IMG/VR virus record: IMGVR_UViG_3300035670_011224
Span: 1-64,000 of that record
DNA length: 64,000 nt
Reading direction: 5' to 3' (one strand)
DNA from: a virus
The translations under genes were made by a program, and so were the position numbers. The notes beneath the pieces were generated by a model that worked only from the letters and a program-made list of their open reading frames with translations, was not told where the DNA came from and made no database searches. Shown piece after piece: positions 1 to 64,000 of the stretch (within the stretch, counting starts at the first letter, position 1; each line of letters starts with the position of its first letter).

Positions 1-2
1 GA

Positions 3-3000
3 TCTGAATTTTCGGTTGCTGATTCTGTTATACAAGCAAATAAAGCTGCTCAACAGCAAATAATACTACAAGAATTATTAGCACAAAAAGCTAAAGAAGC
101 TAATCAGTCTACAGCAGAATATATATCCGGACTACAACAAGAAATTGATGCTAGATCAGTTGATATTATGGAACAAGATTTTAGCAATGCTTTAGGGTCA
201 GAAGCTCCGTCGGTACCAGAAGCAAGACAACAAGCACTTAATGAAACAATTAGTTCCAGAGGACTACAAGCATTTAATGTTCCTAGTTTAGGAGAAGGTA
301 CTGATTTAAATAGTATTATTGCACAAGTATCAAAAAACAATGACCTTGCCGCCGAGGCAGACAAAGCCAAAGCAGCAGCTGCTACAAGAGCGGCTGACGC
401 ATTAGAACTCATGAGGCTCAAAGCAGAACAAAACGGACAAACACTATCACAGTATCAAAGTAATCTTAAACAAAATATTTTGAATCTTGCTAAAGATCTA
501 CAAAAATCAGCTCCTGGTAAAATTAGTAAGTTTAATGAAACTGCTGTTAGTTTACGAGGAGATATTAATAGTGGAGATGAAGATAAAATTACTAAAGCTA
601 AAGAACAATTAGCTAAACAATTAGCTGATCTTGGAACAAATCTTGAATCGTCTCAAATAACAACTATAATTGATGATTTAGCAGCAAGTATGGGAGATAC
701 CGATAAAACATTTGTTGATATTATTAATAATTCGCAAGAATTACAAGAAGCATTCAAACAATCATCAACAGATGCAACAGCTTTACAATCAGCAACCCAA
801 AAACTTAGCGTTAGTTTGGGTATTCCTGAGGAAGCTTTGCAAAAACTAGCAACTTCTGCCGAATTAGCAGCAAGTAATCTTTACGACAAGAACGTAGCAG
901 CTGCTCAAAAAATGGCGTCTACATTGGCTAAAACTAGTTTAGCTATTGGTGGAATAGGATCTGTCATATCGTCTACTATCAAATCATTAGGAGGGTCGGA
1001 AAATAAAGATACTGCTGTTCTTAGTGCTGGTATAAGTAGCGTAGCTAGTACCGTCAGTACATTAGGAGCTTCTCTAAGTCAATTACCAGGAGGTATAAAA
1101 TTTGTTTTAGATACTATGCAAGGAATGGGAGGCGGTATAGGTAAAGTAGCCACTAGTTTAGCTCCTAAGATAATGGGTTTTATAGCAAGTCCTATGGCTT
1201 TAGTCGGAGCATCGTTAGCGGGTGGGGCAGTTGCCATAGCAGCTGGTTTTAAAGAAGCATATAATGCTGCTAGAGAGTTTGATTTACAAACAAGTCAAAA
1301 AAGAGTAGACGAAAGTTTAAGTAGAGTAAGCGATCTATTTGCACAATTTGAAAAAGATACTACTAATATAGATTTTCTTAGTAAAATTGATAGTGAATTA
1401 AGTTACGGATCCAAACAGTTGATGAAAAATCTTGAAACTGATTTAAAAGTTCCAAAAGCAATGTGGGCTAATCTATTAGATCTTGGTGGTGGTTCGCAGG
1501 CTGCTGGTAGAAGTATGATATTGGAAAAAGAAGGTATTGGAAGCTATATCTCATCTGTATTTTCTAATAATGCTCAACAAGCGGCAATAGGCAGAATTGC
1601 ACCAGAAAAGGCCGTTGAAACAGCTCAAAAGGTTCAGCCACAAGGCCAAAATATATTAAAACAGTTCGAAAATAAACTTCGGTCCGGTATGGACATGGAT
1701 ACTATTCTTGCTGAATTAAATGCTGCTGGTAATCAATCAGCTGAAGTTCTTGCTAGAATGAATCCGAAAATCAATGAACAAATTATGTTGATAGAGAATG
1801 ATAGAAACATATCAGAACAACGCAAAAGCGCTATTATCAAAGAAATAACAGCATCCGAAGCTAACAGAGTTGCTAGTGTTAATATGAAAAATAGTATGAA
1901 ACAAATTGAGTTTGAGAAACTAGGTAGACAAACCAATAATTTTGCAACAAGTTTGGAAAGAATGTTTAATGGGATGGAACAGGCCATAAATAAAACAGAC
2001 TTTGAATTAAGTAAACTTTCTCGTTCAGCAGAATTATCAGCAGCAGCTTTAAGCGGAAATGCTAAGGCTGGAGATGTTATGCTCGACAGTATTAATGTGT
2101 TACAAAATCCAAGAGCATATTCAGGACAAGAGCAAGGAGCAGCTTTTGATCAAGCAGCAGGATTTTTTGGATCTCAAGCTGATCTTGTTAGGCCACTATT
2201 GGGACTTGGAGATAAGTTAGAAAGTACGGTAATGAGTACTATCAATCGTTCTGTTCAGGCTAATCCAACAGGTAGCACAGAAGGAATAGCGTCAAATATT
2301 AGAAATGCTCTAGATGCTCAATTAAAAGATTTAGGATTACCTCCTAATATAGCAGATAAGTTAGCAGGACAAACTAAATTAGCTTTTGAAAAGATAAGAA
2401 GCGAAAGAGGCGGAGAAGATACAAGATTAAACTTTGATCAGATAACAGAAGAAGTTCCCGCTTTTGCAAAAGCTATTAGCTCAGCACAAAGAGCACAAGA
2501 ATTAGCTGTTAAAGCTATGGAATTTTATCAAAAGAATCTTAATGAGTATGCTCAAGCTATGAATCAAATGGTTGATTTTCAGATAGAAGCTAATAATAGG
2601 ATGAGAAAAGCTAGCGAGGTTCAAGCTAAAGGAGCTATGGAACTAGCTAAAACATTAGGGCAAACAGTATCTTTAACAGAAACAAGAAATGTAACAGAAG
2701 CGCCAATAAGATCTATGACAGGAGGATTAACAAATCCTGGTGATATTGGTAGAAATGTTGTGAATTTAGAAGCTCAAAGACGAACCTTACAAACAGCTGC
2801 TGATAATGCTGGCAATAGAGGTCCGGCCGCAAAAGACGAATTCGCCGTTATGCAAAATCGACTAAGAAACACTAACGTGGCTCTTAGAGAAAATATTGAT
2901 GCATTAAAACAAATGGCGGATAGTACCGATTTAGCACAAGCAGCTCTAGCTAAAATTCAAGAGGTACAAGCTAGAAGACAAGCCGGAGCTAATCTTATAG

Positions 3001-6000
3001 AAAAAATGGTAACTTCTAATCCGGAAGAATTAGCCAGATTAAATGCTTCAATAGGACGATTAAATAACAATATGAGAGGCGGATTAAATGTTGGTAGCAC
3101 AGCAGAACAAAGAGGTGAAAGTTTACAGGCTTTTAATATGCTTGCTCCACTATTAGGAGATGGACAGCAACAAAATGAATTAAAAGCTAATGTGTTAGAA
3201 AGTATGCTTAAAGAAAGCGGTGTTGGTATAGATAGTACTTTTCAATCAGTTTTGGACAGTTTAAGAGATCCCGAAGGTGATCCTCAAATGGCAGAAGCTA
3301 TTAGTGTTTATAGAGAAAGTTTAGCTAAACAAACACAAGCTAATACTGTATTAAGTGAATTACAAAGAATGATGAGCGAGAATACCGCAGAAATAGCAGC
3401 AACAAAACTAGCAACAGCAATTAGTGGTGTTACTTTAACTTTTGAACGACAAGTATTTAATGATATAAGAGACAATATACAAAAATTAGTGGAGATCGTA
3501 GGTAAAAGAGACGAAGAAGGAAAAGACCCTATTCCTGCTCAAAACAAACGCAAAGGAGGTGTAATATACGCATCAATGGGCAGGGCTATTGATTTTGCCC
3601 CAAAAGGAACTGATACTGTTCCTGCAATGTTGACTCCCGGAGAGTTTGTGGTTAATCGAGCAGCAACAAAAGCTAATCTTCCATTATTACAAAATATTAA
3701 TAGTAACAAATATAGTAATGGGGGAAAAGTAAGATACTACAATGAGGGAGGATATGTTTTAGCTGGAGGAGTAGCAACTGCTGGAACCGGAGGAGGTGAT
3801 GATACGCCTAAAATAGAAAAAGCTATCGAACAATCTACAGAAAAACAACAAAAAATTAAACAAAATCAAAAGTCGATTACTATTCCTATTATTCCAGATA
3901 CGGCCAGTTATGCTCCTAAGCTTATATCGATGGGAAGTATCCTAAATGCAACTCCAATAGCCACACAAGAAGATGGCAATAATACAGGCATAGGCGTTAC
4001 ATATCCTGTTATACAAAAATTAAAAAATAGAGGCGCTTTCGATATGGGTATGTTTAAGGATAACTATTATAATAATCCACAAGGTCAGCTACCAAATCCA
4101 CCCATATATCAACCTAATTTATTTTATGGAGTTAAATCCATTAAAGATATTCTTAATAAAGAAGCTGATATTGATGTATCCAAAGCAACAACACCACTGA
4201 ATAGATTATTTGATCTTTTAAGAACATTAAGAAAAGGACCTAAAAATAATGATTTAGAGATATTTCTTGCTCGTAATCCAAAAATGTTATCTAATTTACC
4301 AAAATTACAACCGAAAAAAAATTTGCAATGGGATGGATCGAAACCAATAGGCTGGGGTGAAGAAATTTCTAATACATTAATATCTCCACCTATACCATAT
4401 TGGGGATTATTTTTAGATAATAATCAACCAATTTCTGCAGGAGGATATGGTGGTATCGGATATGATATAAAAGGAGCCATAACAGATAGTCCACTTGCTT
4501 TTGCTCCTGGTTTGGAAAAGACATACAGTTTTAAACTACGAGGAGATCAAAAAGCATTATCAGAAAATATGGAAGAAAAAAAGAACTATTTGATGAATAC
4601 GCTTGAGATAATTAAAAAGGTTCGAGGTGTACTTAAAACAGCATCGTCTAATAACGTATGGAATAAAAAATACCAAAATACAGAGTTGGGACAGTTAGAT
4701 CAAAAAGCTAAAGATGATTATAAAATTAATATTGGTGAAGATGATCCTATGGAGGATAATATAAAAGAAGATTCTAGTGATAATATTAAGGTTAAAGAAA
4801 CTTTAGCTAAACTAGATGCGTTATATAACAATAAAATATTTAGTGCAAGTATTGAGGATCCTGATTATGTTAAATTACCAACAACACTATATAATATGCC
4901 AAAAGATAAATGGGAAACTATTCAATCAAATCCTAGTTATAAGCAAGCAGTAGATGATAAAACAGCCATGTCCGATTGGGATTATGCTATAAGTATTCTG
5001 CCTATAGTTGATGGTCAACCAGACATCGGAAACAAACGTCAATTTCCATGGTATACAAATGATACAAAATTAGATCCTAATATTTTTAAATCAGCAGAAA
5101 AAGAATTTAATACACAAGCTGGAGATGCTTTATTTAAGGTAACAGAAACACCAATTGGATCTGCTGGTGGTCGCTTTTTAATTCCAGCAAAAACTATAAC
5201 AGGTAACCTACTAAATACAACATCGCGAAACTATGGTGGGCCTTACGAATATACTTATATTCCACCAAAAGCCGGAGATCCAAAATTAAATCCATTGTAT
5301 AATACAGAGAAGCCGATACTGTATACTGGAACAAATCTTAATGAATATTTAGGCGCTAGATTACCATCATGGAATATTGAGACAAGACAAGAGGTAGCCC
5401 CAACTATAGAAGACCTTGGGACTTTGCCAAGTTTAATATTGAACGGAAACCCAATAGGAGGCGTAAGTAGAATCGATACCAGTCAATTTAGTATAGTTAA
5501 AGATTTACCAGAAGATATTAAACCATATATTATACCATCTAGTGATGGTATGACTCCTATTTTAGAACGTATGACTATTGATGCTACAGAATACCAAAAA
5601 GCAAGAGACGAAAGAATAAAAGCTAAAGAAATGCAGTTGACTAAAGAAAGAGCCTCAAAAGTTACAGGAGATAGATTCAAAAAATTATCAACAGCAGAAA
5701 GCGCATTTACAACAGCAACAAGAACAAAATTAGCACAACAAATACAGGGATATGCATCTACTGCATTGAGTGCCTACGGAATCGGAGTTCCCAGCATAAC
5801 AAAAATAGAAGATGTTGGAGGTGTTGCTGGATATTTAAATAATTATCTCAAAAAAATAGATAATAAATCTCCTCAATGGGCAGAAATTAACGCTTGGAGA
5901 GCACTATTTAGCGAATTATATCAACCAGGAGGTATAGGTAAAGATGCAGAAAGCAGAATACCAGCCACTGTAGCATATTTGAAAACTTTTGGTGTCGATG

Positions 6001-7316
6001 TTGAAAATGGAACAGTTAACGAAGATGGAATTAAACAAATTATAGCAAGAGAAAAAGCTATAGCTATTAGTAAAAATGTCAGTGGAGAAATACCAGAAGA
6101 TTCATTAAAAAGTTTAGATTTGGAAGCATCAAAAACAAAGCTATATACTGTTGATAAAGATGGTAATAAAACAGAAATAAAATCTGATAATATAAAAAAT
6201 CCTAAAACTATTCAGGATGTTGAACGTATAGGATTAGCTCCAGAAAATTTATTTGAAAATAGCGAAAAACGACAGAGCTATCTTAAGGTTTTATCCGATT
6301 ATTTTACTAAAAATAATTTATCAGAATTTGCAGCAGCAGCAGAGGGTCTTAAACCATGGTACACGGCGCAAGACACTTTATTAAATGCTGGATTAAATAA
6401 TGATATGTTACAAGGCAGTTTAGATGCTCTCAATGGTAATGCCCCCAAACCAGATACTACGGCTGGTGGTGGTAGGAATTTAGAAGATCCTGTTACAACT
6501 ATTGGGAATAAAGATAATTATATTCAGCATCATAAGTTATTAACCGCAGATAAATATGGCGAATTACCAGACGCTAGCAGAATGAAAGATTTAATAACAG
6601 TTAGAATAGAAGAGTCTAAAACAGAAGAACAAAAACCAGAAAAACAACAAGCTCTTGCTCGTGGAGGTATAGTATACGCTAGCAATGGGAGCTTTATTAA
6701 TTTTAGACCAAAAGGAACAGATACTGTTCCGGCCATGCTAACTCCTGGTGAATTTGTTATTAACAGAGCTTCGACTCAAAAATACAGACCAGTCCTTGAA
6801 GCTATTAATAATGGGAATTATAGCAGAGGAGGTATTGTAAACTATCTTAGCGGTGGTGGCTATTTGCCACTATACAGAGAAGGCGGAGGAGGAACACCGG
6901 CCGGATCCGGTTTCGATTTTACCTCTTTTATGAACAATATTATGGTATCTGTTTCTAGTAGTATAACAGAAGCTTTCAATAAAGCTGTTTCGGCACTAAA
7001 ACAACCAAACAATAGCTCTGGTGGTGTATCTAACAGTGGCGGTGATATTTCTAGTATTGATAATTTTGTTAATAGATTAAATAATATCGCCAATATACTT
7101 AGTAATATTTATATACCTCCACAAATTACTATCACAGGAAAACACGATGTTGTTGTTACTATCAACGGAGACACAGTTTTGAATCAATTACGACCAGACA
7201 TGGCAGGAATAGCCATATCTGCTATAAGATCCGCTTTCCAAGATCTAAAAGCTAAAAATCCAGAAAATAATACTATCAACTTTGATATAGATATTAACCC
7301 TAATGATATTGCATAG
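3..7316 (+). CDS. Tail tape-measure protein (5' end outside window)
   Basis: Sets tail length and lines the tail lumen before DNA ejection. The frame is open to the left edge (codons run from base 3 with no stop), so the Met at 168 is internal and the true start lies outside the window. At least 2,437 residues are visible. The first half is Ala/Gln/Glu/Lys-rich and helical, with hydrophobic stretches around 1020-1110 and 1170-1250, as usual in tape measures. The motif GTDTVPAMLTPGEFV, typical of phage tape-measure proteins, occurs twice (about 3556-3760 and 6661-6870), each time followed by Gly-rich GGYV/GGYL sequence. The roughly 2.9 kb between the copies encodes a different, Pro/Tyr-rich region that I do not recognise. 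At the usual ~0.15 nm per residue the tail would be several hundred nm long, if most of the chain acts as ruler. Fibre genes follow directly, 6 bases after the stop. Confidence 0.9.
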   Translation, partial: SEFSVADSVIQANKAAQQQIILQELLAQKAKEANQSTAEYISGLQQEIDARSVDIMEQDFSNALGSEAPSVPEARQQALNETISSRGLQAFNVPSLGEGTDLNSIIAQVSKNNDLAAEADKAKAAAATRAADALELMRLKAEQNGQTLSQYQSNLKQNILNLAKDLQKSAPGKISKFNETAVSLRGDINSGDEDKITKAKEQLAKQLADLGTNLESSQITTIIDDLAASMGDTDKTFVDIINNSQELQEAFKQSSTDATALQSATQKLSVSLGIPEEALQKLATSAELAASNLYDKNVAAAQKMASTLAKTSLAIGGIGSVISSTIKSLGGSENKDTAVLSAGISSVASTVSTLGASLSQLPGGIKFVLDTMQGMGGGIGKVATSLAPKIMGFIASPMALVGASLAGGAVAIAAGFKEAYNAAREFDLQTSQKRVDESLSRVSDLFAQFEKDTTNIDFLSKIDSELSYGSKQLMKNLETDLKVPKAMWANLLDLGGGSQAAGRSMILEKEGIGSYISSVFSNNAQQAAIGRIAPEKAVETAQKVQPQGQNILKQFENKLRSGMDMDTILAELNAAGNQSAEVLARMNPKINEQIMLIENDRNISEQRKSAIIKEITASEANRVASVNMKNSMKQIEFEKLGRQTNNFATSLERMFNGMEQAINKTDFELSKLSRSAELSAAALSGNAKAGDVMLDSINVLQNPRAYSGQEQGAAFDQAAGFFGSQADLVRPLLGLGDKLESTVMSTINRSVQANPTGSTEGIASNIRNALDAQLKDLGLPPNIADKLAGQTKLAFEKIRSERGGEDTRLNFDQITEEVPAFAKAISSAQRAQELAVKAMEFYQKNLNEYAQAMNQMVDFQIEANNRMRKASEVQAKGAMELAKTLGQTVSLTETRNVTEAPIRSMTGGLTNPGDIGRNVVNLEAQRRTLQTAADNAGNRGPAAKDEFAVMQNRLRNTNVALRENIDALKQMADSTDLAQAALAKIQEVQARRQAGANLIEKMVTSNPEELARLNASIGRLNNNMRGGLNVGSTAEQRGESLQAFNMLAPLLGDGQQQNELKANVLESMLKESGVGIDSTFQSVLDSLRDPEGDPQMAEAISVYRESLAKQTQANTVLSELQRMMSENTAEIAATKLATAISGVTLTFERQVFNDIRDNIQKLVEIVGKRDEEGKDPIPAQNKRKGGVIYASMGRAIDFAPKGTDTVPAMLTPGEFVVNRAATKANLPLLQNINSNKYSNGGKVRYYNEGGYVLAGGVATAGTGGGDDTPKIEKAIEQSTEKQQKIKQNQKSITIPIIPDTASYAPKLISMGSILNATPIATQEDGNNTGIGVTYPVIQKLKNRGAFDMGMFKDNYYNNPQGQLPNPPIYQPNLFYGVKSIKDILNKEADIDVSKATTPLNRLFDLLRTLRKGPKNNDLEIFLARNPKMLSNLPKLQPKKNLQWDGSKPIGWGEEISNTLISPPIPYWGLFLDNNQPISAGGYGGIGYDIKGAITDSPLAFAPGLEKTYSFKLRGDQKALSENMEEKKNYLMNTLEIIKKVRGVLKTASSNNVWNKKYQNTELGQLDQKAKDDYKINIGEDDPMEDNIKEDSSDNIKVKETLAKLDALYNNKIFSASIEDPDYVKLPTTLYNMPKDKWETIQSNPSYKQAVDDKTAMSDWDYAISILPIVDGQPDIGNKRQFPWYTNDTKLDPNIFKSAEKEFNTQAGDALFKVTETPIGSAGGRFLIPAKTITGNLLNTTSRNYGGPYEYTYIPPKAGDPKLNPLYNTEKPILYTGTNLNEYLGARLPSWNIETRQEVAPTIEDLGTLPSLILNGNPIGGVSRIDTSQFSIVKDLPEDIKPYIIPSSDGMTPILERMTIDATEYQKARDERIKAKEMQLTKERASKVTGDRFKKLSTAESAFTTATRTKLAQQIQGYASTALSAYGIGVPSITKIEDVGGVAGYLNNYLKKIDNKSPQWAEINAWRALFSELYQPGGIGKDAESRIPATVAYLKTFGVDVENGTVNEDGIKQIIAREKAIAISKNVSGEIPEDSLKSLDLEASKTKLYTVDKDGNKTEIKSDNIKNPKTIQDVERIGLAPENLFENSEKRQSYLKVLSDYFTKNNLSEFAAAAEGLKPWYTAQDTLLNAGLNNDMLQGSLDALNGNAPKPDTTAGGGRNLEDPVTTIGNKDNYIQHHKLLTADKYGELPDASRMKDLITVRIEESKTEEQKPEKQQALARGGIVYASNGSFINFRPKGTDTVPAMLTPGEFVINRASTQKYRPVLEAINNGNYSRGGIVNYLSGGGYLPLYREGGGGTPAGSGFDFTSFMNNIMVSVSSSITEAFNKAVSALKQPNNSSGGVSNSGGDISSIDNFVNRLNNIANILSNIYIPPQITITGKHDVVVTINGDTVLNQLRPDMAGIAISAIRSAFQDLKAKNPENNTINFDIDINPNDIA
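3556..3760 (+). repeat. Tape-measure motif copy 1
   Basis: Encodes GGVIYAS, then PKGTDTVPAMLTPGEFVVNR, a stretch ending in LLQNIN, and a GG-K/Y-GGYV tail. It matches copy 2 at 6661-6870 in order and spacing at protein level; the DNA has diverged mainly at third positions, so the duplication is old. Confidence 0.85.
6661..6870 (+). repeat. Tape-measure motif copy 2
   Basis: Encodes GGIVYAS, then PKGTDTVPAMLTPGEFVINR, a stretch with LEAINNGNYS, and a GGIVNYLSGGGYL tail. Paralogous to copy 1. The two copies bracket about 2.9 kb of unrelated coding sequence. Confidence 0.85.
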
Positions 7317-7322
7317 GCTAAT

Positions 7323-10300
7323 ATGAATAAAATTACTAAAATATTTAATAACATAGGATTTCTTTGTTCTGTTAGTAATAACACTTTTATTCAGCATAAT
7401 GCTATTAATGGCTATAAAGCATTAGAACAAGATACTATTGGATATTTTATTCCATACTTAATTCGTAATATTAAAGATGGATACAAATGGGAAACCGGAG
7501 TTGGCGAAATACAGTATAGTGATGGTTTATTAGTAGTTAAAAGAATAGAAGTTACAAATTCATCAAATAATAACAAACCAGTTAATTTTATTGGTAATGA
7601 AAATGAGTTTTATCTTTTTGTAAATAATAATAATTTTAATAGTAGTTTTAATAATGTTATTGTTAAGAACGATCATTTTACTATCGATAATGTAACAAGC
7701 ATTTATTTGGTAGATAACAATGATAAAAATATTGATTGTGTATTACCAGACCCTAAAAAAGCTAGAAATATTGTTATAGATATCAAAGCACTGTCTTCTG
7801 CTCACAACATAATAATTAGAGATTGTGATGGTTTAATTTTTGAGTCAACAAGCACATCAACCAGGCTGGTTTGCGATGGACAAGCATGGTATTCTCTTAA
7901 TCAAAATGATCAATTAAATTTTGCTTCGTTATCAGATGACTCTTTTTCGTCGTTAAGTAATCCTGGTGGAGCAGCATATTCTTTTCAATATAATGATGGA
8001 TCCAATGGCTTATTAGGCTCCGAATTGTATTGGAGTTCTGGAAATACTAATAAATTATTATTAGGATCAAGCTCAGAATCTTTGGCCCATACTGTTATAC
8101 CAACTTCTGGTTCAGCAAACACAATATTTAATCAAGATTTGCAACCGAGTGATTTTATAGTTTATGGCAGTGGGCAACCATATCGAAATCTTTTCTTTAG
8201 TTATGATGGTAGGGTTGGTATAAATATTCCATCAGGATCCAGACCACAAACTATTTTTCATGTTGTAAATTATAGTTGCAGTGAAATATTAAGACTGGAA
8301 AATAGAACAACTTGTCAACCAGCAAAATTAACAGTTTATCACAAACCATCATCACTTAGTAATGGTGGAGTATGTTCTATATTAAACTTAGCTGGAAGAG
8401 ATGTTAATAATAATCAAAAAGATTATGCAACCATATATAGTATAGCGTCTGACACTACCAACGGTAATGGTGGGTTGGTATTGACTGTTAGTTCTGGTTC
8501 GAGTCAACAGCCACTAGTGTCCGGAAGCTTAGATAGCATTAATCTTGGTTATAGTAATAATAAAAGAATAAATATTAATAATAATGGTAATGTAAATATT
8601 TCTGGTGATAATATTGATATTAGATCATCTACCCTAAGTACTATTGGAACATCTAATACATATATAACGCTTAATAATACCAATAGAAGCATATCTTTAG
8701 ACTATAATTCGCTGCTTTTGGGTACGGGATCCATCACCAGCAACGGCACCTTATCTGCTAATAATATTAGTTCTAATACCATAACACTACCCAATATAGC
8801 AACTAGTAGTTTGTTGACCATATCTAATAATAAGACTATTGTTCCAGTTAATGGTATAACAGTTAATAGTGGAAATAATGGCTTAATCTTTAATAATATA
8901 TCTGGTAATAAATTTTTAACCACAGACAGTACCAACAATCTTGTTGGATTATATGATTTAGATGATTATTTTCTAACAGAAAAAGATATAACCTGGAACA
9001 AATATACTCCAAAAATAGCTAGTGTGTGTTTAAAACAAGTTATTTTATCTGAGAATACTCCAATAGAAGAATTTAGTGTTGGAGATCAGGTAGAAATTAT
9101 TACTAGTAATAGTTCTATATATAGGAATATAACATCCTTAGTAACCAACGAAGCTTTCATAACAGAAATAATTTTAGATCAAAATGTTTCTACCAATGAA
9201 ATTAATAATATTACTATTTCTTCAGTAACAAAGGGTGGCTATTTAACAATTCAAAAATTTTCTTCTGAATCTTCATCGGATAGCACATCGAATATTCTTA
9301 GCGTAAGACCAAAAACGGAGACAGTCTTTAATACTGCTCAAAAAGATATTGATTTTACAGTTTATGGTGCTGATATTAGACCAGCACTAAAAGTACATGC
9401 TAGTGTAGGATCTATCACAACGGTTTCTGGAACATATTATAATTTTGCCACTAAAGACGATAATATAAAACCTATTGTAATAAATACTGTTGGTAGCGGT
9501 TTAACTAATAATTTTAGCACAGCTAATTATAACTATAGCTTAACTAATAATTTATTTAGTGGTATACTATCTTCTGTTGGTACTAATGGTAAGAGTAGTT
9601 ATTATGGAACATATGATCAAAATGGTAATGTTGCAGAGTGGATAGAGTCCGATATTACGGATGGTATAGTAACATTAGAATATGCTGCTGGCGGATCCTA
9701 CAGAACACCTGTTACTGGCAGCGTATCTCCGGATGCTGATTCTATCTATTTAAGAGGAATACAGCAATTTCCGATTATTTCCGGATACGATTACGTTGGT
9801 TTTAGAGTAGCTAGCATTAGTAATCTAGTTGATAATGCCAATATATCAAATAGTTCAAGTTTAAATTTAAGTTTTGTAAATATTATTAATGAGAATAATA
9901 TAGCAGATACAAAGGATCTGTACTTACAATTTTCTAACAATACTTATCAAAATATTATTATTCCAAATCTTGGTGTTGTGGATAAAAATTATCGTATAGG
10001 CAGATACGAGGTTACTAATAAGCAATATGTTCAATTCTTAAATAGTGTAGCAACCACTGTTGGAGATCCTGTTACTACCGGATTATATAATCCAAATATG
10101 ACAAATGCTCAAAATGGTGGTATACTAAGATCTACTAATGGTTTAGTATTTGAATATTCAATAAAACCAAATATGGAAGATAAACCTGTTAATTATGTTA
10201 ATTATATTAATAGCTTGCAATTTATTAATTGGTTACATAATGACGCTCCAGAAGAAGTTAGTTCAAATGATGCAAATAGTATTATTAATGATGGTGCATA

Positions 10301-10892
10301 TACAATATTATTAGCTGGTAGTACTTATTATATAACAGCTAATAATAATAGAAAGTATTTCTTACCCAGCTTTAACCAATGGCATAAAGCTGCGTATTTC
10401 GAATACCAGGAATCAATCTTTGTTAGTGGTTCACCAGCTATTACAATGGGTACTTTTGAGCCGTATGTTGTAGCAACAGAATTGTTATCTGAAAACAGTA
10501 CCGATCCACCAAAACAAGTTTTAGCTAATTTAACTGTTAGTGGTTGGTTGGTGGTTGATAAGATTTTTGTAAGAGACGGTACCGTTAGATCCTCATTGAA
10601 AGATATTGGATTCGTACCAGATCTTACCGCCGACACTATAGAACAACAAGCGGCTGGCGTAATACCTCCGTTAAGCACAGATGTCGGAGGTATCAATAGC
10701 GATACATTCTGGAATAATAATACTTCATCGAGTTGGGGTGGTGGAGGTGGTATATATGGCGAAACTAATCCACCTCCCATTGTTAATGCGGATGGAACAG
10801 AAAACGAAGGAGATTGTGAAGATGAAAATTTAATTGCTACAAATAATATTCCGCATTGGTGTCGAGACGATGGTAGACCCGGTTTATTCTAA
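7323..10892 (+). CDS. Large tail-fibre protein with FGE-like (C-lectin fold) halves
   Basis: Virion fibre or tail-tip protein of 1189 residues. The N-terminus follows the pattern of phage fibre N-terminal domains (NGYKALEQDTIGYFIPYLI, then KWETGVGEIQYSDGLLVVKR, then VNFIGNENEFYLFV). Asn/Ser-rich beta-structure follows, with a VGINIPSG...IFHV segment near residue 300 that recalls fibre VGIGTxxPxxxLHV motifs. Residues ~757-834 match the C-terminal half of formylglycine-generating-enzyme/sulfatase-modifying-factor domains (YGTYDQNGNVAEW, GGSYR, YVGFRVAS); residues ~889-1029 match the N-terminal half (YRIGRYEVTNKQYVQFLN, KPVNYVNY, FINWLHN, LPSFNQWHKAAYF). The order is therefore inverted. Family members often bind or modify ligands; here binding is the likelier role. 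The tail is Gly-rich. A module near 9222-9420 recurs in the next gene. Function as a fibre is inferred. Confidence 0.75.
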   Translation: MNKITKIFNNIGFLCSVSNNTFIQHNAINGYKALEQDTIGYFIPYLIRNIKDGYKWETGVGEIQYSDGLLVVKRIEVTNSSNNNKPVNFIGNENEFYLFVNNNNFNSSFNNVIVKNDHFTIDNVTSIYLVDNNDKNIDCVLPDPKKARNIVIDIKALSSAHNIIIRDCDGLIFESTSTSTRLVCDGQAWYSLNQNDQLNFASLSDDSFSSLSNPGGAAYSFQYNDGSNGLLGSELYWSSGNTNKLLLGSSSESLAHTVIPTSGSANTIFNQDLQPSDFIVYGSGQPYRNLFFSYDGRVGINIPSGSRPQTIFHVVNYSCSEILRLENRTTCQPAKLTVYHKPSSLSNGGVCSILNLAGRDVNNNQKDYATIYSIASDTTNGNGGLVLTVSSGSSQQPLVSGSLDSINLGYSNNKRININNNGNVNISGDNIDIRSSTLSTIGTSNTYITLNNTNRSISLDYNSLLLGTGSITSNGTLSANNISSNTITLPNIATSSLLTISNNKTIVPVNGITVNSGNNGLIFNNISGNKFLTTDSTNNLVGLYDLDDYFLTEKDITWNKYTPKIASVCLKQVILSENTPIEEFSVGDQVEIITSNSSIYRNITSLVTNEAFITEIILDQNVSTNEINNITISSVTKGGYLTIQKFSSESSSDSTSNILSVRPKTETVFNTAQKDIDFTVYGADIRPALKVHASVGSITTVSGTYYNFATKDDNIKPIVINTVGSGLTNNFSTANYNYSLTNNLFSGILSSVGTNGKSSYYGTYDQNGNVAEWIESDITDGIVTLEYAAGGSYRTPVTGSVSPDADSIYLRGIQQFPIISGYDYVGFRVASISNLVDNANISNSSSLNLSFVNIINENNIADTKDLYLQFSNNTYQNIIIPNLGVVDKNYRIGRYEVTNKQYVQFLNSVATTVGDPVTTGLYNPNMTNAQNGGILRSTNGLVFEYSIKPNMEDKPVNYVNYINSLQFINWLHNDAPEEVSSNDANSIINDGAYTILLAGSTYYITANNNRKYFLPSFNQWHKAAYFEYQESIFVSGSPAITMGTFEPYVVATELLSENSTDPPKQVLANLTVSGWLVVDKIFVRDGTVRSSLKDIGFVPDLTADTIEQQAAGVIPPLSTDVGGINSDTFWNNNTSSSWGGGGGIYGETNPPPIVNADGTENEGDCEDENLIATNNIPHWCRDDGRPGLF

Positions 10893-10905
10893 GTGAGGAG
10901 TTTAT

Positions 10906-13458
10906 ATGTTATGGTATAATATTCTTAGTCCCAGAAACTGGTCTGGAGTAAGATTACAAACAGGAAATAAAAAAGTAGATGGAGTATATTATAATCTATT
11001 AAGTAGTAAAGATGTTAGTCTAGCTGCTAGTGGAACAATGTACTTAGTAGCAAATAGCGGAATTAGATTAATAAGTCCATCTTTTGTTGATGTTAGCGGA
11101 CTAAGAAGTATAAGTCTTAGTTCTGTAGAATATTCCAAAATAGATAATTTAGGTAATCCTTTGCCTTTCTATCCGGGTGCGACTGGCGGTATAGCTGTAA
11201 AAATTGACGATGATAATATTTTGGCAACAGATATCATAACATATGATAGTGGAAATAATATTTTAAAATTCCCATCCGCTAATCCTGGCGGTCCTTTATA
11301 TGTTGTTCCGCCACATTATGAAGCCGGAGAAATAGTTGATTTGGCAAATCTTTCTTCATTTGATGGGCTTATACTAAAACCAGAAGAAACAGACGCTTCT
11401 GAACCACCAGTCATAACACCAGCAACCATAACAGCAAATACTATTATTTATGCTAATTCTGGAATAAATCTTGGACCAAATAATAATTTGGATTCTTATA
11501 GAGGATTCATACTCACACATGCTGGCTCAGGAGAACCAGCCGAATGGAAACCGGCAGTTTATCTAAGAGAAAATTATAGTGTCGATGCACCACTAGAAGG
11601 ATTAGAAAGAATAGGTATAAACTGGATTAGATATCCTAAAAGACCGGCTTTAATAAGAAATGGTCGAATATATATTTATAAGACAAACAGATCATGGTCG
11701 CCGTATCCGGCGATAGGATCTGATACAGAAATTCTTGCGAATGAATTGGGTACCGGTTCAGACACTTTATGTGTTGAAACTGCTATAGGAGATATTATTG
11801 TAGGATATACCAAATTTGCTTTCGTAGCGAAAGCTTCTAGCCAAGAAAAGATCGAAGCAGAATTTAATTTTGAGGAAAGTTTAAAAACCGTAAGCATAAT
11901 CGATCCAAATGGCCCAATTGATGAAGGTTCAGTTCCGGCCTACGAAATAGAAATAGCTCCCGAAGAACCAGAAGGAATAGGCTCAGGAGCAATAGGAGCA
12001 AATGTGTTCTTATTTTCTGTTACAAAAGGCGGCTATTTCCCTATGCAATTGGAACCAAATGCTACAGACAATATAACATATACTAACAACCAAAATGAAG
12101 AAATAGATGCTATTGGCACAATAGAAACACAAGATGATGGAACTCTGTTAGAAACACCTATTACTATTCCATTAAGATTTAAACCTTCTACAATTAATAA
12201 TCTTAGTATAAGACCAAGTATCCATACTGCTTTTAATATGCTAGGAGAGGATATAGATTTTGTTATTTATGGAAAAGAAAATACAAACTTTAATAACTAT
12301 AATAGTATCTTTGATCTTAATGATAATTTTCTACCACAAGGACTAACACCTGTTTTCCGTGTGGACGCTAGTGTTCCTAATAGCGTTAGTGGATCACCGA
12401 GTGGCGTAATATATAGTAAGTTTATAGATAGAGCCAAAACACATCCGATAGGCTGGGGTTTTGATCGCGCCGGTAAGGTTTGTATAAAAACTAATGATCC
12501 GTATAAAATGGGATCAATACCAAGTGGTAATGGAGAATTGATAGCTTATGCCGATGTGACGATTAGTGGTCATACATATAGTAAAAGTATTATTACAGAG
12601 GATATATTTCTTAGGCCAAAACCAGCTGTAGATAATAAAGGGAAATATATAAGAAATGCTTTATTAACAGTAAATTCGGAAGGTCAGATAGTATCAAGAA
12701 CTCCAAGAGTTAATCCTATTATACCAGACGCTCCGTCCGGCGTGGCCGGAATAGCTAATGGTTATGGTGGAATTGGAAATAATGAGCACTCTATTCGTTG
12801 GGACGCGCCAGTTAGCGATGGTAGATCAGCAATACTTAATTATCTAATACAACTATCTCATAATAATGGAGAAAACTGGATAGATGTACCTAACGAAACA
12901 ATCGGTGTTCTTAGGGGTTTTAATACTCAAACATCGGCTACAATAACACAGGTTGCTGCCCCAGCTATTTTTAGAGTAGCTGCACAAAATGGAGTTGGTA
13001 TTGGTCCTTATTCTGAGGCTACCGATATCACTTTTGTGAGCAACACGGGTCTTCCTCAGAGTCCAACAAATTTTACTGTTACTAGAAAAATAGATACTCT
13101 TACAATATCTGATGTTGATCTATCTTGGACACCGACTAATTCATGGGGATCATATAGTGCTAGTGGATATCTAATAGAAGAATCAACAGATGGTGGATCT
13201 AGTTGGTTTAATATAGCGTTTATTCCGTACAATGAAGACAGCTCTCATAATGAAACAGGCCTGGATGGTATTACAAATTATCTGTATAGAATTAGCGCTA
13301 TTAACACTAATAATGGTAAAAGTGCATATAATTATGTATATACTACAGGTGTTTTATTAGAAGATCCAGACTTAGAAGAAGAAGAGAATAAGAAAAATGA
13401 TGAATTGACTAATTTTGATTTTGGTGTTATATTATTTACTGGAATATGTGCTGTTTAG
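10906..13458 (+). CDS. Fibre/tail protein with two fibronectin type III domains
   Basis: 850 residues, preceded by a strong ribosome site (GAGGAG about 7 bases before ATG). The N-terminal ~600 residues are beta-rich and not recognised except for a module (TKGGY..., NNLSIRPS, DIDFVIYG, VFRVDASV) that is paralogous to one in the upstream fibre gene. Two FN3-like domains follow at residues ~607-705 (starts PDAPSGV, contains IRWDAP and PYSEAT) and ~716-812 (LPQSPTNFTV, VDLSWTP, STDGGSSW). FN3 domains are frequent in phage tail and baseplate surface proteins, where they bind carbohydrate or act as spacers. The C-terminus is acidic (LEDPDLEEEENKK). Probably a virion surface protein; exact position unknown. 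Confidence 0.7.
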   Translation: MLWYNILSPRNWSGVRLQTGNKKVDGVYYNLLSSKDVSLAASGTMYLVANSGIRLISPSFVDVSGLRSISLSSVEYSKIDNLGNPLPFYPGATGGIAVKIDDDNILATDIITYDSGNNILKFPSANPGGPLYVVPPHYEAGEIVDLANLSSFDGLILKPEETDASEPPVITPATITANTIIYANSGINLGPNNNLDSYRGFILTHAGSGEPAEWKPAVYLRENYSVDAPLEGLERIGINWIRYPKRPALIRNGRIYIYKTNRSWSPYPAIGSDTEILANELGTGSDTLCVETAIGDIIVGYTKFAFVAKASSQEKIEAEFNFEESLKTVSIIDPNGPIDEGSVPAYEIEIAPEEPEGIGSGAIGANVFLFSVTKGGYFPMQLEPNATDNITYTNNQNEEIDAIGTIETQDDGTLLETPITIPLRFKPSTINNLSIRPSIHTAFNMLGEDIDFVIYGKENTNFNNYNSIFDLNDNFLPQGLTPVFRVDASVPNSVSGSPSGVIYSKFIDRAKTHPIGWGFDRAGKVCIKTNDPYKMGSIPSGNGELIAYADVTISGHTYSKSIITEDIFLRPKPAVDNKGKYIRNALLTVNSEGQIVSRTPRVNPIIPDAPSGVAGIANGYGGIGNNEHSIRWDAPVSDGRSAILNYLIQLSHNNGENWIDVPNETIGVLRGFNTQTSATITQVAAPAIFRVAAQNGVGIGPYSEATDITFVSNTGLPQSPTNFTVTRKIDTLTISDVDLSWTPTNSWGSYSASGYLIEESTDGGSSWFNIAFIPYNEDSSHNETGLDGITNYLYRISAINTNNGKSAYNYVYTTGVLLEDPDLEEEENKKNDELTNFDFGVILFTGICAV

Positions 13459-13470
13459 AGGAGAATTTAA

Positions 13471-14034
13471 ATGAAATTATTACTGAAAAGAGATATAGAA
13501 GAATCAGGATTCCCGGCCGCAGATCAAGTTGATGTTGGAGAATTGGTTATTAATAGCACTACTGGTAGATTATACACAAAGTTAACAGATGGTAGTATTG
13601 TGGAGTTTATAAGTCAAAAAATTTGTTTTGAACCAATACCAGAAATTTTATTTTTTTATGAAAATACAGCAGTGGTTCCACCCAACTATCTTATAAACAA
13701 CTTCTGTTGTGCGGGTGGATTATTTACAATAACAGTGGACAAACTTAAACCAGCACCATTTGATTATAATTTTGTCTTAACAGAATTAACTCAAAATACA
13801 TTACCTCAAAATATCTCTTTATCATCTCCAAGTTTTGTAACATACACAGAAACCGAAAATGGAGAAGAACGAACATATAGAAGAGCTACAATACCAGCTA
13901 CTATTTCTATAACTGATACTAATTATAATAGCATAAGTTTATTTCAATTCGCAGTATATGATAATTTAAGTAATAAAATTATACGCGGTGGCGAAAAGAT
14001 ATTAACAATCAAGTGCCTCGAAGGTAATATATGA
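13471..14034 (+). CDS. Small fibre/collar protein with tail-fibre N-terminal motif
   Basis: 187 residues with a clear GAGGAG ribosome site. Residues ~3-45 (LLKRDIEESGFPAADQV, GELVINSTTGRLYTK, DGSIVEF) follow the common phage-fibre N-terminal pattern in which GELxxNxxxGxLYxK precedes a receptor-binding part. The rest (from ICFEP) is a beta-rich, Ig-like segment with FCCAGG and a final ILTIKC strand, resembling the Cys-bearing Ig-like modules encoded downstream. It overlaps the next gene by 4 bases (ATGA), which suggests translational coupling. The role as virion attachment or collar protein is inferred from the N-terminal pattern and context. Confidence 0.65.
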   Translation: MKLLLKRDIEESGFPAADQVDVGELVINSTTGRLYTKLTDGSIVEFISQKICFEPIPEILFFYENTAVVPPNYLINNFCCAGGLFTITVDKLKPAPFDYNFVLTELTQNTLPQNISLSSPSFVTYTETENGEERTYRRATIPATISITDTNYNSISLFQFAVYDNLSNKIIRGGEKILTIKCLEGNI

Positions 14035-14960
14035 GTAATGATATTAAAAAAATCAATGTTAGTTTGGAAGAGGGAGATAAAGGATTTTTATTAACATTTC
14101 CTCCACCTCCAGAAACATCCGTACCCATATTAGATAGATATATAGTTAGTTTTGATGTTGCCTCACGACTGCCTCTGCATCCCCCGGCTGAAATAATATT
14201 CACACCAGACTCGAATAATAATCCAGCTCAAGAATCTTATCTAAAATCATCTGTTAAAGATAGTATTCAAATAGGAATTAGTATTAAATCTATCCATAAA
14301 GCAGAAACTCAGAGTTTGATTAGATTAAATATTAAAGATATATATAATAATATACTATATACTGATTATATCTTAGTTATTTGTTCACCAAATAAAGTAG
14401 TAAAATTAAATGGATCTATATTATCTAGCTTAGAAAAAAGAGGACCAAATAATGGAAGAGTTTTAAGAATTCGCACTGATGAGTCTGTGGATGCCGTAAG
14501 TTTGTTATTAACCAGAATGTCTGTTACTGGACCAGGAATACCAGCAGATCAACAAGTTAGTATCTATGGTTTTATAGATGGTAACAGAGCAGAAATGGAG
14601 CTTTTTCCTTTTGATTTTGTTCTCAGTTCTAATCTTTCCTATGATTCCGCAGCAGGACAGTATACGTTTACTCAAATAGTAAGTTGTCCTACGCCAGCTG
14701 ATCTTGCCGAGATAGAATTTAATAACAGGTTTTTGGTTCTTGATAAGGACAATAATTGGACTTTCTCTTTTAGAGACAGGGTTATTGCTCAATTTATTAA
14801 ATATAGTGGTATAAATGACGACAATATTTCTATATTGCTTAATATTAAAAATTTTGATGCACTAGTTGGCGAAAACTCTCCTGTTCCGATTCCTGGATTA
14901 GTAGATATTTATGGAGCAAATAGAGTTGTAAATGACTCTATATGTTTGTCAACTATATAA
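14031..14960 (+). CDS. Putative virion structural protein, unknown family
   Basis: 309 residues, starting in the ATGA overlap with the preceding gene. I do not recognise a family. The N-terminal third (to about residue 125) looks like an Ig-like beta sandwich similar to the C-terminal part of the preceding protein (FLLTFPPPPETS, YIVSFDVAS, TDYILVICSP); the rest is beta-rich with no catalytic motif. The position between fibre genes and the Ig-like array suggests a virion component. A 52-base AT-rich gap follows before the next ATG. Confidence 0.55.
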   Translation: MSNDIKKINVSLEEGDKGFLLTFPPPPETSVPILDRYIVSFDVASRLPLHPPAEIIFTPDSNNNPAQESYLKSSVKDSIQIGISIKSIHKAETQSLIRLNIKDIYNNILYTDYILVICSPNKVVKLNGSILSSLEKRGPNNGRVLRIRTDESVDAVSLLLTRMSVTGPGIPADQQVSIYGFIDGNRAEMELFPFDFVLSSNLSYDSAAGQYTFTQIVSCPTPADLAEIEFNNRFLVLDKDNNWTFSFRDRVIAQFIKYSGINDDNISILLNIKNFDALVGENSPVPIPGLVDIYGANRVVNDSICLSTI

Positions 14961-15012
14961 ATAATGATTTGGTGTATATTTATATGAAACACTTAAATTT
15001 AGAGAATAAATA

Positions 15013-16209
15013 ATGATTATTGATAAAAAATTTTCTATAGTCATATATGCGGGTTCTAAACCATTGAATCTAATGGAAAAAGATACCGAAATTGCTAACA
15101 ATCCGATTAAATCCAACGAGTGGGACCAGATTATGCAGGCTATAGACAGTATTCATGGGGCGCAACAGAACGACGAATCTATTCCTATTTTTTGGACAAC
15201 AAGATATCCTTTAAATGATAAATTTGGAAATATATTATATAGATATGCTCCAAATCCAGCCAGCACACTTAAAAAACTCGAATCCAAATCAGCATATTAT
15301 ATAGTTCTTAGAGATTCATCTTTAGCTCCTCTTAAAATACCTTCTCATGGTACATTGGTTCTAGGTTTTGGAGACGCAGAAGATCTACCTAGTGTTGATC
15401 CACCTATAGCAGATAAGGTTCTTAAAGATTCGTTTCAATATAATTTTAGGCCACAAATTGTTAATTTAAGACCATACGAAACATATTCTTACGAATGGAA
15501 AGTTGTTGCTAGTAATTGGCCAGTTGTAGCGACTCCGTCTTCTGGAGAACTTAAACCAGCCACATCTACCGGATTTATCAATGCGTCTATATCATTTTGT
15601 CCAACTACCGGAGTATGTTCAGATAATACGCTTTCTTTCGTGCTGCCAGAAGAAGGAACAATAGAAAAATTAGAAGATCCTTACGCAACACTACAACTAT
15701 CTGTTAGATCCAAATCTTTCGAAGGGGCAGAATCTTTAAGTGATCAATTCACCGTAAGATGTGATGATTGTTTACCAAAACCAAGATTAGTGCTTGAAGG
15801 TATCGGAGAGCCTTATATAGAGGAGCAAGACAGCGACAATGCTCCAATACCCTCGTATTCTTTTAATCTTTCATTTACTAATTTAGAATTAGGTCAAACA
15901 TATAGTTATGTTATTAATACCATAAAAAATGAGTGGCCTTTCTATTTTGCGACTCCGACCTCCGGAACTTTTACTGTAACATCTACTAAAATTGAAGATA
16001 ATACAATTAAAAATACTATGTATTTTTGTCCGACTACAGGATTATGTCCACCAAACAATAGTAGTATCCCAGCTTACAATATTCCAACATATCCAAAGTT
16101 TTTATCAGACGAACCAATATTTACTACTTATAATATAATTTTACAAGCCTCATTAATTAATTATGATTATGTTAGTGATCCGTTCGAAATCTCATACAAG
16201 AGAGTATAA
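15013..16209 (+). CDS. Ig-like Cys-module protein A (two modules)
   Basis: 398 residues. The first ~135 residues form a separate N-terminal domain (MIIDKKFSIVIYAGSKP, SNEWDQIMQAIDSI, FWTTRYPLNDKFGN) that may anchor the array to the tail. Two copies follow of a ~120-residue module shared with the next three genes: YSYEWKVVASNWPVVATPSSG, then FCPTTGVC, then CDDCLPKP (copy 1, ~residues 140-258); and TYSYVI...EWPFYFATPTSG, FCPTTGLC (copy 2), which stops before the expected C-x-x-C strand. The module resembles Ig/FN3-type sandwiches with two conserved Cys pairs. Function unknown; probably extracellular virion decoration or adhesin. Confidence 0.65.
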   Translation: MIIDKKFSIVIYAGSKPLNLMEKDTEIANNPIKSNEWDQIMQAIDSIHGAQQNDESIPIFWTTRYPLNDKFGNILYRYAPNPASTLKKLESKSAYYIVLRDSSLAPLKIPSHGTLVLGFGDAEDLPSVDPPIADKVLKDSFQYNFRPQIVNLRPYETYSYEWKVVASNWPVVATPSSGELKPATSTGFINASISFCPTTGVCSDNTLSFVLPEEGTIEKLEDPYATLQLSVRSKSFEGAESLSDQFTVRCDDCLPKPRLVLEGIGEPYIEEQDSDNAPIPSYSFNLSFTNLELGQTYSYVINTIKNEWPFYFATPTSGTFTVTSTKIEDNTIKNTMYFCPTTGLCPPNNSSIPAYNIPTYPKFLSDEPIFTTYNIILQASLINYDYVSDPFEISYKRV

Positions 16210-16238
16210 TTCCGTAAACACTTATAAGAAATATTAAC

Positions 16239-17516
16239 ATGATAAACCATTCAATATATTCAACAGAGCCATCAGCACAAACACCGGCTCCTCCAGCTTC
16301 TTATAATGTTCCAACAAAATTTACTATTAATAAGCTTATAAAAACAATAATATACGAATACGAAATAGAATTAGACGGCAATCCTGGTAACTGGCCTGTG
16401 GTTGTTGTTCCTAGAAGCGGAGAATTTATCGCAACATCCAGAACAAAAGAAATAGATGCATTGGTAATTTTTTGTCCAAATACTGGGGTTTGTGATTCTG
16501 GCAATCCGGATGTTTTACCATTTAATCTAGATTATAGTTGTGGACTACAAAATAATTTATTATTTACTAATCTTAGAGTTAAGGTTAATGAAAAAAATAG
16601 TAATGAATATATATATAGTAATACCAGACATATAGAATGTACAGATTGTTTGAAACCTATCGATATGTCTTTGCTAGGCGTTAATCTAAAGAATAATGAA
16701 AATAATAATTCTTTAATGTTAACAGAAGCTACTGAGAATGTTATTAAGTTACAAACAAAATTTTTAAATGTTATGCCAGGACAGCAATACTCATGGTCTT
16801 TTAGTAGAGTTACTTCTAATTGGCCAGTTACGGTGACTCCGGCGTCCGGAACTTTTACAGCTTCTAATCACGAGTATGTTGCGGATAGTGTTTTAACTTT
16901 TTGTAGAGATTCTTCATGCTCTGGTATTAATGGATATATGACATATAATACTAGCAATTTTTCAAATGACTATAAGTTTATTACCTTAAATGTTACAATA
17001 AATAATAATGATCGTTGTCATTTTAATAACAATACTAAAACATTATCAGTATATTGTAATGATTGCATACCAACACCAAAAGTCTCATTCGGATCAGAAA
17101 ATATTCTAACAACAAAACCTTGCACAGACATTAGTGTGTCGCTTTCTGGACTAGAGTCATACAAAACATACTTGTATAATTTTAGCACATACCGAGCAAA
17201 TTGGCCAACATTGATTAGTCCAATATCTGGTTCATTTACTACTTCTTATAACCATGATACATCATTACCATTTAAGCTATCTTTTTGTGGTTCAGAAGCT
17301 ATTTGTTCTGGGGATGCTAATTTATTGAGCTATAATATAGATTATAATAAACTATATACTAATACAGAATGTGATAAATTTGCTTATATTAAATTCAATC
17401 TCAGCACTCAAAATGAACCCGGAACAAATCTGCTAGTAAATAATCTGCTTAAAATACACTGTAATGATTGTATTAATACAAGCCCTAATAATTTACCAAC
17501 AATCTCTAAGAATTAA
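16239..17516 (+). CDS. Ig-like Cys-module protein B (three modules)
   Basis: 425 residues, three modules with the shared landmarks: NWPVVVVPRSGEF / FCPNTGVC / CTDCLKP; NWPVTVTPASGTF / FCRDSSC / CNDCIPTP; NWPTLISPISGSF / FCGSEAIC / CNDCINTS. The Cys spacing (C-x4-6-C then C-x2-C) is kept through the array, which points to paired disulfides or metal binding. It starts 29 bases after the previous stop with no strong ribosome site, in a different frame. The C-terminus (NNLPTISKN after the last CxxC) corresponds to the first strand of a further module whose remainder begins the next ORF. Confidence 0.65.
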   Translation: MINHSIYSTEPSAQTPAPPASYNVPTKFTINKLIKTIIYEYEIELDGNPGNWPVVVVPRSGEFIATSRTKEIDALVIFCPNTGVCDSGNPDVLPFNLDYSCGLQNNLLFTNLRVKVNEKNSNEYIYSNTRHIECTDCLKPIDMSLLGVNLKNNENNNSLMLTEATENVIKLQTKFLNVMPGQQYSWSFSRVTSNWPVTVTPASGTFTASNHEYVADSVLTFCRDSSCSGINGYMTYNTSNFSNDYKFITLNVTINNNDRCHFNNNTKTLSVYCNDCIPTPKVSFGSENILTTKPCTDISVSLSGLESYKTYLYNFSTYRANWPTLISPISGSFTTSYNHDTSLPFKLSFCGSEAICSGDANLLSYNIDYNKLYTNTECDKFAYIKFNLSTQNEPGTNLLVNNLLKIHCNDCINTSPNNLPTISKN

Positions 17517-17530
17517 CCTGGAATTCTATT

Positions 17531-19468
17531 ATGAAGAATCATAAATTTATAACATCTTTTAAGAACCTTATGCCATTAACAACGTATTCGTATGTTGTAG
17601 AGTCATTAGATGGTAATTGGCCAGCGTCTGTTTCTCCAGCAAGTGGTTCTTTTTCTACATTAACAGGATCTATGGATATAGAAACAGAACTAAGTTTTTG
17701 TGCATCTTCAGTATCGTGTTCCGGTGTTACTCTATTAGAATACGAATCAGATAGTTGCTCATCCGATTCTATACCATTTGCTGATGTTAGAATAGCTTTG
17801 AGCTTACCATATTCAAATATTAAAGTATATGGAAATAAAGAACATTTTGAATGCGAAGAATGTTTACAAACACCGATTATATTAGTTCAAGAAAATGTTA
17901 ATTTAGATAATATTACATCTAATAGTATTAATTTTCCTATTGGAATCTCGGGATTAAATTATTATTCTACATATAATTATACTATAGAATTAGTTAATAG
18001 TAATAGTCTGCTTGGTTTCACAGATCTTTCTGGTACTATAACCACAAATGCAAATAGTTTTGAAGCTATTAATCCCAAAATGATTTTATGTGAAAATAGT
18101 GGAGAATGCTCTGGTTATTCTACACTAGGATCTATTTCTAATTGTTTAGACTCTTTGCCTTATGCTGATATTAGAGTAAAGATCACATCAGACTGTTTAG
18201 ATTATCCTATTTATAGCAATAGAGTTCATATTCAATGTGATTATTGTTGGCCAAAAATCAATTTCGACTTATTGAATGACACAGCTATTATTACTGATAG
18301 TAATAGTTTTGATCTAAATGTAACTATTAGCAACCTAAAGCCATACCAAACATATAATTATTCTATTACTAATATAGAATCTAATAATATTATGGCCTTT
18401 GAACATTTATCTGGATCTTTTATTACAGATGAGGAGACATCGTACGATCTTATTAATAAAATAATATTTTGTGATGTTAGTGGATACTATAGTAACTATA
18501 ATATTATTAATAACAATAATGCTATATGTGATCTTGATAAATATGTAAAATTCGATCTAACACTAGATTCTGATTGTTTAGACAATCCTGTAACAAGTCT
18601 AACCAATAAGATAGAATGTGATAATTGTTTACCAAATAGACACGACGTAGTATTAGATTCCAAAAACATATATCAAGCTGATTCTGCTATAGATATTAAT
18701 GGAACTCTTGATAATTTATTACTAGATCACACATACTCATATGAGTTTGAATCAAAGGGAGGTAATTGGCCTATTAAAATATATCCGGTCTCGGGATCTT
18801 TTATTGCAAAAACACAAACAAAAGAAATTTTATCTCAGGCATGGTTTTGTTGTCCATCAGGATCTTGTGGATCGACACCGTTTACTAAAACATATGATTC
18901 TTTAAGATATAAGACCAATTACTTAACACAAGACATAAGATTGAAAGTAACAGACACATGCGCTAATCATTTAGTATATGATGATAGAACGATTTTTATT
19001 CAATTAGCTGATTTGGAAATTACGCCAACAAATGATACATATAATGTTATCTTAGATAGCCAAACAAAAGGATGCTACGATTTCTCAATGAAAGTTAATA
19101 ACTGCATAAATACACACTCTTATACGTATCAATATCATGCTATTGATGGAAATTGGCCAGTTATTTTGAGCAATGTGTCTGGTTCTTTTACAAATCAACC
19201 GTTAATTCATAATATTAAAACACAATTAACATTCTGTCCTTCAACGGGCGTGTGCAATAATCAATCCAATGTTCTAACGCCTCCTAGTGTATTAAGTTAT
19301 AGTTCTTTACTAAATAGTACCTGTAATAATAGCAAATTTATTAGCTTGCAATTATCTGTTACTAGCAATTGCTATCCTAATCAAAAAGCATTTTTCAGTG
19401 AGCCCATTACGGTGTATTGTGAAGATTGCATACCTCTACCTTCTATCACGCTAGATATTGAAAAATAA
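17531..19468 (+). CDS. Ig-like Cys-module protein C (five modules)
   Basis: 645 residues, five modules. Landmarks include NWPASVSPASGSFS / CEECLQTP, LLGFTDLSGTITT / CDYCWPK, IMAFEHLSGSFIT / CDNCLPN, NWPIKIYPVSGSFIA, and NWPVILSNVSGSF / FCPSTGVC / CEDCIPLP. It opens directly at the second strand of a module (KFITSFKNLMPLTTYSYVV), so the first strand is missing or supplied by the preceding protein's C-terminus. It ends with PSITLDIEK, a first strand without its module. The stop (TAA, 19466-19468) and the next gene's ATG at 19478 are in the same frame. A phage-surface role is inferred from context. Confidence 0.65.
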   Translation: MKNHKFITSFKNLMPLTTYSYVVESLDGNWPASVSPASGSFSTLTGSMDIETELSFCASSVSCSGVTLLEYESDSCSSDSIPFADVRIALSLPYSNIKVYGNKEHFECEECLQTPIILVQENVNLDNITSNSINFPIGISGLNYYSTYNYTIELVNSNSLLGFTDLSGTITTNANSFEAINPKMILCENSGECSGYSTLGSISNCLDSLPYADIRVKITSDCLDYPIYSNRVHIQCDYCWPKINFDLLNDTAIITDSNSFDLNVTISNLKPYQTYNYSITNIESNNIMAFEHLSGSFITDEETSYDLINKIIFCDVSGYYSNYNIINNNNAICDLDKYVKFDLTLDSDCLDNPVTSLTNKIECDNCLPNRHDVVLDSKNIYQADSAIDINGTLDNLLLDHTYSYEFESKGGNWPIKIYPVSGSFIAKTQTKEILSQAWFCCPSGSCGSTPFTKTYDSLRYKTNYLTQDIRLKVTDTCANHLVYDDRTIFIQLADLEITPTNDTYNVILDSQTKGCYDFSMKVNNCINTHSYTYQYHAIDGNWPVILSNVSGSFTNQPLIHNIKTQLTFCPSTGVCNNQSNVLTPPSVLSYSSLLNSTCNNSKFISLQLSVTSNCYPNQKAFFSEPITVYCEDCIPLPSITLDIEK

Positions 19469-19480
19469 GGAATTAAAATG
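19466..19480 (+). other. In-frame TAA between two Ig-module ORFs
   Basis: A single TAA separates the ORFs at 17531 and 19478, which share a reading frame; nine bases (GGAATTAAA) lie between TAA and ATG. AAGGA just upstream of the ATG is a plausible ribosome site, so separate initiation is the simplest reading. Reading through the stop would join first strand and remainder into a module within about two residues of the normal length. Confidence 0.6.
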
Positions 19481-22400
19481 TATCATCATAATTTAAAAAC
19501 TAATATCGCTGGCATATTACCGAATCAATTATATAATTTTGTTGTAGAGGCAATCAATAGCAATTGGCCTGTTAGAACTTTTCCAGCAAGTGGATCGATT
19601 TCTTCTTTAACAAACACCGCAACTATCAATACCGATATTTATTTTTGCGAAGATCTTAACTGTTCAAATTATGATGTTTATAACTCTGGTACTTATCAAA
19701 TTGGTTATGATCCATTTGCAGATATTAGATTACGTATAACGTCTGATGCTTTAAGCGTTCCAATATATACAAATGTTACTAAAGTAATCTGTTCTGGATG
19801 TGCGGCTATCCCAACAATATCTCCACAATTAAGCTGGTTTGAACTTAAAGGTACCAACGAATCAACAATCAATGTAGATATTTCTGGACTAAAACCATAT
19901 ACAACTTATTCGTATAGATTTTTAGATATTGGATCTAATTATCCTATAGATTTACAATTAGTATCCGGTACTTTTACCACATCAAATAATAAATCATACT
20001 CACTAAGAACAGACTTCGCATTTTGCGGATATGAAGATTGTGACAATGTGGTGATAGGATCCGGATATTCTAATAAAATTGGACAAGAGCAATGTGATAA
20101 ATATTATACTAATCTTCAAATATCTTTAGATAGTTCATATTTTATTGAACCTATCATAGGACCTAAGATAACTGTTGAATGCGACAATTGTTTACCAAAA
20201 CCTGTAATAACTTTACCGGATAGTATAGATCTAGACTCTATTACTTTGAATAACTTTAATTTGATTACCAATATTACTGGTTTAAAACCAAACAGTCGTT
20301 ATGATTATAGTTTTCAACACATGGGTGGTAACCATTCTGTATTACTGGACAATGTGTCGGGATATTTTAACACAGACTCTGCCGGAACCGATATTGATCT
20401 TATTACACCTATGATCATGTGTGAAAGCTCAGGATTGTGTGGATCGACCAATGTGTTAGGAACTATTCAAAATGGAGATTGTGATAAAAACAAAAATGTA
20501 AAACTAAGACTTAAATTAGATTCTGATTGTTTAGACTATAGTATATATAGTAGTATAATAACAGTAAATTGTGATAATTGTTTACCTATACCAAATTTGG
20601 TTGTTCCAACATCTAAGATTTCTTTACTCGGAGTTGGAGACGAACCAAATATTTATAACTCTAGTATTAATATCAATAATTTAAAACCATATTCCACATA
20701 TTCTTTTGAAATAGTTGATTTCAAAAGTAATCACTTAATAGGATTCGAACAATTATCTGGCTCTTTTACTACCAATAACGAAACAACCCATACTCTAAAT
20801 AATTCGATTATTTTCTGTGAAAGTAGTGGCTATTGCAATAATTATCAAACTACTGGCACAATAAATAGTGATAGATTTGCAAATATTCTTAATACATCAT
20901 TTAGAGTAAAATTAAACTCAACATGTTTACCAGCTCCTGTATATAGTGATCCTGTTCTTATCGATTGCGAATATTGTTTGCCATATATAGATATTGATAT
21001 TCCATCAGAAGTTACTTTAACACAAGCTAGTGGTAATATATACTCATTAAATGTACCAATTAGTCCACTCAAACCATATTCTGATTATGAATATTCTATT
21101 AAAAATATAACAACAAATCATATGATAGGTTTTGAATCATTATCAGGATCTTTTAATACAGAAAATAGTGAGGCTTTTAACCTTACCAACAAGGTGGTGT
21201 TTTGCGAAAGTAGTGGCTACTGCAATAGTTATGTAAAAACCGGATCAATGAATAGTGATTCATGTAATAATAAATTAAACGCATCTTTTAAGATAGAATT
21301 AAACAATGATAATCTTTATTCGCCAGTATTAAGTAGATTAATTAAAATTAATTGTGATAACTGTATTCCTCAAATCAATATACAAACACCAAGTAAAGCC
21401 ACATTAACTTCTACGAATATTTATCCTATGAATATAGTTTTAACAAACCTAAAACCATATTCGGAATACTCTTACTCTTTTGAAAACATTAAGAGTAATC
21501 ACCTTGTGGGATTAAAAGAGCTGAGTGGCGTTATTAAAACCAAAACTAATACTACCGCAAATATTAGTAATTCCTTAGTATTTTGTGAAAGCAGTGGTTA
21601 TTGCAATACCTATTATACTAGTGGATCGATTAATAGTAATGCTTGTAATAATTTACTATCTACGAGTTTGCAAGTTAAAATAAATAGTTCTTGTTTATCT
21701 AGTCCGGTTATTAGTGATATTGTGGAGGTTGATTGTAACAATTGTATCCCAATACTTGGTGCTTCGTTACCATCAACTACTGTTAATTTAACATCAACTA
21801 ATCTAGTATCCATCACAGGCACAGTTTCAGGATTAAGGCCGCTTCAATCTTATGATTATTATTTTACTGGAGATAATAATTGGCCAATTTTATTAGATAA
21901 TATTTCTGGTTCTTTTGTTGCAAAAACATCAACAGAAAATATAGTATCTAAAGTATTATTCTGCTATCCATCGGGCAATTGCTCTAATGAAAATGGTCTT
22001 CTACCATACTCCCTCAGCTCTGCTGCTCAAAAAATCTTGAATAATAATGTGTTATTTGGTAAATTAAAATTGAATGTAAAATCTTCATCTTGCAATAGCA
22101 CAGTATATTCTAGTAATGTTAGCACCATTAATTGCAAAGACTGCTTACCTTGTGTAAGATACGCTGATGTACAAATTAGTGGATCTCCGGTTATAGCTCT
22201 TGACAATAATTGTTGTATTGGTCAAAAATTACTTAGTGTTAATGTTACAAACGCTGTACCGTCCGAGAAATATATATATTCCTTTAGTTCAACATCAGGA
22301 GTTGGTGTTAATCTATTACAGTTTAATCCTCAAACTGGCGAAATGTATTTTGGTAGCGGCGGAGCCGGAACAATTAATAGTATATGTGCAATAGACCTAA

Positions 22401-22504
22401 TTGATTATACTCAAACATTAATTAATTTTGAATTGACACATACTAATACCAACTTTAAAGTTTATGATAGCATAGGATTAGTATGCAACACAGGATCATG
22501 TTAA
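19478..22504 (+). CDS. Ig-like Cys-module protein D (eight modules)
   Basis: 1008 residues, eight modules of about 120-130 residues, the last divergent. Recurrent landmarks are GLKPYxxYxYxF, then NWP or NHxxGFExLSGSF, then FCESSGYCN, then a D-x-C-L-x-x-P turn, then CDNCLP. Modules 4-6 are most alike (HLIGFEQLSGSF, HMIGFESLSGSF, HLVGLKELSGVI), suggesting recent internal duplication. The protein begins at the second strand (MYHHNLKTNIAGILPNQ) and ends at CNTGSC, the terminal C-x-x-C equivalent. Likely an elongated virion surface fibre or stalk. No enzymatic motif is visible. Confidence 0.65.
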   Translation: MYHHNLKTNIAGILPNQLYNFVVEAINSNWPVRTFPASGSISSLTNTATINTDIYFCEDLNCSNYDVYNSGTYQIGYDPFADIRLRITSDALSVPIYTNVTKVICSGCAAIPTISPQLSWFELKGTNESTINVDISGLKPYTTYSYRFLDIGSNYPIDLQLVSGTFTTSNNKSYSLRTDFAFCGYEDCDNVVIGSGYSNKIGQEQCDKYYTNLQISLDSSYFIEPIIGPKITVECDNCLPKPVITLPDSIDLDSITLNNFNLITNITGLKPNSRYDYSFQHMGGNHSVLLDNVSGYFNTDSAGTDIDLITPMIMCESSGLCGSTNVLGTIQNGDCDKNKNVKLRLKLDSDCLDYSIYSSIITVNCDNCLPIPNLVVPTSKISLLGVGDEPNIYNSSININNLKPYSTYSFEIVDFKSNHLIGFEQLSGSFTTNNETTHTLNNSIIFCESSGYCNNYQTTGTINSDRFANILNTSFRVKLNSTCLPAPVYSDPVLIDCEYCLPYIDIDIPSEVTLTQASGNIYSLNVPISPLKPYSDYEYSIKNITTNHMIGFESLSGSFNTENSEAFNLTNKVVFCESSGYCNSYVKTGSMNSDSCNNKLNASFKIELNNDNLYSPVLSRLIKINCDNCIPQINIQTPSKATLTSTNIYPMNIVLTNLKPYSEYSYSFENIKSNHLVGLKELSGVIKTKTNTTANISNSLVFCESSGYCNTYYTSGSINSNACNNLLSTSLQVKINSSCLSSPVISDIVEVDCNNCIPILGASLPSTTVNLTSTNLVSITGTVSGLRPLQSYDYYFTGDNNWPILLDNISGSFVAKTSTENIVSKVLFCYPSGNCSNENGLLPYSLSSAAQKILNNNVLFGKLKLNVKSSSCNSTVYSSNVSTINCKDCLPCVRYADVQISGSPVIALDNNCCIGQKLLSVNVTNAVPSEKYIYSFSSTSGVGVNLLQFNPQTGEMYFGSGGAGTINSICAIDLIDYTQTLINFELTHTNTNFKVYDSIGLVCNTGSC

Positions 22505-22537
22505 TACATTTTTTGGTAAAGGATAAAATATAAATAT

Positions 22538-25411
22538 ATGAGCAATCCAGTATACACAACAGATATTATCAAAGCGCAATTACAAAACTTAATAGTTTGT
22601 CACAACTACAAAGTGTCTTATACTTTGCATTATACGAATAAAAATTTGGAAGCATATCTTGATAAAAATACTTTAGAGTTTAGAGCAAATAATACTATTC
22701 AGAATGTTTTTGTTGTGCTAACCAAAGATATTAGAATTAACGGAGTTTTATTAGAAATTAAAGCTGTGGATTTAGATAATGAATCCACTCTTGTTCATAG
22801 TAGTTTTGTGGTTTGCGATAATTTTGATAGTTGCGAACCAGCATATCCTAGTCCAACACCAACACCATCCGTAACAGTTACTCCTACTGTTACTCCTACT
22901 GTTACTCCAAGCTTTACTCCAACTGCTACAACAACGCCAAGTATTACTCCTAGTATAACACCAACAACTACTGTTACGCCCACAAATACTCCAACACAAA
23001 CAAGCACTCCAACAAATACTCCAACACAAACAGGTACTCCCACAAATACTCCAACACAAACAAGCACTCCCACGAATACTCCAACACAAACAAGTACTCC
23101 CACGAATACTCCAACACAAACAGGAACTCCTACTGTTACGCCCACAAATACTCCAACACAAACAAGCACTCCCACGAATACTCCAACACAAACAAGTACT
23201 CCCACGAATACTCCAACACAAACAGGAACTCCTACTGTTACGCCCACACATAGTCCAACACAAACAAGTACTCCCACAACTACCCCAACACAAACAAGTA
23301 CTCCCACAACCACCCCAACACAAACAAGTACTCCCACAAATACTCCAACACAAACAGGAACTCCTACTGTTACTACAACACAAACAAGAACTTCTACTGT
23401 TACTCCAACACAAACAAGAACTTCTACTGTTACTCCAACTCCAACAGTAACTCCTACTGTTACTCAGCCATCTACTGATTTTACAGCTGAATATATGTCA
23501 GATAGAAATATGACTATTAAATTTAATACTAGTAGTAATGGTATAGTAGATTTTGGTGATGGTGATGTTAGAGTTTTTAGTAATAATAGTAATTTTATCA
23601 AAAATGCTACGGGATGGACATACCTCGCGGAGCAACTAGGTAATATAACTTCGATTTCCTGTAATAATGATGGAACCAAGCTTGTAGCAGCAGCAAACAA
23701 TAATCGGCTTTATACCAGCACTGATAGCGGAGTTTCTTGGATAACACGAGGAGACAATAGAAATTGGAGTAGTGTGGCTAGTAGTGCGGATGGAACTAAG
23801 CTTGTAGCAGTAGCTGATCGGATTTATACCAGCACTGATAGCGGAGTTTCTTGGACAGCACGAGACAGCATCAGAGCTTGGAGTAGTGTGGCTAGTAGTG
23901 CGGATGGAACTAAGCTTGTAGCAGTAGCAAACAATGATCTGATTTATACCAGCACTGATAGCGGAGTTTCTTGGACAGCACGAGACAGCATCAGAGCTTG
24001 GAGTAGTGTGGCTAGTAGTGCGGATGGAACTAAGCTTGTAGCAGTAGCTGATCGGATTTATACCAGCACTGATAGCGGAGTTTCTTGGACAGCACGAGAC
24101 ATCTTCAGAACTTGGAGGCGTGTTGCTAGTAGTGCGGATGGAACTAAGCTTGCAGCGATTTCGATTACAAGTAATGATTCGTATATTTATATTAGCACGG
24201 ATAGCGGAATAACTTGGACGGTATCCGATCCTCCAACAGGTAATTATTATTGGAGCGATATTGCTATTAATGATAATAAGATTGTGGTCGCGAATGCTAA
24301 TGGTTACATTTATAGTAGTAATAATTTTGGAAAAACATGGTTCCAGCGAAACACAGTAACGGGGTCTGACATTGTTGCATACAGTGGTAATGGCTCTAAG
24401 ATTTTTGCAGGATACTATCAATCCAGTCCGGCCTCTACAAAGATATGGACTATTAGTAATAAAATATTAAACGTTAGTAGTGCAGCTAATAGAATATTTT
24501 TTACTAGCCAGAATAACTTCAATAATGTATTAATTTCAGTATCTAATTGGGGGCTTTTAACAAATATTGATGATATGTTTAGTAACAACATATATGGAGA
24601 CGATAGTTTATGCTGCTTTCCAAGTAATTGGAATAATATTACAAGTGCCGTCCGCGCTTTTGCCTACTGTAATGGCCTAGATGATATTACTATTAATGGT
24701 AATGTCTTAACTACTTTAGAGCAAGGTTTTATAAATGCTAGGCTCGGAAATATTGTTATTAATTCTAATACCTTAATTAATCTATCTTCCGGTTTTCAAT
24801 CAGCTATTGCTAGAGATATTACTATCAACAGTAGCAGTTTAAATAATTTAACATCTGGTTTTCAGTCGTGTTCTGCTAGAAACATTAGTATAAATACAAA
24901 TAATTTATCTGTTCTTAATTCATCGTTCACCGCAACAGTTGCGACAAATGTGAGTATTAATAGCATTAATCTAAATAATATTTCTTCGGCTTTTGCTAAC
25001 TCAACTATTAATAATGTAAATATTTATGCTCCAGCATTAAGTAATTGTAGTAATGCGTTTCAAGGTTCATCTATTGCTACTTTTACTATTACTAGCTCTA
25101 CCAGTTCTATTAAAACTTTAAATGGTATGTTTGATGGTTGTAGTAATCTAAATGGTGATTTTACAGGCTTTAGTTTATCTGGAATAACTAGTAATAATCT
25201 AAATACTTTTATGAGAGGAGTAACTTTAAGCAATGCTAATTATAACAGAACTTTGGTTTATTGGGATAATAATAAAGGTAATTATCCTTTTAATAATATA
25301 AATATACATATGGGGAACAGCAAACTAGACACAACTAGTGGAGGGGCTAATGGCATAATAGCTAAATTGAATTTATTAAATTATGGCTGGACTATTATTG
25401 ATGGATCATAA
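22538..25411 (+). CDS. Chimeric adhesin: Thr/Pro stalk, beta-propeller repeats, BspA-like repeats
   Basis: 957 residues in four parts. Residues 1-~100 resemble a divergent Ig-like module (VVCDNFDSC). Residues ~103-310 are a low-complexity stalk of [10 protein letters not shown]-type units. Residues ~355-640 hold BNR/Ycf48-like propeller repeats of 38-40 residues ([27 protein letters not shown]); the short S-D-S-G-x-S/T-W core is the Asp-box pattern of sialidase-like propellers. Residues ~655-950 hold short repeats ([16 protein letters not shown]-like, then [12 protein letters not shown]) resembling BspA/DUF285 leucine-rich surface proteins. Likely a receptor-binding or carbohydrate-binding fibre. 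The repeats are nearly identical at DNA level, suggesting active expansion and contraction. Confidence 0.75.
22976..23460 (+). repeat. Thr/Pro-rich 30-bp tandem repeats
   Basis: About fifteen units of a 30-base repeat of the form ACNCCAACACAAACAAGNAC (core), encoding [10 protein letters not shown], with some units extended by a TVTP or TVTPT insertion. Copies differ at a few positions (ACAAAT/ACGAAT/ACAACT). Flanking sequence (22845-22975) is the same composition but irregular. Confidence 0.9.
23640..24180 (+). repeat. Near-identical propeller repeats (114/120 bp)
   Basis: Tandem copies containing GCGGATGGAACTAAGCTTG and TTTATACCAGCACTGATAGC. Two central copies are identical over most of their length and differ by a six-base insertion (AACAATGATCTG versus GATCGG context). 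Outer copies are more diverged, as expected for expansion from the middle. Confidence 0.9.
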
Positions 25412-25425
25412 TGGAGAATAATATA

Positions 25426-25674
25426 ATGTCTATAACTACTACTAATTTTTTAAATCATATTGACTACAATAAAAATGGTAAAGTATTAATTTTTTATTAT
25501 CATGGTAATTTTTTTAAAGTTTTACCAGATGATGCTATAGATCTTGTTGAATATGCCAATAAAAATTTATTGAGTGGTATGAAATATAAAATTTTTGATA
25601 ATTATAATAGTATAAAGATTTTAAATATAGATGAATTAAAACTACTGTTTGAAGATGCGAACATAGTACCATAG
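25426..25674 (+). CDS. Small protein of unknown function
   Basis: 82 residues from the ATG at 25426. An earlier in-frame ATG at 25411 overlaps the previous stop (TAATG), but GGAG at 25412-25415 sits at the right distance only for the ATG at 25426, so that start is preferred. The sequence (NGKVLIFYYHGNFFKVLPDDA, VEYANKNLLSG) is alpha/beta with no family I recognise. Its position between an adhesin and the tail-tip genes suggests an assembly or virion role, which is a guess from context. Confidence 0.5.
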   Translation: MSITTTNFLNHIDYNKNGKVLIFYYHGNFFKVLPDDAIDLVEYANKNLLSGMKYKIFDNYNSIKILNIDELKLLFEDANIVP

Positions 25675-25702
25675 TTACTATTTAGGATTTTAAAGTACAG
25701 AT

Positions 25703-27667
25703 ATGATTTATAATCAATTAAATTTACAGGATAACAATTTTACTAATCAAAGTATTGGTAGTAATCCAAAAATAATTATTGAATATAATGGAACAGATAT
25801 TCATAGCATAACTGGGCCAGTTCCTGTTGTGGATATTGGATATAGTTTTAATAATAATGGTAATGATCTGGCTGAGAGCGTAACCACAAGCATTAATCTT
25901 GTGGGCAAAATTTTAAGACGTCCAGACAATGGTGATTTACCAGGAGTAAATCCAAATGCTGCTATGCCAGGATTTAGTGGAATAATAGCTGGCGTTAGCG
26001 GATTAAGAAATCTTTTTACACAAGAACCTTACGGAGTTCTTAAATTTAAGTGTGATGGTACAGTATTGCACGAAGTAAGTGGATTAAGGGTGCGAGATAT
26101 ACAAATTAGTAACACAGAAGATAATTGGGTACAAACAGCAGATTATACTATTAATTTAGAAGGATCTCAAAGATTATGGTCAGGAGATCCAGTAGAAGCA
26201 TTTGTTACAGAAAGACAGGACAGTTGGAGCATAGAGCCGCTGGACGATGCTGTATTTACAGATTTTAATAGAAACGTACTTGGTAAATATGAATATAGTA
26301 ATCCAAAAATCAATAGATTGTCATCATCAAATACTCCGCTTATCGAAACTAATGCTCTAAAAATTTTAAATATTCCACAGTTCAGAATAACTCGTAGATT
26401 ATCAGCTAAAGGATCGGTTAGACCAAACGATCCGAGCGGAAGAATATCCAGATCAGAATTATATAATGAAAATACAAAACCCTATGTTTTTGCTAAAGCA
26501 TGGGTTGAATATATGTCCAAAAAAGGATTTCAAACATCCGATACGACCAATAATAGCTCTCCGTATTTTAAATCACCATTTGATCAAAATTTATTTGCTT
26601 TTAATCATAATAGAACTGTTAATATTGATATTTTTAATGGAACATACGAAGTTAATGATACTTGGCTAGCTATGCCTAGTGGGGTACCGTACACAGAAAC
26701 ATATACATTAGAAACATCAACAGGAGAAGATTATATTAGAACAGTAAGGGTTGCTGGCAATATTGCTGGTTTATCAATATCTAATCAAGGATTAATGACG
26801 GATAGCGGAGTATTACCGAGCGGAACAGGCAATGGTGGAGATATTGATTCACAACTAAAATTAAATACATATATGGTAAATGGACAGACTAATGCTCAAG
26901 CTTATAATACTTTAGATATGACAACACCTAGCACAACAGCATTTCCACCCTCTCAATCTATTGCTAATAATAAATATCAAAATGCTCTTAATGCCTGGCT
27001 AAACCATATTAAACCAATGTTATATAGAAGAGCTTGTTTAGCAGTAAATAGCGAAGATAGAACATTAAATTATACGCCTGCATATACTACTACGCCACCA
27101 ACAGCTCCTAATAATCCTATATATAGTAGAGAAACATTACTGAGCACCATACCAATTGGTACTAGTGAAGGTCATGATCCACGAAAAGGAACCATCAACT
27201 ATAGTTATGAATATACAACCAGATTAACTATTATAAGCGGTGTTATTAGTGAAAATATTAGTATTAGTTATGACAATCCTGTCGATAATACTAGCGAGCT
27301 ACAAATTATTGGTCGAGCATTAGGTCCCATAATACAAAGAACAGGCAGATCAACACCTAAAAAAACCATAAGCGTTGAAATCGGTATTCCGCCGGTAACA
27401 TCAGTACTCCAATCGTCATTAAATCATCCATCATGCCCATTGCATAAAAATGGATATTTATTTAGCACAATTGAGCAGCTTATAGAGGCCCATAGACCAT
27501 ATTCTCCTAGTTCTTTTTTAAATGAACCACCATCAATGTCAATAAATGGTGTAGTATACACATCTAGCGATAGCGAACAATGGAGTCCCACAACAGGAAA
27601 ATATTCTCGTAATGTTAGTTGGACATATCAGCAAGCTAATATGGGTATCGATTTTAGGGATCATTAA
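25703..27667 (+). CDS. Tail-tip/baseplate structural protein
   Basis: 654 residues. The N-terminal part has the layout of a baseplate or tail-tip protein family seen in large phages: an opening strand pair (PVPVVDIGYSFNNNGNDLAES then SINLVGKIL), and later GVLKFKCDG ... GLRVRDIQISNTEDNWVQTADYTINLEG, where the NWVxxADYTIxLE element is the most recognisable. The C-terminal part is beta-rich with KKTISVEIGIPP and a final SWTYQQANMGIDF. No enzymatic motif. It lies two bases upstream of the probable hub gene, and the two probably act together in the tail tip. The family memory is by eye and unconfirmed. Confidence 0.55.
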   Translation: MIYNQLNLQDNNFTNQSIGSNPKIIIEYNGTDIHSITGPVPVVDIGYSFNNNGNDLAESVTTSINLVGKILRRPDNGDLPGVNPNAAMPGFSGIIAGVSGLRNLFTQEPYGVLKFKCDGTVLHEVSGLRVRDIQISNTEDNWVQTADYTINLEGSQRLWSGDPVEAFVTERQDSWSIEPLDDAVFTDFNRNVLGKYEYSNPKINRLSSSNTPLIETNALKILNIPQFRITRRLSAKGSVRPNDPSGRISRSELYNENTKPYVFAKAWVEYMSKKGFQTSDTTNNSSPYFKSPFDQNLFAFNHNRTVNIDIFNGTYEVNDTWLAMPSGVPYTETYTLETSTGEDYIRTVRVAGNIAGLSISNQGLMTDSGVLPSGTGNGGDIDSQLKLNTYMVNGQTNAQAYNTLDMTTPSTTAFPPSQSIANNKYQNALNAWLNHIKPMLYRRACLAVNSEDRTLNYTPAYTTTPPTAPNNPIYSRETLLSTIPIGTSEGHDPRKGTINYSYEYTTRLTIISGVISENISISYDNPVDNTSELQIIGRALGPIIQRTGRSTPKKTISVEIGIPPVTSVLQSSLNHPSCPLHKNGYLFSTIEQLIEAHRPYSPSSFLNEPPSMSINGVVYTSSDSEQWSPTTGKYSRNVSWTYQQANMGIDFRDH

Positions 27668-27669
27668 TT

Positions 27670-30600
27670 ATGAAAATTGTAGGACAAACATTATTTTTAG
27701 GAGCTAGTGTTAGTAGTTTTAGTAGTAACATTGGATGGGGTGGAACTAGTAGTTCTATTACCGTAGAATTAGTAGAAGATTTTCAACCTTTTGGAAAATT
27801 TCCTTTTAGAAAATTTAATCAAAATAAAACTGCTGATTATGGCGAATTGATTGTGGATGGAACTAATACTTTGCCGAGTGGTCATACCGCCACTCCAGGA
27901 CGATCAATAGGAGACGATGCTTATACCGTTCCTCATTATATTCCAAGCTCTTATTCTGATGATCATTATTATACTTGTGGTGGAGTGGATAGTTGTTATG
28001 TGGACGAACTAGGAAGACCATATAGTAGTAGTCCAACAAAAAAAGAAAAGAATGTTCCTGGTAAAATATTTTATGAATGGGTCAATGGTAAATTTGTTTC
28101 TAAGTATTGGTATGCAGAAGATCCTGGTTTTTTTGCTACTGGAACACGAATTAATCATAATGGCGCATACGTCCCTTCTTTGGGTCGCGGTGGATCAAGC
28201 TCTGATTTATTTATTTATGATATAATAAACACACCCGTTTATTTTAAATTCGATAATTTTGAATTTATAGGATTAGTAAAAAATTGGGAAAGAAATAATA
28301 GACCTGGTGGTATATCGTATACTGTTACTATAGAAAGTTTTGATGAGATATTAGATAATTGTCATGTTATTTTACAATCTTTCAATGGAGCTATTTTTAA
28401 TGTTAACTCCTCTGTTCTTCAAAGCATATTAGATGGTCTTGGAGATGCTGGAATAGCATCTACAACCAATCTACAACCAAACCAAATAGGAGGACCAGTT
28501 AATTTTCCATTAGCTAACACTGCGCCTGGTACTATTCCAAGATTTGATGAAAAAATAAAAAGAGGAAATTTACCGAATGTATTTAATGTATATGGATTTT
28601 TGGAAAGTATGGGCAATAGTGGTTTCGGAGGATCCAAATTAAATAGCGAGGGTTTAAAAGCAAGTGATATTATAGACGCATTACAAGCATTAACATCAAG
28701 CATTAATTTTAATAGTAGAACAACAGTATCTGATAAAGCATTTTCACCATTTGGTAGAATTATTACAAAAACAATATCTGATGCAAGAACCGGCTCTGTG
28801 GTGAATAGTCTTGGATCTTTTGGTATTATTGGACCAACAATACCACAAAGAACACAAGCGGATCCATCAACAGGCTATAATAGCTTTAGACTAGATTTGA
28901 GTAGTTTGCCAAGACCTCCGGATTTGTATAGAATTCAGGGAAATCCCAGTTTAAGCATATTGTCTTTGATTAGACAAATAACAGATGATACTGGAGTAGA
29001 TTTTTTATCAATAGTTGTTCCTGTACAAAATGGTGCTTATACAGACTTTATCATAAAAATTCTAACCGTTGATCGAAGAAACTATAATCCTCTTTATCAA
29101 ATACCAAATGTTATTTTAACTTTGGAGCGAAATAACTACGAGATAGAAAATAGTAGTTTTGGTCAAGAAAAAAATAATAATTTTACTCGTAAATTAATCT
29201 TTGGAGGAAATCAACAAAGACTATACCAAGTCAAAAATTATAGATTATCTTATCATCAAAATAATTTAGTATATAATCCTATTACTAAACAATTTATGAA
29301 TTTAAATTCTAATAATCCAAAAAATAGAATTAATAAAATTCGTAATCCTGATTTATCTTCTACTAGAAATAAAATCGTATCAGACTTTGTTCATCCGGTA
29401 GAAAGCCCGATCTTTTTAAGAGATGATAACGATGCAAATATCAGATTTACTTCTCCAATACCGGAGTGGGCAGATACAGAGCTAGGAAGAGCAGAGAATA
29501 TAGTACGAGGTAACTATAAACCAACAATTATTGACCCACAACCAACCACTCCTGTTACTGTACAAACCAGATTTGTATCCTTATCAAATGATGTAATTAG
29601 TCCATATTTTGGTTTAAAATCAGAAACTAGAGCGCCTATAGGAGATAATACTAACGAATTTAGATCGCCAAGACCAGTATTATTTGATACATGGACTCAC
29701 CAGATTACTGTATTATTTAGTTTAGATGAATTACCAATTTTATCAGTTGGCGAACCACTAAGTATATACAACCCTAATCTTTTTCCTCAACAATCAGGAG
29801 CAAATCAAACAGGAGGCGGTGTCCAAGGAGCATCTTCAGAGATAACAGCTGGTGGCACCCCACCAGTACCTCCCGCAACAGATTTTGGAGGTCCAGCATC
29901 TAGTGGTATTAATCCAACAAGAACCTTAAATTATACTTTTCCTGGTTTTACTATTAAAGAATCAGAATTTAGATGTCCAAATTTTGATAGTTATTTGACA
30001 TATTGTTTAGGTAAATCAAAGTATAGTAAGCCTGATTTGTTTGTAATGTTAGTTAACGCCTATAAAGCTAAAGGTCTTTTTACAACAGCTCCATCACCTA
30101 TGCCCTCTGTTGATACTGGAGGAGGCATTAGTGGTATCGATGGAAAACTAACCTCAAATAGTAGCACTTCTCAAAATGGTATTCCGTCAAGTCCAGTGCC
30201 GGGATTAAGAACAAAAATGGATATGAATTGGGATATATGGCTAAATCATAATTTTATTAAAGATTTACAAATAATATTTGCTTTTATTAAGAATATCGGT
30301 GATACATATTATGGTAAAAAATATGCTATTAAATCTCCTGCTTTGTATTCCTATAAGGATACTCAATATGCTAATATCCAATTGCCATCTACTGTTGGAA
30401 ATATTTCTGTGTTTCAAGGAAGCAATCAAATCTTTTATGACTATGAAATTGTTGACGGAGCATGGGAGGAGTATGGAAACTATATAGACGACAGTATTGT
30501 TTGTGGAGATCCCAACTGGCATGTGTTGAGAAACGAAGACGGTTTGATTCCAACAATTCTAGGCTATAATAATAGCTCTAATATTGATGATCTTACCAGA

Positions 30601-33552
30601 TATTGGTGTTCTCTAGATGCTGCTGCAAAAAGAGATCTTATATCTCAAGCTGGTTTTACAACAACGAATAACGCTAATAAGCCAGAAGAATTAAGGAGAC
30701 TGATCAGAGACAACATAGCTTGCTCCGATCCGACCAAAATATATATTCCTTCATTGGATATATCTAGCATAGAACCAGGATCATATGTTAATATCCAAAA
30801 AAATATACTAAATACGGATAGTTTTAACAGACCCGTTCCATCAAATAAACTGTATACAAAAACTAATTCAGATAAGATTGTTTTTATCAATCCAATTAAT
30901 CTTTCTGGTCCTAGAATTATTGTTGATGCACCTGGAATTACTTTGGCAAATGCTAGCTATAGTTATTCTACAGATCCTAATTTATCTGTTATAAGCAATA
31001 TTGCTTTAGAAGATTATTGTATGTTTATGAATCTAGAAAATCTTATAAGAACTGATCGCACAATACAAGCCAGAATAGAACCGATAGAACTACAATATCT
31101 AGAGTATTTATTAAGTTTTATTTCACCACTAGCTATTGATATTAGAAGATTAGTACCTCAAGGACCAACCGCTAATTCGTCTCCTGGTAATCAATCATTA
31201 AATCCCAAAATGGCCACTCCGTTTTTTGCTGCTGTTCCTCTAAAAAGCAACAGGGCTGTTTACGGCCCTTGGACCAATTATCCGGGCCTTGCCCCGAACA
31301 TGAATCCAAATATAGCTGACAATTTAATTGGAAATATTAAAGTTGAACAGAATAATGATTATGTGCCGTGGAATTATGGTGGAATGAGTCAATTAGATAA
31401 AGTAATTTCTTATAGTATGAATGTGGATGTTAATTATCAAAGCATAATAGAAAATGGTAGAGTTTCAATAGTTGGACCTCCTATTTTTGGCATAGGCGGG
31501 GCTTTTTCTTATGAAAGAGTATCTTCGGTAAATAGTTATAGAGGAAATGCTGCTTATATAGTTTATGATAACAGTTTCTACAGTAAAACTGATTATTCTG
31601 TTGTTTTTATAGACAATAATAACTCTAGTCCAAGTCCAATATCGTATCAAACCATACAATTACAACAACAAAGTTATGGGGTGAGCGCATTAATAAGTAA
31701 TATTAGTATACAAACATCGTCTGATGGAATAAGAACCAGTTATAGCTTTCAGACATATAGTCCAAAAACAGGATTATTTAATAAAGAATTTAGTGACAAT
31801 ATTAAAAAACAAAATTCTCAAGCATTAAAATTTAACAAATTACTTTTTGGTAAATCTAACCAAATAGGAAATAAACAACTTAAAAACATTTTGGATATTA
31901 AAGAAACAGCAAAAACATCTAGAGAGCCATATAGTATAGGAAAAAACGCTACGCAACTATTCGGAACAAGTCCTGTAGAATTAATAGTTGGTCAAGCAAC
32001 AGAATTTGCTCCGTCTCCGCCTTCTGGGGCTCGCACACTAGAGTCATTTAATAAAAGTAGAAGAAACCATCATTGGGCCGGTATAATTCCAGGAGTTGAA
32101 ACCGGTGCCGAATTAATGAATGACTACGATAGTAAATCGGCTATGAGTCTTGATGGATTATTATCTCCTATTTCTTTCTATCCAACCAGATTAAATACAA
32201 CATATAGTCTTAGTGATCATTCTATAAAAATATCTGGCTATCCTATTACTCCAATATGTCCAAGGTGTGGAAATACTAGATTTATTACTATGAGTTATGT
32301 TGACTATAATAGTAATCAAAGAACAAAAACTGATTTACAAATTGCTTGTCCAGTTTGTTCCAAGTCTCAAACAACTGTTATTAAAACAGACAAGAACCCC
32401 ACCAGAGATACTGGTTTACCAGATATAAATCTATATAGTTTGAATCCGATCATAGTATCAAATGGAGAATTTGCAAATCCTTATTGTCCATCTGGACATA
32501 TTGGCAGACACAGTGTTTTAGCAATATCAAGGGGATCTTCTTTACCAACTGGAAATAAAAACTTTTTAGTATATGCTAATAGTGGCGAATTCGATTATGG
32601 TCAATTCGATACTAGTTTTCCTGTCAACAATAGCGGAATATTGATGAATCAAAGATTTTTTTCTCTTAGGGGACCAATCATGTTACATGGTTGGGGCTTT
32701 GATATTGATGGATATCCCGTACCTAATGCGACAGGACAACCTTTACAATTTGATAATTATAATAGACCTTTAAGATTTGTGTTAGACACAGGAACTATGA
32801 AAAATGATCTAAATCGAGCTGGACAATATGTACCATCTGCTGGAACTAGACTAGGAGATATTATTCCAATTAATTACCAATTTATTAATAATAGATGGAG
32901 TAAAATATCAAATAAAAAATCTAAATTTTTTCATCCAAAATGGGGAGAAAGACCCGATCTTTGGCCAGTAGGACCCATAGATCTAAGATGGGATAGCGAA
33001 AGAAGAGTTTGGGACGCTAGTGGCGGATGTAAAGAAGAGGCACTGCCACCGTTCATAGTCAGTAATAAAAGCGATATAAATACATTACAAGAATTTTTAG
33101 ATAATAGAACAACAAATAGATGTCCATATAGAATGATAAATGTTGTATTAGAACAAGATATGGTTAAAGAAGATAATTTTGATAGTACATATCCTACAAG
33201 AGCTTTTATAGACGATTTAGAGTATAGCAAAGAACCTTTACAAAATAATTATAGAAGATTAGTATATGTTATAGATACTGCCGGATATACAGCTCCAAGA
33301 GGAGCAAAACTATTATGTCGATACAACAAAACTACAGGGTTTTATGAACCGATAGCAAAACCAATATTAACAGCTATAGGAACAATAAGTAATAATCAAG
33401 TTAGTATAGAAATGTCTTATGTACAAGGTCGTAGATCTAGCATTGTACCAACATATGTTTCATCTTTTGTTAATCCATTAAATTTATCATTAGGAACACG
33501 AGGATTATTTAATTATATTAATGGGAAATGGACTCTTATATCCACAGGATAG
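27670..33552 (+). CDS. Giant baseplate hub-like protein with internal zinc ribbon
   Basis: 1960 residues. Residues ~187-240 (TPVYFKFDNFEFIGLVKNW, then GGISYTVTIESFDEILDN) have the FxFxGxVxxW...GGxxYxVxxxxxxEIL pattern of tail-hub proteins (gp27/Tal-like sheet domain). Long Asn/Ser-rich beta regions follow, including a Gly/Pro linker near 29800-29920. Near residues ~1528-1570, two CxxC pairs (CPRCGN ... CPVCSK) about 30 residues apart form a zinc-ribbon-like knuckle, unusual in a virion protein. The C-terminus has domains with SYVQGRRSSIVPTYVSSFV. It forms a block with the genes on either side (2- and 3-base gaps). Hub assignment is inferred. Confidence 0.55.
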   Translation: MKIVGQTLFLGASVSSFSSNIGWGGTSSSITVELVEDFQPFGKFPFRKFNQNKTADYGELIVDGTNTLPSGHTATPGRSIGDDAYTVPHYIPSSYSDDHYYTCGGVDSCYVDELGRPYSSSPTKKEKNVPGKIFYEWVNGKFVSKYWYAEDPGFFATGTRINHNGAYVPSLGRGGSSSDLFIYDIINTPVYFKFDNFEFIGLVKNWERNNRPGGISYTVTIESFDEILDNCHVILQSFNGAIFNVNSSVLQSILDGLGDAGIASTTNLQPNQIGGPVNFPLANTAPGTIPRFDEKIKRGNLPNVFNVYGFLESMGNSGFGGSKLNSEGLKASDIIDALQALTSSINFNSRTTVSDKAFSPFGRIITKTISDARTGSVVNSLGSFGIIGPTIPQRTQADPSTGYNSFRLDLSSLPRPPDLYRIQGNPSLSILSLIRQITDDTGVDFLSIVVPVQNGAYTDFIIKILTVDRRNYNPLYQIPNVILTLERNNYEIENSSFGQEKNNNFTRKLIFGGNQQRLYQVKNYRLSYHQNNLVYNPITKQFMNLNSNNPKNRINKIRNPDLSSTRNKIVSDFVHPVESPIFLRDDNDANIRFTSPIPEWADTELGRAENIVRGNYKPTIIDPQPTTPVTVQTRFVSLSNDVISPYFGLKSETRAPIGDNTNEFRSPRPVLFDTWTHQITVLFSLDELPILSVGEPLSIYNPNLFPQQSGANQTGGGVQGASSEITAGGTPPVPPATDFGGPASSGINPTRTLNYTFPGFTIKESEFRCPNFDSYLTYCLGKSKYSKPDLFVMLVNAYKAKGLFTTAPSPMPSVDTGGGISGIDGKLTSNSSTSQNGIPSSPVPGLRTKMDMNWDIWLNHNFIKDLQIIFAFIKNIGDTYYGKKYAIKSPALYSYKDTQYANIQLPSTVGNISVFQGSNQIFYDYEIVDGAWEEYGNYIDDSIVCGDPNWHVLRNEDGLIPTILGYNNSSNIDDLTRYWCSLDAAAKRDLISQAGFTTTNNANKPEELRRLIRDNIACSDPTKIYIPSLDISSIEPGSYVNIQKNILNTDSFNRPVPSNKLYTKTNSDKIVFINPINLSGPRIIVDAPGITLANASYSYSTDPNLSVISNIALEDYCMFMNLENLIRTDRTIQARIEPIELQYLEYLLSFISPLAIDIRRLVPQGPTANSSPGNQSLNPKMATPFFAAVPLKSNRAVYGPWTNYPGLAPNMNPNIADNLIGNIKVEQNNDYVPWNYGGMSQLDKVISYSMNVDVNYQSIIENGRVSIVGPPIFGIGGAFSYERVSSVNSYRGNAAYIVYDNSFYSKTDYSVVFIDNNNSSPSPISYQTIQLQQQSYGVSALISNISIQTSSDGIRTSYSFQTYSPKTGLFNKEFSDNIKKQNSQALKFNKLLFGKSNQIGNKQLKNILDIKETAKTSREPYSIGKNATQLFGTSPVELIVGQATEFAPSPPSGARTLESFNKSRRNHHWAGIIPGVETGAELMNDYDSKSAMSLDGLLSPISFYPTRLNTTYSLSDHSIKISGYPITPICPRCGNTRFITMSYVDYNSNQRTKTDLQIACPVCSKSQTTVIKTDKNPTRDTGLPDINLYSLNPIIVSNGEFANPYCPSGHIGRHSVLAISRGSSLPTGNKNFLVYANSGEFDYGQFDTSFPVNNSGILMNQRFFSLRGPIMLHGWGFDIDGYPVPNATGQPLQFDNYNRPLRFVLDTGTMKNDLNRAGQYVPSAGTRLGDIIPINYQFINNRWSKISNKKSKFFHPKWGERPDLWPVGPIDLRWDSERRVWDASGGCKEEALPPFIVSNKSDINTLQEFLDNRTTNRCPYRMINVVLEQDMVKEDNFDSTYPTRAFIDDLEYSKEPLQNNYRRLVYVIDTAGYTAPRGAKLLCRYNKTTGFYEPIAKPILTAIGTISNNQVSIEMSYVQGRRSSIVPTYVSSFVNPLNLSLGTRGLFNYINGKWTLISTG

Positions 33553-33555
33553 TTT

Positions 33556-36500
33556 ATGCCTCTATTAGACTTATCTCAAAATTGTAATATCACAAATAAT
33601 ACTTTTCAACAAGATTTATTTTCTTATTCTGTTTCGGGTGATAATATAGTCTGGTCAGATAATTCGACAACCCCATATTCTGTTCAATTAATTAATGGGC
33701 AATCAATATTCGATATTGTTGCAACAACAGGGCATTGGACACCTTATATTATCGATTCGGACACTCAGGTATTATATAAGACTATTAGTCATTATGGATC
33801 AATATGGAATAATAAAGACTTTACTACAAATAGACTAGGAATAGATGATTTTATAACTTTTGCGCCAAAATTTAGAAATTGGACCTCCAACGGAACAATG
33901 ACTATAGACTGGATAACAAACAGAGCAAGATCGCCATATACTGTGTACGGAGGATTATCTTGTTGGGGCAAAATTATACCACCTAAAACAGGTAGTATAG
34001 ATAAATTTCCCATTTATAGCAAACTAGAATATAATAATAATACTTATATTAAAATAGACTCTAATATTGTTAGGCGTATAACTCCGGATAGAGGATCTTC
34101 TTACACCTTTTTATCAAATAATATTACATTTAATTATGATAATTATGGAGATATTCTTCTTAAAGAACCACCGGCTACAAACGCAGAAGGATTAACAATA
34201 AGAACAATTTTTTCTTTATATGGCTCAGGAAAAAAGGTTCTTTGGATCCCTGATGGAGATCAGATTTTTTACTTCTATAATAATGTGGAAAAAGAAGCAA
34301 ATCTGAGAAAAGATATAGGACCACGATCATACATATCAGCATCCTTGTATCAGTATTATACTAATATATATAATGCTTTAACTATAGATGCTCCTTTAAT
34401 AAGTGTTAATCAAAGCAGATCGCTAAGAAAACTAAGATTATTTAAAAAGCTTTCTCATTCATTAGCTACTAGTCCATTTATATCTGAATTTTTTATTAAT
34501 GCTTTATTGGATCCATCAAATACGCTAAAAACAGCCGTTAATACATATTTAAATTCAACATCATCTTCTATATCTATCGATTTTAATAACCTAAGAACTG
34601 TTTTGGACGCTATAGCGATAGAGTTTAATACTTATGAAATATCTTCTTTTAATAATATTATTAATAATAATTCAGAATTATTTCAAAAATTTATTAACAA
34701 ATATGGAGCTAAATTAAAACTTACGGGAAATGCTTCAGTATCACATCAAGGACTTAAATATGGAGATAGTGTTCTATATAATGAAGTTGGAGATATGTTT
34801 GTACCGAAAGAATTAACGAACACAACGGTTATAAATAATAAGATTGTTAGAGTCGGTCAATTAAGTTATGAAACTAATTTTTCTGAAGAAACAGCAACAA
34901 TACTATTAAAAGTTAATAATGTAACTAAAAATACAATATATCTTAATAATCATATAAAACCAAATATTGTTAATACAATAGATCCTTATTACGATATTAG
35001 AGGAAGGCTTGCTAGATATGGATCTAGTCTTGGTATTGTTTTAAATACTAATTATATTGATGGTATCTCTAATACTCCTCGAATTATTGAGGGCGCAACA
35101 GGACCTGTTGATTATAGTCCTTCATCGTGGCAAGGTAATGGTTCAGTATTATACTGGAATTATACTGCTCCATTAGTAGAGAATATAGTAGATGGTCAAA
35201 GAACAAGCACTATACAAAAGCCTCCTATTAGAATATATCCAAGATTAAGGGTTTTAGACTTAGCTGTTGATCTAAGATTAAGTCCTGTTGATGCTGCTAT
35301 ATATGGCAGGGGAAATAATGCATACAATCTTATTGCTAATCAATTTATTTGTCAGTGGGAAAAAGTAGAAGGCCCAGAATTAAGATTTGTGGATTTTAAT
35401 AAAAAACCTAATCTAAATCAGCCTTTGGGTATTAGTCCGGACACAGACATATACGGAGAACCTATTGGTAATAGTAATACTACTGCTTTAGGTTTTACAG
35501 CGAATGGACCCGAAGTAATAATGATACCATCTAATTTAGGTAAATATACTATAAAATGCACTGTAAATAGTCCTTACGGATCCTATGTTTTGTACCGTAC
35601 CATTTTTGTTGTAGATGGTAGGCCAGGCATATTCTATAATCGATATTATGAAGTTACTGACGATATGATGCCTATTTATACTAGACAAGAAGGTGATGAC
35701 CCTATTTTAGCTTTAGATCATTATTCTATTGGAATGAATTTTGTTTATCAAAGAGATAATAATACAGGACAGGAAATTGTTCCAAACGATATATTTCCTT
35801 TGGTAACTCAAGATATAATTAATGAATTTTCTTTACAAAATCGTAGAATACGAATTAATCAAGATAATCTTAAAATACATGGAGCTAATTTAGGATCATA
35901 CGCTATTCATCGTAATGGATTATTTACAGGTATAGATAGTGAATACTATATTGAAACAGTCTATCAGAATGAAAGACCAATAGAGAAATTATCTAATAAT
36001 AATTTTCAGTTTCTGTTTTCCGAATCAGAGCCTATACAACCTAGAACACAAGATTCAAGTTTCACCATAGACTATATATTAAATAATACAGTAGTAAAAC
36101 TAGATAGTATTATTTTAGAAAATATTAGACAAGACAACGAGGAATGCTCTCAGTGCTATAGTCTGTACAATCCAAAATTTAGAGCTTACATTACTAAGAA
36201 AAATTCTGCTGATACTGGACGAACAATTTTCGAAAGATCAAGAAAAGCCCCAGACGATTTTGGTGTTCAAAAATATAATTATAATCTTCAGACAAATTCT
36301 GTTACAACTTCTGATATTATATATTACCAATATCCAATAATTAGCACAGATATTGCTCCTCCTATTAAATCATACGGCGGTTATGGATACAAAGTATTAA
36401 ATAAAATAGGAATTACAGGAATACCAAATCATACTAAGCCAACAACCACTAGAAATAATGTTGGTATTATTGCAGAAAGTCCCTATGTATTACCATCTGT

Positions 36501-39500
36501 TACTGGGCATAAATTAGACTATGAAGATGATTATGAAAATCAAATGACCCCAGGACCATTGGGCGGTGGAAAGATAGGTTATAAGTTTTGTTATCAAAAA
36601 TATATTGATCAAACAAATAATTCTATAGAATTTACTAAAGGTGTTTTTAATCCCAATAGTGGATGGATAATGAATAGTAATGATAATTTATCGAGTGTAT
36701 TAAAATTTAATCCCGGAGCAAGAGATTCTTTTAGTTTTGTTGGACCGTCGATTGATAGATTATCTACATTTACCAGCACAGATATGCTAAAGCCTTCGAT
36801 TTATAGTAGTTCAATTAGTATTAAAATAAATCCATTAATAGTGTGGAGCCCAGGACCAGAGATTATGGGCGATTCGAATAAATGTTGTGGGGCTCCATGC
36901 GTACCAGGAGCTAAGGCCGAATATTATTGGGGTAATGATATCGGCTTAGATATTTCTGATCAATTCCAAGCCACAGTACCAGACGAGGCCGGTGCTGGAT
37001 ATCATCATGGATATAGAATACTGGGAGGTGGTTTATCTAAAACGGCGGAGACTAATTATAAAGATCAACAGGATCCATCCAATGATGAATTTAAGCTTTT
37101 TACAGATAAAATAAAAAATAAACATTCGTATTATTTTAATACTGTTGGATATAACAAAAAAATAACACCGCCACCAAGTTTTATAAATATCTTTTCTCTT
37201 GATCCTAGCCAACAAGATCCATTGTTACGAAACCAAGCTATCGAAGAGTTGAACTCTCCAAATAGATGGGGTCTGAGGAATCCAAAAATATTATCTTTAA
37301 ACGCTTCTGATATTGAGGTTAAATTAAATTTTCTAAATAGTATCAACACAAAAAATTTAGCCATATGGATCGAAATGAAACCGTCGGCAGGATCTCTATT
37401 ACCGCCTTTGACGAATGATAACAGAAGACCACAATCTCAATCTCCAATAGTTACTACAAATAATTTTATTGATCAAATTTTTGATCCAAAAACATATATG
37501 GGTGATTATTTGAATTATGCTGATCCAAATTTTCCGTCATCATACTCTATAGATGTATCAAACCAGGATCTTAGTCGATTTTTAATTGATCTAACCAACC
37601 ACAATTCTGTTAGTGGTTCATATGAGACTATGAAATTATTCTTGTTGAATCAAGAAACTGTTCAAAATCAACAATATAATTTTTCATTAACTTTTTCTGA
37701 TAGAGCCAATGCTTCTAGTTGTTTATTTGATATCAACTCGTATTCTAATTCTAAAATTAAGCCTAATCAAGAAATTTTATTAAATAATGGAAGATGTAGA
37801 CCCTCTTATTCTAGTCCTGGATATTCAACAAAACAAAATAGCTATTATCGTAATCTTATTCAATATCATAAATTAAATATTACAAATAATACATTGAGTA
37901 AGTTTTGTTCCAAATCCTTATTTATTGGAGTTTTACAATCTGATAGTTGTCAACCAATATTTCCTATTCATAATTCTTCTACAGAATTTGTTCTTAAAGT
38001 AGCTATTTTGGATGAAGAAGATGAGATGTTTCCTATAGATACTATTATTTCGAGTGATTTATATACTAATTTAGTTGGTTCTACTAAATTAAGCCCAAAT
38101 AATATTTTTAATAATTTATGTAATTGGGAAATTATAATTCATGGAGGAAAAACACCAAAACCTTATGTTCAATCAGTAAATAATATAGATACATACGGTT
38201 CAACAGATGCTCTAAGTTTAATAAAATACGGTGATCATCCTCAATATCCAGGCTATAGTTTTATTGCTGATCTTAGTGATAGTTTATTTTTATTACCATA
38301 TATTAATCAAAATGCTCCTAATACATTTTTTCAAAATTGTGATCTATGTAATAATTTATCCATAGATCCTATTATTCGTAATCAACCATTTATAGAAAGA
38401 CCAAGATTTCCAAGCGAGGCAATTTTAGCGATCACAGCAAATAGAGTTGGGGCCTTAGTTTTGGGTAGGGGTGGTCCGTATCAGGCTTTGGTTGATTATT
38501 TTAATGCGTCTGCTGCAATTTATAACTTAGAATTTGCACAAAGAGAAACATATGATATAGAGTACGATTCTTATACAAACGGCGGATCGGACAAAGTATT
38601 GTTGAATGTTAGTGACGATGGTTGTTTTTGGTATAAGTTGGAGGCTAGTATCTTTAAATTAGACAATACTCCGGCTCTTCCTCTTCAAAAATACCAGTTT
38701 CATAAGGGATCTGGCGATTTGTTTAAGTTTGATTTTGAAATTATAAATCAGAAAAAAGATTTGATAGATGAAAGTTTTATAGATAATTTTATTGATGAAC
38801 AATCGTGCCAAGACAGCACGTCTGTAGAATGTAATCCGAATAATATTCCAACCATAGATCTATTAAATAATAATGAATATATATCATACAATAAAGTATT
38901 AGCTTTTAATAATATTTTTCAATATTTAAATAATACATCATATGAAATTATATCAATAGATAATTCTATAGCATATGATCTATTCGATAGAAACGATATA
39001 GTAAGATTAACAAATTGTTCTCTAGAAAATGATAACTCTGATATACCTATTAGAGTAGTTGCAAAATCTTTAATTTATAAAGACAATTCTTATAAAACTA
39101 TTTTAGTTCTATACAAAGGATCTGCTGTGATACCATGTGGTCAAATAAGAGTACCAAATAATATTATTATTGTTTATGCCAGCAATAATACACATTATAG
39201 TTTAAATAAAATTAGTCCAATTTCTGATATGGGATTACATGTAGATAGATTTCCAAAACCGGATCAAATGAATACGTTTTCCACTAACAGTATCGGATCT
39301 TATGGCGACGGCTCTGTTGTTAAAGAAAAAAATATATTATCAGATACAATTAGTTTATATAGCCTGGAGCCACTATATGAATTGTTAAATAATCATAAGC
39401 ACGATAAATTGTTTTATAATTCTTTATTTTTAAATGGGTCCGGGATTGATCCGTCCTCTATAAAAGCGTATCCTGCATACTACAATACATCTAATATTAA

Positions 39501-41358
39501 TAGCAATAGTATTAAGAATTCTTTTTATTATATTCAACAAGATAGTGTGCAAAACATTGAAAATCTTTTAGATAATAATCATAATACATTAAAAGACAAT
39601 AAAACCTATTTAAAAGATAAATCATATAATATACTATATCTTAAAATTTCTGATACTAATAATTTTATATCTAGTTTACCAACAGGTATAGTAGGAGATA
39701 TACAAATAGAAAATAGCTATACTTATAAAGAAACAATAGAAAAATTAACAGATACGGAATTCTCCACATTAACTAGTAGACTAGCGGTAATAAATATGGA
39801 AAAGATACAATCTTTGGACAATCTAGTTGGAAATACAAGAAGCACAGCATCTATTTTGAATAGTGATTCTATTAAATACATACAAGACCATTACTCTGCT
39901 ATAGAAGACGATCCAGCAAATTGTGGTAATTTGTGTTATAAAAAACAAACACTTAATAAATTAAGAAAATTATACACAGAACGTAGCGAGATACTGAAAC
40001 TATTAGAAGATCAAGGAATTAAAAAAGCCAAAATTTATGTTAGAGAAAATGATGGACCCATAGAGGGCGAAATATTATATGATGATTTTGGTAGTCAAAA
40101 AATTAAGCTCAATAATAGTCAAGAATTTGATAAAAATTCTATTTTTAAGATAGAATATTTCTATATACCTAATCCAGAAAAAAATATATATACGACAACT
40201 AGTGGTGGTATTTTACCGAATCAAAAAGCTATTATTACATCTAATATAGATGGATCGATTAATATAGTATATAATAATTTAACTAAAAATAAATACTGGA
40301 TTAATATCGATCCTAGACAATCATGCAGTATAGCAGAAGAACTTAGACCGAAGGTTTTAAAAGCAACCTATTATAGAGTAGATTTAACCAATCCTCCATC
40401 GGAGACTAGAAGAAACTTAAATGCCAACAATAATATTTCTCCAGATTTCTTATATAAGGGTGGAAACGTATTTTTTGGCGATGTCAAAGTGTATAACGGC
40501 CCTTTTAGTTTTACTTATTTGGAGAAGGGGGCTGATTTGAACTTGGCCGGTCAGGCTAATGCTTATGCTGGTATTCCTGTTGAAAGCAACACAATAGAAT
40601 TAGACACCTCTGGTCCAATAGCAACAAAAAAAACAGAAATAGAAAATCAATTTGCTGGTAAAATTTATGGATGGAAAGAAAAATTTGTTGAAAGAAGATT
40701 TAGAATTCATAATGATAAAGCCATCGATAGTATTCTTGATGATAATGAATTTATAATTAGGGTTTTAGAAGTGTATGATGTTGCTATAACTAGATTAGAA
40801 TTTTTTTCCGATCTTAGTATTTCGGATTTGGTTTCACAAAATATTGTTGAAAATGATTTTTCAGCAGATGTTGGTGGTGGTCTATTAAATGGCTTATCCA
40901 CCGACACAAAAAATAGAAGACCGACGAGAGTGTATAACATATTTAATATGAATAATCTATCAAGTCTTAAAGTACAATTTCGTAAAACTCCTAGATTAAT
41001 TAGAGGCGTAGATCTTGCTGGTACCGTACTGAGATATGGAAGCAACACAAGCTACAGGCCACAATCTATTGTTCCGGCAGAAGCTCCAAATGACGTATTC
41101 AGTATAGCTAATTTGAATCAACCATCATTAATAAATAATATGTATTGTTGGCATTGCTATCAGTTAGAACCAGAGACATATCGTATTATTTCGGCAGAAA
41201 CACCACCTATTTTTCAGCATATGAACGAAATGTGGTTTAGATCATTTTATGGAAGTGCAGATAATATTGAAGTCAAAGGAAAGGTTATGAAGAGTCAATA
41301 TGACTGGGAAACAATTCCTTTCGAATACTTCACCAAAAGGATAGAAAATTCCGAATAA
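33556..41358 (+). CDS. Giant virion protein with PKD/Ig-like domain, baseplate-associated
   Basis: 2600 residues, the largest intact gene here, three bases after the previous stop (ribosome site AGGATAG). Most of it I do not recognise. Residues ~595-695 (FICQWEKVEGPELRFVDFNK, then TIKCTVNSPYGSYVLYRTIFVVDG) fit a PKD/Ig-like beta sandwich of the kind found in surface and adhesion proteins. A Cys cluster (KCCGAPC) lies near residue 1110. No hydrolase signature was seen by eye. It is the last gene of the rightward virion block and meets the leftward genes tail to tail with a 3-base gap. Likely a peripheral baseplate or side-fibre component; the role is inferred from size, composition and position. 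Confidence 0.5.
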   Translation: MPLLDLSQNCNITNNTFQQDLFSYSVSGDNIVWSDNSTTPYSVQLINGQSIFDIVATTGHWTPYIIDSDTQVLYKTISHYGSIWNNKDFTTNRLGIDDFITFAPKFRNWTSNGTMTIDWITNRARSPYTVYGGLSCWGKIIPPKTGSIDKFPIYSKLEYNNNTYIKIDSNIVRRITPDRGSSYTFLSNNITFNYDNYGDILLKEPPATNAEGLTIRTIFSLYGSGKKVLWIPDGDQIFYFYNNVEKEANLRKDIGPRSYISASLYQYYTNIYNALTIDAPLISVNQSRSLRKLRLFKKLSHSLATSPFISEFFINALLDPSNTLKTAVNTYLNSTSSSISIDFNNLRTVLDAIAIEFNTYEISSFNNIINNNSELFQKFINKYGAKLKLTGNASVSHQGLKYGDSVLYNEVGDMFVPKELTNTTVINNKIVRVGQLSYETNFSEETATILLKVNNVTKNTIYLNNHIKPNIVNTIDPYYDIRGRLARYGSSLGIVLNTNYIDGISNTPRIIEGATGPVDYSPSSWQGNGSVLYWNYTAPLVENIVDGQRTSTIQKPPIRIYPRLRVLDLAVDLRLSPVDAAIYGRGNNAYNLIANQFICQWEKVEGPELRFVDFNKKPNLNQPLGISPDTDIYGEPIGNSNTTALGFTANGPEVIMIPSNLGKYTIKCTVNSPYGSYVLYRTIFVVDGRPGIFYNRYYEVTDDMMPIYTRQEGDDPILALDHYSIGMNFVYQRDNNTGQEIVPNDIFPLVTQDIINEFSLQNRRIRINQDNLKIHGANLGSYAIHRNGLFTGIDSEYYIETVYQNERPIEKLSNNNFQFLFSESEPIQPRTQDSSFTIDYILNNTVVKLDSIILENIRQDNEECSQCYSLYNPKFRAYITKKNSADTGRTIFERSRKAPDDFGVQKYNYNLQTNSVTTSDIIYYQYPIISTDIAPPIKSYGGYGYKVLNKIGITGIPNHTKPTTTRNNVGIIAESPYVLPSVTGHKLDYEDDYENQMTPGPLGGGKIGYKFCYQKYIDQTNNSIEFTKGVFNPNSGWIMNSNDNLSSVLKFNPGARDSFSFVGPSIDRLSTFTSTDMLKPSIYSSSISIKINPLIVWSPGPEIMGDSNKCCGAPCVPGAKAEYYWGNDIGLDISDQFQATVPDEAGAGYHHGYRILGGGLSKTAETNYKDQQDPSNDEFKLFTDKIKNKHSYYFNTVGYNKKITPPPSFINIFSLDPSQQDPLLRNQAIEELNSPNRWGLRNPKILSLNASDIEVKLNFLNSINTKNLAIWIEMKPSAGSLLPPLTNDNRRPQSQSPIVTTNNFIDQIFDPKTYMGDYLNYADPNFPSSYSIDVSNQDLSRFLIDLTNHNSVSGSYETMKLFLLNQETVQNQQYNFSLTFSDRANASSCLFDINSYSNSKIKPNQEILLNNGRCRPSYSSPGYSTKQNSYYRNLIQYHKLNITNNTLSKFCSKSLFIGVLQSDSCQPIFPIHNSSTEFVLKVAILDEEDEMFPIDTIISSDLYTNLVGSTKLSPNNIFNNLCNWEIIIHGGKTPKPYVQSVNNIDTYGSTDALSLIKYGDHPQYPGYSFIADLSDSLFLLPYINQNAPNTFFQNCDLCNNLSIDPIIRNQPFIERPRFPSEAILAITANRVGALVLGRGGPYQALVDYFNASAAIYNLEFAQRETYDIEYDSYTNGGSDKVLLNVSDDGCFWYKLEASIFKLDNTPALPLQKYQFHKGSGDLFKFDFEIINQKKDLIDESFIDNFIDEQSCQDSTSVECNPNNIPTIDLLNNNEYISYNKVLAFNNIFQYLNNTSYEIISIDNSIAYDLFDRNDIVRLTNCSLENDNSDIPIRVVAKSLIYKDNSYKTILVLYKGSAVIPCGQIRVPNNIIIVYASNNTHYSLNKISPISDMGLHVDRFPKPDQMNTFSTNSIGSYGDGSVVKEKNILSDTISLYSLEPLYELLNNHKHDKLFYNSLFLNGSGIDPSSIKAYPAYYNTSNINSNSIKNSFYYIQQDSVQNIENLLDNNHNTLKDNKTYLKDKSYNILYLKISDTNNFISSLPTGIVGDIQIENSYTYKETIEKLTDTEFSTLTSRLAVINMEKIQSLDNLVGNTRSTASILNSDSIKYIQDHYSAIEDDPANCGNLCYKKQTLNKLRKLYTERSEILKLLEDQGIKKAKIYVRENDGPIEGEILYDDFGSQKIKLNNSQEFDKNSIFKIEYFYIPNPEKNIYTTTSGGILPNQKAIITSNIDGSINIVYNNLTKNKYWINIDPRQSCSIAEELRPKVLKATYYRVDLTNPPSETRRNLNANNNISPDFLYKGGNVFFGDVKVYNGPFSFTYLEKGADLNLAGQANAYAGIPVESNTIELDTSGPIATKKTEIENQFAGKIYGWKEKFVERRFRIHNDKAIDSILDDNEFIIRVLEVYDVAITRLEFFSDLSISDLVSQNIVENDFSADVGGGLLNGLSTDTKNRRPTRVYNIFNMNNLSSLKVQFRKTPRLIRGVDLAGTVLRYGSNTSYRPQSIVPAEAPNDVFSIANLNQPSLINNMYCWHCYQLEPETYRIISAETPPIFQHMNEMWFRSFYGSADNIEVKGKVMKSQYDWETIPFEYFTKRIENSE

Positions 41359-41361
41359 GTA

Positions 41362-41685
41362 CTATTCTTTATCTTTAGTCCACTTATGCCATCCACTGTG
41401 TGGCAAATAATTGCCGTTATCGTCTTTACGTTTGGGAAATAAAGTACCACCCTTTTTGTGTTGACCAAAGGCTAAAACTGCTCCACAATCAGAGCATCTT
41501 AATTCATAATAATCATTTCCATCAACATTTCTAACAACAAATTTAATATTAGTACTACCACACATTCCACACTTGGCTTCTCCAAAAATTTCTTGGATTA
41601 AAGCAAGCTCTTTGAATATTTCTTTTTGTCCGCTGCCTTCTAATTCAAATTGTAATTTATCATTAGCTTTATATAGTACTTTCAT
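41362..41685 (-). CDS. Zinc-ribbon protein
   Basis: 107 residues. An N-terminal alpha/beta part is followed by a zinc ribbon with CGMCGS near residue 40 and CSDCGA near residue 65 and a basic tail (KGGTLFPKRKDD). Zinc ribbons of this layout bind nucleic acid or mediate protein contacts in phage replication proteins. It is the last gene of the leftward block, three bases after the preceding annealing-like gene, so the two are probably co-transcribed and may work together. A consensus sigma70-type promoter lies within the upstream gene, about 80 bases from this start. Confidence 0.6.
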   Translation of the reverse strand: MKVLYKANDKLQFELEGSGQKEIFKELALIQEIFGEAKCGMCGSTNIKFVVRNVDGNDYYELRCSDCGAVLAFGQHKKGGTLFPKRKDDNGNYLPHSGWHKWTKDKE

Positions 41686-41688
41686 AAA

Positions 41689-42417
41689 TTATTTCCATTC
41701 GTTAGAGTAGCCTAAAATATCTTGTGGTATACTATCAATATTTTGTTGGTATTTTGATAATAATCTTATTATATCAACAGCGCTCTCGTGTGTCAAACTA
41801 TAAATATTCTTAGTTTCCATATTATTTTGTTCTAATAATTTGACAACATTAATATTTAATCTCTGAGCTAAAACATCTATGAAATTAATTTGTTGATTAC
41901 TAATCTTATTTACTGTGTTTTGATCAGGATGATCTTCTATATCTTTTGATAGCTCTTCGGCTGCTACTACTTTGCGTAATCTTAATGCTCTTCTTAAGGC
42001 TCTTCCTTCTGCTCTAGTTTCCGCAACTGCCACTGGATGATTGCGGTATATTTTGTCGCAGTTGCCCCAATAAACGTCTGCGGAGCCGTCCACAGACACA
42101 ATATTTAAACCGTTTAAGTCCTGAACGGTTGGATTTAAACAGTACGCTAGAGAGTGTATAACTGTTGCTCTTTTTTCATTTTCTGGACTAGGAGATTGAA
42201 CAACCGAGCTTGTTGACGATATTAATCTACAATTTAGTACAGTTTCGAAAATACGTCTTAAACCATCAGTTGTTGGATTACCAGCAATCTTTTCGTCATC
42301 CGATAAAAGTCCAAGAACATAATCTGTCCAATCTAAGTCAGCAATAGTTGGAATTTTCTTTTCAACGATATTATCTTCAGTAGTCTCAATCGTTTCGTTC
42401 TTATCTTTTTTAGCCAT
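41689..42417 (-). CDS. Possible ssDNA-annealing/binding protein
   Basis: 242 residues with a good ribosome site (AAGGA five bases before ATG). The middle segment (SSVVQSPSPENEKRATVIHSL, then VDGSADVYWGN, then AVAETRAEGRALRRALRL) has the AETRAxxRALRxAL helix seen in several phage single-strand annealing or ERF/Rad52-like recombination proteins. That helix and the position near RecA, SSB and nucleases support a recombination role. N-terminal ~30 residues are charged and disordered (KKDKNETIETTEDN). No catalytic residues are evident. It overlaps the upstream endonuclease gene by eight bases. The assignment rests on one motif. Confidence 0.45.
   Translation of the reverse strand: MAKKDKNETIETTEDNIVEKKIPTIADLDWTDYVLGLLSDDEKIAGNPTTDGLRRIFETVLNCRLISSTSSVVQSPSPENEKRATVIHSLAYCLNPTVQDLNGLNIVSVDGSADVYWGNCDKIYRNHPVAVAETRAEGRALRRALRLRKVVAAEELSKDIEDHPDQNTVNKISNQQINFIDVLAQRLNINVVKLLEQNNMETKNIYSLTHESAVDIIRLLSKYQQNIDSIPQDILGYSNEWK
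41768..41796 (-). promoter_or_regulatory. Sigma70-like promoter inside upstream CDS
   Basis: On the minus strand, TTGACA (41791-41796), a 17-base spacer and TATAAT (41768-41773): perfect consensus boxes and spacing. It lies within the 242-residue gene near its 3' end and would give a transcript starting about 75 bases before the zinc-ribbon gene. In AT-rich DNA one such match could arise by chance. Confidence 0.4.
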
Positions 42418-43222
42418 TGGTGTCCTTTATAGTAAATTTCTGTTGCCCAGAAATAAGGTTGGAATGATTTGTTTTTATAATTTGGAGTATTTGATCATAA
42501 ATTAAGAAGGCGCGAGCATCAGAATAATCTTTGGTTTGTATGATCCTCAATAAATTCCATCCTTTACCAATTATTAGTCCTTCTTTTTTATTATCGTAAT
42601 TTTTATTTCTTTTTAATGATTCTTGGCCCCAAACAGGGGTGAAGTGAGACGGACCATCGACCTCTATCGCTAGGTTTATACTAGGAACGAACAGATCAAT
42701 CTGCAACCTCGTATTCACCAGAGTTTGTTCTTTATGAAATTCTACTTTATATCCGTCGTTTAATAGTCTTTTATGTAGATATTTTTCTAGTTTTGATCCC
42801 ACTTTACTAGTGGCTCTGACCGCGGTATTAGCAGATTTAAGGATGTTCTCTTTTGTATTATCGTCTAAGTTTTCCCAATTTTGTTTAGCTTGAAGTTTTC
42901 TTTTTTGTATTTCATCATCTTCTAGATTTTCCCATGCATTCAATACGCCCATACCTATCTTTTGTTTTGTGTCTTGAGATCTTTCTTTACCTTTTGTCGG
43001 ATGTGAGTGTTTACCAGTTTTTAGAGCATTTTTTTGAGCTTCGCTTTTATCTCGTATTTTAATATTTAATTTTTTAGCATCCCTCCTTATTCTATTAGCG
43101 TACGTATCATACATAACAGCTATATCTGCAAAACTTTTTCCCTGTTCAGAATATAGGGACAGAATTAAGTCTTTTTTGTCTTGGTCAGACAAATTATCAT
43201 AAGATGTGTTGTATTTTTTCAT
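42410..43222 (-). CDS. Free-standing EDxHD (Vsr-like) homing-type endonuclease
   Basis: 270 residues. The N-terminal third has a helix-turn-helix-like segment (residues ~25-58, FADIAVMYDTYANRIRRDAK) and a NUMOD-type basic stretch (NALKTGKHSHPTKGKERS), both DNA-binding elements of phage homing endonucleases. The C-terminal domain has E144, D176 (LQIDLFVP), E187-x-D189-G-x-x-H193 (AIEVDGPSH) and a downstream GWNLLRI strand, the PD-(D/E)XK/Vsr-fold arrangement of the EDxHD family typified by I-Bth0305I. It lies between the sugar-transfer cluster and the annealing gene with overlapping ends, so it may have moved into the operon. Target unknown. Confidence 0.75.
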   Translation of the reverse strand: MKKYNTSYDNLSDQDKKDLILSLYSEQGKSFADIAVMYDTYANRIRRDAKKLNIKIRDKSEAQKNALKTGKHSHPTKGKERSQDTKQKIGMGVLNAWENLEDDEIQKRKLQAKQNWENLDDNTKENILKSANTAVRATSKVGSKLEKYLHKRLLNDGYKVEFHKEQTLVNTRLQIDLFVPSINLAIEVDGPSHFTPVWGQESLKRNKNYDNKKEGLIIGKGWNLLRIIQTKDYSDARAFLIYDQILQIIKTNHSNLISGQQKFTIKDTNG

Positions 43223-43655
43223 AATCGAAATGCTCCATAGTATCTAATGGTTTTTTCCAACATATTTCATATATATCATATAGGTATTTGTTTGTTGTTA
43301 CAAAATCCAACTTATTATCATAAATTTTTGACCATTCGCTATAAAAATTTTCTCTATTTTTAATCCAAGGCATATCATTACAATATAGTACCTTTTTATC
43401 AATATTTGTAAAGTTTTTGCTAACTATAATTCCTATAAGATCGAACAGCCATAAATCTCCACTAAAAAATTTTGCATGACTTAGATGAAGAATTGGTATG
43501 TTATATGTTATGATTTTATCACAAGTACTATTAAATATTACTATATTTTTATAGGGATTATTTTTTATTAATAGAGAAATTTGCTTTAATATACTATCAT
43601 AGTAGTCTGTATTCTCTATCGTCGTAAGAAGAAAACCTAGGTTATTTTTTATCAC
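43197..43655 (-). CDS. Hypothetical protein in glycosyltransferase cluster
   Basis: 152 residues, alpha/beta, not recognised. Features such as NIVIFNSTCDKI, a strand-helix run, and LYCNDMPWI suggest a Rossmann-like half domain, possibly a remnant or partner of the GT-B-like proteins upstream. It overlaps its upstream neighbour by 14 bases and the downstream endonuclease gene by 26, so it is clearly part of the same operon. Extreme Asn/Ile/Lys content follows the AT bias. No catalytic motif found. Confidence 0.45.
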   Translation of the reverse strand: MIKNNLGFLLTTIENTDYYDSILKQISLLIKNNPYKNIVIFNSTCDKIITYNIPILHLSHAKFFSGDLWLFDLIGIIVSKNFTNIDKKVLYCNDMPWIKNRENFYSEWSKIYDNKLDFVTTNKYLYDIYEICWKKPLDTMEHFDYEKIQHIL

Positions 43656-44358
43656 TTAACAACACCTTTAAAAAATTAGAATACGATTGAAAATTTTTGC
43701 TGCTCTTAAATTTTTTGGGTTCTAATGACACAAGATCCTCCACTGTCAAAACTTTTGATCCACATGCCCAAGCTTCCGGAACATAGTCTTCTTCTAGTGC
43801 TAAATAGTATTCTGATTGTTGCAACAAAGACGCTTTATCTTTTTCGAGAAGCAATCCAAGGTTTTGTGGATGAATAATATTTTTGTTGTTAAATAATTTA
43901 ATCGGAAGATTTGAAACGGGATAAAGGAATTGGTTTAATTCCATTGGCATGGACTCCATAGAGTCTAAGAAACTTATGATCTGATAATTCTTTTGCACAG
44001 AACTATCCATATAAAAAATTTCATTATTCACTAATTTTGGTATAGATATAATTTTGTTTTTGGATTCATTTTTTTCTTTTTGTATTACTGCTCTGATATT
44101 TTTATTATAGGGTATATTTGAATGTGTATCATTGTATATAAAAATATTTACATCTTTACTAAATTCTAAAATAAATTGATTGATTTCATTATTTAGTAAC
44201 GAAGCAATAAAAATACAATCTGTAAATTGATATTTATAGTATATTTTATATAGTTGATTATCAATATTTGTAACTAATTTAGAACAAAAATCTAGTGACG
44301 ATAAAGCTATGTTATTAATAAACTTATCATTCTTTTGTTGTACTAGTAGTTTTATCAT
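43642..44358 (-). CDS. GT-B-like protein, degenerate
   Basis: 238 residues. The C-terminal part contains YYLALEEDYVPEAWACGSKVLT, matching the E-x-(W/F)-A-C/S-G-x-x-V element that binds the donor sugar nucleotide in GT4-type glycosyltransferases. The N-terminal half is alpha/beta without a clear acceptor-site motif, and the protein is short for a full two-domain GT-B enzyme (usually 350-400). It may be a reduced enzyme or a partner of the other cluster proteins. Starts in a 4-base ATGA overlap. Confidence 0.5.
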   Translation of the reverse strand: MIKLLVQQKNDKFINNIALSSLDFCSKLVTNIDNQLYKIYYKYQFTDCIFIASLLNNEINQFILEFSKDVNIFIYNDTHSNIPYNKNIRAVIQKEKNESKNKIISIPKLVNNEIFYMDSSVQKNYQIISFLDSMESMPMELNQFLYPVSNLPIKLFNNKNIIHPQNLGLLLEKDKASLLQQSEYYLALEEDYVPEAWACGSKVLTVEDLVSLEPKKFKSSKNFQSYSNFLKVLLSDKK

Positions 44359-45023
44359 ATAAATACTTTAGCCTTGCTTAGATCTTTAGAATTATTTATT
44401 TTCATAACGTTATTTTTATTAAGATATATTTTTTCAAACTTGATATTATTCTGTAGTAGAAAATTTATGGTTTCGAACAGATACATTTGATCGAACATTC
44501 CCGTGTCTTGATTTACTAAAATATCAATTGCTTCACTATTTAAATAAACAATCTCGGCCCAGGGTTGTTCCATATCAAAAAATAGATACTCCAAGTTATT
44601 GGATATAGAAGAACCCACAGAAAAATTATGTTTAGGTTTATTTAGCATAAAAATTTTAGAATTATCTTGCAAATATGACTTGTGAATAGTCCCGTCTTTA
44701 AGTAAAAGTCCACTCGTAAATATTAATAAATTATTAGGTCTGTGTTTCTTAATATATAGAAGTAGATTATTGGCCTGATTAGTTAGTTCATATTTTTCGT
44801 TGATTAGATACTTTAAACTTCTATACCTATATAATTTAGACATAATATTTTCTGAATCAAATCCAATATTTATTGTAATAGATGCATTTCTAGATATTTT
44901 TTGAGCCTGCATAACTTGGTATTCTATAATACTTAGATTTTTTCTTAATGGAAGTAAACATTTGGAACCAACAGATTTCATCCCTTTTGTTATTTCTGGC
45001 GTAATAATAAGAATATCAATCAT
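44355..45023 (-). CDS. Sugar-nucleotidyltransferase-like protein (GT-A fold)
   Basis: 222 residues. The N-terminus (ITKGMKSVGSKCLLPLRKNLSIIEYQV) follows the nucleotidyltransferase pattern in which a Gly-rich loop is followed by PKxLLPV and PIIEYxL; further on, INEKYELTNQANNLLLYI corresponds to the YxxTNxxxSL region, and NNLLIFTSGLLL to the strand ending in the metal-binding Asp, which is replaced here. The canonical GxGxR loop is also imperfect. It would make or handle activated sugars for the neighbouring glycosyltransferases if active. The missing Asp leaves activity in doubt. Confidence 0.5.
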   Translation of the reverse strand: MIDILIITPEITKGMKSVGSKCLLPLRKNLSIIEYQVMQAQKISRNASITINIGFDSENIMSKLYRYRSLKYLINEKYELTNQANNLLLYIKKHRPNNLLIFTSGLLLKDGTIHKSYLQDNSKIFMLNKPKHNFSVGSSISNNLEYLFFDMEQPWAEIVYLNSEAIDILVNQDTGMFDQMYLFETINFLLQNNIKFEKIYLNKNNVMKINNSKDLSKAKVFI

Positions 45024-45744
45024 AATTTATAGTTAATACATTAGGACTATTTTCTATTAAATAATCATTTTTAGATGATAAGTTTATATAGTTATTCATA
45101 TTAATAAATATACCATAAAACTGAGAGTCTATAGATGAACACTTATAATAGTGAGCTGGTTTTTGTTCTACATTAATTATATAGTTAATATTTTGAATAC
45201 TATCATTTTCTACAACTTTAGTTAAACTATCATAATTTAATAACCATATAAGATTACCAACTTTATTTTTATTGGTCTCCAAAGCAATATGCAAAGATCT
45301 TGGCCCAGAAATGTTCTCTAAAAAATTATGTACTTTATAATCTATATCAAATTTTAGATTAGATTTCAATAAGTCATATAGTTTATTACCATCGGCATAA
45401 CAAATAATAGTTATATATGACGGTTTGATAGATAGTCTATTTATAGAATCTACACATGATTCGAAACTGTCTTCCGTTTCTACTATTAGTCCAATCGAAT
45501 ATTTTACTATATTTTGTTGTTTAACATATTCTTGCATATCCAAAGAACTTAGTTTATCAATATGCTCATTATATATTTTTTTACTAAAACCATATCTACA
45601 ATTATAGTTTTTAATTATATTATATCCCTGATAGGTTTCTATATTTTTATATTCTTGAACAATATTTGGTATATTAAATACACATGGTTTATCTGAGGTT
45701 GTTGGTTGTGCAAAATAGCAGTCCTTGCATATGGTGTTGATCAT
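45016..45744 (-). CDS. GT2-like (GT-A) protein with N-terminal Cys cluster
   Basis: 242 residues. An N-terminal Cys cluster (C6, C9, C21 and one near 49; TICKDCYFA, KPCVF) suggests a metal-binding knuckle. From residue ~80 (KYSIGLIVETEDSFESCVDSI) the sequence follows the family-2 glycosyltransferase opening, with GPRSLHIALETNKNKVGNLIWLL resembling the GxxxAxNxGxxxAxGxxIxFLD region. The DxD is replaced by NYDS. Probably a diverged GT2-like protein in the sugar-transfer operon; overlaps of 4 and 8 bases with its neighbours. Confidence 0.45.
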   Translation of the reverse strand: MINTICKDCYFAQPTTSDKPCVFNIPNIVQEYKNIETYQGYNIIKNYNCRYGFSKKIYNEHIDKLSSLDMQEYVKQQNIVKYSIGLIVETEDSFESCVDSINRLSIKPSYITIICYADGNKLYDLLKSNLKFDIDYKVHNFLENISGPRSLHIALETNKNKVGNLIWLLNYDSLTKVVENDSIQNINYIINVEQKPAHYYKCSSIDSQFYGIFINMNNYINLSSKNDYLIENSPNVLTINYD

Positions 45745-46148
45745 AGTTCTTTTCTCTCGAAAACGATGGTTATAAAAGTGTTGGTAATATCTAAATCGAT
45801 CATATCAAATAATGCAAAATCCATAAAAGTATATAATGATTCGACTGAAATAAGGCTCTGCTTATTTGCAAAGAAATTGAGAAAACTATCATTGGATATA
45901 GCGCTCTTTATGTATTGTTGAGCTATGCTTTTGGCATTGCTTATAATGATACTCAACCTACCACTCTGTCTAAGTTTCTCCAAAAGAATCCTAATAATAA
46001 CCTGATGATCGCTTTCTTTAAGATATTCTAATATATCTATTGTTATAGAATCACAAGAATGATTAACTATAGAATTTAGATTATTTATATGTACATGAGA
46101 ACTGTCTTCTTTTGATGGATCTATCACTATGGTTATATTACGTTTCAT
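45741..46148 (-). CDS. SAM-methyltransferase-like protein, reduced
   Basis: 135 residues. HINNLNSIVNHSCDSITIDILEYLK followed by IRILLEKLRQSGRLSIII matches the second half of small class-I methyltransferase-like proteins (pattern: HxNLxxL, IxxxDVLxYL, LxxWxxxLRxGGxLxI). The first part that would form the SAM-binding GxGxG loop is absent, so catalytic activity is uncertain. The spacing to its neighbours (4- and 11-base overlaps) places it in the glycan or modification operon. Confidence 0.45.
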   Translation of the reverse strand: MKRNITIVIDPSKEDSSHVHINNLNSIVNHSCDSITIDILEYLKESDHQVIIRILLEKLRQSGRLSIIISNAKSIAQQYIKSAISNDSFLNFFANKQSLISVESLYTFMDFALFDMIDLDITNTFITIVFERKEL

Positions 46149-46992
46149 ATTTAAATACTCTTTGTGAAATTTTAGAATATAAATCTGTCATATTACTATA
46201 AAATGTGTTTAATGAATAATGTTCTGTTATATAATTTTTACTTGATTCTATTATGTGTTGTAAATTATCCCAATTATTAAGAGTATTATTAATATCATTA
46301 ATAATAGAATTATAATTATCTATATAGGATATATTAGATATATTTTTATCTATTAGTAAAGATGATGAGAACACCCATGTTCCGCAAGATGCGCTTAGAA
46401 TTGTATCATATATATTATGAGGGCTAATACAAATCTTATAAAAAGATATGTTTTTAATTGGATCGCTATTACTATTCGTAATCAGATCACAATTAATGTA
46501 ATTATTTATATGTTGGTATAATCTATTGATTCCATCATTATTTTCAAAATTTAAAATACATACGTTTTTTTCTTTAGATACTATATCCGATTTTGGAACA
46601 CCATAAGACATAGTGAGAGTTTCGTTTGTGTCTGGTAGCGCCCAAAGAGATCTTATCTTATCGTTAAAAAATACCCTATAAGTATTATCTAGTTTTTTAT
46701 GTAGTATAATACGATCTTCTTTTTTAAGATGTGTCGGTGGGCTATCCATAAACAATATGAGCGTGTTAACATGGTATGCCAATGATAACTTATTTATTAT
46801 TTGAGAATAATTTAGAGGATTATCAGCGATAATAAAAGAAAATGGTTGATTTGCTTCATAAATAAAGTTGGCATCCCTATGCTGCTCCAGAATATTGGAA
46901 AATAAATTCTTATTTCCAAGATAGTAAACAGTACTGTGTTTTCTGTTTAATGTATTGACAATAATATTTGTGATATCTAAATTATTGAGCAT
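46138..46992 (-). CDS. Putative glycosyltransferase-like protein (GT-B C-terminal half)
   Basis: 284 residues, alpha/beta. The N-terminal part (VYYLGNKNLFSNIL, FIIADNPLNYSQIINKLSLAYH) looks Rossmann-like. The end (NWDNLQHIIESSKNYITEHYSLNTFYSNMTDLYSKI) matches the C-terminal helix of GT4 enzymes (W..xxxAxxxYxxxYSxxxFxxxxxxxY). The donor-binding E-x7-E motif is not visible, so it may be a catalytically reduced member. It lies between two other cluster genes with overlapping ends. Confidence 0.45.
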   Translation of the reverse strand: MLNNLDITNIIVNTLNRKHSTVYYLGNKNLFSNILEQHRDANFIYEANQPFSFIIADNPLNYSQIINKLSLAYHVNTLILFMDSPPTHLKKEDRIILHKKLDNTYRVFFNDKIRSLWALPDTNETLTMSYGVPKSDIVSKEKNVCILNFENNDGINRLYQHINNYINCDLITNSNSDPIKNISFYKICISPHNIYDTILSASCGTWVFSSSLLIDKNISNISYIDNYNSIINDINNTLNNWDNLQHIIESSKNYITEHYSLNTFYSNMTDLYSKISQRVFKYET

Positions 46993-47956
46993 GAGTTTCT
47001 AGTATTTCTTGAATATTATCTTTGGGAATTATATTAGTATATGTAATATCTTTTATATTAGAATCGTTTAAGCTAGATACACTTCCGTTCTTATTAAGAT
47101 CAAGTTGATTCCACCAAATATGATTATTAACAGATATATTAATGATGGGTCTATTTAATTTATTAGCAAATAGCATTTGAATATTATCGCTTAATGAAAG
47201 AAAAACATCCCCAGTATTATGTGCTGTGATTACATTAGAAATAGTATTATCTATTGGAACAATAACTATATTAGTAATACTATAATTAATTTCAAATAAA
47301 TTATACATATCTTTTATATATTTATTATATGTCTCTAGCGTTTGCTGAGATATATTACATATATACAAAATTAAACAAGTATTGCTATTGTCCTCGAAAG
47401 TTTTTATGAAATTGATAATAACATCTTTAACAATATATTCTGGTAAATTATCAATAATAGTATAATATTTTTTATATTTTGAATATATTCCTAAGTTATA
47501 TTTACCTATATTATTTTGTGAATAAAATCTATGATTTATTGTATATGTTAGTTCTTTTTTATTTTTAATATCAATATTATCTAGTATGAATTTAGTAGTA
47601 TTATTACTATACAAATAATTTATTTTTTCATCTAATATAGCATATTTTTGTTTTTGCTCATAAGATGGCATTATATTATGTGTTATTGGCCAAAATATAT
47701 GATATGGTATTTTTGATGTATAACAGTAATTCAAAATCGAGACATTCTGTATAATAACATCAAATGAATTTATCTGTTTATTTTCTGTTATTTCTAATAT
47801 ATCTGTAAATTTTTTATCTTTTATTGTTTTTGTTCCATCGAATACTGGTCTGCTAACTACATCTAATCCCATATCATGTAAATTACATAGTAAATTTATA
47901 GATTCGTATCCTATACTATTTGATAATCTATATGGTGCAATATATAATATTTTCAT
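46982..47956 (-). CDS. Putative GT-B glycosyltransferase
   Basis: 324 residues, opening MKILYIAPYRLSNSIGYESINL, a standard GT-B N-terminal strand and Gly turn. The second half includes TIIDNLPEYIVKDVIINFIKTF, where GT4 proteins build the second Rossmann domain, and SNVITAHNTGDVFLSLSDNIQMLFANKLNRPII, corresponding to the donor-binding region although the acidic E-x7-E residues are not conserved. A gene start four bases inside the upstream gene's end indicates coupling. The GT-B fold is moderately supported; substrate unknown. Confidence 0.5.
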   Translation of the reverse strand: MKILYIAPYRLSNSIGYESINLLCNLHDMGLDVVSRPVFDGTKTIKDKKFTDILEITENKQINSFDVIIQNVSILNYCYTSKIPYHIFWPITHNIMPSYEQKQKYAILDEKINYLYSNNTTKFILDNIDIKNKKELTYTINHRFYSQNNIGKYNLGIYSKYKKYYTIIDNLPEYIVKDVIINFIKTFEDNSNTCLILYICNISQQTLETYNKYIKDMYNLFEINYSITNIVIVPIDNTISNVITAHNTGDVFLSLSDNIQMLFANKLNRPIINISVNNHIWWNQLDLNKNGSVSSLNDSNIKDITYTNIIPKDNIQEILETHAQ

Positions 47957-49605
47957 GTGTTATTTTTTAGATGTGCGTATTGAATAAAGTCTTCTTCGAA
48001 TTTATGATTTGTTTTTCTTATATCTTCGGACCTATTATTGTTATCTATCATAACATTTATATAATCATATATATTATTAATATCATATGCGGATATTTGG
48101 GTTGGAGAATTATAGCTAAATCCATAATCAGCGTTTTGTAGCATATTCAAAAATTTAAATGAAGATAATAAATCTGCATTTCTTACATAATTATTACAAA
48201 GATTTGCTAATACGCTAAAATTATTTTTATTACCATCTGACTGGGTTTTATCGGCTTTATTTAAGATAGTTAACGGTACGTTCCAGTCTGCTCTATATTC
48301 CAGATTATCAAAATAGTTTTCCCATACTTTTGATATATCATCCCAATTATAATATTTTTCTGTTAGTTGTCTTATTTTTAATCTTTCTGTATTTCTAATC
48401 GGTATTGGTTTGGCCATTTGCTTGAGTATAATACCAATTAGATCTTTGTTATTTGGATATACACGAATTGCTTTTGTTTCTAACTCTTTGAAATAAGAAC
48501 TAGGATTAACTTTGAATGCTTGTAATTTTTCTATAATGTCAACCATTGCACTATAATCTACGGTAGCAATAGGTATCCCACACGCGCCTGCTTCAACTTG
48601 TGGCATACCAAAACCTTCACAAATAGCATATTGTACATAAAGATCGAATAGATTGTATATTTCACTTAATTGAGTATCTGAAACACCATTTGATACAGAT
48701 GGAAACTGACAGGTTTTATTTAAGCATTTTGAACACACTTTTAATGGGCCACTAAAAACACAAGCCTCAGTATTCTGACAAGTTTTGCATAGGTATGTAA
48801 ATAGGACATGATTGGATACTTGGTATTGGCTAAGTAATTCCGGTATATCCCAGCCCATGTCCGGATATGTGGTATGTAGATATAGGTAAATTTTTTGATT
48901 AGTCTTTTGTATTTCGGGCAAGGAGATTATCTGTTTAAGGCTATATAAAAGTTCTGGTATTAGTTTGCGTTTCTGATTTCTCATCACGGAACCAAACACA
49001 AAAGCTTCTTGTGGTATATTGAATTTTTGACGTAGTAGATTTTTATCTTTGATAGAAAAAATATCTAAATTTACACCTGGGCTGGTTGTTGCTATGTACT
49101 TGATTTTATTATTAGTTTGTTCTTTTAGAACTTTTGCCCCCCAATCACTATATGTAAAAATGGCATCTGTTGATAGAAATACGTCTACCCACTCTTCTTG
49201 TTGTGGAGCAGAATCTACTGTGGGCATAAGGATATGATGAAAATAAGATCTTAAAGGAGATAAGGTTTGGTAACCGCTCATCCAAAAATCTCTTACGTCA
49301 ACAACAACATCCGGCTTAAAGTCTAATAGAACTTTCTCAAATCTCCACCTTCCAAATTGATTATCTGTCCTAGACATGTATTCCTTATATCTAGGATCAT
49401 TATCCCTCACAGCATTTGCATAATAAATCCAGTCTATATTTTTATCTCTCGGATCATTGACCATACCATAGGAAGCAAATTCTGCAACAACGTATTTGTT
49501 AGTTTTATGCCATCTGGATAAAATCTCGTAAGCATATTTACCAAAACCAGAATTTATGAAGCTGGCTTCGGAGCACATCAATATTTTTAGTTTAGATTTT
49601 GCCAT
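47953..49605 (-). CDS. GT4-family glycosyltransferase with zinc-binding insertion
   Basis: 550 residues, the best-preserved enzyme of the cluster. The N-terminus (LKILMCSEASFINSGFGKYAYEI) has the GT4 Gly-rich acceptor-side loop; residues ~205-215 contain FGSVMRNQKRKLIPELL, the donor-domain start; residues ~327-346 give the ICEGFGMPQVEAGACGIPI motif that binds the sugar nucleotide. Between them, residues ~272-300 carry CKTCQ...C...CSKCLNKTC, a zinc-binding insertion not usual in GT4 enzymes. A ~100-residue C-terminal extension is unassigned. It transfers a sugar to an unknown acceptor, possibly a virion protein, DNA or host glycan. It is the first gene of the cluster and follows a hairpin. Confidence 0.8.
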   Translation of the reverse strand: MAKSKLKILMCSEASFINSGFGKYAYEILSRWHKTNKYVVAEFASYGMVNDPRDKNIDWIYYANAVRDNDPRYKEYMSRTDNQFGRWRFEKVLLDFKPDVVVDVRDFWMSGYQTLSPLRSYFHHILMPTVDSAPQQEEWVDVFLSTDAIFTYSDWGAKVLKEQTNNKIKYIATTSPGVNLDIFSIKDKNLLRQKFNIPQEAFVFGSVMRNQKRKLIPELLYSLKQIISLPEIQKTNQKIYLYLHTTYPDMGWDIPELLSQYQVSNHVLFTYLCKTCQNTEACVFSGPLKVCSKCLNKTCQFPSVSNGVSDTQLSEIYNLFDLYVQYAICEGFGMPQVEAGACGIPIATVDYSAMVDIIEKLQAFKVNPSSYFKELETKAIRVYPNNKDLIGIILKQMAKPIPIRNTERLKIRQLTEKYYNWDDISKVWENYFDNLEYRADWNVPLTILNKADKTQSDGNKNNFSVLANLCNNYVRNADLLSSFKFLNMLQNADYGFSYNSPTQISAYDINNIYDYINVMIDNNNRSEDIRKTNHKFEEDFIQYAHLKNNT

Positions 49606-49620
49606 TATATAATAGAATAA

Positions 49621-49638
49621 GGGGGATGTTTCACCCCC
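49621..49638 (-). terminator. Hairpin between ssb and the sugar-transfer cluster
   Basis: On the minus strand GGGGGTGAAACATCCCCC forms a 5-bp G:C stem with an 8-base loop, followed by TTATTCTATTATA. It fits a short rho-independent terminator for the ssb transcript. The T run is interrupted, so termination may be partial, allowing read-through into the cluster. Confidence 0.5.
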
Positions 49639-49670
49639 AATATTCTATATTCATTCCTCTTTGAGTCTTG

Positions 49671-50039
49671 TCAGAAAGCAACCGATTCTGATTCTTCTGC
49701 CTTTGATCTACTAAGCTTAGTGATCTTCGAAAAGTTATTAACTCTAACTTTTAGACTACTATGCTTAACTCCATCTTTTTCCCATGTGTCATTTCTAAGA
49801 GATCCTTCTACCATAACCAAATCTCCCTTTTTAAGGGATTCGGCAATAGTTTCTGCTCCGCTGTCCCATGCTTCGCAGTTAATGAAAGATGTAATTCTGT
49901 CTTTTTCTCCATTAGACTTTACATAGTCTCTATTAACAGCAATAGTAAAGTTTACTACGCTAGTTTGTTTTCCATTTGGATTAACAACTCTTAGCTCAGG
50001 ATCTCGTGCAAGATTACCCTTCAACAATGTGATATTCAT
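49671..50039 (-). CDS. ssb: Single-stranded DNA-binding protein
   Basis: 122 residues. Start set at the ATG at 50037-50039: AGGAG at 50048-50052 is eight bases upstream, while an in-frame TTG two codons earlier is too close to it. The OB-fold is clear: NITLLKGNLARDPELR, VVNFTIAVNRDY, FINCEAWDSGAETIAESLKKGDLVMVEGSLR, then WEKDGVKHSSLKVRV. A short acidic tail (KAEESESVAF) would recruit partner proteins. Protects single strands during replication and recombination. It has its own sigma70-like promoter at 50081-50108 and a hairpin after the stop, so it can be expressed separately from the polymerase genes. Confidence 0.95.
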   Translation of the reverse strand: MNITLLKGNLARDPELRVVNPNGKQTSVVNFTIAVNRDYVKSNGEKDRITSFINCEAWDSGAETIAESLKKGDLVMVEGSLRNDTWEKDGVKHSSLKVRVNNFSKITKLSRSKAEESESVAF

Positions 50040-50080
50040 TTTCAAAACTCCTAAAAGTAAAAACGCTACAACTATATAAC

Positions 50081-50108
50081 ATTATACCAAGCGGCAGCGT
50101 TTTGTCAA
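50081..50108 (-). promoter_or_regulatory. Sigma70-type promoter of ssb
   Basis: On the minus strand TTGACA (50103-50108), a 16-base spacer and TATAAT (50081-50086), both perfect. The -35 box overlaps the last codons of the polymerase C-terminal gene. Predicted start around 50074 gives a ~35-base leader carrying the AGGAG ribosome site. This suggests host RNA polymerase with a housekeeping sigma factor transcribes ssb. Confidence 0.75.
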
Positions 50109-50120
50109 GATCTTGGTATA
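50083..50120. promoter_or_regulatory. 9-bp inverted repeat straddling the ssb promoter
   Basis: TATACCAAG (50083-50091) and its exact complement CTTGGTATA (50112-50120) are separated by 20 bases, 29 bp centre to centre. The repeat brackets the -35 and spacer and one arm overlaps the -10. It could be an operator for a dimeric repressor, or form a hairpin in the polymerase transcript. A shorter palindrome CAAGATCTTG lies within the right side. Confidence 0.5.
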
Positions 50121-51718
50121 AAACATTTTTCTACTATAAAAGAGTCTTTTTTAGGACTCTTATTGCCTAGAAATATTAGTACATTTCCTTCGAATAGATA
50201 GTTTCGATATTTAGACAATTGATCAGGAAATAGGATAACGGAATCCAAGGATGCGTATTGATCCTCTATTGTGACAAAAGCCATTTCTGCACCAGCATTT
50301 TTCCCATTCTTTGTCTTAACAAAATTTATATTACTAATTTCACCAGCTAAAATAATATTTTTAACATTATTGGTATGTTTAAACATTTTGCAATCACAGT
50401 TGGTCATACTAATGTCGTATGAGTCTATTTTAAAACAGGTAATAGACGCCCCAAGCAACGCATTTTCTGTGTCAGATAACCATTCTATTTTATCGTTTAG
50501 TGAGTATGGTGGATTTTTATATAGTTTAATCAAATTTTGTATATTAGTTTTTCGTTTGATATTAATCTTACTATTAGTCAGTAGATTTTCTAAAACTTGT
50601 CCTAGATATTTTTGGTTTATATCTAAAAGATCTAATTCTCTAGATGTTAATTCTGATATTATGTCATATTCAAATAACATTTGTGTGCGTGACATATGAT
50701 AATAATCAAGGGCTCCGCATGATATTAGTGCCTTAGCGGCTGTAGAGTTTATTTTATTGAGCAATTTTACTAAGCATCCATACCATGATATAGAATTAAG
50801 ATCAATATTTTTGACTATTTCCATAATCTTATCATATACCGAATAACCAACACCTTTTATATCTGTTAAACCAAAATAAATTTTATCATCGTTTATAGTA
50901 AAGTGTTTATTAAGTTTTCTTAAATCTGGAACGCAAACAGTAACATCCATTTCTGTCGCGTTTCTAATTAATTCCTTGATCTCTTTTTGGGGATCCATCT
51001 TGTCTTTTGCGAACTTTAAATATGATGCAAAAAATACTTTGGCAAAGTGTGCTTTTGCATATGCTGATGAATATGCATTCATAGCATAACTTACAGCGTG
51101 GCTCTTGTTAAAGCTATATCTTTGACTTTTTTCTATCCAACCAAAAATTTCTTCGCTCTCGTCTTCTGAGACAATATTAAGTTTTTTAACACCATCTTTG
51201 AATTTAACTTTGATTTTTGCCATTTCTTCTGGTTTCTTTTTGCCTATGGCCTTACGAAGCATATCGGCTTCTTGAAGATCGAACCCGGCCACCGCCTGAG
51301 CGATTTGCATGGCCTGTTCTTGATAAATCATCTCGCCATAGGTGGATTTTAATGAAGGCTCAAGAGAAGGATGGAAGTAGTCTAATTCTTCTAGACCATT
51401 TTTTTTATCTATATAATGATCACTGATGCTTTTGCCTTCCCTATATGCCTCTAATGATCCTGGTCGCATAATACTAATCAATGCAGAAAGTTGCTCTATA
51501 TTTTGTGGTTTAAGTTTTTTGGACATGCTAGAGCCTAGTCTGGATTCTAATTGGAAAACGCCTTTTGTGTTTCCTTGTGCTATCATATCCCATGTTTTGG
51601 AACATTCTAGATTCAGATTTTCTAGTTTGCCATCGAAATCTATTCTAGGAATACCATCCTGGGTATAGTCCAATACCTTAAATTTACAACCACAATCAAA
51701 CGTATAGTGATGATTCAT
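50105..51718 (-). CDS. dnaE: DNA polymerase III alpha, C-terminal piece (fingers, HhH, OB)
   Basis: 537 residues covering the part of DnaE after the catalytic palm. KTWDMIAQGNTKGVFQLES (~residue 41), TYGEMIYQEQAMQIAQ (126-141), GKKKPEEMAK (159-168) and SFNKSHAVSYAM (202-213) are diagnostic DnaE finger motifs. A helix-hairpin-helix follows (LTDIKGVG, ~284-291) and a C-terminal OB fold (from IILAGEISN). No beta-clamp-binding motif was identified. The N-terminus opens with a CGC motif (YTFDCGCKF). It has no catalytic Asp of its own and needs the middle piece encoded ~0.9 kb upstream. Starts five bases after the exonuclease stop, with no strong ribosome site. Confidence 0.9.
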   Translation of the reverse strand: MNHHYTFDCGCKFKVLDYTQDGIPRIDFDGKLENLNLECSKTWDMIAQGNTKGVFQLESRLGSSMSKKLKPQNIEQLSALISIMRPGSLEAYREGKSISDHYIDKKNGLEELDYFHPSLEPSLKSTYGEMIYQEQAMQIAQAVAGFDLQEADMLRKAIGKKKPEEMAKIKVKFKDGVKKLNIVSEDESEEIFGWIEKSQRYSFNKSHAVSYAMNAYSSAYAKAHFAKVFFASYLKFAKDKMDPQKEIKELIRNATEMDVTVCVPDLRKLNKHFTINDDKIYFGLTDIKGVGYSVYDKIMEIVKNIDLNSISWYGCLVKLLNKINSTAAKALISCGALDYYHMSRTQMLFEYDIISELTSRELDLLDINQKYLGQVLENLLTNSKINIKRKTNIQNLIKLYKNPPYSLNDKIEWLSDTENALLGASITCFKIDSYDISMTNCDCKMFKHTNNVKNIILAGEISNINFVKTKNGKNAGAEMAFVTIEDQYASLDSVILFPDQLSKYRNYLFEGNVLIFLGNKSPKKDSFIVEKCFIPRS

Positions 51719-51723
51719 AAATA

Positions 51724-52425
51724 TTATGCGGACGCTGTGGCGAACGCGTTTTTGAATTTAACCTTATTACCAAGATTTCTATGAAGTTTCATAAATCTAA
51801 TAAGAATATCAGCCGTGGCTCTTACATCATTTAGAGCATCATGAGATCCACTATTGCCAAGACCTAGGTATTCTCTAACATTATCTAATGTATAGTTTTT
51901 TAGTTCATTGTTTCCTTCAAACCAATAAAATATAACATTCATTAGATCTATAACGTCTCGTGGATAAAAAAGAGATGTTCTTCCCTCCTTATTGACATTA
52001 TTATATTTCGTACTTAGTCTTTCTATAATTCTAAGATCAAATCTATTTATATTGTATCCAGCAGCTATTGGTGCTGTAAAACAAGATTTTTTATCTGATC
52101 TTATATGATATTTCTCTAAATAAGATACGAACATTTTCCATCCATTATCCTGATTTTGATAAGATTTCCAGTCCTCTAATATTTTAGTTTTGTCGCATCC
52201 TCTAACCTTGGCATGGAAATCAAGAACATCACTATCATCATATATATAATCAGGTTTTTCATCCAATATGGATGGTTTTAGATTAATATTAAATTCTGAG
52301 TCTTTGATAATTTCTAATTTATATGGATCTATTATCAGAGAGGCAATTTGAACGGGGCTACAAAGGTCAGGATTAGCCCCGTCCGTTTCTAAATCAAATA
52401 CACAAATTTTTTGTAAATTAGCCAT
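51724..52425 (-). CDS. DEDDh 3'-5' exonuclease (epsilon-like proofreading)
   Basis: 233 residues. Exo I: FDLETDG (D11, E13); Exo II: GYNINRFDLR (D130); Exo III: SHDALNDVRAT (H195, D200), the complete DEDDh set. The domain is typical of DnaQ/epsilon and PolC-type proofreading nucleases; the size is right for a stand-alone subunit. The gene lies between the middle and C-terminal DnaE pieces, so the nuclease is made with the polymerase and probably proofreads for it. GGAG five bases before ATG gives a good ribosome site; the start overlaps the 60-residue gene by eight bases. Confidence 0.9.
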   Translation of the reverse strand: MANLQKICVFDLETDGANPDLCSPVQIASLIIDPYKLEIIKDSEFNINLKPSILDEKPDYIYDDSDVLDFHAKVRGCDKTKILEDWKSYQNQDNGWKMFVSYLEKYHIRSDKKSCFTAPIAAGYNINRFDLRIIERLSTKYNNVNKEGRTSLFYPRDVIDLMNVIFYWFEGNNELKNYTLDNVREYLGLGNSGSHDALNDVRATADILIRFMKLHRNLGNKVKFKNAFATASA

Positions 52426-52600
52426 TTGTCTCCACTACTGTGTTTCCTGGGAAAAAAGTCCTTTGATTACTATCTGTTGCAACATGACAATTAACGCTTC
52501 TGCAACAGCTTACTCTAACTTCTTGGATCTTAGTATATTCTACATTATTAGCTTTAAAGTTTTCGCCCACAGCAACTTGGTCTAATGTTTTTGTTAACAT
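52418..52600 (-). CDS. Small Cys-containing protein between polymerase pieces
   Basis: 60 residues: LDQVAVGENFKANNVEYTKI followed by VSCCRSVNCHVA and FFPGNTVVE. It resembles small phage proteins with the order VGxxF...YxKI...CC...F.P.T.V, of unknown role. Good ribosome site (GGAG seven bases before ATG). Its ATG overlaps the middle DnaE stop by one base (TAATG), and its end overlaps the exonuclease start, so all are coupled. Not likely to be part of DnaE. Confidence 0.55.
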   Translation of the reverse strand: MLTKTLDQVAVGENFKANNVEYTKIQEVRVSCCRSVNCHVATDSNQRTFFPGNTVVETNG

Positions 52601-53484
52601 TATAGTTCTCCGTTTTTTAGGTATTCTGATACAGACATGATTTTGTCCAAATAAGCGATACCCAATATATCAAATTTAATTAAACCCAAACTCTCTAGAT
52701 CATTCATCTCCATGCCCGCTATCAGCTGATCATTTCTATTATCATAGACCATAGGACACAGAGATGCAAGATCTTCGGTACCTATTATTACACCAGCAGC
52801 ATGTTTGCTTTGATTAGATTTTGTTCCTTCTAGTCTTATGGCCTGTTCAAATCTTTTTGACAATGGACCAGCCAACGAACCATCTTCTGCTATGTAGCAC
52901 CATTCTTTAAGCTTGTCTGTGTTATTCTCTAAAGCCCATCTAATAATCGAGGCTTCTCCGGTATCTTCTTTCATCTCCTGAAGTTCGTCGGCTATTTTGG
53001 CTTCGTCAGGAATAAATTTGGTAATAGAATTCATTTCTTCGAAAGATATATTACCATATACTCTTAGCACATCTTTTAACGCCCCTCTACCTTTCATAGT
53101 ATTAAAAGTAATCATTTGTGATACTTTGCCATGTCCATATTTACTTTTTATATATTCTAATACTTGTTCTCGTTTATCTATTGGAATATCTATATCGATA
53201 TCTGGCATTTGTATTCTGGCTGGAATGCTTTGTATTGGGCGAGTATTATCAAGCTGATCGACAATACCATATATCCACATTATATAACTATTAATAGTGT
53301 TTTCGGATAAAATATTTTTATTTACTATTATATGATTATAGTATGATATATTTTCTGGAGCCGAAAGAACTATAGAGCATTCATGTTCAAGAAATCTATT
53401 ATTTTTTTCTTGTTCTAACCTTTCGATTATAGGCTGGCTTTTAATCTCATGTACTAGTCTAGTAAGTGTAGAATTTTTTTCCAT
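52600..53484 (-). CDS. dnaE: DNA polymerase III alpha, middle piece (catalytic palm)
   Basis: 294 residues. MPDIDIDIP (93-101), SQMITFNTMKGRGALKDVLR (112-131), SKHAAGVIIG (226-235) and GLIKFDILG (267-275) are the palm motifs; D95, D97 and D272 align by eye with E. coli D401, D403 and D555, so all three catalytic carboxylates are here. Residues 1-~88 match nothing I know in DnaE and are not a duplicate of the N piece. The upstream LAGLIDADG gene overlaps this start by 31 bases. The protein must associate with the N and C pieces to make an active polymerase; there is no visible intein or intron splice signal. Confidence 0.85.
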   Translation of the reverse strand: MEKNSTLTRLVHEIKSQPIIERLEQEKNNRFLEHECSIVLSAPENISYYNHIIVNKNILSENTINSYIMWIYGIVDQLDNTRPIQSIPARIQMPDIDIDIPIDKREQVLEYIKSKYGHGKVSQMITFNTMKGRGALKDVLRVYGNISFEEMNSITKFIPDEAKIADELQEMKEDTGEASIIRWALENNTDKLKEWCYIAEDGSLAGPLSKRFEQAIRLEGTKSNQSKHAAGVIIGTEDLASLCPMVYDNRNDQLIAGMEMNDLESLGLIKFDILGIAYLDKIMSVSEYLKNGEL

Positions 53485-54272
53485 TTGTAGTCTATATATA
53501 AATGATTGTTTAGTAAATATTTTGCTATAACTTTAATTTCACTCTTGTTTTGGTATATTAACTGATATAAGTCTTTATTTTTTATTTTTGTTGGTTTTTT
53601 ATATTTTACAGGCAAGGCTTTGGACACTGTTTCCAAATTTTCTGGAAGATATGAACATATACCTATGTTGTAACCAGTGTAGACTTTATTTTTATTGGTT
53701 TGTTTTTTTATACTAACCCATCCATCAGCATCCCAATATCCTCTTATAAAATCTGGCCATAATAATTGATCCGACGGTAATTTTAAAGTACTATACCATG
53801 TTTTTCTTGGTATAATACCATATTTTGATATATTATTTGCTAAAATATCGCTAGTAAATTGAAATGTACACCTATTATCGTAGTCTTTTACTATATTAGA
53901 GCCTATTAAAAATTTAGAAAATTTAATCAAATGTTTTTTTGATTCTGACCCCAAGCATAATTGTAGCTTATTACTATCACTAATATTTCCATCGCCAAAA
54001 ATAAAACCAAGCCAATAAGCTGATGCGGCATCTAATTTAGAAAAATCATTTAATAATTTTTTTTTACTATTTTTAGTAAATCTAGTTGATTTTGCTAAAC
54101 AACCACAACTTTTAACATGGTTAATCTTTATCATAGATAGTTTCTTATAACAGATATTGCCGCATTTACATTTACACTTAGCAATTGTTTCTCCTTTACT
54201 ATCCGGAACTAAAGTTATTATAGTAAGTAAATTATAACTCTTATTTTTATAGTCTTTTATTTTAGTTTTCAT
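53454..54272 (-). CDS. LAGLIDADG homing endonuclease between DnaE pieces
   Basis: 272 residues. GGAGG just before the ATG at 54270-54272 sets the start; an upstream in-frame ATG at 54305 lies inside the end of the DnaE N piece. The N-terminus has a zinc-binding domain (CKCKCGNICYKK, then SCGCL) common in phage homing endonucleases. The two LAGLIDADG motifs are YWLGFIFGDG (86-95) and FIRGYWDADG (175-184), each with the acidic metal residue. Single chain, monomeric type. The position at the break between two polymerase pieces suggests that it caused or maintains the fracture. Its 3' end overlaps the middle-piece start. Confidence 0.85.
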   Translation of the reverse strand: MKTKIKDYKNKSYNLLTIITLVPDSKGETIAKCKCKCGNICYKKLSMIKINHVKSCGCLAKSTRFTKNSKKKLLNDFSKLDAASAYWLGFIFGDGNISDSNKLQLCLGSESKKHLIKFSKFLIGSNIVKDYDNRCTFQFTSDILANNISKYGIIPRKTWYSTLKLPSDQLLWPDFIRGYWDADGWVSIKKQTNKNKVYTGYNIGICSYLPENLETVSKALPVKYKKPTKIKNKDLYQLIYQNKSEIKVIAKYLLNNHLYIDYKWKKILHLLD

Positions 54273-54294
54273 ATTGCCTCCGGAATTATACTGT

Positions 54295-55593
54295 TTATAC
54301 ACCATTCTTAAATGTTTGTATAGAAAATTCCGGAAAAGATATGTGTTCTTTTACATTCCTGCCATCGGAATAAAATCTTTCAAATAGTAATTCATGTTTA
54401 ATAGGATCTATATCTGTAATACCTATTAAATAAGAAACCAAGCATCCGGCTGCGCTTCCTCGTCCTGGTCCTGCTAACCAATTATTATTTTTAACATGTC
54501 TTAGTATGTCTTGAACAATTAGAAAATAACTACTAAGCCCAGCATTTTGCAAAACCTGTAGTTCATATTTTATTCTATCAACATAAATATCGTGTTGTGA
54601 TTTGTCAATATTCGGTATAATTCTATTTTTCCAACCTTTTCTACATAATTCTCTTAAATATTCATCCGGAGAGAATCCTTCGGGACATTCGAATTTAGGC
54701 AATTTAGGTGGCGATAGTATATCAAAATTTTCTATTAGACTATCCACAAACAAAGTGTTTTCTATCTCTTCGTCATTATGAAGAGTTTTCATTTCTTCTG
54801 GAGACAGAATGTAGTATTTATCGCTTTTAAAGAAACACTCCATAGGCACAGATTGATTATGAAGCATCTTAGTATTTATATCTGATAATGTTGTTTTAAG
54901 ATTATTACAGAGCAATATTCTTTGATCTATAGCATCGTCCTGTTCACAATAATGAGCATCCGGTGTGCATACCGCTTTTGTTTTACTTAATTCAGAAATT
55001 CTTCTTATTGTATCTGTCAAATATGTTTGTTGTTTTAAATATGCTTGATCAAATAGTTGTGTCTCTAGAAAAAAATTATCAGTGCCAAATATAGTTTTCA
55101 TATAGTCCACAAAAGATAATCCATTGTCTATAGCTTTGGATTCGTCGCATAATATCTTATCTGCTAATGTTGATCCCAAATGTCCACAAATACCTATAAT
55201 GTTACCATCCAGTATTTCTGCTAATTTAGCCAGGCTTAAACGCGGCTTATGATAAAAGTAATCGGGTCTGTTAGATTCGGAAACAATCTTTATTAAGGTT
55301 TTCCATCCTTGCAAATTTTTCGCCAATACCAAAAAATGTGATAATGAAGCATTTTCTTTTGTTTGTATACTCGGATCATCTTCACATATATATAATTCAC
55401 AACCAAGAATTGGTTTTATATTTTTATTTCGCATTTTCTGATAGAACTGTACAGAGCCGGCGATGTTACCATGATCGGTTAAGGCACAAGAATTAATGCC
55501 TAATTTAGAACATCTATTAGCTATTTGTTCTGGACGATTAAGACCATCCAAAAGACTAAAATGCGAATGACAATGAAGAACAGAATAGGTCAT
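54295..55593 (-). CDS. dnaE: DNA polymerase III alpha, N-terminal piece (PHP and palm start)
   Basis: 432 residues. PHP domain: HCHSHFSLLDG (7-17), LTDHGN (~38-43) and later PDAHYC retain several metal-binding His/Asp residues. The palm starts with GPGRGSAAGC (~370) and LLFERFYSDGRN (to 413). The last 19 residues contain ISFPEFSIQTF, which lines up with the ISMPDFDIDF catalytic motif but with Asp changed to Glu, Ser and Gln; the gene then stops. The real catalytic motif is in the middle piece. Starts in a 4-base ATGA overlap with the upstream nuclease gene. Confidence 0.9.
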   Translation of the reverse strand: MTYSVLHCHSHFSLLDGLNRPEQIANRCSKLGINSCALTDHGNIAGSVQFYQKMRNKNIKPILGCELYICEDDPSIQTKENASLSHFLVLAKNLQGWKTLIKIVSESNRPDYFYHKPRLSLAKLAEILDGNIIGICGHLGSTLADKILCDESKAIDNGLSFVDYMKTIFGTDNFFLETQLFDQAYLKQQTYLTDTIRRISELSKTKAVCTPDAHYCEQDDAIDQRILLCNNLKTTLSDINTKMLHNQSVPMECFFKSDKYYILSPEEMKTLHNDEEIENTLFVDSLIENFDILSPPKLPKFECPEGFSPDEYLRELCRKGWKNRIIPNIDKSQHDIYVDRIKYELQVLQNAGLSSYFLIVQDILRHVKNNNWLAGPGRGSAAGCLVSYLIGITDIDPIKHELLFERFYSDGRNVKEHISFPEFSIQTFKNGV

Positions 55594-57578
55594 ACTGATC
55601 CTGGTGCTTTGTAAGATCCAAAAGAATGATTCGGGTGTTTGTACATACTCATTGTAGCATCGATCCCGTAAAGTTCAAGGTCGTGCTTGACTTGTTCGCA
55701 CTTTGTCATGACAGATCCTTTTTGACATATTTGTCCATCTCTATATTCCTCCAAAGGTTGTATGCTAGTATTTTCAAAAGTGGTTTTACCGAAATGGCAT
55801 AATTTATTACACATCCATGTTTTATTAAGCTTAGGACGTTTTGTTTTCTTAATAATATCAAATTTTTCTCTCAACATATTTTCTGTGTCTATGAGATCGC
55901 TATCATGAAATACCATAGAAAAAGGACCACCATCATTAATAAAGTAGATAGAAAAAATTACATTTTCAATATGCGGATATAATTTTTTAATAGCATAGTG
56001 ATAAATTTTAAGTTGTGGATCTTTTTCTAACTTTTCTTGGGTTTTTTCTTGACCGGTTGCCCAATCTAGTCTTCGTCCAGTATTATGTGTTGGAATATAA
56101 TTTTCTGTACACAGATAAGTATTGTCTGGACTGTCTACGGAAATGCATTGAGTTTTTTGTATAATCGATTCTTCTATTTTAGAAACTCGTCTAACCCTAG
56201 ATCTTCCAGATCCCCAATTTACATCCACAAGTTCTTTTTTCCTGTTCAATAGAAAAGGATTAATATCAATTGGACGAAACGAAATAGGATATATGATTAC
56301 GTTTTTTTTGTAATTTGTATCTCTTTTAATACACGCTTGATTCGGTCTTTGCCCAAGGGTTAAAAGTAGGTCTTTAACATCGTCGGATAGTTTTTTATTA
56401 CAAGAAGTAAAGATGGTTTGTTTTCTAATTGGATTTACATTTCCGTCTGTATCCATCAAACCCCTTAGTAAGTCTAGTCTTTGTTGAAAAGATGCTCTCA
56501 AATAAATTTTTGGTATATGTTTATTATTCAATAGGTTTAAAGATTTTAGTATTTTTGTCACATTTAGGATCGATACTGTCTTATTTTTTGATCTTTTATC
56601 ATTTTGAATTTTTCCTAGCTCATAACCTCTTGCTTGTATTTCTTCAAAAATTTCGATATCATTGCCACTAATCTCGCAGCCTCTATTTCTTCCGTCTCCT
56701 AACCAGACTCCTAATAGATAAGGATCTATTGGTAGGGATTGTTCATTACATTTTAATGGTTTTGTCACATTAATAGTATCGCCAATAGCTAGATCCTGTA
56801 TAGATACCGTTTCACCATTAGATAATTTCCATAAATGCTCATCGTCACAAATTACCGATGTTTTGTCATCAAAAGTTACTCTGAAACATTTTTTTGTTTT
56901 GACTTTTGATTTTCCAACAACGCGACATATATTACCGTATTGATCAAAAACATTACATCCCACATTTATATCTGCAATTGTTGTCCATCCGTCAAGAGTA
57001 GGTAATTTTGTATCTAATGGCAATCCTTTCCAATCTATGACCTCAATAGTATTATCATTGGCCAAAGTTATAAGATCTATAGTGCCTTTTAAACCCAAAT
57101 ATCCATCTAGTTTTTGATTATTGATATTATACTCGTATTTAGCCCATGGTTTTTCTATTACCAAATCAAAATGTTGTTCTGGTCTAAGAATTGTGCGATT
57201 TCTAGGATCAAACATACCACCATTAAATTCTATAGCCTTGTAAACCCAATTATAGCAGTCCTTATAATCTTTTAGAGTCCAAGTATGATGACTATTAGCG
57301 GTACTATAATGCTTGTATACTTTTTCTATTATGGTATTAAGACTATAGTCGTTTATATCTATAAGACCTAAGAATTCGTCGTCGTTTATATGAGATAATT
57401 TATCTTGCTGACCTTGTTTGATCATAGCAAGAATTTCTAAAACTTTATGGACTATTGTTCCTTTATCCGCCTTTTGTCCACTTGGACCCCTCCATCCTAG
57501 TACATATTCAAAAAAAAATTGTTGTTCACACATAGAATGGGCATTATAAGATGAACTACGGAAATAAGTTATAATCAT
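55590..57578 (-). CDS. RecB-like PD-(D/E)XK nuclease interrupted by an intein
   Basis: 662 residues as translated; 347 after splicing. The exteins form a RecB/Cas4-like nuclease: N-terminal YFRSSSYNAHSMCEQQFFF, GTIDL (D168), IEVIDWK (D182, K184), then TGRRLDW after the intein. One Cys at 17 and a C-terminal Cys group (MCNKLCHFG, then ICQK, TKCE) could hold a 4Fe-4S cluster as in Cas4/AddB. The nuclease would process recombination or replication ends. The insert lies between K184 and T500, so the nuclease is dead until splicing. Good ribosome site (AGGA five bases before ATG). Confidence 0.85.
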   Translation of the reverse strand: MIITYFRSSSYNAHSMCEQQFFFEYVLGWRGPSGQKADKGTIVHKVLEILAMIKQGQQDKLSHINDDEFLGLIDINDYSLNTIIEKVYKHYSTANSHHTWTLKDYKDCYNWVYKAIEFNGGMFDPRNRTILRPEQHFDLVIEKPWAKYEYNINNQKLDGYLGLKGTIDLITLANDNTIEVIDWKGLPLDTKLPTLDGWTTIADINVGCNVFDQYGNICRVVGKSKVKTKKCFRVTFDDKTSVICDDEHLWKLSNGETVSIQDLAIGDTINVTKPLKCNEQSLPIDPYLLGVWLGDGRNRGCEISGNDIEIFEEIQARGYELGKIQNDKRSKNKTVSILNVTKILKSLNLLNNKHIPKIYLRASFQQRLDLLRGLMDTDGNVNPIRKQTIFTSCNKKLSDDVKDLLLTLGQRPNQACIKRDTNYKKNVIIYPISFRPIDINPFLLNRKKELVDVNWGSGRSRVRRVSKIEESIIQKTQCISVDSPDNTYLCTENYIPTHNTGRRLDWATGQEKTQEKLEKDPQLKIYHYAIKKLYPHIENVIFSIYFINDGGPFSMVFHDSDLIDTENMLREKFDIIKKTKRPKLNKTWMCNKLCHFGKTTFENTSIQPLEEYRDGQICQKGSVMTKCEQVKHDLELYGIDATMSMYKHPNHSFGSYKAPGSV
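56082..57026 (-). other. Class-3-type intein with LAGLIDADG endonuclease
   Basis: Residues 185-499 of the host ORF (315 residues). Block A: GLPLDTKLPTLDGW, with Gly, not Cys/Ser, at position 1. Block B: CDDEHLW, with H248 and W250 two residues on (position B:12). Block F: QCISVDSPDNTYL, with C478 at F:4. Block G: YIPTHN, T497 at G:5, then H498, N499 and +1 Thr. Trp, Cys and Thr at these sites are the WCT triplet that defines class 3 inteins, in which the block F Cys acts first. The endonuclease motifs are LLGVWLGDG and LLRGLMDTDG. Host sequence reads IDWK/TGRR when joined. Confidence 0.85.
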
Positions 57579-57587
57579 GATATCCTA

Positions 57588-58181
57588 TTATTGGGGTATT
57601 ACATTAAAATGTAACATAAGTTTTTTAAGTTTATCGTATTGCTCTCTAACTGTCATATGTTCATTATTAATGATAGCATTAAAATTATTCCAATCATATC
57701 TACAAGCATCCAATATTGATTCACTAATATGTTCTGATTTGTGTGGATTTCTATTTAGTCGAAATACTATTCCTCCATTATTTTTTATAGCTTCTACTTC
57801 ATTAGGAAATCTACAATCAGAAACTATAACAACTTGAAGTTTACTCTTTTTAATTTTATTGATAAGAGCATTTACCCAAACATTATTATTTAATTTTCTA
57901 AATAAGTCAGTACCTATTAATTGCATTAAATCTCTAGCTGTTAGTTGCTTATCTTCCCAATAGGCATCAACTAGTTCATTCTTGTTATGATCTTCGCCAT
58001 AACACTGAGCATATGATAATCCAAACATATTCATGCATATGTCTTCTTTTAATGGGTCTGCAAAGTTATATATTTCAACATCAGAATATCCATTGGATAA
58101 TAATAATCCTTTTAAAAATTCTGAACAAATAGTTTTGCCAGACTGCTTACGGCCAGAAAATGCTATTATTTTAGTATTCAT
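57588..58181 (-). CDS. Deoxynucleoside monophosphate kinase
   Basis: 197 residues. Walker A loop GRKQSGKT (10-17) after an opening strand; ARDLMQLIGTDLFR, VWVNALI and VSDCRFPNEVEAI are the recognisable elements of phage dNMP kinases (T4 gp1-like/adenylate-kinase-like). It would phosphorylate dNMPs released from host DNA toward dNTPs. The start shares TAATG with the primase stop. It stands upstream of the RecB-like nuclease gene with a 9-base gap. Confidence 0.85.
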   Translation of the reverse strand: MNTKIIAFSGRKQSGKTICSEFLKGLLLSNGYSDVEIYNFADPLKEDICMNMFGLSYAQCYGEDHNKNELVDAYWEDKQLTARDLMQLIGTDLFRKLNNNVWVNALINKIKKSKLQVVIVSDCRFPNEVEAIKNNGGIVFRLNRNPHKSEHISESILDACRYDWNNFNAIINNEHMTVREQYDKLKKLMLHFNVIPQ

Positions 58182-59350
58182 TAGTATTTATCTTTTAATT
58201 GTGGTAAAATAATCTCTTTTACTTCAGCTACTGACATATCAGCAACATCACTGTGGTCAATATCAATATAGAAAACATTATATGTCTTATGACATTTATC
58301 ATAGATTTTTTGAGCAGCTCTTTTGCCAGCGTCATCATTGTCCATAAGTATATATATGCTCATTGCTCCAGAAATATCCAATAACAATTTTTGTTTTTCT
58401 TGTAATACAGAGCCGAATAGGGCTACGCTATTATGAATTCCGGCCTCTTCTAGTCTCCAAACATTTCCTGGGCTTTCAACCAAAATAATATTTTTATTCT
58501 GTTGTATATAGTCTTTTGCATACCATAGATTATATAAATACTCTTGTGTTTTAAATCCCTTATTATGTTTCCACTTAGAATATTGCCATGAATAATCTGA
58601 ATTCGGACAATCTTTTGTTAAATTATGATAACTTTTACATTTAGAGCATTGAGTAAAAATGCTTCTGCCAGAACAACCTACCATATGTTCATGAGTGTCG
58701 TCGTATACTGGCACAACAGCCCTATCGCCCATTTCTTTTTCGGAACTTAAACATTCACCAACATCATATTTGATAAGTATCTCAGGAGAAAATCCTCTAC
58801 TAATAAAATAATCTGATGGAATTTTTAAATTCTTTACTATTTTATCTCTTGTGATTTTAGGAGTATCGTCAACAGATCTAATATCTGTTTGTATATTATT
58901 AACAATATTTACAAAATTATTTTTTTCTACTTCTTTTTTACTAACTTTTATTTGACTAGGATTCTTTTTAGTAAAATTAATAGCATATTCTACAGCATCA
59001 TTAAAAGAAACGGTTGGATCGCCCGGTCCTGTCCAACCATTTTGTTTAGACAAACAACCTCTTATAAATCCTATAATAGATCCTTTGAATGTTTCTTCGC
59101 ATTGATGCGTTCTGCATTTCCAGTTGCCTCTATATGAGTCTCCTTTGTAATATAAATTACAAGCAGAATTATTATCTCCGCCATGAATTGGACATCTCAT
59201 GGCTATCATGCGATCAAAAGTTTTGTATTCTCCAACATTTAAATTATCTAGTAAATTATCTATATCTTCACATAAATAATCAGATAGTATCTTAAGTTGT
59301 TGTTGATTATACGAACGGGATTTCTTGATCGTCATTGTTGTTCTCATCAT
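58181..59350 (-). CDS. DnaG-type DNA primase (zinc finger, TOPRIM)
   Basis: 389 residues. The zinc site is C53-P-I-H56...C79...C84 (CPIHGGDN, CRTHQC). A central region (FISRGFSPEILIKYDVGEC, AVVPVYDD) corresponds to the primase core, with an additional Cys cluster CSKC...C near residues 220-235. TOPRIM: IILVESPGNVWRLEEAG (catalytic Glu) and ILMDNDDAGKRAA (the DxD). It is shorter than bacterial DnaG and lacks a helicase-interaction domain, but is encoded beside DnaB with a 44-base overlap. The start at 59350 has AAAGGA upstream. Confidence 0.9.
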   Translation of the reverse strand: MMRTTMTIKKSRSYNQQQLKILSDYLCEDIDNLLDNLNVGEYKTFDRMIAMRCPIHGGDNNSACNLYYKGDSYRGNWKCRTHQCEETFKGSIIGFIRGCLSKQNGWTGPGDPTVSFNDAVEYAINFTKKNPSQIKVSKKEVEKNNFVNIVNNIQTDIRSVDDTPKITRDKIVKNLKIPSDYFISRGFSPEILIKYDVGECLSSEKEMGDRAVVPVYDDTHEHMVGCSGRSIFTQCSKCKSYHNLTKDCPNSDYSWQYSKWKHNKGFKTQEYLYNLWYAKDYIQQNKNIILVESPGNVWRLEEAGIHNSVALFGSVLQEKQKLLLDISGAMSIYILMDNDDAGKRAAQKIYDKCHKTYNVFYIDIDHSDVADMSVAEVKEIILPQLKDKY

Positions 59351-60773
59351 TAACGATAAATCCTTTGTCTGTGTTAGTATTATTATTTACTAATTCCAAT
59401 CTTGTCTTACCTTCTTCAATTTTTGCACACCAGCCCTTCATGTGACAATTAATATAGTCATTGTCGTCTAGACCTCCACCGTGTCTACTAATAATAGGAA
59501 CAAGTTTTCTATTACCATTAGTCGGTCCGTCTTCGGCAATCTCTTCGTCGCTTTTTCTTTTGAAAATAGTAAAATTGCTACATAACCATATTATACGATC
59601 AGAGCCGCTGGCGGTATCTGTGGTTTCTTTTGTTATACCATCCCTATTTAATTGTATAAAACCAAGAATAGGAACTTTATATCTGACAGCAAAATTATGT
59701 AAGCTTGTCATCATAAAACCTAAAACCTGATACTCTTTCATATCCTGAGATATTCCTGCACTATCCATTAGTTTTAGATAATCATAAACAATAACGCAGT
59801 CTTTGGCTGTTCCATCTGGGTGTAGCCCAACCTCTTTAACCAACCATCTTCTCATGATAGCCAATTGTTCTTCAAATGGTTTACCAGCGATTGACTTGTA
59901 ATACAGTCTAACATCTTTAAGTTCTTTTTGAGCCGTTTGTAATCTATTATTTTTATCCGGAGACTCAAATGCTTTACCGGTTTCTATACTTGAAATCTCT
60001 ATTTCTGTCATCATGGCCAAAACCCTATTAAGATGATCGTCTGTGCTCATCTCGGTGTCCATATTTAATACTGGCACTTTGACATTTTTTGCTATGTGTA
60101 AACCAATATTATCTGCTAGCAGAGTCTTACCAGTTTTTGGTCTTGCAGCTATAATACTTACTGATCCTTTTCTAAGACCACCACCTATAGCATTGTCATA
60201 AACATGAAATCCTGTAGATATGCCAACTTGATCAATGGGATTTTCTTTGATATTATTGATATAATCATCAACGATATTTGCTATACAAACAGGATTATTG
60301 TCGGTATCATTTAGCAGTGTTGAGAAATTGAAGATACTATCTTCTGCTAATCCTATAATCGACGATATTGGTTCGGCACCGGTTATATCTAATAATTTTT
60401 CTTTTGCTTCTTCTAGTTGATCTCTAAGTAATCTAGCTATTTGTAGTTTTCTAATTTTAGCTGCAAATTTTCTAACATTTTCTAGATTAACCGGAAAATC
60501 TATAATAGCTTTTAAATGTTGAGTCTCATTTTTTTGAGATAAAATATGACCAAAATTTAATGATTGAGCAACAGATAGTATTGAGGCTATATCTATAGAA
60601 GGACTATGATCTTTTTCACATATTTCTTTTATTACTTGATATATCATTATATTACTATCAACAGTAAATGTTGATGGCTGTATAATATCCGCAATATCTA
60701 AGTATGCATTTTCACCGTATTTGCATATTCCAGACAATACCGCTCTTTCTGCGGCAGGATCACAAAGTATCAT
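59307..60773 (-). CDS. dnaB: DnaB-type replicative helicase
   Basis: 488 residues. N-terminal domain (DPAAERAVLSGI) as in DnaB, then the linker, then RecA-like core: GISTGFHVYDNAIGGGLRKG, Walker A ARPKTGKT (~210), LNMDTEMS, the long KDCVIVYDYLKLMD (Walker B) and ILGFIQLNRDG. A C-terminal acidic low-complexity tail (NNDDQEIPFV) may bind partners. Hexameric 5'-3' unwinding ahead of the fork is expected. No intein here, although phage DnaB genes often carry one. Confidence 0.95.
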   Translation of the reverse strand: MILCDPAAERAVLSGICKYGENAYLDIADIIQPSTFTVDSNIMIYQVIKEICEKDHSPSIDIASILSVAQSLNFGHILSQKNETQHLKAIIDFPVNLENVRKFAAKIRKLQIARLLRDQLEEAKEKLLDITGAEPISSIIGLAEDSIFNFSTLLNDTDNNPVCIANIVDDYINNIKENPIDQVGISTGFHVYDNAIGGGLRKGSVSIIAARPKTGKTLLADNIGLHIAKNVKVPVLNMDTEMSTDDHLNRVLAMMTEIEISSIETGKAFESPDKNNRLQTAQKELKDVRLYYKSIAGKPFEEQLAIMRRWLVKEVGLHPDGTAKDCVIVYDYLKLMDSAGISQDMKEYQVLGFMMTSLHNFAVRYKVPILGFIQLNRDGITKETTDTASGSDRIIWLCSNFTIFKRKSDEEIAEDGPTNGNRKLVPIISRHGGGLDDNDYINCHMKGWCAKIEEGKTRLELVNNNTNTDKGFIVNDENNNDDQEIPFV

Positions 60774-60776
60774 TTT

Positions 60777-61178
60777 TCATCCAGCGTTTGTTGAACAGTT
60801 ATTACATTTATAGCGAGAAGGACTATCATGCACAAGGGCCGGATTTATATTTTCTGTTTTTCCACATACTCTGCATTTCACAGATATCGGCTCGTATTCT
60901 CTTGTTCGTGCAACTGGTGGATGTTTTGCTAATTTTTCATCTATTAGATTATCATCTTTGTGCATATGAAACTCACTCATTTTTTCAAATTTATTACCAG
61001 ACTGTGCTGGAAGTCTTTTATTTTTAGTACGGATACTATTTGTTAGTTGAGTATCTTCGCTCTCGACAGAGGAAATCTCTTCTTTTGTTTCAGCTTTTTC
61101 GTCTGGTAACAAAGACTGAAGTACGGTAATTAAATTTTTTATTTGTTCTGGGTTGTTTAATAAATCTTTAAGATCCAT
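60777..61178 (-). CDS. Zinc-ribbon protein next to DnaB
   Basis: 133 residues. N-terminal helix-rich region (LKDLLNNPEQIKNLITVLQSLL), a charged linker, and a C-terminal zinc ribbon: VKCRVCGKTENI (C-x2-C) and YKCNNCSTNAG (C-x2-C) about 25 residues apart. It sits three bases upstream of dnaB and overlaps the preceding gene by 11 bases; a replication-accessory role is plausible. No family name is certain. Confidence 0.55.
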   Translation of the reverse strand: MDLKDLLNNPEQIKNLITVLQSLLPDEKAETKEEISSVESEDTQLTNSIRTKNKRLPAQSGNKFEKMSEFHMHKDDNLIDEKLAKHPPVARTREYEPISVKCRVCGKTENINPALVHDSPSRYKCNNCSTNAG

Positions 61179-61659
61179 GTTTACTTTTACTCTTTTGGAT
61201 GGAAATCATAACATCAGATAAGTTTTTTATACTATTAGCAAGATATTGCAATCTATCACTACGTTGTTTTGCATATTTTTTTATACTATTCAATCCATTA
61301 GCTTTTTCATTATGTTTAATAGCCTGTATTGATTTTTCAATATAACCATATCCTTTATAGTTATTAATATCGTCTGCTATAACTTCTTTTATATTTTCGT
61401 CCGCCCAGTTATATCTTGCTATTTCTCTATTTAAACTACGTTGTACATAGAAAGAGAATTGGGATAATCTATATGATATTTGCGCACAATCTTCTGGACT
61501 TAATTTCTCTATTTCATCTCTGTTCATTGATGTATATTTATTAATTTCTTCCGATGGTATAATACTAGCAGAGAATTCCGATAAACCTATAGAATTTTCG
61601 TATTCGTCTAAGATTTTATCCCAATACTGTAATTCTTCTTTAGATGATTTGCTGTTCAT
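61168..61659 (-). CDS. Hypothetical helical protein in replication operon
   Basis: 163 residues, mostly helical and charged, no recognised family. LQYWDKILDEYENSIGL, LSPEDCAQISYRLSQFSFYVQRSLNREIARYNW and the final KNLSDVMISIQKSKSKHG suggest a coiled-coil-rich fold. It lies between the nuclease and zinc-ribbon genes with overlapping ends, so it is likely a small replication or recombination partner; function unknown. Confidence 0.5.
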   Translation of the reverse strand: MNSKSSKEELQYWDKILDEYENSIGLSEFSASIIPSEEINKYTSMNRDEIEKLSPEDCAQISYRLSQFSFYVQRSLNREIARYNWADENIKEVIADDINNYKGYGYIEKSIQAIKHNEKANGLNSIKKYAKQRSDRLQYLANSIKNLSDVMISIQKSKSKHGS

Positions 61660-62059
61660 GATTTATTCTTTGTGTCCATTGATCTATATTTTCATGATAT
61701 GGTAATTCTATGTATCTTATATTATTAATATTGCACCATTCTGATTTTTCTCTATCTTTTTTTTGAGCTTTAAGAAAACTCATCATGTTACCATGATAAT
61801 ATGGCACATACTTATAGTGTTGTTCTCCATGAACCTCAACACACCATTTTAATAGTGGTAGATAAAAATCTAAATATGCTATTTGGCCTTTTCTTATTGG
61901 TATCAAAACTTCTTCCAAGATTTGTAGTGTTGGATGAAGAGAAATTAATAGGTTTCTTGCCTGCAAATGGTATGACGACTTATTCTGTATTTTACCTTTC
62001 GAAACGTAACCTGTCAAGGCCCAAGAAACAACTTCTCCATCCAAATTAGTTATATTCAT
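61640..62059 (-). CDS. PD-(D/E)XK-like small nuclease
   Basis: 139 residues. AYLDFYLPLLKWCVEVHGEQHY gives D64 and E75-V-H-G-E-Q-H81, with the same spacing (D-x10-E-x-D/H-G-x-x-H) as the EDxHD endonuclease at 42410-43222; the following KDREKSEWC and RYIELPYHEN strands complete the fold. It lacks the DNA-binding N-terminal part of that protein. Located immediately after recA (TAATG overlap). More likely a phage recombination nuclease than a homing endonuclease. Activity is inferred from the motif only. Confidence 0.6.
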   Translation of the reverse strand: MNITNLDGEVVSWALTGYVSKGKIQNKSSYHLQARNLLISLHPTLQILEEVLIPIRKGQIAYLDFYLPLLKWCVEVHGEQHYKYVPYYHGNMMSFLKAQKKDREKSEWCNINNIRYIELPYHENIDQWTQRINHEQQII

Positions 62060-63072
62060 TACTTTTTAATACCCAACAGGCTTTTAACAGAATCTTCGAC
62101 CTCTTTTGCTATTTCTGGATTTTCCATCAAAAATATTCTGGTTTTTTCTGCTCCTTGAAATTTATGAGAGTCTTTGCTGGTTTTGATGGTATACCATGCT
62201 CCACCTTTATTTATAACTCCGACGTCCGAGGCCAAATTAACAAGCTCTGTGAGCTTATCTATACCTTCGTTATACCGAATAAAGCTTTTTGCTACTCCTC
62301 CAGGAGGACCGAGAGCAGAACAAATAACTTGCCATTCAACCTCTTGGCCTATCTGAGTATCGTCTGCTCCTAAAGACCATGGTTTAGAACTTTTTGCTCG
62401 TAGTTTAATATCGGTTTGATACGCGATACCTTGACCGCTTTTCTCCTTAAATTCTGCCCCGTATCCTGTTGGATTACCCATCAAATGAGTAATCCCAATC
62501 ACAATATTTTTATTTACAGGAATAACATTAGAAACTTTTCTACAGAATTTAGCTAATAATTTTGCACCGTCTGCTCTTTGCATTTTATCCATATCGCTGG
62601 TGATTTCAGCTTCTGTGCATAGCGCAGAATAAGAGTCGATGATTACTATCGAGCCAGGAATTTCATTAATAATTCTTTCTGCTATTTGTAGATATTCTTC
62701 AGCATGTAAAATCTTACCCTGTTGAGATCCTATAATATGAAATCGAGTTAAATCTAATCCTTTAATACCCAATAAATCTCTTTGTTTTAGTCTACCTTCA
62801 ATATTTAGGTAGTACACTTCTCTGGGATTTTTTAGATCTCCTTGGTATTCTGGTTTTTGTGCTGTGGTGGCAAAGTCTAGTGAGGATAAAGTTTTTCCAC
62901 ATTTAGGTTGTCCTGTAAATATCACAAAACTACCTTCTGGTATTCCTCCGCCTAGAACTATATCCAGAGCAGGACTAATAGGAATAGTGAGTATCTTTTT
63001 TTCTACCAGTGAATTACCTGATAATATAATATCGTCTCCAAAATTTTTAATTATATCTTCTTTAAGACTCAT
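62059..63072 (-). CDS. recA: RecA/UvsX-type recombinase
   Basis: 337 residues. Walker A GQPKCGKT (54-61), LNIEGRL (catalytic Glu region), IVIIDSYSAL (Walker B), then IVIGITHLMGNPTGYGAEFKEKSGQGI, which covers the L2-side region, and AYQTDIKLR. The size and motif order fit RecA; residues after the core are short. It promotes strand exchange for repair and recombination-dependent replication. Good ribosome site (GAGGAT eight bases before ATG). Adjacent to the nuclease above and a helical protein upstream. Confidence 0.9.
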   Translation of the reverse strand: MSLKEDIIKNFGDDIILSGNSLVEKKILTIPISPALDIVLGGGIPEGSFVIFTGQPKCGKTLSSLDFATTAQKPEYQGDLKNPREVYYLNIEGRLKQRDLLGIKGLDLTRFHIIGSQQGKILHAEEYLQIAERIINEIPGSIVIIDSYSALCTEAEITSDMDKMQRADGAKLLAKFCRKVSNVIPVNKNIVIGITHLMGNPTGYGAEFKEKSGQGIAYQTDIKLRAKSSKPWSLGADDTQIGQEVEWQVICSALGPPGGVAKSFIRYNEGIDKLTELVNLASDVGVINKGGAWYTIKTSKDSHKFQGAEKTRIFLMENPEIAKEVEDSVKSLLGIKK

Positions 63073-63484
63073 TATCTATATCCTCTAGTTTTGAAAGTAT
63101 ATTATTAGATTTTTTATGATTGTTTGTTTTATATTTTTTATGAGATGATCTGTCTATATCTTTTGAAAATTCTTTGTTTTGTGAATCTAAGATTTTCTGA
63201 TGATGTTCTATAATAGGTTTGAGCATGGGCGCTCGCAACGAATAAGTATTCACGGTTTTGCTATCTTGTAAGGCTTTTACTATAGCCAAAGGATTATATT
63301 GTTTGACTAACTTATTTGCTGTTGCAATCTGATTTCTATAAAAAGCAGACCATTCTTTATTTAGCCAAAATTTATAGTGAATATCTTTTTTGTCAAGTTT
63401 TGCCTTTTTTTCACAAATAATTTCTGTGATATATTGGGCAGCAGATACTTCCTTATTATTGGAGTATCTAGATATGAATTTCAT
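63062..63484 (-). CDS. Hypothetical basic protein upstream of recA
   Basis: 140 residues, helical, Lys-rich, with a disordered C-terminus (SSHKKYKTNNHKKSNN). HYKFWLNKEWSAFYRNQIATANKLVKQYNPLAIVKAL is the best-structured part, resembling a DNA-binding or adaptor helix bundle but no family is certain. It begins in the overlap with the HTH gene and overlaps recA by 11 bases, suggesting a recombination or regulatory partner. Confidence 0.5.
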   Translation of the reverse strand: MKFISRYSNNKEVSAAQYITEIICEKKAKLDKKDIHYKFWLNKEWSAFYRNQIATANKLVKQYNPLAIVKALQDSKTVNTYSLRAPMLKPIIEHHQKILDSQNKEFSKDIDRSSHKKYKTNNHKKSNNILSKLEDIDNES

Positions 63485-63795
63485 TTGGTGAACGGTTTGA
63501 ATATATGGTCTGGTGACTTTTGCGGATTAGACAATTTTGATCTGTTATGGTCGTTCATCATAGATGCTTCTTGTGTCATAATAGCAACGGTGTTATTTTT
63601 TTTAACAGCAGTTTTTGTTATCATCAAATCTTTAGCTGTTGGTTGTTGATTCACTTTTATCAGATTTTCTGATTCTATCACCGATTGTACGCTCTCAACA
63701 GATAAATTAGTTTCAGAAGCTATTTGTTCTGTTGTAAAATTCTGAGAAAATAAATATTTGATAGCGTAAATATTATTTTTTGATATTTTTGCCAT
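63481..63795 (-). CDS. HTH-domain protein
   Basis: 104 residues from the ATG at 63793-63795, which has AGAGAGGA just upstream; an upstream in-frame ATG at 63828 lies inside the preceding gene. The N-terminus (NNIYAIKYLFSQNFTTEQIASETNLSVESVQSVI) is a helix-turn-helix of the type found in small phage regulators and adaptors; the rest is Asn/Lys-rich and probably flexible. It may bind DNA or regulate the operon. Overlaps the partial upstream gene by one base (TAATG) and the next gene by four. Confidence 0.6.
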   Translation of the reverse strand: MAKISKNNIYAIKYLFSQNFTTEQIASETNLSVESVQSVIESENLIKVNQQPTAKDLMITKTAVKKNNTVAIMTQEASMMNDHNRSKLSNPQKSPDHIFKPFTK

Positions 63796-64000
63796 TACAT
63801 CCTCTCTCTTTCTGCTTTGATAAGCCAAGCTGAATTGCCTGTTAATAAAAAATTTAGATAAAATGAAAATGTGATAGAGTTTACAGATACAAATTTACTA
63901 GCTGGTCTTACAACATTATGTAGAAAACTGTAGCTTTGTTCTCTGTCTAATTTTGATATTGGATTAAATAATTGATTATTATTTGAAACTTTTATTTGAT
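63795..64000 (-). CDS. Partial gene at right edge (C-terminal 67 residues)
   Basis: An open frame runs from the right edge (codons from 63998) to TAA at 63795-63797, sharing TAATG with the HTH gene. The visible C-terminus contains NPISKLDREQSYSFLHNVV, FVSVNSITFSFYLNFLLTG and NSAWLIKAERERM. The gene starts outside the window. No family recognised from this fragment; it is probably the next member of the leftward operon. Confidence 0.6.
   Translation of the reverse strand, partial: QIKVSNNNQLFNPISKLDREQSYSFLHNVVRPASKFVSVNSITFSFYLNFLLTGNSAWLIKAERERM

Follow-up and report, generated by a model that had tools for sequence, protein, structure and literature searches.

The 64,000-nucleotide stretch of viral DNA analyzed here (positions 1 to 64,000 of IMG/VR record IMGVR_UViG_3300035670_011224, referred to as the window) encodes a known fold in a circularly permuted form that is conserved and associated with phages. 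With a probability of roughly 0.8, the region concerned is a true circular permutant of the fold shared by the formylglycine-generating enzyme (FGE) and the C-type lectins, its halves forming one domain that serves phages as a plug-in binding unit and not as a formylglycine-generating enzyme. In the proposed arrangement, the native C and N termini would be joined via a short linker and the new termini would be located in the long loop that separates the helix NEWYKAAYY from the region YGTYDQNGNV. The two halves would fold together as one domain, and the module would be reused on various proteins, among them those of the tail region, and occasionally form arrays where P/T-rich linkers act as spacers. 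Circular permutation, one of the two options offered by the first-pass annotation, is favored by profile matches that merge into one, by the same order of halves in 130 phage modules, by ORFs of 311-327 aa consisting of little more than the module, by a single predicted domain and by covariation between the halves.

The module belongs to a protein of 1,189 residues encoded by a single ORF (7323-10892, plus strand) located directly 3' of a tape measure gene (168-7316, plus strand; PHROG 25241, tail length tape measure, E 1.6e-14) and followed by the gene of an fn3 protein (10906-13458). This succession of tape measure, permuted-domain protein and fn3 protein is kept in most relatives among L001-L019, and the product is probably a tail-region protein of the adhesin or fiber type. 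The record of this large, uncultured phage, 152,429 bp in length, encodes three permuted modules. The two others show the same swap of halves and belong to proteins of 487 aa (record 80060-80950, minus strand) and 525 aa (record 77999-78919, minus strand).

A swapped-order FGE-like domain, with the C-terminal half preceding the N-terminal half, had been reported at 9592-10408. Every motif quoted in its support is present in the ORF in the order given, and the region was rightly placed but slightly narrow: a continuous alignment to a duplicated canonical template extends the full module to about 9498-10475 (plus strand, residues 726-1051). The native C-terminal half comes first (9498-9818, plus strand; SVGTNG..YGTYDQNGNVAEW..GGSY..GFRVAS) and corresponds to canonical positions 196-287. 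The native N-terminal half comes second (9858-10475, plus strand; a lead strand, YRIGRYEVTNKQY, KPVNYVNY, WLHN and FLPSFNQWHKAAYF) and corresponds to canonical positions 7-196. In profile-profile comparison with canonical domains the FGE match reaches both halves, with E 2.8e-23 for the C-half and E 1.6e-73 for the N-half, values well outside what chance would give. The Pfam FGE-sulfatase profile (PF03781) matches the protein in two stretches (E 6.7e-9, 36.2 bits against a curated cut-off of 23.3), one of which, residues 886-1025, lies in the native N-half. In the genome search, positions 157-196 of this profile are matched at 9543-9665 and positions 34-124 at 9978-10400. Since the former are encoded before the latter, the order of the halves is swapped within one open frame, and the PF03781 domain of the window protein departs from the canonical order of N-half before C-half.

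The permutation was tested with hhalign by comparing the permuted alignment (A1, a profile of 87 domains) to the canonical alignment (A3). Against a single template, query positions 147-352 align to canonical 7-196 and query positions 27-133 to canonical 196-287, and the two pieces abut. When the template is written twice, one alignment is obtained (query 27-352 to 196-492) with a score of 681, close to the sum of the separate pieces (518 and 169). Such merging of abutting pieces on a duplicated template is the standard sign of a circular permutation, and at profile level the arrangement is therefore identified as one. The canonical fold is cut at a single site, within the loop that follows NEWYKAAYY...YATQSN. 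One solved chain, 5aoh, is likewise matched by both halves in exchanged order, though at the level of sequence profile only.

The joint was initially estimated at about 55 residues. A stretch of this kind exists, but it is mostly native N-terminal lead, the true joint comprising about 13 residues (9819-9857, plus strand) that are left unaligned between the two profile matches. The assignment of GVVDKN to the usual N-terminal lead holds, as LSFVNIINENNIADT...LGVVDKNYRIG aligns with canonical MTMVTVGNPGNAADG..YGAVSYSYQIG. An insert of about 18 residues within the lead (9912-9965, plus strand), visible as a gap in the profile alignment and missing from the canonical template, is predicted to form a hairpin; the corresponding strands of the model (167-170 and 176-179) are without canonical counterpart.

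Structure prediction had been suggested as a check. AlphaFold2, supplied with residues 700-1075 and 87 sequences, returned a single domain with a pTM of 0.83 and a core pLDDT above 90; a canonical phage control (L052) reached a pTM of 0.91. The secondary structures of the permuted model and of this control agree at 81% of 282 aligned positions with no helix/strand clash, compared to a mean of 46% and a maximum of 58% for a slid-string baseline, and each canonical helix or strand of at least 4 residues is present at the homologous place in the permuted model. A joint AlphaFold alignment of the permuted and canonical modules of L052 in one chain was rejected because MAFFT aligned every N-half to the second module. 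Foldseek matched the canonical control to TvpA1, FGE, EgtB and PvdO at a probability of 1.00, and found no known structure in PDB and BFVD for the permuted model (best E 0.39). Foldseek being sequential, permutation handicaps the search; yet the larger contiguous N-half could have matched alone, and this miss is the main gap in the case for a permutant.

The two halves are coupled. Inter-half mutual information was calculated apart for the permuted and canonical sets, and 9 of the top 60 pairs are common to both, the shuffle control giving a mean of 2.4 with none of 150 shuffles as high. The strongest pair associates the Glu of LPTE with the Arg preceding GG. Both residues are present in 71 permuted modules, neither in 50, and 8 are mismatched; the canonical modules show 96, 13 and 16, respectively, and all these counts lean on related sequences. 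Among 16 independent contrasts on the best tree, Arg changes in the same direction as Glu in 11 and in no case in the reverse direction (sign test p 0.001); a stricter version restricted to well-supported branches leaves only 3 contrasts, too few for a test. In the window module both partners are changed, the Arg position to Ala (codon 9687-9689, plus strand) and the Glu position to the Phe of LPSFNQW (codon 10371-10373, plus strand), positions occupied by Arg and Glu in most modules. Since the pair covaries in permuted as in canonical modules, the sequences suggest that the halves pack on each other, most likely in the canonical manner, be it within a chain or between chains.

We infer that the domain closes within one chain. 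It is rather unlikely that it is instead a segment-swapped oligomer, where the C-half supplied by one chain of a fiber trimer complements the N-half of the next, so that only subunits together make the domain whole. This possibility draws on the fact that phage fibers are usually trimers and on the covariation, which is equally compatible with between-chain contacts; indeed neither monomer prediction nor covariation can separate these from contacts within a chain. It also has a precedent in the NC1 domain of collagen IV, a likewise rearranged member of the C-type-lectin-like superfamily listed as 'Segment swapping with subdomains of domain' (PMC3779223), although in NC1 it is segments that are exchanged between subdomains, whereas here an FGE domain is circularly permuted. 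However, the monomer closes confidently over 376 residues, which would be hard if the halves were placed independently. In addition, the joint is short and constant, with a median of 9.5 residues in model coordinates between the C and N1 profiles described below across 130 permuted modules, and isolated modules are also found at either end of proteins, attached to P/T-rich linkers. The single-chain permutant is consequently preferred, and its rewiring may let halves pair across chains as well, thereby interlocking the fiber subunits.

Homologues were searched in either order, as the first-pass annotation had proposed; the permuted order was found in phages and the complete bacterial modules listed are canonical. 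Scans of IMG/VR returned 27 loci with the window domain and 77 with the domain of the 487-aa protein, and two alignment-based scans gave 77 and 80 overlapping loci. The domain was divided into N1 and N2 profiles (native N-half) and a C profile (native C-half) whose order was read along every ORF. Viral contigs contain 130 distinct permuted modules (C-N1-N2), grouped in 104 clusters at 70% identity, together with 35 canonical modules and 3 modules displaying a second cut (N2-C-N1). Most of the canonical modules on viral contigs look bacterial, with a PEP-CTERM tail that is present in 29 of 35 canonical ORFs and in no permuted ORF; clear phage canonical modules are those of L052, L100 and L103. 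Every complete module among the best 80 bacterial loci listed is canonical. A profile search (E 1e-62) of 1,618 bacterial genomes from five phyla, in which scoring was limited to the top few candidates of each genome and rare cases could be missed, found no permuted module, solely N-half matches and two seams of tandem canonical domains. These seams account for the spanning matches in one Planctomycetota and one cyanobacterial genome (L112, L175). Similarly, an apparent second-cut module in the bacterial locus L122 is really a tandem array ended by the contig edge. Among the isolated phages of INPHARED, no relative was retrieved with either query. The presence of more than 100 diverged permuted versions in uncultured phages and of none in the bacterial genomes searched thus denotes a conserved rewired fold and not a fluke. 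In a broad group of uncultured phages the permuted form predominates, and annotation assuming the canonical order splits or misses the module.

This distribution bears on a further explanation, namely that the halves are remnants of neighboring, truncated canonical domains that form no single folded unit. Tandem canonical arrays do exist in bacteria (L112, L119, L161), a phage protein of L052 carries a permuted and a canonical module side by side, and duplication followed by loss is a plausible route to permutation. However, 217 ORFs (redundant loci included) contain exactly one C-half then one N-half and no other FGE part. Moreover, the order is kept in 104 clusters and the inter-half coupling is preserved, so that this explanation is largely refuted and very improbable. 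The source is an uncultured virus record, but an assembly or gene-calling artefact can practically be dismissed, as the whole span is one open frame free of stops and the domain of the window protein recurs in the same order on three other, independent contigs at 100% identity and on many more at 30-60%.

Common descent appears to account for the conserved permutation across a large group of uncultured phages. A tree placing the sampled permuted modules in one clade is not rejected (p-AU 0.54) and surpasses the free tree obtained by 1.55 log units. The second cut, located between TEDGAY and KYWIP, occurs in L022, L089 and L319, and both of the second-cut modules placed on trees fall among the permuted modules. 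In L090, L093, L096 and L097, about 260 residues separate the fused native termini. A serially permuted lineage, cut first in the YATQSD/ANY loop and later in the TEDGAY/KYWIP loop of those three loci, with the inserts of ~260 residues acquired in others, is a speculative scenario that deserves some, if limited, credit. The family offers a testable example of the rewiring of a binding fold, with cuts at two sites, and of its repeated use as a modular display unit.

No cysteine is present in residues 726-1051 of the window protein, and only 12 of the 130 permuted modules have at least two cysteines in the C-half. The module, devoid of the active-site cysteine pair in this half, is therefore not a catalytic formylglycine-generating enzyme, and is best read from its sequence as a putative non-enzymatic receptor-binding module. 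The most variable segment lies in the C-half between GNVAEW/GNVxEW and GFR, with an entropy of about 3 bits. Retroelement-linked proteins diversify this same part of the fold, and a host-surface ligand would most likely be bound via this segment; receptor or glycan binding and a surface location are probable. The proposed link to hypervariable phage receptor-binding proteins stands only as regards the common fold. A DGR origin was nevertheless rejected, no RVT_1 reverse transcriptase match being obtained in the 152-kb record, which is possibly incomplete.

Compared to the FGE-sulfatase/SUMF1 family (PF03781; e.g. human FGE 1y1e, 5aoh and Treponema TvpA1 2y3c), both halves match by profile and the predicted secondary structure is that of the canonical control, whereas the halves of the phage module are exchanged, the catalytic Cys pair is missing and sequential structural matches are lacking. 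Among the matches listed, the closest canonical relatives are PEP-CTERM proteins with FGE domains from Planctomycetota, Verrucomicrobiota and others; these are canonical and usually PEP-CTERM-tailed, unlike the permuted ORFs. The DGR C-lectin-fold variable proteins share the fold class, and the phage module varies most in the C-half, ahead of GFR, but it is permuted and its record yielded no reverse transcriptase. The open literature searched contained no natural example of a circularly permuted FGE/C-lectin fold, and no FGS domains with this fold were reported in a survey of jumbo phages (PMC7824862).

Several other features were noted. At L033:9727-13354 (minus strand), large glycosyltransferase genes, a 978-aa ORF with two GT types and an RgpF-like ORF, adjoin two permuted-domain genes, and glycosylation of the P/T-rich linkers by their products is possible. 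The window protein at 22538-25411 displays long TPTNTPTQT repeats, in the linker style of the permuted-domain proteins, followed by repeated 13-residue units and a BspA-type LRR. Four ORFs in a row at 15013-22504 are built from repeated, possibly fn3-like units of the type SNWPVxxxPxSGxF...FCxxxGxC.

LAGLIDADG-related sequences were observed in or next to other genes. On the minus strand of the window (50105-55593), the gene for DNA polymerase III alpha is split into three ORFs encoding the PHP and the start of the alpha domain (54295-55593), the rest of the alpha domain (52600-53484) and the finger and HHH (50105-51718). The first break coincides with a LAGLIDADG endonuclease ORF (53454-54305), the second with an exonuclease ORF (51724-52425). 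An intron, an intein or a fractured gene are all possible; a self-splicing intron was searched for in Rfam without a match. At L033:17828-19774 (record 81828-83774, minus strand), a 648-aa ORF can be read as a papain-like peptidase in which an intein-like insert carrying a LAGLIDADG domain splits the sequence near NSWG. Finally, a PD-(D/E)XK nuclease ORF of the window (55590-57578, minus strand) contains a LAGLIDADG-like stretch around which PHROG terminase large subunit models match, perhaps due to a shared insert.
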